From NCBI GenBank assembly GCA_016209155.1, contig JACQWU010000196.1:1-20841 (forward strand): DNA of 20,841 nucleotides. Reading direction: 5' to 3'. Numbering within the stretch: the first letter of the stretch is position 1; each line of letters opens with the position of its first letter. Of this stretch, positions 1 through 20,841 are shown piece after piece. This stretch comes from Candidatus Desantisiibacteriota bacterium (lineage in GTDB: Bacteria; JACRDZ01). Under the pieces are notes generated by a model, which worked only from the letters and a program-made list of their open reading frames with translations, was not told the origin of the DNA and made no database searches. A program made the position numbers and the translations under genes.

Positions 1-1257
1 TTAATTCCGGGCGGAGTTAATAGTCCTGTAAGAGCATTTAAGGCTGTTGGCGGGAATCCTGTTATTATTAAAAGAGCGGCAGGTTCTAAAATATATGATG
101 TTGACGGGAATGAATATATTGATTATGTGCTATCATGGGGTCCCATGATATTAGGACATGCTGATAAGAAAGTTATAAATGCGGTAAAAAAGATTATAGA
201 TAAAGGAATGAGTTTTGGAGCTCCTACCGAAATTGAAAATACGCTTGCGCATCTTATAATCGAGGCTGTTCCGAGTATAGAAAAAGTAAGAATGGTTAAT
301 TCCGGTACGGAAGCCACTATGAGCGCTATACGCCTGGCAAGGGGATATACAGGCCGGAAAAAAATATTGAAATTTGACGGATGCTATCACGGACATGCTG
401 ATTCACTTCTGGTAAAAGCCGGTTCAGGAGCCGCAACGTTAGGGATTCCCGACAGTCTCGGAGTACCTTCTGAAATTGCCGCATTAACAATTACAGTTAA
501 TTATAATAACCTGCAGGAAGTAAAGAAAGCCGTAACTGGAAATAAAAATGATATAGCCGCAATAATTGTTGAACCTGTGTGCGGAAATATGGGGGTGGTT
601 TTACCGGAAGAATTTTTTTTAAAAGGATTAAGAGAGTTATGTTCTGAGGAAAAAATTGTTTTAATATTTGATGAAGTCATGACAGGATTCCGTGTTTCAT
701 ATGGCGGAGCTCAGGAAATTTTTAAAATTAAACCGGATTTGACTACACTCGGAAAAATTATAGGAGGGGGTATGCCTGTAGGAGCATATGGCGGCAAAAA
801 AGAAATAATGGATTTGGTTGCGCCTCTTGGCGGAGTATATCAGGCAGGAACTCTTTCCGGAAATCCAGCGGCAATGACAGCAGGAATAGAGACCATAAAA
901 CAGTTGAAAAATAAAAAAATATATTCTGCACTGGATGTTAAAACAAAAAAACTTTGCGATGGAATGAAAGAGCTTGCAGGAAGATATAATATCCCATTTT
1001 TTGGAGTAAGATGCGGTTCAATGTTTTGCGGTTATTTTACAGATAAGGAAGTGACAGATTATGCTTCAGCAAAAAAGTCTAATATAGAGTACTTTAAGAT
1101 TTTTTTTGCTAATATGATGGATAACGGGATTAATCTTGCCCCATCTCAATTTGAAGCAGGATTCATGTCTTTTGCTCATACTGATTCAGATATAAATAAA
1201 ACAATTGAAGCCTGTGAAAAATCTTTTAGGATTATAAAAAGAAAATTTAAATTATAA
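1..1257 (+). CDS. hemL: Glutamate-1-semialdehyde 2,1-aminomutase, 5' end cut by window edge
   Basis: This PLP enzyme converts glutamate-1-semialdehyde to 5-aminolevulinate in the C5 route of tetrapyrrole synthesis, in the cytoplasm. The reading frame is open from base 1, where it reads [18 protein letters not shown], the conserved N-terminal HemL motif. About 418 codons are present, so only about 10 residues of the usual ~427 are missing. Other hallmarks are the NSGTEA cofactor-phosphate motif, the YHGHAD segment, the FDEVMTGFR motif, and the Schiff-base lysine in [15 protein letters not shown], encoded at 754-756. The GTG at 127 is internal and is not the start. A TPR lipoprotein follows 30 bases downstream and may be co-transcribed. 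The enzyme feeds heme synthesis, which is suggestive beside a heme-rich cluster, but hemL occurs in many contexts. Identity is very secure. Confidence 0.97.
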
Positions 1258-1287
1258 ATATACTTTATAAAGAAGGGATAGTGAAAA

Positions 1288-1929
1288 ATGAAAAAAGAAA
1301 TACTAATCATGAAAATAATACTTTTAACTTTAATTTATTTATTGTTAACCGGCTGCAGTAAAGGTGCAGAAAATGCCGGAGATGAAGCTCCAATATCCGG
1401 CAGCGGCGGGATCCCTCAGTCTCAGATACCCCAGCCGGACAACAGTGAAATAGAAAATGCTAAAATGAGGATTTCCGAGTACGAAAAAATTTTAGAAAAT
1501 GAACCGGGAAATGTACAATACAGATTAAATCTCGCAACAGCATATTATTTTTTAAAAGAATATAATAAAGCCATAGATAATTTTATTAAAATTTTAGGAA
1601 TTGATGCAAAAAATATGCCTGCACTTATTAGTCTGGGTAATATTTATTATGATATGAAGATGCATAATAAAGCTATAGATTATTATAAAAAAGCTTTAGA
1701 ATTAGATCCTGATAATCTTGATGTAAGATGCGATATGGGGACATCATATAAGGAACTGGGAATGTATGATGTTGCAATAAATGAATACAAAAAAAATATA
1801 AAGATTAATCCTGACCATTTAAATACAAGATATAATTTATCAGTTGTTTTAACTCTTTCCGGACATACGAAGGAAGCGGCACGTGAAAGAAGTATTTATG
1901 ATAGTCTGGCATCATTCCAGAGGCAATAA
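1288..1929 (+). CDS. TPR-repeat lipoprotein
   Basis: A 213-residue exported lipoprotein. The N-terminus has a hydrophobic signal ending in the lipobox LLTGC, with the lipidated cysteine at residue 23. A Gly/Pro/Ser/Gln-rich linker covers about residues 27-52. The rest, about 57-205, is TPR: at least three repeats with typical spacing (about 75-108, 109-142, 143-176) and a probable fourth. The segment around residues 129-141 (AIDYYKKALELDP) is a textbook TPR helix B. An AAGAAGGGA ribosome site lies before the ATG at 1288; a second in-frame ATG at 1309 would give a shorter signal peptide and cannot be excluded. TPR lipoproteins serve as scaffolds in the periplasm or at the outer membrane. No partner can be named, and no enzymatic motif is seen. 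Confidence 0.85.
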   Translation: MKKEILIMKIILLTLIYLLLTGCSKGAENAGDEAPISGSGGIPQSQIPQPDNSEIENAKMRISEYEKILENEPGNVQYRLNLATAYYFLKEYNKAIDNFIKILGIDAKNMPALISLGNIYYDMKMHNKAIDYYKKALELDPDNLDVRCDMGTSYKELGMYDVAINEYKKNIKINPDHLNTRYNLSVVLTLSGHTKEAARERSIYDSLASFQRQ

Positions 1930-1960
1930 AAAAATTGTTGTACAGCTTAAAATAAAAAAA

Positions 1961-1997
1961 TGCCCCGCTTAAAATTATGAATTTTAAAAACGGGGCA
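1961..1997. terminator. Bidirectional intrinsic terminator between convergent genes
   Basis: TGCCCCG (1961-1967) pairs with CGGGGCA (1991-1997), and inside it TTAAAATT (1969-1976) pairs with AATTTTAA (1980-1987) around an ATG loop. An A-rich run precedes the stem, so on the minus strand the hairpin is followed by a strong T tract. It therefore best terminates the lipoprotein operon ending at 2008. On the plus strand the following T-rich run is weaker, but it could end the hemL/TPR unit. Confidence 0.85.
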
Positions 1998-2007
1998 AAG
2001 TTTTAAA

Positions 2008-2496
2008 TTATTTTACATCATTAAAAAGTGTGAATGATTCAGGGAAAGAAAGTCCGCCTTTTTCCCCAAGAGAACCAATCGCCTGTATTTGATAAGAATA
2101 TGTACCTTTTGTTTTAGCACTAATATCACTGTATGACATCTTAGTAGCAATAATATCGTTTGAATCCGCAATTGTTTTGATTAATTCAGCGTCTTTAAAA
2201 ATATTATACCATACAATTCTATAAGTTGCGGGTTGTTCGTCATCTACCCATCTTTGATCATGAAGTCTAAACCACGTTATGGTAATCCCTGTTGTTCCAA
2301 AATTATCATTTAGCTTAGGAGCAATTGTATCTATTGTAGGTGCAGGCAGCCGTTCTAAAGGGTCATTTGTATTAGGTATAAATCCGGCTTGCTGCGTTTT
2401 ACGATCATCAGAAGCACATCCTGTAATAAGGAAAATTTCTACCGATAGTATTAATAACGTAAATATCAATAGAAATAATTTTTTCTCAAATTTCAT
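2008..2496 (-). CDS. Small lipoprotein with fibronectin-III-like domain, unknown function
   Basis: A 162-residue protein with a signal peptide and the lipobox LITGC (lipidated cysteine at residue 27). A short Asp/Arg/Gln/Thr-rich linker follows. Residues about 50-155 begin PAPTID and alternate polar and hydrophobic residues, with a central ITITWFR strand and a late GTYSYQIQAIGSLG strand. That order (Trp in an early strand, Tyr-x-Tyr-x-Ile/Val in a late strand) resembles a fibronectin type III fold; this is a by-eye call, not a confirmed match. The ribosome site AAAGGAGTG lies just before the ATG. It is the second gene of a two-gene operon with the lipoprotein at 2535-3032, 38 bases away, and ends at the hairpin at 1961-1997. 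It is likely anchored to a membrane facing the periplasm or the outside. Confidence 0.75.
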   Translation of the reverse strand: MKFEKKLFLLIFTLLILSVEIFLITGCASDDRKTQQAGFIPNTNDPLERLPAPTIDTIAPKLNDNFGTTGITITWFRLHDQRWVDDEQPATYRIVWYNIFKDAELIKTIADSNDIIATKMSYSDISAKTKGTYSYQIQAIGSLGEKGGLSFPESFTLFNDVK

Positions 2497-2534
2497 TTAG
2501 TTTTCACTCCTTTCTTCTTATCATCAGAAATAAT

Positions 2535-3032
2535 TTATTTTATAGCAGTAAGTTTTATTTTTACCGGAAGTGTTGCCTGCCCGTCAACAAGCATTATTCC
2601 AGTTTGAGTGGCAGCTGCTGAAAAGTTGTCTCTATAAGCACTAACAGTAACTTTTTTTGATTTTGCCGTGCTTCCTATTCTGAATTTTACTTTCATCTGA
2701 AATTCACCTATTTCAAGATATCTATCTTCTCCTTTAACCATGCTTTTTGGACGTTTTCTAATATCCGGATTGTTGTGCTCTGCACTGGTAACAGCATAAA
2801 TATAGTCATTACCCAAATCTGTATAAATCATTATCTTCCCTATCTCTCCATCTCCATCCATCCCTGAAATATAAACAGTGCCATCAGCAAGTTTTGTTTC
2901 TTCAACTACCTGTCCCTGTAAAATTGCACTGCCCCAGGATAAACCACTTAAAGGATTTGCACCACTGCATGAAGAAAAAATAAAAATAAGCAGGAGTATC
3001 GGAAAGTAAACATAAAGATGCGTTCTCCTCAT
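2535..3032 (-). CDS. Small lipoprotein, unknown function
   Basis: A 165-residue protein with a hydrophobic signal ending in FSSC, an acceptable lipobox with the lipidated cysteine at residue 22. The mature part has no cysteine. It looks all-beta: alternating hydrophobic strands such as KIMIYTD, YIYAVTSAE, FQMKVKFRIG and KKVTVSAYRD, ending in LPVKIKLTAIK. No family was recognised. The perfect AAGGAGGTGA ribosome site fixes the ATG at 3030-3032. It is the first gene of the minus-strand lipoprotein pair and is read from the divergent region shared with the 16-heme cytochrome, so its promoter faces away from that gene about 50 bases from the cytochrome promoter. A surface or periplasmic role linked to the cytochromes is possible but rests only on this arrangement. 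Confidence 0.72.
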   Translation of the reverse strand: MRRTHLYVYFPILLLIFIFSSCSGANPLSGLSWGSAILQGQVVEETKLADGTVYISGMDGDGEIGKIMIYTDLGNDYIYAVTSAEHNNPDIRKRPKSMVKGEDRYLEIGEFQMKVKFRIGSTAKSKKVTVSAYRDNFSAAATQTGIMLVDGQATLPVKIKLTAIK

Positions 3033-3123
3033 TAAACTTCACCTCCTTAGAAATAGTTTTTTTGAATTTATTTTGGTTGCCATTATTAGAAAATAGAAAT
3101 AATTTATTATATAAATATAATAT

Positions 3124-3153
3124 ATTTTATCATTATTTTTTATATTATGTCAA
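3124..3153 (-). promoter_or_regulatory. Predicted sigma70-type promoter for the lipoprotein pair
   Basis: Read on the minus strand, a perfect -35 TTGACA (plus-strand 3148-3153) is followed after 18 bases by TAAAAT (plus-strand 3124-3129), a reasonable -10. The start of transcription would be near 3117, giving a leader of about 85 bases before the ATG at 3032. The region is extremely AT-rich, so the -10 alone has little weight; the full -35 carries the call. Confidence 0.55.
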
Positions 3154-3199
3154 GAAAAAATTGATAATTTTAAGTGAGAAAATTTTAAAGTTTTTTTAC

Positions 3200-3239
3200 T
3201 TGACATATTTTATGTGATTATCTTATACTATCTTATACT
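3200..3239 (+). promoter_or_regulatory. Predicted promoter of the 16-heme cytochrome, with duplicated -10
   Basis: A perfect -35 TTGACA (3200-3205) is followed after 18 bases by TATACT (3224-3229). A tandem 10-base repeat, TCTTATACTA at 3221-3230 and 3231-3240, places a second TATACT at 3234-3239, too far (28 bases) from this -35 to use it. The leader to the ATG at 3375 would be about 140 bases. Together with the minus-strand promoter at 3124-3153 it makes up the 342-base gap 3033-3374, which otherwise holds only AT-rich sequence and no gene. Confidence 0.6.
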
Positions 3240-3374
3240 ATTTACGCATAAAGAGTTATATGGCAGATAGCAGTCTTAAAAAAAAGTTGTAAATAATTAA
3301 TATTAATGAACAAGCATCCGAAAATTATATATGCAATAAAAAAATTTAAAAAGAGGAGAAAGGAGAAGTAGAAA

Positions 3375-5099
3375 ATGTTCAAAAAAAGCATTTCGCTAAA
3401 TTTTATTTTACTAAGTTTCTCATTATTAATTTTGTTAATTTTAGTTGTTCCTGAAATTAAACAAACAGAGGCCGCTGTTGAAATATCCGCTATTAAATTG
3501 TTAATTCCAAGAAGTAATATTGTTGTAATGAGAAAATCAGTAAGTATTATAGGTACGGTTAGTGATGAGGGTCTTAAAGGAATTAGTATTTTAATTAATA
3601 ATGAACCAAGAAAATTAGCTAAAGTAAAAAATGGAATGTTTTATGCTAATCTCTCTCTTGATCCGGGTTTAAACAAAATTACAATTAAAGGGGAAGAAAA
3701 GGATGTGGGGATTTCCACGCTGGATGTGTTTTATAAAGATGCCGGTACAAAAATTCCTCCTGACATAAATAAAATGTTCACGGTTTTTTATACACATGAT
3801 ACTGTTGAAAAAGAATCAGAATGTGACCAATGTCATGATTTTGCGGAACGAACCTTTAATAAAATGAAAAAGGGAGAAATTTCGTGCACCAGCGAACAGT
3901 GCCATAAAAGCATAAGTTCAAAAGCATATGAAGTTGTGCACGGTCCTGTCGCAACAGATGCATGCAACGCATGTCATACTCCGCATGGTTCAGTCAATAA
4001 ATTTGAGCTGGTAACAACAGGAAGTCCTTTATGTTACAGATGTCATACTGATAAAGAGGCAGCATTTGCGCAGAGTTATATACACGGACCGGTTGGCGGC
4101 GGCGACTGTATAGCCTGTCATGACCCGCATGGTTCCAAATTTAAATTTTCTTTAAGAAAATGGGGTGCGGAATTGTGTTATATGTGTCATCAGGGTAATA
4201 AAGCTGAAGGAAAGTATGTTCACGGGCCTGTGGCGGCAAATGATTGTAACGTATGTCACAATCCTCACGGTTCACCTAATCGTTATCAGCTGGAAGAAGC
4301 GGGAGCTGATTTATGTTATATGTGCCATCAGGAAAAAAAGGCGGCTTTTCAGAAAGAATTTGTACATCAACCGGTAGCCAAAGGAGAATGTTCACGCTGT
4401 CATACAGCACATTCTTCAGATAATAAATCTCAACTTTTAAAACCGAATGGTTTTGAGTTATGTAATGAGCTTTGCCATGTGGGTGAAGGTAAAAAGGGCA
4501 AAAATGTTAAAGTTCCTCATCCTCCTGTAGCTCAGGGTAAATGCACCGAATGTCACGATGCGCACGGGACAGATATAAAATATCATTTATTCAGAGCAGG
4601 GGCAGAGCTTTGCTATGAGTGTCATCAATCTATGAAAACAAGAGTACTGGCAAAATATCCGCATGGGCCGGTCATACAGGGAGATTGTGTGGCATGTCAT
4701 AATGCTCATGGTTCAGATTTTACAAAAATATTAATTAAAGAATTTCCAAAAGATTTTTATACACCTTTTGAAGTTATTAAATATGAAATATGTTTCAATT
4801 GCCATCAGAAAACAGTTGTATTGGATGAATTTACTACTACTTTGACTGATTTCAGAAACGGCAGTCAGAACCTTCATTATGCGCATGTGAACAGAAAAAA
4901 AGGTAGATCCTGCAGAGCCTGCCATGAAATGCATTCTTCTGATCAGGAAAAACATATTCGAAAGGAAATCCCTTTTAGCGAATTCTGGAGCTATTCGATT
5001 TTATTTACAAAAACTCCGACAGGCGGAAAATGTGTTGTCGGATGTCATAAACCGCGTGCTTATGATAGAGAGAATGCCATCGATAGAAAAGAATGGTAA
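3375..5099 (+). CDS. Exported multiheme cytochrome c, 16 heme motifs, Ig-like N-domain and doubled-CXXCH repeats
   Basis: A 574-residue secreted cytochrome. Residues 1-33 form a signal peptide. Residues about 35-122 look like an Ig-like/glucodextranase-B-like beta domain (VSIIGTV, then GLNKITI, then LDVFYKD). Heme attachment cysteines start at residues 150, 171, 197, 220, 245, 268, 291, 314, 339, 363, 390, 413, 438, 473, 513 and 553. Thirteen are CX2CH, two are CX3CH (363, 553) and one is CX4CH (171). From 197 to 438 they alternate at 22-27 residues in a two-heme unit of about 46-51 residues: HGPVA, CxxCHxPHGS, then LCYxCH, as in the doubled-CXXCH family. The free histidine in HGPV probably supplies a distal heme ligand. 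The AGGAG ribosome site lies before the ATG. Likely a periplasmic or surface electron carrier; the partner and final location are unknown. Confidence 0.93.
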   Translation: MFKKSISLNFILLSFSLLILLILVVPEIKQTEAAVEISAIKLLIPRSNIVVMRKSVSIIGTVSDEGLKGISILINNEPRKLAKVKNGMFYANLSLDPGLNKITIKGEEKDVGISTLDVFYKDAGTKIPPDINKMFTVFYTHDTVEKESECDQCHDFAERTFNKMKKGEISCTSEQCHKSISSKAYEVVHGPVATDACNACHTPHGSVNKFELVTTGSPLCYRCHTDKEAAFAQSYIHGPVGGGDCIACHDPHGSKFKFSLRKWGAELCYMCHQGNKAEGKYVHGPVAANDCNVCHNPHGSPNRYQLEEAGADLCYMCHQEKKAAFQKEFVHQPVAKGECSRCHTAHSSDNKSQLLKPNGFELCNELCHVGEGKKGKNVKVPHPPVAQGKCTECHDAHGTDIKYHLFRAGAELCYECHQSMKTRVLAKYPHGPVIQGDCVACHNAHGSDFTKILIKEFPKDFYTPFEVIKYEICFNCHQKTVVLDEFTTTLTDFRNGSQNLHYAHVNRKKGRSCRACHEMHSSDQEKHIRKEIPFSEFWSYSILFTKTPTGGKCVVGCHKPRAYDRENAIDRKEW

Positions 5100-5157
5100 A
5101 ACGGTTAAATAGATAATCCCGTATATCCTGAAGCATTGGAAATTAAAACATATATTA

Positions 5158-5248
5158 GGCTGAAGGCCGAAGGCTGAAGAAAGATAATAATTAGTTAAAA
5201 TATTTATACTTTACTCTAAAAGTCTTCAGTCTAAGATACTTCAGCCTT
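5158..5248. repeat. Inverted pair of short GGCTGAAG repeats
   Basis: GGCTGAAG occurs at 5158-5165 and again within AAGGCTGAAG at 5170-5179. The exact reverse complement CTTCAGCCTT stands at 5239-5248, so a 10-base perfect inverted repeat brackets about 59 AT-rich bases just before the ribosome site of the next gene. The same word recurs at 16573-16590. It looks like a small dispersed intergenic repeat rather than an operator, though a hairpin in the leader of the gene at 5270 is possible. Confidence 0.6.
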
Positions 5249-5269
5249 AGATTAAAAAAGGAGTTAAAG

Positions 5270-6613
5270 ATGGGTATGATAAATAAAAAAAATTTCTGGA
5301 CAGCAATAATTCTGCTGTTTTTGTTAAATACAGCTATTGTTCCGGCCCAGGCTTTTAATAATGTAAGAAAAGGAGAGAAAGCTCCTGGTTTTACAGCCAA
5401 TAAAATTGACGGGGTATCTTTCTCCCTGGATTCATTAATAGGGAAAAAAGCCGTTATACTTTTTTTCTGGAAGCTTGAGATATCAGGAGAGGCAAAAGAA
5501 GGCGAATCATCAGGTAAAGTTTATGATGCAAGCACTAAATGGATACAGGAAATAGCTGCTTTGCAGAAAATGAACAGCAAATATAAAACTGACGGGCTTG
5601 AGATTATTGGCGTAACAGCTCCTGTAAAATCAGTTTATGACAAACAGAATAAAAATGTCAGAAATCCTGATTTTACACAAGATGAAATTACTGCTATAAA
5701 TAAATATTTAAAAGATAATGAGATTACTTTTACTGTTATTTTAGATGAAGGGCTGAAAATATATAATGATTACGGAGTGGTTCCTTTCCCCAGCACTGCA
5801 ATTATTAATACTGAAGGTATTATTATTCATGAATTATCAAGTTATCCCACATTCGGAGGGGAAAAAATTCTGGAGGAAAATATAAAAATTGCAACCGGTC
5901 TTGTGAAACCTGCTGAAGGGAAAAAAACGGAAAAATATGTTCCAAAACCAAAAGCCTCTGAACATTATAAAAAAGCAGTGCAGTTTCGTGAAAAAGATAA
6001 AATAGATAAAACAATTGAGGAACTTAAATTAGCTGTGCAGGAAGACCCTAAATATATTGACCCTCATAAAATTCTGGCTGCTATTTACAGGGAAAAAAAA
6101 GAGACTGAAAATGCAATGATAGAACTTGCCACACTTCTTGAGCTTGAACCTGAGAATCCGATGAATCATATATTGTATGGTGATTTTTCATTGGAAAATG
6201 GAATGCCGGAAGACGCAAAAAAGGAATATGAACTGGCTATTAAAGGTGATACGACAGGGACTGAATATATCGGACGCGGGGGAGAAGCAAAAAAGAGAAT
6301 CAGGAAAATAGCCTCAGGAGATGCTTATTACGGATTGGGGATGCTGGCGGTAAAAGAAAAGAAAAAGGATGAAGCCATTGAATATTTTTTGAAAGCGCTT
6401 ACTTTTTTTGAAGGGAATACAAGTGAAGGAGATATGATTGAGCAGATGAGTAAACGTAAAGAAATTCATCCTAATCAGCCTAAAGCTCATTATGAATTAG
6501 GTATATTGTATTTGGAAAAAGGTGATGAGGATAAATCCATTAAAGAATTTAAAGAAGGTATATCATCATATCAGACTATTATAAAAAAATTATTAAAGCA
6601 AAAATGGGATTAA
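5270..6613 (+). CDS. Exported thioredoxin-fold (redoxin-like) and TPR protein lacking all cysteines
   Basis: A 447-residue protein with a signal peptide (residues 1-28, ending PAQA). Residues about 32-210 follow the AhpC/TSA-TlpA pattern: KGEKAPGFTANKIDG, LIGKKAVILFFW, LEIIGVTAP, and YGVVPFPSTAIINTEG with the fold's conserved cis-proline at 174. Where the family has WCxxC after FFW, this protein reads KLEISGE, and no cysteine occurs anywhere in the chain. It therefore cannot do thiol redox chemistry. A linker (about 212-228) leads to TPR repeats from about 229 to 432, including AIEYFLKALTFF and AHYELGILYLEKGDEDKSI. The ribosome site AAAGGAG precedes ATG 5270; a second ATG at 5276 is possible. 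It lies between two cytochromes of the same family, so a chaperone or scaffold role in their assembly is plausible but unproven. Confidence 0.85.
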   Translation: MGMINKKNFWTAIILLFLLNTAIVPAQAFNNVRKGEKAPGFTANKIDGVSFSLDSLIGKKAVILFFWKLEISGEAKEGESSGKVYDASTKWIQEIAALQKMNSKYKTDGLEIIGVTAPVKSVYDKQNKNVRNPDFTQDEITAINKYLKDNEITFTVILDEGLKIYNDYGVVPFPSTAIINTEGIIIHELSSYPTFGGEKILEENIKIATGLVKPAEGKKTEKYVPKPKASEHYKKAVQFREKDKIDKTIEELKLAVQEDPKYIDPHKILAAIYREKKETENAMIELATLLELEPENPMNHILYGDFSLENGMPEDAKKEYELAIKGDTTGTEYIGRGGEAKKRIRKIASGDAYYGLGMLAVKEKKKDEAIEYFLKALTFFEGNTSEGDMIEQMSKRKEIHPNQPKAHYELGILYLEKGDEDKSIKEFKEGISSYQTIIKKLLKQKWD

Positions 6614-6692
6614 CCAAAATGTCCTGGAAATCGGTCTTTATACCTTAAGCTGCAAGTGAATAGAGTCTAACTTTAAGGGAGATAGAGAGGAA

Positions 6693-7439
6693 ATGATGAA
6701 AAGATTGGGAAAAGCTATAATATTATTGAGTATTTTTTTCTATACTAATATTTTATTATCAGCGGAAGCGGATACTAAAATAAAACTTTTAAGTCCAACC
6801 AATATGGCTATTGTTACTCAGGAGGTAAGTGTTGTTATTGGCGAAATAAAAGGTGCGGATGCGGTTGAACTGGTAATAAATTCAAAGGATAAGCATACGC
6901 TGAAAATAGAAAAAAATACATTCTATGATAGAATTAATCTTAAGAGCGGTGAGAATAAAATAAAAATTAGTGCTTTGAATAAAGGTAAATCCATCGATGC
7001 AATAGAAGTGAAAATTTTTTATACAAAAGATATTAAAGCCAAAAATAATCCAAAAGAATATAGTTTTTTTTATTTTCATACAATGCTGGCAGAAGGGGGA
7101 GAATGTAATGAATGCCATGATTTAAAATTAAGCATTGATAAATATGAATTAAAAAAGGGGGACCGTGGATTATGTTTTAACTGTCATGATGAAAGACTTG
7201 ATCTTAAATATGTACATGGACCTGTTGCCGGAGGGGCCTGCCTATCATGTCATAATCCTCACGGCTCCGAAAATGAATTCACAATAAGATATTCAGGGGA
7301 TAAATTATGCTATTTTTGTCATGAAGAGGAAAGAATGAAAGCAGATCATCTTTCTAAATTAAAACCGGAAGATGCTAAGAAAACCTGCGAAAATTGTCAT
7401 TATGTTCATGGCGGAGATAAAGAATTTTTTATAAAATAA
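6693..7439 (+). CDS. Exported multiheme cytochrome c, 5 heme motifs, Ig-like N-domain
   Basis: A 248-residue secreted cytochrome, the short member of the three-paralog set. It has a signal peptide (about 1-24, ending LLSAEA), then an Ig-like beta domain (about 27-112: KIKLLSPTNMAIVTQ, VSVVIGEI, GENKIKI, IEVKIFYTKD). Five CX2CH motifs start at residues 138, 161, 183, 206 and 232. The two-heme unit KYVHGPVAGGACLSCHNPHG followed by LCYFCH matches the repeat of the 16-heme protein closely, and the phrase around the first heme (FYFHT, then ECNECH) also matches its FYTHD/ECDQCH. AGAGAGGAA precedes the ATG at 6693; a second ATG follows directly at 6696. It probably shares a transcript with the genes at 5270 and 7586, since no clear terminator separates them. 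Confidence 0.92.
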   Translation: MMKRLGKAIILLSIFFYTNILLSAEADTKIKLLSPTNMAIVTQEVSVVIGEIKGADAVELVINSKDKHTLKIEKNTFYDRINLKSGENKIKISALNKGKSIDAIEVKIFYTKDIKAKNNPKEYSFFYFHTMLAEGGECNECHDLKLSIDKYELKKGDRGLCFNCHDERLDLKYVHGPVAGGACLSCHNPHGSENEFTIRYSGDKLCYFCHEEERMKADHLSKLKPEDAKKTCENCHYVHGGDKEFFIK

Positions 7440-7585
7440 TTATTTTACTTCCTCTCTGCCATAATGATAGATATTAAACTACAGAAGCACATAGACGCAT
7501 AGAAAAAATTATGGACATATATATATTAAAGCATAGTTGAACCGGAGTGAAAATTCTATCAAATTTTCGGAGAATAATTTAAAAA

Positions 7586-8761
7586 ATGAAAAAAAAGCTG
7601 TTTATCCTGGCATTGTTTTTTATTTTTTTTAAAATTAATAAACTATATTGCTTAGAAAATGATAAAGTAAAGGTTTTTGAACCTAAAGTTGATAAGATGC
7701 TGGTTACGAGAAGTTCAGTAATAATTGTCGGAGAACGATACGATAAAAATATTAAAATAATAAAAATAAGTATAAACAGTAATGAATATGAAGAGAAGCT
7801 TACAAGCGATGTTTTTCATATACTGGTTAAACTTTTTCCCGGCGAAAATAACATTACTATCTGTTACAGTTCAAAAATATGTTATAATATTGCTATTTAT
7901 TATAAAAAAGAAAGAGATTTTTCTGAAGTCGCAAAACAATTCCCTAAATATATTTTTCATATGGAAAAGACAAAAGAGTTTTGTGAAAAATGCCATATAA
8001 TTGATGCAAATAAAGGCAAAAAAAATGTTTGTTATATATACTGCCACAAAAATATCATAGAAAAAAAAGTTACAAAAGCTCATGGACCGGTAGGAGAAGG
8101 GGCATGTCTTGCATGCCATGATCCTGATGGTGTAAGCTCCGGTTATGCCCCGCTTATATCAGGAGGTAAACTTTGTTATACCTGCCACCAAAGTGTTATA
8201 GAAGGTAAATATCCTCATGCCGCGGCAAAAATGGCGGATTGCATGGGCTGCCATGATCCTCATGGAAGTGAATTCCCTTTTTTTATAAAAGAGAGTGAGA
8301 AAAGTGTTTGTTTTAGATGCCATACTGATATGGGTGAGCGGTCTGTCACCATTTATAATTCAACAAGAACAAAAATTTTGCGTACGGAAGTATATACCGT
8401 AAAATATCAGCATGTGCCTGTAAAAGAAGGAAATTGTTTAAAGTGCCATGATCCGCATGTTTCAGATTTTGGCAGAGCGCATTTGCGAAAAAGAACATCA
8501 GTTTTATGCAAAAGCAGAGAATGTCATCTTCCTATAATCGATAAATTTGATAATCATTTTCATGTTTATGATGTCATTCCGGCATCCGGAGCCCCGGTTA
8601 AATTGCCAAAAGATTTAAGAAAAGATGAATATAACAATGTAGTTTGCTACAGTTGTCATGATCCGCATGGAAGCAACTATAAAGGATTCTTGAAAAAACC
8701 TTACGATCAAATATGTGTATGGTGTCATGATAATATGCCAAAAGTGCAAAAACTATTATGA
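7586..8761 (+). CDS. Exported multiheme cytochrome c, 10 heme motifs, Ig-like N-domain
   Basis: A 391-residue secreted cytochrome, third of the paralog set. It has a signal peptide (about 1-22) and an Ig-like beta domain (about 27-108) carrying two non-heme cysteines (93 and 99). Heme motifs start at residues 133, 149, 174, 197, 219, 242, 284, 308, 354 and 377. Eight are CX2CH; 149 is CX3CH (CYIYCH) and 308 is CX4CH (CKSRECH). The HGPVGEGACLACHDP and CMGCHDPHGS units are of the doubled-CXXCH type, but longer inserts after residues 246 and 314 break the regular spacing. The ribosome site is a modest CGGAG at 7568-7572, 13 bases from the ATG and just after a small GAAAATT/AATTTTC hairpin (7549-7568). 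Role as for its paralogs: an electron-transfer protein outside the inner membrane. Confidence 0.92.
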   Translation: MKKKLFILALFFIFFKINKLYCLENDKVKVFEPKVDKMLVTRSSVIIVGERYDKNIKIIKISINSNEYEEKLTSDVFHILVKLFPGENNITICYSSKICYNIAIYYKKERDFSEVAKQFPKYIFHMEKTKEFCEKCHIIDANKGKKNVCYIYCHKNIIEKKVTKAHGPVGEGACLACHDPDGVSSGYAPLISGGKLCYTCHQSVIEGKYPHAAAKMADCMGCHDPHGSEFPFFIKESEKSVCFRCHTDMGERSVTIYNSTRTKILRTEVYTVKYQHVPVKEGNCLKCHDPHVSDFGRAHLRKRTSVLCKSRECHLPIIDKFDNHFHVYDVIPASGAPVKLPKDLRKDEYNNVVCYSCHDPHGSNYKGFLKKPYDQICVWCHDNMPKVQKLL

Positions 8762-8770
8762 ATTTTCCAT

Positions 8771-8844
8771 GCGAGCAAAGTTAAACAATCTAAAACCTTT
8801 ATTTTGCAAGAGATTGCTTCGTCATTTCACTCCTTGCAATGACA
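8771..8844. repeat. Relic of a dispersed palindromic (MITE/REP-like) repeat
   Basis: The stretch 8810-8844 starts GAGATTGCTTCGTCA and ends CTTGCAATGACA. From memory, this closely matches a non-coding repeat common in many bacterial genomes, whose usual form reads TGTCATTGCGAGG on one end and GAAGCAATCTC on the other. Upstream, TGCGAGCAAAG (8770-8780) and ACAATCT (8785-8791) are degraded pieces of the same end words in inverted orientation. No transposase is encoded here. It occupies most of the 247-base gap 8762-9008 before the promoter. Confidence 0.65.
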
Positions 8845-8878
8845 GATTCCAGTGATAACTGAAAAGTTTCCTTTTTGC

Positions 8879-8907
8879 TTGACATGAAAAATATTGTATG
8901 GTATAAT
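8879..8907 (+). promoter_or_regulatory. Full-consensus sigma70 promoter for the 9009 operon
   Basis: TTGACA (8879-8884), exactly 17 bases, then TATAAT (8902-8907) is a perfect match to the housekeeping consensus. The leader to the ATG at 9009 would be about 95 bases and includes an AAAGGAGG ribosome site. It would drive the membrane protein, the NHL genes and possibly the 14-heme cytochrome. It begins 34 bases after the dispersed repeat. Confidence 0.8.
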
Positions 8908-9008
8908 GTTAATGAATAAAATATCCATAATAGCCTTAATTTTAAAATTGAAATATTTAAATTTAAATTAAATAAAATAAAATTTTCAAAGGAGGTAGGG
9001 AAAATTAT

Positions 9009-9425
9009 ATGAAAGAGCGATTAGAAAAAGGCAGTAAGAAAAAACATCCGGCAATAGCTGCACTGGCATCGGTAATATTACCTGGTGCCGGACAGGCTTA
9101 TAATCGAGAGATGACACGATCCCTGGTTTTAGTTGTCATTGCCATTAGTATGATAGCATGGTTTGTTAAAATGCAAATTAGTTACAATAGAGCATATGAA
9201 TCGATGATGAAATTGGAAGGGGTCAGAGAAATTGCAATGGTGTATGCGCGTGCTCAAGTTCCTTATACTCTTATTCCGCTGGCTCTGTATTTAGGATTGG
9301 TTGTTTTCAGCGCTTATGATGCTTATGTTTTTGCTGCATATATATTAAAAACAGTAATGATAAAACCAAAAGAAGATGAGGATGAAACAAAAAAGAAAGA
9401 AGATGAGGCTAAGAAGAAAAGTTGA
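9009..9425 (+). CDS. Small inner-membrane protein with GAGQxYN motif (TM2/DUF5683-like), unknown function
   Basis: A 138-residue membrane protein. Residues about 14-32 read AALASVILPGAGQAYNRE; this LPG-x-GQ-x-YN motif at the first helix is seen in TM2-type and DUF5683-like small membrane proteins. Two further hydrophobic segments lie at about 38-53 and 88-116. The tail (about 119-138) is a lysine/glutamate-rich run, probably cytoplasmic. The start is set by AAAGGAGGTAGGG before ATG 9009. It opens the operon read from the promoter at 8879 and stops 12 bases before the NHL gene. The function is unknown; its position next to exported propeller and cytochrome genes suggests a membrane-side role in their export or anchoring. 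Confidence 0.75.
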   Translation: MKERLEKGSKKKHPAIAALASVILPGAGQAYNREMTRSLVLVVIAISMIAWFVKMQISYNRAYESMMKLEGVREIAMVYARAQVPYTLIPLALYLGLVVFSAYDAYVFAAYILKTVMIKPKEDEDETKKKEDEAKKKS

Positions 9426-9437
9426 TCTGAGGAATGA

Positions 9438-10460
9438 ATGTATTTAATAAAAAAAATATACAAAGAAAAATATATTAAAAAAAATACCGGATTATTTTTA
9501 ATATATTTTATAACAATATTATTACAATATTTTTTTTCTGTTCAAGTAAAAGCAGAATTTAAAAAAGGGCAGCTTCAGGTCGCAACACGTAAAGTTCAAC
9601 TGCTTACACAGCTTAGAGCTGAACAATGCGGAGCACCAAGAGCTTTTGACAACCCCCGCGGAATTTATGATGACAATGATAATGAGGTTTTATATGTTAT
9701 TGCAAAACCAAGCGGCCCTGTATATAAATTTGATTTACGAAATGATTATAAATTTTTAGAGGAAATAGGAACAGGTACTGCGTTCAGCAATGATTTGATG
9801 GATATTCGTGTTAGTGAGAATGGCGATATTTATGTTGTGGACGCAAGGAAGAATCAGATTTTTATTTTTAATGCGGAAGGTAATCTTAAACAGATAATTA
9901 ACGCAAAAGATAATCGCAAGAAAAAAGAGAAGGAATTAGGAATTGTTTCTATTGATTTTAATAATAAAGGAGATATTTTTTTAAGCGATAGAGGCGGACA
10001 AGGTGTTCAGGTTTTAGACGCAGAAGGTAATTACCTGTATCAAATTGTTAAAGTATCATCAGGAAAAGAAGAATTTGGATTTCCCAGTATTTCACAGCTA
10101 AAGCTAAACAGTAATGATGATATATATGTCCTGGATAATTTGATGTATAAAGTAATTAAATTTACACCAAAAGGGAAGACACTTCTTATTTTTGGAGGAA
10201 GAGGTGATGCTGCAGGTAAATTTATTGATGCCACAGGAATGAATATTGATAATAAAGATAGAATTTATATTGTCGAACAGTTAACCGGAACAATACAAGT
10301 TTTTGATCGTGATGGCAATTTTCTTCACGTTCTTGTCAATGAAAATGAAGGAAGGCTTGTTTTAGATTCTCCTTCGAGAATAGCATTGGATAAGACAGGC
10401 AGAATCTATGTAATGGAACCAATGAGGGATAGACTGACAGTTTTAAAATCTATTGATTAA
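9438..10460 (+). CDS. Exported NHL-repeat (six-bladed beta-propeller-like) protein
   Basis: A 340-residue protein with an unusually long basic N-region, a hydrophobic core (about 18-34) and a likely signal cleavage after VKA near residue 39. From about 60 on it is built of repeated strands with the NHL signature: NGDIYVVDARKNQIFIFNAEG, then KGDIFLSDRGGQGVQVLD, NDDIYVLDN, KDRIYIVEQLTGTIQVFDRDG and TGRIYVMEP, each preceded by a hydrophobic strand. About six blades fit. NHL propellers bind proteins or ligands and are often found next to surface cytochrome genes in metal-reducing bacteria. The CTGAGGA ribosome site supports ATG 9438. A second, damaged copy follows 29 bases later. Binding to the large cytochrome encoded downstream is an inference from position. 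Confidence 0.87.
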   Translation: MYLIKKIYKEKYIKKNTGLFLIYFITILLQYFFSVQVKAEFKKGQLQVATRKVQLLTQLRAEQCGAPRAFDNPRGIYDDNDNEVLYVIAKPSGPVYKFDLRNDYKFLEEIGTGTAFSNDLMDIRVSENGDIYVVDARKNQIFIFNAEGNLKQIINAKDNRKKKEKELGIVSIDFNNKGDIFLSDRGGQGVQVLDAEGNYLYQIVKVSSGKEEFGFPSISQLKLNSNDDIYVLDNLMYKVIKFTPKGKTLLIFGGRGDAAGKFIDATGMNIDNKDRIYIVEQLTGTIQVFDRDGNFLHVLVNENEGRLVLDSPSRIALDKTGRIYVMEPMRDRLTVLKSID

Positions 10461-10489
10461 TATAAAACTTTAAATCGGAGGAAGTTTGT

Positions 10490-11334
10490 ATGGGAAAAAA
10501 TTTCGGAAAAGCGTATCGAAAATGGATAGTATGGGTTCTGGGAATACTGACTATTTCAACAAATATTTTTTTTACAGCTGTTCTTTATGCTGAAGAGCCT
10601 GCTGCACCTGCAATAGGTACTCGAAAAGTAAAATTATTAAAACGGATAAACGGGCAGGATCAAGGTGCTCCGGCAAGTTGTAATAATCCATTTACTGTCT
10701 ATGTTGATAAGGAGAGAAATCTATTGTATATAGTAAGAACAGGTAATGGTCCTGTTGATAGATTTGACATAGTTGACAATTATAAATATGTAGGTACAAT
10801 AGCAGATAGTCCTGATATAAAAATGTCATATGTACTTGATGTCACAACGGACAGGAATGGAAATATTTATGTGCTTGACGCAAGACGGAATAAAATATAT
10901 GTTTTTGATAATCAGGGAGTATTAAAACAAACAATAATTCCAAGAGATAATCGTCCGGATGCCAGTGCTTTGAGTATTGTCGGTATTTCATTCAGCAGTA
11001 AGGGGGATATGTATCTTGCGGATAAAGGCGGTTCAGGTGTTCAGGTGCTTGATTGGGAACAATTTTTGGCGGAAGAGGCGATATAGCCGGAAAATTTATT
11101 GATGCAGTAACTATTGGTATTGACAGTAAAGATCGTGTTTACGTGCTTGAAGCTTCAACAGGTACAGTGCAGGTTTTTGACAAAGACGGCAATTTTCTTC
11201 ATATTTTAACAGATGAAAATGGCGGAAGATTAGTACTTCTTGCTCCTGAGCGAATGGCATTCGATGCAAAGGGAAACATGTATGTTTTAGAAAGATTACA
11301 CAGCAGAGTTTCTGTTTTTCAGTTTATAGATTAA
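10490..11334 (+). pseudogene. Second NHL beta-propeller gene, broken by internal deletion and frameshift
   Basis: A paralog of the gene at 9438 with its own GGAGG ribosome site and signal peptide (cleavage near LYAEEP). It matches the intact copy from TRKVKLL through KGGSGVQVLD. At about 11051-11055 the frame then runs into a stop at 11084-11086. The homologous remainder resumes one base out of frame: TIFGGRGDIAGKFIDA, then DRVYVLE, GTVQVFDKDGNFLHIL, and the end VFQFID at 11334. Set against the intact copy, about 53 residues are missing at the junction, about one propeller blade, so roughly 160 bases were lost. The 3' part has no ribosome site and only a TTG at 11053, so it is unlikely to be made separately. 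The alternative is an assembly or sequencing error over a repeated stretch. Confidence 0.8.
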
Positions 11335-11346
11335 ACTTAGCTATTT

Positions 11347-11395
11347 ATTCAGGTTGACATGCTGAAGATGTAAGGTGACTTTAAAATACCTGAAT
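11347..11395. repeat. Short inverted repeat upstream of the 14-heme cytochrome
   Basis: ATTCAGGT (11347-11354) is the exact reverse complement of ACCTGAAT (11388-11395), separated by 33 bases. The loop is long and no T tract follows, so it is not a good terminator. It may be a regulator site or chance in AT-rich sequence. Confidence 0.35.
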
Positions 11396-11406
11396 AGTTA
11401 CTAACG

Positions 11407-11438
11407 TATATCCGGATAAAGTTATATAACCGGATATA
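11407..11438. promoter_or_regulatory. Inverted repeat in the leader of the 14-heme cytochrome gene
   Basis: TATATCCGG (11407-11415) and CCGGATATA (11430-11438) are exact reverse complements around a 14-base spacer, about 75 bases before the ATG at 11514. No T run follows. It could be an operator or an mRNA hairpin controlling the large cytochrome gene. The GC core within AT-rich surroundings makes chance less likely, but no regulator is known. Confidence 0.45.
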
Positions 11439-11513
11439 TAATTTAAATTGAAAGGGGTGAATAAAACAAAACGAGAAAAATCTTAAATTGTTATTTAAAA
11501 AGGAGGAGTATTT

Positions 11514-14500
11514 ATGAGAAGTAAAATGAGTAGCTATTTGTATGTTTTTTTGTTACTAATAACAGCATTAGTATTGTATCCGATTAGTTTTATAGAAGCA
11601 ACAGGTATTGTTGACTCAGGACACAATATGTTACGTCAGAGCAATTTTACTGATACAGAGAGTGGAAAAGCGGGAGTTTGTTCTTTCTGTCATATACCGC
11701 ATTCTACTGGCGCAGGCATGGTCACAACTTCTCAACCTGACGGAGTTGTGAGAATCGTAACAGGAGCAGTTGGTGTTATATGTAGTAGTTGTCATGGAAG
11801 AACGATCGGTAGAGGATCAGCTCCATATTTTGCCGATGCTAACAATCCATTTATTTTTTCCGGTGCGCAATTTAATCACCCTCTAATGGATAATGATTCA
11901 GATTTTTATGGTACTGATCAATTAGCCGGTTATACTACACTTACCTCAGTAAACACTGGAACAAAATTTGGCGGAACAAAACAGTGGTTATCAGGTTGGC
12001 CTGCAACTGGTAGAGCAAGAAGAGGTCTTCAGAATATGGGTGATACAACTATGATAGAATGTACATCCTGTCATAATGTGCATTCAGTAACCCCCGGACT
12101 CTTGTTTGATCAAGATGGATCAAATAATGCAGGACTATTTAACGGTAAAGGTTCAAGCAGAAAATTCTTGCGCGCATTACCATTTGACACAATGGCTGCA
12201 GTTGGTAATGAACTGGAAAACAGACCGGATCAAAATGATCTACATCCTAAACAGGTGTTTTGCGAATACTGTCATATTGGAAGAGCACGAATGGGTACAG
12301 GTCCATGGAATACAACAACAATTGACGGTAGCCTTTTCTCAACCCATCCAATTGGTATACCTGGTCCTGGCGTAACTGATAATGGCAGAAATAATCGTAA
12401 AATAATTGATGATAATAAAGGTTGGGATAGCAGCTTGGTTATTGATCCTATGTTTAAAACAGGTGATACGACTATGGTTCAAGACGGCGGGAGAACAGGT
12501 CATACAGGGTTCATTAATGCAGGTGCAGGTAACGGTGACAGAACTGGAATGGGTTTTGGAACTACCAGATTAACCGGTGTCATAATATGTCAGTCATGTC
12601 ATCGGCCGCACAGCACAAGGGCTAACGCATTACCGGGCCAAAGTCACGATGGTGCTATTATTTCAGATCCGCAGTTGATGTTTGATTCTATAAGACAGGA
12701 TTTATTAGTTGAAACAAACAGAGCAAGCGATGGTTATAATCGATTGTGCGAAAATTGTCATTCATACAGACCATTTTTAGCAGTTAGAGCAACTAATAAT
12801 CTTACGGGTGATTCTCCAACTATGGTTGGACATCCATTAAAACATCATAAATATGGTGCAGGCAGTTATCCAGCTACTGTAGATTGGGTTATTGCAAGTG
12901 CGAGCGCATCAGCAACATGTCAGGATGATGATGATACAGGCGGAGATTCAATAACTATTCCTACAAACTGGCCAACAGGCGGAACATCAAATTTACAAAA
13001 TCAAGTAGTATGTTTGTCATGTCATGAAGTACATGGTGCAAAACCTCGCACTAAATTATTAAGAGCAGTGCCACTGTGCGTTGAATGTCATGACGGACCA
13101 ATTAAGAAATTGGGAATTACTCATCCTGTTCAGGTTGGACTTGCAAGTCCGGATGGCGGAACATGGCCTGATCAGGCTTCATTCTCTTTGTTTACACCAC
13201 CACAGTATGATACAGGATCAACCTATGATATAATTAGAAGTCCGGAAAAAATGTATCCTACTCTTACTTATGCAGTAAATTCCGGGTATGCTACATTTAA
13301 ATCAATTATGGTTGCTAATAGTGGTCTTGGGAATGGTGGTACTTTTGCAGTCAGAATAGATTGCGGAACATGTCATGATTATATTAACGGAAATATTCAT
13401 TATGATATTGCACGCAGACGTGATCCTCAAGGAGAAGTTAATTCTATATCTTTAGCTCGTTATGATACAGCAACAACTCCTGTATATGCCGCACGCAGAC
13501 ATAGACACAGACCACAACCTAACGCAGGTACAGGAAACATCGAAGATCCAAATGCTAATTCAGAAATATGTGTAGCATGTCATACTCTGGATAACTTTGG
13601 ATACAGGGATGATGAGACAATTGTAAATCGTGAAAATGTTGCTCAAACAGGTAACGAAGGTGAAGATAATGGACAATCAGCAAATCCATCACCCTGGATT
13701 AAGGAATATAGCATTAATCAGACAGGTAAATGGTTAGCTGGTGTTGTGTTTTTTGCTGATGGTAACCCAACAGAACGGGCTACTACCGGTACAACAAACC
13801 TGATGGAACCTGAAGCTAATTCCGGACTTAGCGCAAGACTCGGAACACATGCCGCTGGAGTTCGTGTTACACAGGATGGAAGTCAGGGAACAGGTAAAAA
13901 ATCAAGATTGACATGGGTTTATGTTGGAAGATGGGGTGATACTACAGGAACAGCCAAAGAAGATCCTCTATATGCAGGTTCAGGAACAGGTGATCCATGT
14001 AGAAAAGCCTTCACTGGAAAGTATTCAAAATGGGGACCTGCAATTGATAATCTTGGTCCAGTTAATACTGTAAGAGAAGCAGCAAGAGGCAGTGGTAATG
14101 TTATATGTCAATCATGTCATATTCCTCATTATGCTGCAGCAGGATTAGTTGAGTATAATTCAGGTTCTATTAATAAAGAAGCTTCACCTCATAGTGCATT
14201 ATTATATGCAACTCAGGCAGAATCTTTCTTATGCCGAAACTGTCATGATCAGGGCGGCGGAGTTGTTCATCCGTTTAATCAGCCTACACAAGCTAAATAT
14301 ATCGGGAATAGAGATTTAGTTGATGATGGACATCTTGACTGGTATAATAGTACAGCTTATGTTGGCGGTGCACGCGGTATGCGTCGTTCTGATAAAGAGC
14401 ATATAATGGAATTAACAAGAGAAGGTGAAACACGCCGAGTATCTGATAGTACAGCTCCATTTTATTTACGCGGCGGTACTTTACCTGCTGAATGGGGAAC

Positions 14501-14861
14501 TACATATTTGGATGCAGGCGGTTATAGATGGGGAGTTAATATGGCTCATGGACCTGCAAAACCAGCAAATTATCCTCGGTCAGGCGGCAGCTTGAATAAT
14601 GGAGTTGGTGTAGCTTTACCGGGATCAGCCGTTGATACAACTTTTGCCGGTGGTTTTAGTGTAATGGTTTGTGATTCCTGCCATGCTCCGCATGCAGCCG
14701 GTACAACTATGGGTACATATATTCTTGAAGGTCAGGATTCAACTGTTCCAAAAATTGGATCTTCTAACAAAGCTGATTATCCATTTGATCATGGTAATGG
14801 TAAAGCACAGCCTTCAAGACCAAATGATGCTCCAACTTGTATCTTATGTCATATTCAATAG
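11514..14861 (+). CDS. Giant exported multiheme cytochrome c, 14 heme motifs in seven pairs
   Basis: A 1115-residue secreted protein with a signal peptide (about 1-30) and 14 CX2CH motifs. Cysteines start at residues 56, 90, 183, 250, 359, 412, 500, 522, 617, 686, 865, 907, 1053 and 1109; two others (469, 829) are not in heme motifs. The motifs fall into seven pairs. The first member usually reads CxxCH then a dipeptide and His (IPHS, NVHS, RPHS, EVHG, IPHY, APHA); the second is a plain CxxCH. One pair (500/522) has the same 22-23 residue spacing as the compact cytochromes; the others are stretched by inserts rich in Gly, Thr, Asn and Asp. The last motif is only two residues from the C-terminus. 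AAAGGAGGAG precedes the ATG. Density is about one heme per 80 residues, which suggests a large surface-exposed electron-transfer protein. No close named relative was recognised. Confidence 0.93.
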   Translation: MRSKMSSYLYVFLLLITALVLYPISFIEATGIVDSGHNMLRQSNFTDTESGKAGVCSFCHIPHSTGAGMVTTSQPDGVVRIVTGAVGVICSSCHGRTIGRGSAPYFADANNPFIFSGAQFNHPLMDNDSDFYGTDQLAGYTTLTSVNTGTKFGGTKQWLSGWPATGRARRGLQNMGDTTMIECTSCHNVHSVTPGLLFDQDGSNNAGLFNGKGSSRKFLRALPFDTMAAVGNELENRPDQNDLHPKQVFCEYCHIGRARMGTGPWNTTTIDGSLFSTHPIGIPGPGVTDNGRNNRKIIDDNKGWDSSLVIDPMFKTGDTTMVQDGGRTGHTGFINAGAGNGDRTGMGFGTTRLTGVIICQSCHRPHSTRANALPGQSHDGAIISDPQLMFDSIRQDLLVETNRASDGYNRLCENCHSYRPFLAVRATNNLTGDSPTMVGHPLKHHKYGAGSYPATVDWVIASASASATCQDDDDTGGDSITIPTNWPTGGTSNLQNQVVCLSCHEVHGAKPRTKLLRAVPLCVECHDGPIKKLGITHPVQVGLASPDGGTWPDQASFSLFTPPQYDTGSTYDIIRSPEKMYPTLTYAVNSGYATFKSIMVANSGLGNGGTFAVRIDCGTCHDYINGNIHYDIARRRDPQGEVNSISLARYDTATTPVYAARRHRHRPQPNAGTGNIEDPNANSEICVACHTLDNFGYRDDETIVNRENVAQTGNEGEDNGQSANPSPWIKEYSINQTGKWLAGVVFFADGNPTERATTGTTNLMEPEANSGLSARLGTHAAGVRVTQDGSQGTGKKSRLTWVYVGRWGDTTGTAKEDPLYAGSGTGDPCRKAFTGKYSKWGPAIDNLGPVNTVREAARGSGNVICQSCHIPHYAAAGLVEYNSGSINKEASPHSALLYATQAESFLCRNCHDQGGGVVHPFNQPTQAKYIGNRDLVDDGHLDWYNSTAYVGGARGMRRSDKEHIMELTREGETRRVSDSTAPFYLRGGTLPAEWGTTYLDAGGYRWGVNMAHGPAKPANYPRSGGSLNNGVGVALPGSAVDTTFAGGFSVMVCDSCHAPHAAGTTMGTYILEGQDSTVPKIGSSNKADYPFDHGNGKAQPSRPNDAPTCILCHIQ

Positions 14862-14905
14862 TTAAGTGAATTAGTTGTAATTGTTAGTATTGATTTGTAG
14901 TTATA

Positions 14906-14941
14906 AAGGGTCAGGGACTTTAGTTAATGTCCCTGACCCTT
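14906..14941 (+). terminator. Long hairpin after the 14-heme cytochrome gene, probable terminator
   Basis: AAGGGTCAGGGAC (14906-14918) pairs perfectly over 13 bases with GTCCCTGACCCTT (14929-14941) around a 10-base loop. It begins 45 bases after the stop codon, and CTTT and an A run follow. The T tract is short, so termination may be partial. The GGGTCAGGGAC word is also typical of dispersed palindromes, so it may be both. Confidence 0.7.
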
Positions 14942-15063
14942 CTTTAAAAAAATAATTCATTATAGATTATTCAAATGGTTTTGCGGTTGATTTATTTAAA
15001 CTAAAAGGAGTTTTTCAGGGAAAGATATACCTTTATAATTTAAAGGTGAAAGGAGAAATTACA

Positions 15064-16566
15064 GTGGCAAGAAACAGAAAATATAGAATAAATATAGTGT
15101 TCATTATAGGAGTTATAGGATTAATTTCACTTAAGAGTATTTCAGCTGAAGAAGTTTTTATGCCTAACATGCATATGCAACTGGGCTGTGAGACATGCCA
15201 TCAGACTCCGGCTGAAGTTGGTGTGGACACTAGAGAAACCGTAAAGCTAACATCTCCTCAAAATGATGTTATTGCTTTATGTGATCCTTGCCATACAAAT
15301 CAGGAAGCACACCCTGTTGCGGTTAACCCAAAGGATACAAATATGATTGTTCCTGATCATCTTCCTTTGGGACTTAAAGGAACTCCTTCAGAAGGCAAAA
15401 TTATTTGTACAACCTGTCATGATATTCACGCGGAATTTTCAAGCGGTAATACACAGAAGATAGAATTGTGCAAGGATTGTCATGGTGCAGATCTTTTGAA
15501 ACGGTCACCTCATAAGGGTGATGAAAAATCCTGTTCCTTCTGTCATGGCGCGGATCCAAAAAAGCAGGCTCAGGAAGGTGCTACTACAATTAAATTGGAA
15601 ATAGGTTCTTTATGTAATTTTTGCCATGAAAATGAATTATCGCCTCATTTTTTAAAATTTTCAAGTTTATTTTCAGATGTTGATTTAAAGGATGCTTTAA
15701 AGAAGATGACTTTACCATTATCCTCAAGCAAAAAATTAACATGCGTAACCTGTCATAATCCGCATGGGAGTGAAAATCCTAAAAAACATTATTTAAGAGA
15801 AGAATTTGTATCTTTAGGCGGAAAATCTAATAAAATTAATCCTCATTGGACAGATACTTTTTGTACTTCCTGTCATGATAAAACAGGTACGCCTCAAGAG
15901 ACTACTTTTAAATTTAATAATAATCTGGATGAATCCTGCTTATGGTGTCATAAAGGACAGGAAGCTGCTGAGCTTCATCCATATGGTATCCCTGCAAAAG
16001 ACAGTAAATTCACAAAGATTAATAAAGATAAAATGAAAATAGTGAAAGATACTATTTCATGTATTACATGCCATGGTAAAGATTGTGAAAAGAAAAAGGC
16101 AACAGTCGCGAAAAATTTTCTGCGCGGCGGTCCGTATGTTGAAAGAAATGATTTATGCTTTAACTGTCATATAAAAGAAGTATTTAAAAAAATAAATCCT
16201 CATAGACAGAAGGACCCTCAGGGTAAAATTAATTATGATGTATGTACTGATTGTCATGTAGGCGTACCAGATGAAAATAAGAAGGAAAATCTGGCGCTAA
16301 AAGGCAATGAAGTTTTCTTATGTTTGCGATGTCATGCGGACAGACCTCATCCCGGGACAAACGTTAAAACAGGTTTAGGGGTAAATCATATTGTGGTGCC
16401 GCGTGAAATTCCAAATAAAATGGCAGTTCCAAAAGATGTGCCTTTAAGCAAAAAAGGCAGTCTTATGTGCAGTTCATGCCATCCAAGTCATTTATCCGGT
16501 GTAACTAAAAAAGAGTCTAAACGGCTTATGTCTAATGAATGCACAGTGTGTCATGTTGGAATATAA
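15064..16566 (+). CDS. Exported multiheme cytochrome c, 15 heme motifs
   Basis: A 500-residue secreted cytochrome when started at GTG 15064. The AAAGGAG ribosome site at 15049-15055 lies inside the longer frame that could start at GTG 15046, so 15064 is preferred. A signal peptide (about 1-28, ending SISA) is followed almost at once by the first heme; there is no Ig-like domain. Fifteen CX2CH motifs start at residues 42, 73, 115, 136, 157, 184, 227, 267, 292, 333, 365, 394, 420, 469 and 493. CTTCHDIH and CVTCHNPHGS recall the doubled-CXXCH family, but spacing is irregular. Pro-rich stretches resembling VPDHLPLGLKG and VPKDVPLSKKG precede the third and the fourteenth hemes, a hint of an internal duplication. 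It is probably a periplasmic electron-transfer protein, and its transcript ends at the hairpin at 16617-16656. Confidence 0.92.
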   Translation: MARNRKYRINIVFIIGVIGLISLKSISAEEVFMPNMHMQLGCETCHQTPAEVGVDTRETVKLTSPQNDVIALCDPCHTNQEAHPVAVNPKDTNMIVPDHLPLGLKGTPSEGKIICTTCHDIHAEFSSGNTQKIELCKDCHGADLLKRSPHKGDEKSCSFCHGADPKKQAQEGATTIKLEIGSLCNFCHENELSPHFLKFSSLFSDVDLKDALKKMTLPLSSSKKLTCVTCHNPHGSENPKKHYLREEFVSLGGKSNKINPHWTDTFCTSCHDKTGTPQETTFKFNNNLDESCLWCHKGQEAAELHPYGIPAKDSKFTKINKDKMKIVKDTISCITCHGKDCEKKKATVAKNFLRGGPYVERNDLCFNCHIKEVFKKINPHRQKDPQGKINYDVCTDCHVGVPDENKKENLALKGNEVFLCLRCHADRPHPGTNVKTGLGVNHIVVPREIPNKMAVPKDVPLSKKGSLMCSSCHPSHLSGVTKKESKRLMSNECTVCHVGI

Positions 16567-16572
16567 TTTTTT

Positions 16573-16590
16573 GACTGAAGGCTGAAGGCT
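16573..16590. repeat. Short tandem of the CTGAAGG repeat
   Basis: GACTGAAGGCTGAAGGCT holds the word CTGAAGG twice in tandem, seven bases after the stop of the 15-heme gene. It is the same word as the inverted repeats at 5158-5248, which shows that the element is dispersed and intergenic. Confidence 0.55.
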
Positions 16591-16616
16591 GTTGTATATG
16601 TTATGAAAAAAAAAGA

Positions 16617-16656
16617 AAAAAGTGGTAAAGCAGGGAAACTTGTTTTACCACTTTTT
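16617..16656. terminator. Intrinsic terminator after the 15-heme cytochrome gene
   Basis: AAAAAGTGGTAAA (16617-16629) pairs perfectly with TTTACCACTTTTT (16644-16656) around a 14-base loop. The descending arm runs into a T tract on the plus strand, and an A-rich run precedes the stem, so it could work in both directions. It separates the cytochrome from the TPR lipoprotein 36 bases downstream. Confidence 0.85.
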
Positions 16657-16692
16657 ATTTAAGTTGTCTTAGAAAAAAAGGATGGGGGATTT

Positions 16693-17610
16693 ATGAATAA
16701 GTTTATTAAATTATTTAATATTTTTTTGATTTTATTTTTATTCACCGGATGTACGCAAAGTCAAAGACAAATTAGTGAACGTGAAAAAGACAAAGAGATT
16801 CAAAAAGGTATGGCAAAAATGATTTCAAGAGAATTTCTTGCCGCAAAAGAAATATTCTCAAAAATAATAGTTGATTTCCCTGATTATAAAGAAGCGCATT
16901 ATTATCTTGGTTTAACGAATGTTGAATTAAAAAAACTGGATGAAACTTATATTAATTTTAGAACTGTATTGGAATTAGATCCTGAATATGATTTAGGGAT
17001 AATGATGGAAATATTTTATATAAGATTCACATATTATAATAAAATGGACTATCCAATGGCGATAAGGGAGATAAATAAATTTTCCAGATTATATCCAAAA
17101 CATCCCAAAAATGCTGAATTCTTATTATGGATTGCCGATGGATATAGAAATAAAGGTGAGTTTGATGAGGCGCTAAAAAGTTACAGGAAACTTATTAATT
17201 CAACACCTGAGGGCAATGAATTTCGTAAAACAGCTGTTGAAATGGCAAAATTCATTGAAAGTAATTCTGATTTTAACCGTGAACCTTTAAAGCTTTTTGC
17301 ACAGGCTAAAGCTAAGCATACTCCTGACGATGCTCTGGAAATTTTCAGGACAATTTTAGAGGATTATCCAAAAGCAAGAATTATTCCTCTGGTAAAACTG
17401 GAAATTGCTCTTTGTTTTGATCATGGGCGCATGAATTTATTTGAGAGCGCCGCAGTATATTATAAAGCTTTAATTAAGGAATATCCTGACAGTGAATATG
17501 CGATAGTAGCTAAAAAAAATTATGAAAGAATTGAGTCGATATTCGGACAAAAAGATAAAATTTTCAGCGATACGCATAATATAATGAAGAAAAAAGTCAA
17601 AGGGAAATAG
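16693..17610 (+). CDS. TPR-repeat lipoprotein (BamD/YfiO-like architecture)
   Basis: A 305-residue lipoprotein: the signal ends in the lipobox LFTGC with the lipidated cysteine at residue 20. The mature part is helical throughout with repeated TPR-like units: AAKEIFSKIIVDFPDYKEAH, YLGLTNVELKKLDETYINF, FDEALKSYRKLINSTPEG, DALEIFRTILEDYPKARI and AAVYYKALIKEYPDSEYAI. The recurring FPDY/YPDSE words recall BamD-type outer-membrane TPR lipoproteins, but BamD is shorter (about 245 residues) and the match is not specific. The C-terminus is basic. GGGGGA precedes the ATG at 16693. The terminator before it implies its own promoter or readthrough. A role as an outer-membrane scaffold, perhaps for cytochrome assembly, is inferred from position only. 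Confidence 0.83.
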   Translation: MNKFIKLFNIFLILFLFTGCTQSQRQISEREKDKEIQKGMAKMISREFLAAKEIFSKIIVDFPDYKEAHYYLGLTNVELKKLDETYINFRTVLELDPEYDLGIMMEIFYIRFTYYNKMDYPMAIREINKFSRLYPKHPKNAEFLLWIADGYRNKGEFDEALKSYRKLINSTPEGNEFRKTAVEMAKFIESNSDFNREPLKLFAQAKAKHTPDDALEIFRTILEDYPKARIIPLVKLEIALCFDHGRMNLFESAAVYYKALIKEYPDSEYAIVAKKNYERIESIFGQKDKIFSDTHNIMKKKVKGK

Positions 17611-17618
17611 ATGGTGGT

Positions 17619-17646
17619 GTAGAGACACGCCATGGCGTGTCTCTAC
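17619..17646. repeat. 28-base perfect palindrome between convergent genes
   Basis: GTAGAGACACGCC (17619-17631), then AT, then GGCGTGTCTCTAC (17634-17646): a perfect 28-base palindrome. It starts 8 bases after the stop of the TPR lipoprotein and ends 8 bases before the stop of the minus-strand oxidoreductase. No T tract follows on either strand, so it is a weak terminator at best. Palindromes of the form GTAGAGAC...GTCTCTAC occur many times in several bacterial genomes, so this is probably a dispersed REP-like repeat. Confidence 0.75.
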
Positions 17647-17654
17647 CATATATT

Positions 17655-20000
17655 TTAATTGCTTTCCATTTCCCATATACCGCAGGGGCAGATTCCGGCA
17701 CAGAAACCGCAGCCAATACATTTATTGTCATCAACTATAAATTTTATATTACCGTCTGGTTCTTCAATGCGTCTTATTGCCTGAAAGTAGCAGGTTTCTT
17801 CACATAATTTACAGTCTCTGCATAATCCGCATGAGGCACATCTCAAAGCTTCTTTACCCGGGTCGAACTCATTTTCACGGCATGGCGAGTAATATTCCGT
17901 ATGCAAATTTGCGATTGGAATCAACTTTTCTTTTTTTTCTATAATATCATCAAGTCCGAGGTCAGGTTTTGAAAGAATTTTATGTATTGCCCCGGCGGCT
18001 TTTATTCCCTGTCCGATTGCATCAGTGATAAGTCCGGGTTTTACCGCATCACCTATTGCGAAAACATTTAAGTCTGAAGTGCGGTAAATAGCATCAACTT
18101 TTATCCAGCCTTTTTCCGCATGTATTTCACGCGGAATAAAATCCAGTATAGGAGTTTCCCCGATTGATATAAAAACAGCATCAGCAGTAAGTGATGTTCC
18201 ATCAGTGAAATTTATTTTTTTATTTTTGTTATCATAGGATTCCGCGGTTTTAGGATATATGATCTGTGTTCCGAGTTTTTTTGCCATTGTCTGTTCTTTG
18301 CCAAAGCTTGCCGGAGGCTGAATATCAACTGCAATTACGGATAATGCCCCGCACGCATACGCCTGACATGCAGCATCCATCCCGACATTTCCTGCCCCGA
18401 TTATCACTATTTTTTTCCCCTTAAGATCAGGAGCTGATCCTGAATTTACATTTTTTAAGAAATCAATAGCAGGAATAATATGTTCTGAGCCCGGGAATTT
18501 TAATAAACGCGGTTTATGCGCTCCGCATGCAATCACAACTATATCATGAGTTTCTTTTATTTCTTTGAATTTTTTTTCATCTATCTTTGATTTAACATAT
18601 ATATTTACACCTGTTTTTTTAAAGCGATCCAGTTCTGTTTTAAATACTTTTTGAGGTAATCTGTCTCTCGGGATACAGAATTCTATTTTACCTCCTATTT
18701 TATCCTGTGATTCATAAAGATCTACTTTATGGCCTTTAAGTCTTAATTGCCAGGCACAGGACATGCCTCCGGGGCCGCTCCCTATTACAGCGATTTTATA
18801 ATTTGTGTCCGGTAAAATTTTTGGAACTTCGGTTTCGAGACTGCATCTGCCCATGGCGCTAATATCAAGGGGTCTGTCTATTGATGCTCTTGTACAATTT
18901 TCCATGCAGATATTAGGGCAAACATATCCGCATACTGAACCGGGGAATGGAGTATATTGTAATACGAGTTCCATAGCCTCTTTTAATTTACCCTGCCTGA
19001 TAAGCTGCATTCTTTTGTGTGAAGGTATTCCCGAAGGGCAATTATAAGCGCACGGAGGCAGGTATTTTTCATTGTTCCACACGGGTTTAAATCTGCGGTT
19101 TTGTCCGGTTGTAATAATCGGCAGTATTGAACGGTCACCTTCAATCAGGTCACCGAAAATACCTCCCTGACCAACTTCTTTATCCCATACATTATTATGA
19201 AAGTCTTTTATTGAAGATTTTTTTATTTTACTTTTAGTCCGTTCATCGGGAGTGAGCGCAATTAGTTTTTTCCAGTCTTCTTTTGAGGTTGTAAGTTCAG
19301 AATAATATGCGGTTCGAGCAATTGCTTCAAGATATAATTTCATGTTTAAAAGAAGCCATTCCCAATCCTGAGGCGACAGTTCAACCAGCTTTACATCTTT
19401 TTCACTGTAACCTTCTATTTTTCCGCGGAAATAAATTTCTCCTCCAACCATACCCACACATGGTCTTGCACCCAGTATATTATCCGGATTACGCGGATTT
19501 ATACCGCAAATAACAGCAGTGCCGCCGGCTTTGAATTCCGCAAAAGAATCACCCACATCGCGTAAATACCAGGACTCGAGTGCCGGAAATCTGGGATTGC
19601 GTTTGGTCATAGTATCACACCTTGCGCCGCCGCCGCCCTGCACATATAAAATTCCCTGCGCACCCGCATTATGTGCACCGTTTGATACATCACCAAGTAC
19701 AGTTATTTTTGCTCCGCAGTTAATCCATCCCGCATCGTCAGATAAAGATCCATTAACAATAATTTCAGTCCCTTCCATTCCCATACTTCCGATGCGCTGA
19801 CCCGGAGAGCCCTCAATAATAATTTTTATTTTTTCATTATGAGGCCATATACGTCCCCCGATGCCATGTTGTCCATCAGCATATACCGTAATTTCACGAG
19901 CGCCTTTTTTAATTTCATCTTGAATCTGTTGTTCCAGCTCTTGTGATGATATCCGGATACCGTTTATATTTCCTTTTATGACTATTTTATTTTTAGACAT
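17655..20000 (-). CDS. Glutamate-synthase-type oxidoreductase: GXGXG domain fused to GltD-like FAD/NAD(P)/Fe-S subunit
   Basis: A 781-residue cytoplasmic protein. Residues about 1-240 are a GXGXG beta-helix as at the C-terminus of the glutamate synthase large chain (GQHGIGGRIWP, GMEGTEIIVNG, GAHNAGAQGILYVQGGGGARC). Residues about 317-390 are the GltD N-terminal Fe-S domain (Cys 317, 321, 357, 361, 365, 369). An FAD fold follows (GSGPGG, 407-412), then an NAD(P) fold (GAGNVG, 535-540), and VFAIGD (646-651) completes the FAD site. The end has a cysteine-rich motif (721, 724, 727, 730, 733, 737) and a ferredoxin-like motif (761, 764, 767, 771). It would pass electrons from NAD(P)H to the FMN subunit encoded just upstream, making glutamate from 2-oxoglutarate and glutamine-derived ammonia. 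The ribosome site AGGAT is weak. Methylamine-glutamate methyltransferase-type complexes share the GXGXG and FMN parts, so the substrate is not fully certain. Confidence 0.9.
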   Translation of the reverse strand: MSKNKIVIKGNINGIRISSQELEQQIQDEIKKGAREITVYADGQHGIGGRIWPHNEKIKIIIEGSPGQRIGSMGMEGTEIIVNGSLSDDAGWINCGAKITVLGDVSNGAHNAGAQGILYVQGGGGARCDTMTKRNPRFPALESWYLRDVGDSFAEFKAGGTAVICGINPRNPDNILGARPCVGMVGGEIYFRGKIEGYSEKDVKLVELSPQDWEWLLLNMKLYLEAIARTAYYSELTTSKEDWKKLIALTPDERTKSKIKKSSIKDFHNNVWDKEVGQGGIFGDLIEGDRSILPIITTGQNRRFKPVWNNEKYLPPCAYNCPSGIPSHKRMQLIRQGKLKEAMELVLQYTPFPGSVCGYVCPNICMENCTRASIDRPLDISAMGRCSLETEVPKILPDTNYKIAVIGSGPGGMSCAWQLRLKGHKVDLYESQDKIGGKIEFCIPRDRLPQKVFKTELDRFKKTGVNIYVKSKIDEKKFKEIKETHDIVVIACGAHKPRLLKFPGSEHIIPAIDFLKNVNSGSAPDLKGKKIVIIGAGNVGMDAACQAYACGALSVIAVDIQPPASFGKEQTMAKKLGTQIIYPKTAESYDNKNKKINFTDGTSLTADAVFISIGETPILDFIPREIHAEKGWIKVDAIYRTSDLNVFAIGDAVKPGLITDAIGQGIKAAGAIHKILSKPDLGLDDIIEKKEKLIPIANLHTEYYSPCRENEFDPGKEALRCASCGLCRDCKLCEETCYFQAIRRIEEPDGNIKFIVDDNKCIGCGFCAGICPCGIWEMESN

Positions 20001-20023
20001 TTTTTTATCCTATTAAATAAAAT

Positions 20024-20841
20024 TTAACACACAAAGCTTATTTTAAGTCTGTCTGCGATTGTTTTATCGTTTACGCCAAGAGCATCTGACATACCTATCG
20101 GCAGTCCGGTGCTTCTGCCAAGAGGAGCGAATATTTTACGCAGTTCCTTGTCAGTTGACAGAAATACATCTACTACACGCTCTGCAACTTTTTCCGGGTC
20201 AAGACGCCTGTAAAGTTTAGGGTCCTGAGTTGTAATGCCCCTCGGGCATAAACCTGTATTACACACATTACATTTATTATTCTCATTGCCCTCGCATCCT
20301 GCTATTGACTGCATGAAATATTTACCTGCATCGACTCCGGATGCGCCAAGCATTATTAGAGCAGCAGCATTTGCCGCCAGGTTACCTGTTTTTCCGATTC
20401 CGCCTGCGGCAAAAATAGGTAATTCGTTTTGTTTGCCTATTCCAACAAGATTCAGATAGCAATCACGCAGATTAGAAGCGATTGGATGTCCCATTTTATC
20501 CATTGATACATTATAAGCCGCGCCTGTTCCTCCGTCTTCACCGTCTATAAGAAGCGCGGAAGCGTAAGGATTGCGCGCAAGGTTGTTAAGTACTGCAAGA
20601 GCTGTTTTAGTTCCCGAAATTTTTGGATAAACAGGTACTCTGAAGCCCCATGCCATTGACATTGAAATGAGCATTTTTGCAACTGCTTCTTCAATTGAAT
20701 ATTTAGTCTGATGGGTTGGCGGTGAACAAAGGTCAATATTCATAGGTACCCCGCGTATTCTGGCAATTAATTTTAATACCTTATAAGCCATTAAAAGCCC
20801 GCCGTCTCCGGGTTTTGCCCCCTGTCCGTATTTAATTTCAA
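20024..20841 (-). CDS. FMN-binding glutamate synthase domain protein (GltB central domain), cut by window edge
   Basis: The frame is open through the window edge at 20841; about 271 residues of the C-terminal part are seen, starting EIKYGQGAKPGDGGLL, a hallmark of the glutamate synthase FMN domain. Further signs are SPPTHQTKYSIEE, LLIDGEDGGTGAA, AAGGIGKTGNLAANAAALIMLGA, and the [Fe-S] cysteine cluster in CNVCNTGLCPRGITTQ. The ATG at 20791 is internal and is not the start. It is a separate-domain form, with the GXGXG part in the next gene (23 bases on) and no amidotransferase domain visible; that domain is expected beyond the right edge. Some words are diverged from classical GltB, for example VPVYPKISGTKTA where the family usually has SVKLVS. 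Within the window the cytochrome cluster and this unit converge. Confidence 0.92.
   Translation of the reverse strand, partial: EIKYGQGAKPGDGGLLMAYKVLKLIARIRGVPMNIDLCSPPTHQTKYSIEEAVAKMLISMSMAWGFRVPVYPKISGTKTALAVLNNLARNPYASALLIDGEDGGTGAAYNVSMDKMGHPIASNLRDCYLNLVGIGKQNELPIFAAGGIGKTGNLAANAAALIMLGASGVDAGKYFMQSIAGCEGNENNKCNVCNTGLCPRGITTQDPKLYRRLDPEKVAERVVDVFLSTDKELRKIFAPLGRSTGLPIGMSDALGVNDKTIADRLKISFVC

Follow-up and report, generated by a model that had tools for sequence, protein, structure and literature searches.

A cytochrome locus in Candidatus Desantisiibacteriota with an MtrA/OetA-like cytochrome and a large OmcE relative, probably for extracellular electron transfer

A stretch of 20,841 nucleotides from an uncultivated Candidatus Desantisiibacteriota bacterium (the window, meaning the whole of the DNA analyzed) carries what is probably the extracellular electron-transfer locus of a respiring organism, combining an MtrA/OetA-like heme wire with a giant OmcE-type cytochrome. 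The locus is neither an Mtr nor an Oet cluster, since a porin of the MtrB type, a 26-heme lipoprotein, and a PPIase are all missing. Five exported cytochromes (CytA16, CytB5, CytC10, CytD14, and CytE15) are encoded on one strand between positions 3375 and 16566. Strict CXXCH motifs numbered 13, 5, 8, 14, and 15 from CytA to CytE (55 in total), and inclusion of CX3CH and CX4CH added 5 motifs (16, 5, 10, 14, and 15; 60 in total). Amino acid shuffling of each cytochrome yielded means of 0.01 to 0.11 chance CXXCH motifs, with a maximum of 2. By eye, an N-terminal signal-like helix was seen in all five proteins and a lipobox in none. The preliminary description was thereby borne out with regard to the cytochromes, their heme numbers, and the positions of all genes, and the absence of a porin, quinol oxidase, and terminal reductase that it had reported also held within the window. 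Its accessory set of an NHL propeller, two TPR proteins, and a small membrane protein was present; a second NHL gene had been missed, one of the TPR proteins is a redoxin-TPR fusion, and the membrane protein belongs to DUF5683.

The syntenic block comprises ten genes, one of which is an inactivated duplicate (NHL2). The order CytA16, redoxin-TPR, CytB5, CytC10, (DUF5683), NHL, CytD14, CytE15, and TPR was also found in genomes G001, G002, and G003, which together with the window genome (79% complete) make up the sample of this small phylum. Heme counts were near-identical across all four sampled members, and the random scattering of neighbors that the preliminary description had raised was not seen. 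A perfect sigma70-like promoter (TTGACA-17-TATAAT with an extended -10, 12/12 against the consensus; 8879 to 8907, +) suggests, by inference from the motif, a second transcription unit starting at the DUF5683 gene. The locus thus apparently consists of two transcription units, and it is closed by a terminator-like hairpin of 12 pairs (17619 to 17646, +). The last gene before the hairpin encodes a syntenic TPR lipoprotein resembling BamD/YbgF (16693 to 17610, +; TIGR02795, E = 7e-20; TIGR03302, E = 3e-17; both below curated cutoffs). Upstream of the cytochromes, two small divergent lipoproteins are encoded on the minus strand: one with the lipobox LITGC (2008 to 2496), matched by a lipoprotein of equal size at the corresponding place in G001, and a syntenic one with the lipobox FSSC (2535 to 3032), whose G001 counterpart is 32% identical (E = 5e-13).

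CytA16 (3375 to 5099, +) is an exported cytochrome of 15 or 16 hemes with an N-terminal Ig-like domain (Paired_CXXCH_1, E = 2e-79). Its orthologs share 51 to 54% identity within the phylum and 43 to 47% in other phyla. The CX4CH at C171 was invariant and the last CX3CH nearly invariant among 12 homologs from several phyla, and because of this conservation both are probably real heme sites. The best solved match of the CytA profile was the MtrA chain in MtrCAB (6R2Q; E = 5e-30), to which two overlapping stretches aligned; an AlphaFold2 model of CytA16 from 12 sequences was unusable (pLDDT, 47). At an E value of ≤1e-20, the family was found in 46 of 386 sampled genomes, with its best members retaining 15 hemes. 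The CytA15/redoxin-TPR module is a definition introduced in this analysis, and the window carries its signature, namely, about 15 hemes with CX4CH first and CX3CH last, a conserved C-terminal block, and then redoxin-TPR. No paper was found in a literature search for a 15-heme cytochrome/redoxin module. On the basis of these sequence comparisons, CytA16 belongs to a widespread 15-heme family related to MtrA/OetA that is itself apparently undescribed.

The partner gene (5270 to 6613, +) encodes the redoxin-TPR fusion (AhpC-TSA, E = 1.1e-13, plus TPR), which is usually found downstream of CytA15; ResB/CcsA is a frequent neighbor upstream, immediately so in many genomes. The window also contains hemL, encoding glutamate-1-semialdehyde aminomutase (1 to 1257, +; truncated at its 5' end by the start of the window; TIGR00713, E = 1e-188, above the cutoff), so that a heme-precursor gene adjoins the cytochrome locus. 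It is followed by a gene for a TPR lipoprotein (1288 to 1929, +; TPR families) that is syntenic with hemL and occupies the same position in G001 and G003. Upstream of hemL in G001 lies a CcsB and heme b biosynthesis operon (CcsB-HemA-HemC-HemD-[NHL/10-heme]-HemB-AhbD), and heme biosynthesis operons adjoin loci of Zixibacteria as well. These associations, together with the ResA-like fold of the redoxin partner, are what would be seen if the main job of CytA, redoxin-TPR, CytB5, and NHL were cytochrome maturation or heme handling, in connection with ResB/CcsA and heme synthesis, and if CytD and CytE were the sole carriers. However, a system with a high demand for heme would be just as likely to adjoin ccs and hem genes, and the redoxin-TPR protein has zero cysteines. 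Its CXXC motif is lost, none of its homologs contains one, and it therefore lacks the residues required by a maturation thiol reductase. To our knowledge, no 15/16-heme cytochrome acts as a maturation factor, and a maturation module was considered improbable.

The preliminary description had proposed a surface electron-transfer locus without a named Mtr, Pcc, or Omc conduit. That proposal was retained, but to say that the locus matches nothing known would be too strong, since CytA is of the MtrA/OetA type and CytD14 belongs to the OmcE superfamily. The locus shares an MtrA-type cytochrome with MtrCAB/MtoAB (6R2Q), whereas CytA has 15 to 16 hemes compared to 10 in MtrA and is encoded without an MtrB/PioB barrel or an MtrC-type lipoprotein. 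In a search for OmcA/MtrC-type surface decaheme lipoproteins, CytB5 scored 17.8 bits against TIGR03507 (cutoff, 209), and no such protein was identified. Examination of the flanking genomes, which the preliminary description had proposed, recovered NapC/NrfH-family quinol dehydrogenase candidates in all four genomes but an MtrB/PioB porin in none (PF11854; window genome, 79% complete, and G001 to G003). The Oet-type barrel candidate of Malonomonas (L101), used as a query in a search of low barrel sensitivity that had no reference OetI and in which the window genome was 79% complete, matched nothing in the four genomes. The lack of an outer membrane barrel in the locus, and of any detected in the four genomes, was counted against the preferred explanation.

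Oet clusters of syntrophic sulfate reducers and Desulfuromonadales contain OetA/OetB/OetI, a PPIase, and a six-bladed propeller (PMC5539420, PMC10553843). The propeller, a CytA-related 14/16-heme cytochrome, and a large extracellular cytochrome are common to those clusters and the locus described here. Both the 14/16-heme and the 26-heme cytochromes of Oet-like loci are CytA relatives (profile E values of 1e-62 to 4e-133 in L185 and L186; 31% in L101), as might be expected if the locus were a divergent Oet cluster with parts lost. That origin is very unlikely, given that no porin lies in the locus, that the 26-heme lipoprotein and PPIase are absent from both the window and its syntenic relatives, where the search of low sensitivity detected no barrel either, and that a separate redoxin partner, a linkage to Ccs, and a C-terminal signature set the CytA15 family apart. 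An evident parallel, compared through the text of the paper, is a locus of Geoalkalibacter ferrihydriticus (Ga0056053_02426 to Ga0056053_02431) in which genes for homologs of MtoA (MtrA type) and of OmcE lie together with two for NHL proteins (PMC12016550). In that text, the OmcE protein is called simply a homolog and no redoxin-TPR or set of 5-, 14-, and 15-heme cytochromes is described; the locus itself holds a putative quinol-oxidizing cytochrome.

As judged from profile comparison, CytD14 (11514 to 14861, +), an exported 14-heme cytochrome of 1,115 amino acids, is related to the OmcE nanowire subunit but is much larger. The family profile matched Geobacter sulfurreducens OmcE (7TFS; E = 4.5e-14) and 9YUQ (E = 7.8e-15), and the match to 7TFS comprised two stretches, one surrounding the first heme near the N terminus of OmcE and the other in its C-terminal heme region. 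A single-sequence phmmer search of CytD14 against the PDB returned no match; the family profile alone did so. The layout is the same in all, with an N-terminal His and CxxCHxxH/CxxCH pairs, but OmcE and 9YUQ hold 4 hemes in 218 to 232 amino acids. Members of the CytD family hold 14 hemes in 784 to 1,115 amino acids and share 14 columns of conserved distal His. Alternation of CxxCHxxH is not OmcE specific, since CytA and other cytochromes with doubled CXXCH motifs show it too. An HMM of the second OmcE di-heme was rejected as a descent test, as it also matched CytA, CytB, CytC, and CytE; repeat similarity alone is therefore no proof of OmcE descent, and the N-terminal module was used instead. 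The HMM of that module matched the N termini of 26 of 51 CytD-type cytochromes (8 of the 26 being its training set), 2 of 95 CytA-type, 0 of 15 CytE-type, and 0 of 63 unclassified cytochromes. The match of CytD14 itself was weak (i-E = 2.6e-4), so its kinship with OmcE rests on the family profile. Paralogs of CytD14 were found on contigs C328 and C117, and an AlphaFold2 model from 3 sequences was unusable (pLDDT, 25). No paper was found in a literature search for descriptions of OmcE-like or OmcE-family loci.

Preceding CytD14 are genes for a small inner membrane DUF5683 protein (9009 to 9425, +; PF18935, E = 4.5e-8; homologs of 52 to 56% at the matching place in G001 and G003), the exported six-bladed beta-propeller NHL1 (9438 to 10460, +; PF01436, DUF5128), and a second propeller, NHL2 (10490 to 11331, +). 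NHL2 matches NHL1 at 39% and 59% in two frames, and a deletion of ~47 amino acids and a frameshift near 11055 mark it as a probable pseudogene. An NHL gene lay directly upstream of 29 of 50 CytD-type genes, compared to 5 of 91 CytA-type and 0 of 15 CytE-type genes. Outside the phylum, it preceded the CytD-type gene in 11 of 13 loci chosen by CytD alone, and a CytD/OmcE-type gene was near CytA in 11 of 18 loci selected by CytA. Among the latter are genes for OmcE homologs of full length with 4 hemes (matches to 7TFS, E = 1e-20 and 2e-26).

The remaining cytochromes are CytB5 (6693 to 7439, +; 5 CXXCH, Ig-like domain), CytC10 (7586 to 8761, +; 8 CXXCH plus CX3CH and CX4CH), and CytE15 (15046 to 16566, +; 15 CXXCH). 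Syntenic homologs of CytB5 and CytC10 have 5 and 10 hemes, respectively, a CytC10 paralog (58%) is located on contig C316, and CytE15 orthologs in G001 to G003 have 15 hemes and 39 to 42% identity. CytE15 is weakly NrfB/NrfA-like (NrfB, E = 4e-4), and the DmsE-family model matches CytA at 155 bits, below its cutoff of 192. Together with the lack of a porin and of lipoboxes on the cytochromes, these similarities are consistent with periplasmic electron storage or distribution, or respiration of a soluble acceptor (nitrite, sulfur, or tetrathionate type), with nothing at the cell surface. Such a role is rather unlikely: the locus lacks a terminal reductase, the conserved distal His available for every CytD14 heme leaves no obvious catalytic site, and CytA15 loci of other phyla encode the full-length OmcE-type extracellular subunits.

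Under the preferred reading of extracellular electron transfer, electrons would be drawn from quinol, probably via NapC/NrfH-type dehydrogenases encoded elsewhere in the genome, and would pass through CytB5, CytC10, and CytE15 to CytA16. CytA16 would act as a long MtrA/OetA-like heme wire carrying electrons to or across the outer membrane, and the cysteine-free redoxin-TPR would not be a thiol reductase but a protein dedicated to scaffolding CytA or assisting in its assembly. CytD14 would lie farthest out, and the neighboring NHL propeller would either assist its export or cap it. CytD14 would follow the OmcE plan (an N-terminal distal His and then CxxCHxxH...CxxCH pairs) with the pairs increased from two to seven, and it may polymerize like OmcE or serve as a long monomeric wire. 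The adjoining heme synthesis and CcsB genes would provide the heme load. We infer both filament formation by CytD14 and the crossing of the outer membrane; the physiological role of cytochrome filaments as a conduit in Geobacter is disputed in at least one account (PMC11077965). A bolder proposal is offered tentatively: in CytD14 and its tandem paralogs, ~3.5 OmcE units (seven di-heme pairs) would be fused within a single chain, making these proteins giant nanowire subunits of the OmcE type. A dedicated NHL propeller would assemble them, and the widespread CytA15, partnered by a catalytically inactive redoxin-TPR, would feed them, in a general and so far undescribed filament-type electron export without an MtrB-type porin.

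One neighborhood that recurs across phyla here brings together three elements usually treated apart: an MtrA-like wire, a nanowire cytochrome of the OmcE type, and an NHL propeller. The propeller encoded directly upstream is a concrete candidate partner of OmcE-type filaments, and a conserved cysteine-less redoxin-TPR usually accompanies the 15-heme cytochrome. The predicted nanowire subunits are several times longer than those with structures in a 2026 review (PMC12954529). If CytD14 forms filaments, whether heme chains are lengthened by polymerizing small units or by fusing them would become directly testable.

The window (20,841 nt; GC content, 36%) is contig C128 of G000, whose assembly totals 3.08 Mb over 352 contigs and is 79% complete. 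Ten forward-strand genes (positions 3375 to 17610) encode, in order, CytA16 (574 amino acids [aa]), a redoxin-TPR protein (447 aa), CytB5 (248 aa), CytC10 (391 aa), a DUF5683 protein (138 aa), the propeller NHL1 (340 aa), an adjoining, broken second NHL propeller (NHL2; 10490 to 11331), CytD14 (1115 aa), CytE15 (506 aa), and a TPR lipoprotein (305 aa). NHL2 carries a deletion of ~47 residues and a frameshift near position 11055 and is either a tandem duplicate in decay or an assembly error. The 60 heme motifs of the preliminary description were reached in the five cytochromes with 55 strict CXXCH and 5 CX3CH/CX4CH motifs; such motifs were essentially nil in shuffled versions of the proteins, and the CX4CH (C171) and terminal CX3CH (C553) of CytA were conserved in homologs of other phyla. 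A perfect sequence match to a sigma70-type promoter (8879 to 8907, forward) and a hairpin 3′ of the block (17619 to 17646, forward) suggest two transcription units, A-redoxin-B-C and DUF5683-NHL-D-E-TPR. Outside the block and flanking it on the reverse strand (17655 to 20839) are two genes resembling glutamate-synthase/FAD-dependent oxidoreductase families. One product is an NAD(P)-binding Fe-S flavoprotein of 781 aa; the other, cut by the window edge, was judged by eye to be an FMN-domain protein.

Only 3 of the 60 relatives surveyed (G001, G002, and G003, two of which are the public MAGs Dive96_bin2.216 and STD1_102) share the phylum of G000. All three kept the order CytA (15 or 16 motifs)-redoxin-TPR-CytB (5)-CytC (10)-(DUF5683)-NHL-CytD (14)-CytE (15)-TPR (G001:C49, G003:C42, and G002:C77), with no DUF5683 gene seen in the G002:C77 copy; the set is conserved. 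In G001, CytA is preceded by CcsB-HemA-HemC-HemD-(NHL/10-heme)-HemB-AhbD-HemL-TPR lipoprotein-two divergent lipoproteins, and the window begins inside hemL with the remainder of this order preserved. The G001 heme b operon (HemA, HemC, HemD, HemB, AhbD, and HemL, with CcsB at its head; locus L085, G001:C49, 8342 to 18210) contains an inserted 10-heme NHL-cytochrome fusion and adjoins the CytA locus on its upstream side. Additional CytD14 paralogs lay 3′ of the block in G001 and G003, with an NHL gene once more preceding one set. Paralogs in G000 (C328 and C117) were 43 to 45% identical to CytD14, closer than any CytD of the other genomes (27 to 32%), which indicates that CytD expanded within lineages. 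Other large cytochromes of the phylum included a 27-heme (1195 aa) and a 10-heme, right-handed beta-helix/NosD-like (1340 aa) protein side by side in G000 (L058, C141, 1648 to 9266, reverse) and giant multiheme proteins in G001 (L083, C83, 2969 to 16702; 2838 aa, 22 motifs) and G000 (L059, C156, 5056 to 12038; 2327+ aa, 15 motifs).

All ten CytD14 family members with a complete N-terminus (one more is truncated) had 14 of 14 CXXCH motifs. Exactly 14 additional His columns were conserved (37, 63, 122, 190, 278, 366, 440, 507, 537, 629, 779, 872, 919, and 1060), a number sufficient for bis-His ligation of all 14 hemes. CxxCHxxH alternated with plain CxxCH, giving seven heme pairs; in the fifth, some members, including that of the window, have the distal His a few residues later. 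The family profile matched two solved cytochromes, OmcE (7TFS) at E = 4.5e-14 and 9YUQ, an entry with 16 chains, at E = 7.8e-15. In each of these two proteins, one aligned stretch lay at the N-terminus and the other spanned the C-terminal hemes. Because paired CxxCHxxH motifs occur also in CytA, specificity was tested with an HMM trained on the N-terminal module of OmcE in eight 4-heme proteins; it matched the N-terminus of 26 of 51 CytD-type ORFs (8 of the 26 being training sequences), compared with 2/95 CytA-type, 0/15 CytE-type, and 0/63 other ORFs, and scored the window's CytD14 weakly (2.6e-4). The OmcE sequences aligned here and CytD14 share a distal-His topology, with one His ahead of the first heme and none beyond the last. 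Since the interfacial heme of OmcE is reported to be ligated by a His of the adjacent subunit (PMC12954529), head-to-tail assembly of CytD14 is plausible by analogy.

An NHL gene lay immediately 5′ on the same strand in 29 of 50 CytD-type cases, a count biased because some loci were chosen through NHL matches, and in 5/91 CytA-type, 0/15 CytE-type, and 3/58 other cases. For loci outside the phylum picked through CytD only, the figure was 11 of 13. CytA-selected loci outside the phylum had a CytD/OmcE-type gene on the same stretch or within ~20 kb in 11 of 18 cases, and full-length 4-heme OmcE homologs occurred near CytA in L096 and L149 (E = 1e-20 and 2e-26 against 7TFS). In unrelated bacteria, CytA15 thus travels together with OmcE-type cytochromes and their NHL propellers. 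Dense 24- to 38-heme cytochromes of other phyla (L181, L182, L175, L185, and L186) each had an NHL propeller gene directly 5′.

The CytA profile matched 46 of 386 sampled genomes (E ≤ 1e-20), the best matches outside the phylum retaining 15 hemes, with named loci in MAGs of Rokubacteria, Deltaproteobacteria, Zixibacteria, and Actinomycetota. The nearest solved structure was that of MtrA within MtrCAB (6R2Q, E = 5e-30), a chain that is mislabeled in the PDB file. Recurring entire or in part was the module 4-heme c3-ResB-CcsA-CytA15-redoxin-TPR-CytB5-redoxin-TPR-8-heme-histidine kinase-sigma54 regulator; in Zixibacteria (L092 and L094), CytA and redoxin-TPR were followed by hem genes. The CXXC was lost in every redoxin-TPR protein examined (e.g., FWATWSPRSLAQL in L096), making a thiol-reductase role unlikely; that of the window has zero cysteines.

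No MtrB/PioB barrel was found in G000 to G003, nor, in a weak test, any match to the barrel candidate of the Malonomonas Oet-like locus L101. NapC/NrfH-family proteins on C73 and C77 of G000 point to a quinol entry point outside the locus; the search of the flanking genome advised earlier yielded candidates for the quinol side and no such porin. Candidate quinol-oxidizing modules similar in arrangement to the Oet-like L185 (L054, G000:C336; L065, G000:C77) comprise a 7- or 8-heme cytochrome, a ~261- to 267-aa protein (cytochrome b561-like in L054), and an NHL protein.

For this conserved, linked set, electrons from quinol would pass through a NapC/NrfH-like protein to the small periplasmic cytochromes CytB, CytC, and CytE, then to a CytA wire at the outer membrane, and finally to CytD outside the cell. 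The redoxin-TPR protein may be a scaffold of CytA, and the NHL propeller a factor for CytD export, assembly, or capping. A physiological conduit role of cytochrome filaments is itself disputed (PMC11077965).

The nearest published parallel found was the G. ferrihydriticus locus (PMC12016550), with an MtoA homolog, an OmcE homolog, and two NHL proteins. Oet clusters (PMC5539420 and PMC10553843) likewise combine a propeller with cytochromes related to CytA, yet their defining components are OetI, a 26-heme lipoprotein, and a PPIase, none of which was seen at the locus here. No description of the CytA15-redoxin-TPR module or of a 14-heme OmcE relative was found in the non-subscription literature searched. 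The locus proposed as an undescribed variant is real and conserved, and it is best filed as a new variant among known extracellular electron-transfer loci. What makes it interesting is not the heme total itself but the giant OmcE-type cytochrome, its pairing with NHL, and the dead-redoxin partner.

What the first reader, a model, noticed from the sequence alone, without database searches (positions are those of the whole stretch)
3375..8761. Three paralogous cytochromes differing mainly in number of heme repeats
The genes at 3375, 6693 and 7586 share signal peptide, Ig-like beta domain and an identical lead-in to the first heme (F-x-H...CxxCH), but carry 16, 5 and 10 heme sites. Copy number of a roughly 46-51 residue two-heme unit seems to set the length, as if the family tunes a heme wire by adding or losing units.
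Basis: partly seen in the sequence, partly recalled or inferred. Interest (0 to 1): 0.7.

Follow-up and report, generated by a model that had tools for sequence, protein, structure and literature searches.

The report
Ig-headed multiheme cytochromes, ancient paralogues
Three neighbouring genes make secreted electron-carrying proteins with the same front end but 16, 5 and 10 hemes; those numbers are old and fixed in each gene's lineage, although distant relatives of the largest one do lengthen and shorten in steps of two hemes.

Summary
A (3375-5099), B (6693-7439) and C (7586-8761) carry 16, 5 and 10 heme sites once CX3CH/CX4CH sites are counted, and their N-terminal Ig-like domains are homologous. 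"Length tuning by adding or losing units" is only partly supported. The operon recurs in the three other genomes held for this phylum: B=5 and C=10 in all four; A=16 positions, one last site having lost a Cys. In a unit tree 58 of 60 units are nearest to the same position in an orthologue and none to another unit of their own protein, so the duplications are ancient. A and C are homologous through their first two units, then diverge; only A has a distinctive four-heme C-terminal cap. That cap defines a broad DmsE/MtrA-related family (21 genomes outside the phylum) in which length really varies: 9, 10, 11, 15 (mode), 16, 21, 22, 23 hemes, mostly in two-heme steps, including 15 versus 11 within one genus. 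The 15/16-heme forms usually sit beside a TPR-ResA-like gene without a CxxC site, often WSxxS. Likely role: envelope electron wires with different docking heads. Stacking was not testable (AlphaFold model failed). Variable-length repeat cytochromes are already known (PCC3), so this is a new variant of a known kind.

The parts
3375..5099 (+). Gene A, 574 aa: signal peptide, Ig-like domain, lead-in heme, 15-heme core; 16 heme sites
3477..3815 (+). A: Ig-like (glucodextranase-B-like) N-terminal domain, aa 35-147
3822..3836 (+). A: lead-in heme 1 (CDQCH), outside the 15-heme core
3885..5048 (+). A: 15-heme core = CX4CH site + five two-heme units + four-heme cap
4650..5078 (+). A: conserved four-heme C-terminal cap (spacings 35-40-40, last site CVVGCH) that defines a wide family
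5270..6613 (+). TPR protein with a ResA/AhpC-TSA-like thioredoxin-fold domain and no cysteine; partner gene beside 15/16-heme cap genes
6693..7439 (+). Gene B, 248 aa: Ig-like domain + 5 hemes
6762..7094 (+). B: Ig-like domain, aa 24-134
7586..8761 (+). Gene C, 391 aa: Ig-like domain + 10 hemes (8 CXXCH, CX3CH, CX4CH)
7649..7978 (+). C: Ig-like domain, aa 22-131
9009..9425 (+). Small membrane protein (DUF5683-like), same operon order in G001 and G003
9438..10460 (+). NHL beta-propeller protein of the conserved operon
11514..14861 (+). 14-heme cytochrome, 1115 aa, conserved operon member
15046..16566 (+). 15-heme cytochrome, 506 aa, conserved operon member
16693..17610 (+). TPR lipoprotein at the end of the conserved operon

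Best explanation
A, B and C are ancient paralogues in a conserved multi-cytochrome operon: exported proteins with an Ig-like docking head followed by doubled-CXXCH heme chains. A is a DmsE/MtrA-related wire (head + lead-in heme + 15-heme core ending in a fixed four-heme cap); C shares A's head and first two two-heme units and then diverges; B is a five-heme short form. Their heme numbers were set before the phylum radiated and have been kept, so they are division of labour rather than ongoing tuning. Over longer times the cap family does change length by gaining or losing whole two-heme units and swaps its head (Ig, NHL propeller, TPR). Inferred, not shown: the hemes form a continuous electron path, and the operon moves electrons across the envelope to or from the cell surface; the adjacent TPR-thioredoxin-fold protein without active-site cysteines probably helps assemble or hold these cytochromes.
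For: Shown: heme counts; N-domain homology and fold; operon and heme numbers conserved in three other genomes; position-wise unit clustering 58/60, own-protein 0/60, and A2+C2 as one clade 98/98; Ig+5-heme and Ig+10-heme genes in other families and genera; cap family in 25 of 386 genomes, 21 outside the phylum; core formula CX4CH + n x 2 + 4 fitting totals 9, 11, 15, 21, 23; 15-versus-11 orthologues in one genus beside a 91% identical upstream gene; MtrA similarity E 2e-18. Inferred: conduction from the low residue-per-heme ratio (25-27 in the heme region), which the literature links to wires (PMC5566968).
Against: No structure of the heme part, so contact between hemes is unproven. No MtrB/PioB porin in the four genomes and none recognised in the window, so passage across an outer membrane by the MtrAB scheme is not supported. 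B's and C's heme regions beyond unit 2 align poorly with A, so common descent of all their units is not proven. The cap tree is poorly resolved.
Confidence: 0.72

Rival explanations
1. One reading: within this locus the family tunes wire length by recent gain and loss of two-heme units.
For: Same head, different counts; unit-number change is real in the wider cap family.
Against: No unit is nearest to another unit of its own protein (0/60); B and C counts constant across the phylum and A's site positions kept; B and C lack the cap.
Confidence: 0.1
2. The three proteins are not one family of wires: unrelated cytochrome chains were each fused to the same Ig-like secretion or docking domain (domain shuffling), so only the head is homologous.
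For: C's units 3-5 and B's chain are not specifically closest to A's; heads are swapped elsewhere (NHL and TPR fusions of the same core).
Against: A2 and C2 form one clade (98/98) and A and C share the noncanonical second heme and lead-in heme; B's unit matches A's units at about 50% identity.
Confidence: 0.2
3. Periplasmic electron store rather than wire: many-heme proteins buffer electrons and pass them to a separate surface system.
For: No porin recognised nearby; A, B, C have signal peptides without a lipobox.
Against: The operon also holds a very large 14-heme protein and NHL propellers, as surface electron-transfer clusters do (Uet); charge storage does not need a conserved cap and fixed register.
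Confidence: 0.2

Closest known systems
MtrA / DmsE family decaheme cytochromes (TIGR03508; PDB 6r2q chain A)
   Same: Doubled-CXXCH heme chain; A matches 6r2q_A at E 2e-18 and the DmsE model at 155 bits; the cap aligns with the C-terminal end of the DmsE model and, weakly (E 0.003), of 6r2q_A. That 6r2q chain A is MtrA is from my own knowledge; the file labels it otherwise.
   Different: 16, 5, 10 hemes instead of 10; Ig head; an extra last heme (CX3CH); below the DmsE cut-off; no MtrB found.
PCC3 multiheme cytochromes of iron oxidisers (PMC5566968, PMC10734462)
   Same: Repeat-built cytochromes whose heme number varies between relatives (10-35 extracellular; 21, 24, 27 periplasmic), modelled as long linear wires.
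   Different: PCC3 comes with a porin and a five-helix inner-membrane protein, not seen here; sequence relationship was not tested.
Uet undecaheme electron-transfer cluster (described in PMC10734462)
   Same: An 11-heme doubled-CXXCH cytochrome with NHL-repeat proteins; some cap-family members have 11 hemes.
   Different: No Uet sequence was available for comparison; Uet has triheme proteins, PPIase and a porin.
Ext outer-membrane conduits of Geobacter (PMC6148476)
   Same: Operon of several multiheme cytochromes, including 5- and 12-heme members.
   Different: Those are built around an integral outer-membrane protein; no Ig heads or TPR-thioredoxin partner in the passages read.

Membership tests
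Paired_CXXCH_1 (PF09699) cytochromes | Pfam match above gathering score 20.6 | tested here: met
   A 261.7, B 89.1, C 123.2 bits
DmsE/MtrA decaheme family (TIGR03508) | NCBIfam score above 192.2 | tested here: not met
   A 155.2, B 63.9, C 83.5 bits; relative, not member
DmsE/MtrA decaheme family (TIGR03508) | Ten hemes in a chain of about 300 residues | tested here: not met
   16, 5 and 10 sites with an added Ig domain; only C has ten
MtrAB/MtoAB/PioAB conduit | Partner porin MtrB/PioB (PF11854) | tested here: not met
   No match in G000-G003; G000 is 79% complete and the control match in that search was below the family cut-off
GSU2203 decaheme family (NF041028) | NCBIfam score above 325 | tested here: not met
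   A 131, B 55.5, C 64.9 bits
Glucodextranase domain B / Ig-like (PF09136) | Pfam score above 27 or same fold | tested here: inconclusive
   A 24.6 and B 26.6 bits, just under the cut-off; C model Z 8.1 to 1ug9, rmsd 2.1 over 79 residues
PCC3 | Porin plus five-helix inner-membrane protein in the cluster | tested here: inconclusive
   None recognised among the window's ORFs; no porin profile other than PF11854 and one Myxococcota protein was searched

The most novel reading that the evidence does not exclude
A widespread, unnamed cytochrome family builds electron wires from three interchangeable parts: a swappable docking head (Ig, NHL propeller, TPR), a variable number of two-heme units, and a fixed four-heme cap with a CX3CH terminal heme. 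Its 15/16-heme forms depend on a dedicated TPR-thioredoxin-fold partner whose CxxC has become WSxxS or been lost, acting as a cysteine-free chaperone for a client with dozens of cysteines.
Probability: 0.35. Interest if true: 0.6.

Novelty: new variant of a known kind. Interest (0 to 1): 0.42.

Why it matters
The 15-versus-11 heme orthologues in one genus, next to a 91% identical upstream gene, are a natural pair for measuring how wire length affects electron transfer. The cap and the TPR-thioredoxin partner without a CxxC site are usable markers for finding such systems in uncultured bacteria.

Tried and rejected
AlphaFold of A on six sequences failed (pLDDT 34), and of C only the Ig domain is usable, so stacking was not tested. 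MtrB/PioB search was empty, and a 690-aa protein of unknown family from L011 found no relative in seven genomes, without a positive control. PDB sequence searches with the 14- and 15-heme operon proteins were empty. Literature searches found no paper describing this cap or the partner gene, but many papers are not held.

Full report
What is there. The window is one whole contig (G000:C128) of a 3.08 Mb draft genome, 79% complete. A (3375-5099, 574 aa) has 13 CXXCH plus CX4CH at residue 171 and CX3CH at 363 and 553; B (6693-7439, 248 aa) has 5 CXXCH; C (7586-8761, 391 aa) has 8 CXXCH plus CX3CH at 149 and CX4CH at 308. In alignments of four orthologues all motif histidines are invariant, and invariant non-motif histidines number 17, 5 and 10, which fits bis-histidine ligation of almost every heme, noncanonical sites included (one of C's is in the Ig domain).

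The heads are homologous. The segments upstream of heme 1, which contain no heme motif, give hhalign E-values of 3e-10 (A/B), 2.5e-11 (A/C) and 1e-9 (B/C); 100 column shuffles per pair never scored above 18.4 against 57-66 for the real pairs. Pfam places A and B just under the cut-off of glucodextranase domain B. The C model is confident only there (block means of about 50-80 pLDDT) and matches glucodextranase 1ug9 at Z 8.1.

The numbers are old. Only three other genomes of the phylum are held, in two further families. In all three the operon order A, TPR-redoxin, B, C, (small membrane protein, not listed in G002), NHL, 14-heme, 15-heme, TPR is kept. B has 5 and C has 10 sites in all four; A has 16 positions in all four, although heme 2 is CX4CH in two genomes and CX6CH in the other two, and the last site of G002 has lost its first cysteine. 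A second C-like gene in the same genome (L066 4305-5594) also has 10 sites with the same noncanonical types. In a tree of 60 units, 58 are nearest to the same position in an orthologue, none to another unit of their own protein; A2 and C2 form one clade (98/98). The tree has few columns, so deeper forks are not trusted.

A belongs to a broad cap family. A's last four hemes (spacings 35, 40, 40; FRNG..NLH..HVN..KGR.CRACHE.H; final C-x-x-G-C-H) recur in paralogues of the same genome and elsewhere. A profile found them in 25 of 386 genomes, 21 outside the phylum. The cap matches the C-terminal part of the DmsE model and, weakly, of MtrA, and adds one more heme. Totals are 9, 10, 11, 15, 16, 21, 22 and 23; 15 is the mode, and most totals equal one first site plus two-heme units plus four. 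A is this 15-heme core with an Ig head and one lead-in heme; the same 16-heme Ig form occurs in another family (L109).

Length does change there. L117 (15 hemes) and L119 (11 hemes) come from one genus; the alignment shows a clean in-frame absence of four hemes, and the gene upstream is 91% identical while the cytochromes are 52% identical. In the 23-heme protein of G002 two adjacent units are 72% identical, more than to any other unit. Parsimony needs at least 13 changes of total on the cap tree, which is poorly resolved.

The partner gene. A TPR protein with a ResA/AhpC-TSA-like domain lies beside 19 of 26 cap genes with 15 or 16 hemes and 2 of 12 with other totals (Fisher p 0.0017, not corrected for relatedness). 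The window's copy has no cysteine, and homologues in several other families read WSxxS where ResA has WCxxC. A cysteine-free, redox-dead assembly factor is my inference.

Function. Variable-length repeat cytochromes are published: PCC3 members range from 10 to 35 hemes and model as linear wires (PMC5566968, PMC10734462). The principle is therefore not new; the cap family, its heads and its partner gene were not found described in the held papers, which is weak evidence.

Noticed in passing
window 5270-6613; L105 6706-7929, L107 11328-12728, L108 9611-10720, L110 9758-10879, L111 8952-10049, L112 2913-4085: TPR proteins with a ResA-like thioredoxin-fold domain beside multiheme genes have no CxxC; several different families read W-S-x-x-S at that place, and the window's copy has no cysteine at all.
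   Followed up: partly
L061 14829-16541 and L063 15766-17415, heme 2 of A: The second heme site of A is CX6CH (CVNPEEGCH, CINPADGCH) in two genomes and CX4CH in the other two: an unusual heme-binding spacing is possible.
   Followed up: no
window 10490-11334: A second NHL protein seems split between two overlapping frames (198 aa and 93 aa): a frameshift in the genome or an assembly error; the other genomes have one intact NHL gene here.
   Followed up: no
L064 3392-6812; L073 6731-10072: The same 15-heme core is fused to an NHL beta propeller (shown by Pfam for L064), with its own TPR-thioredoxin gene directly upstream: a head swap of the A type.
   Followed up: partly
L067 3-1229: A capped cytochrome whose N-terminus looks like TPR repeats (11 hemes, cut by the contig end).
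   Followed up: no
L062 2678-4468: In G002 the last heme site of A has lost its first cysteine (GVVGCH).
   Followed up: no
L117 6942-7310 versus L119 9776-10144: The gene upstream of the cytochrome is 91% identical between two species of one genus while the cytochrome is 52% identical and four hemes shorter: very fast cytochrome evolution.
   Followed up: partly
window 127-1257: hemL (glutamate-1-semialdehyde aminomutase, heme synthesis) lies upstream of the cytochrome operon, and a gene with the same N-terminus lies at the same place in G001 (L061 18342-19646).
   Followed up: no
window 17655-20791, minus strand: Glutamate-synthase-like proteins encoded as separate pieces (781 aa with a GltD-like part; 255 aa of the large-subunit synthase domain, cut by the contig end).
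   Followed up: no
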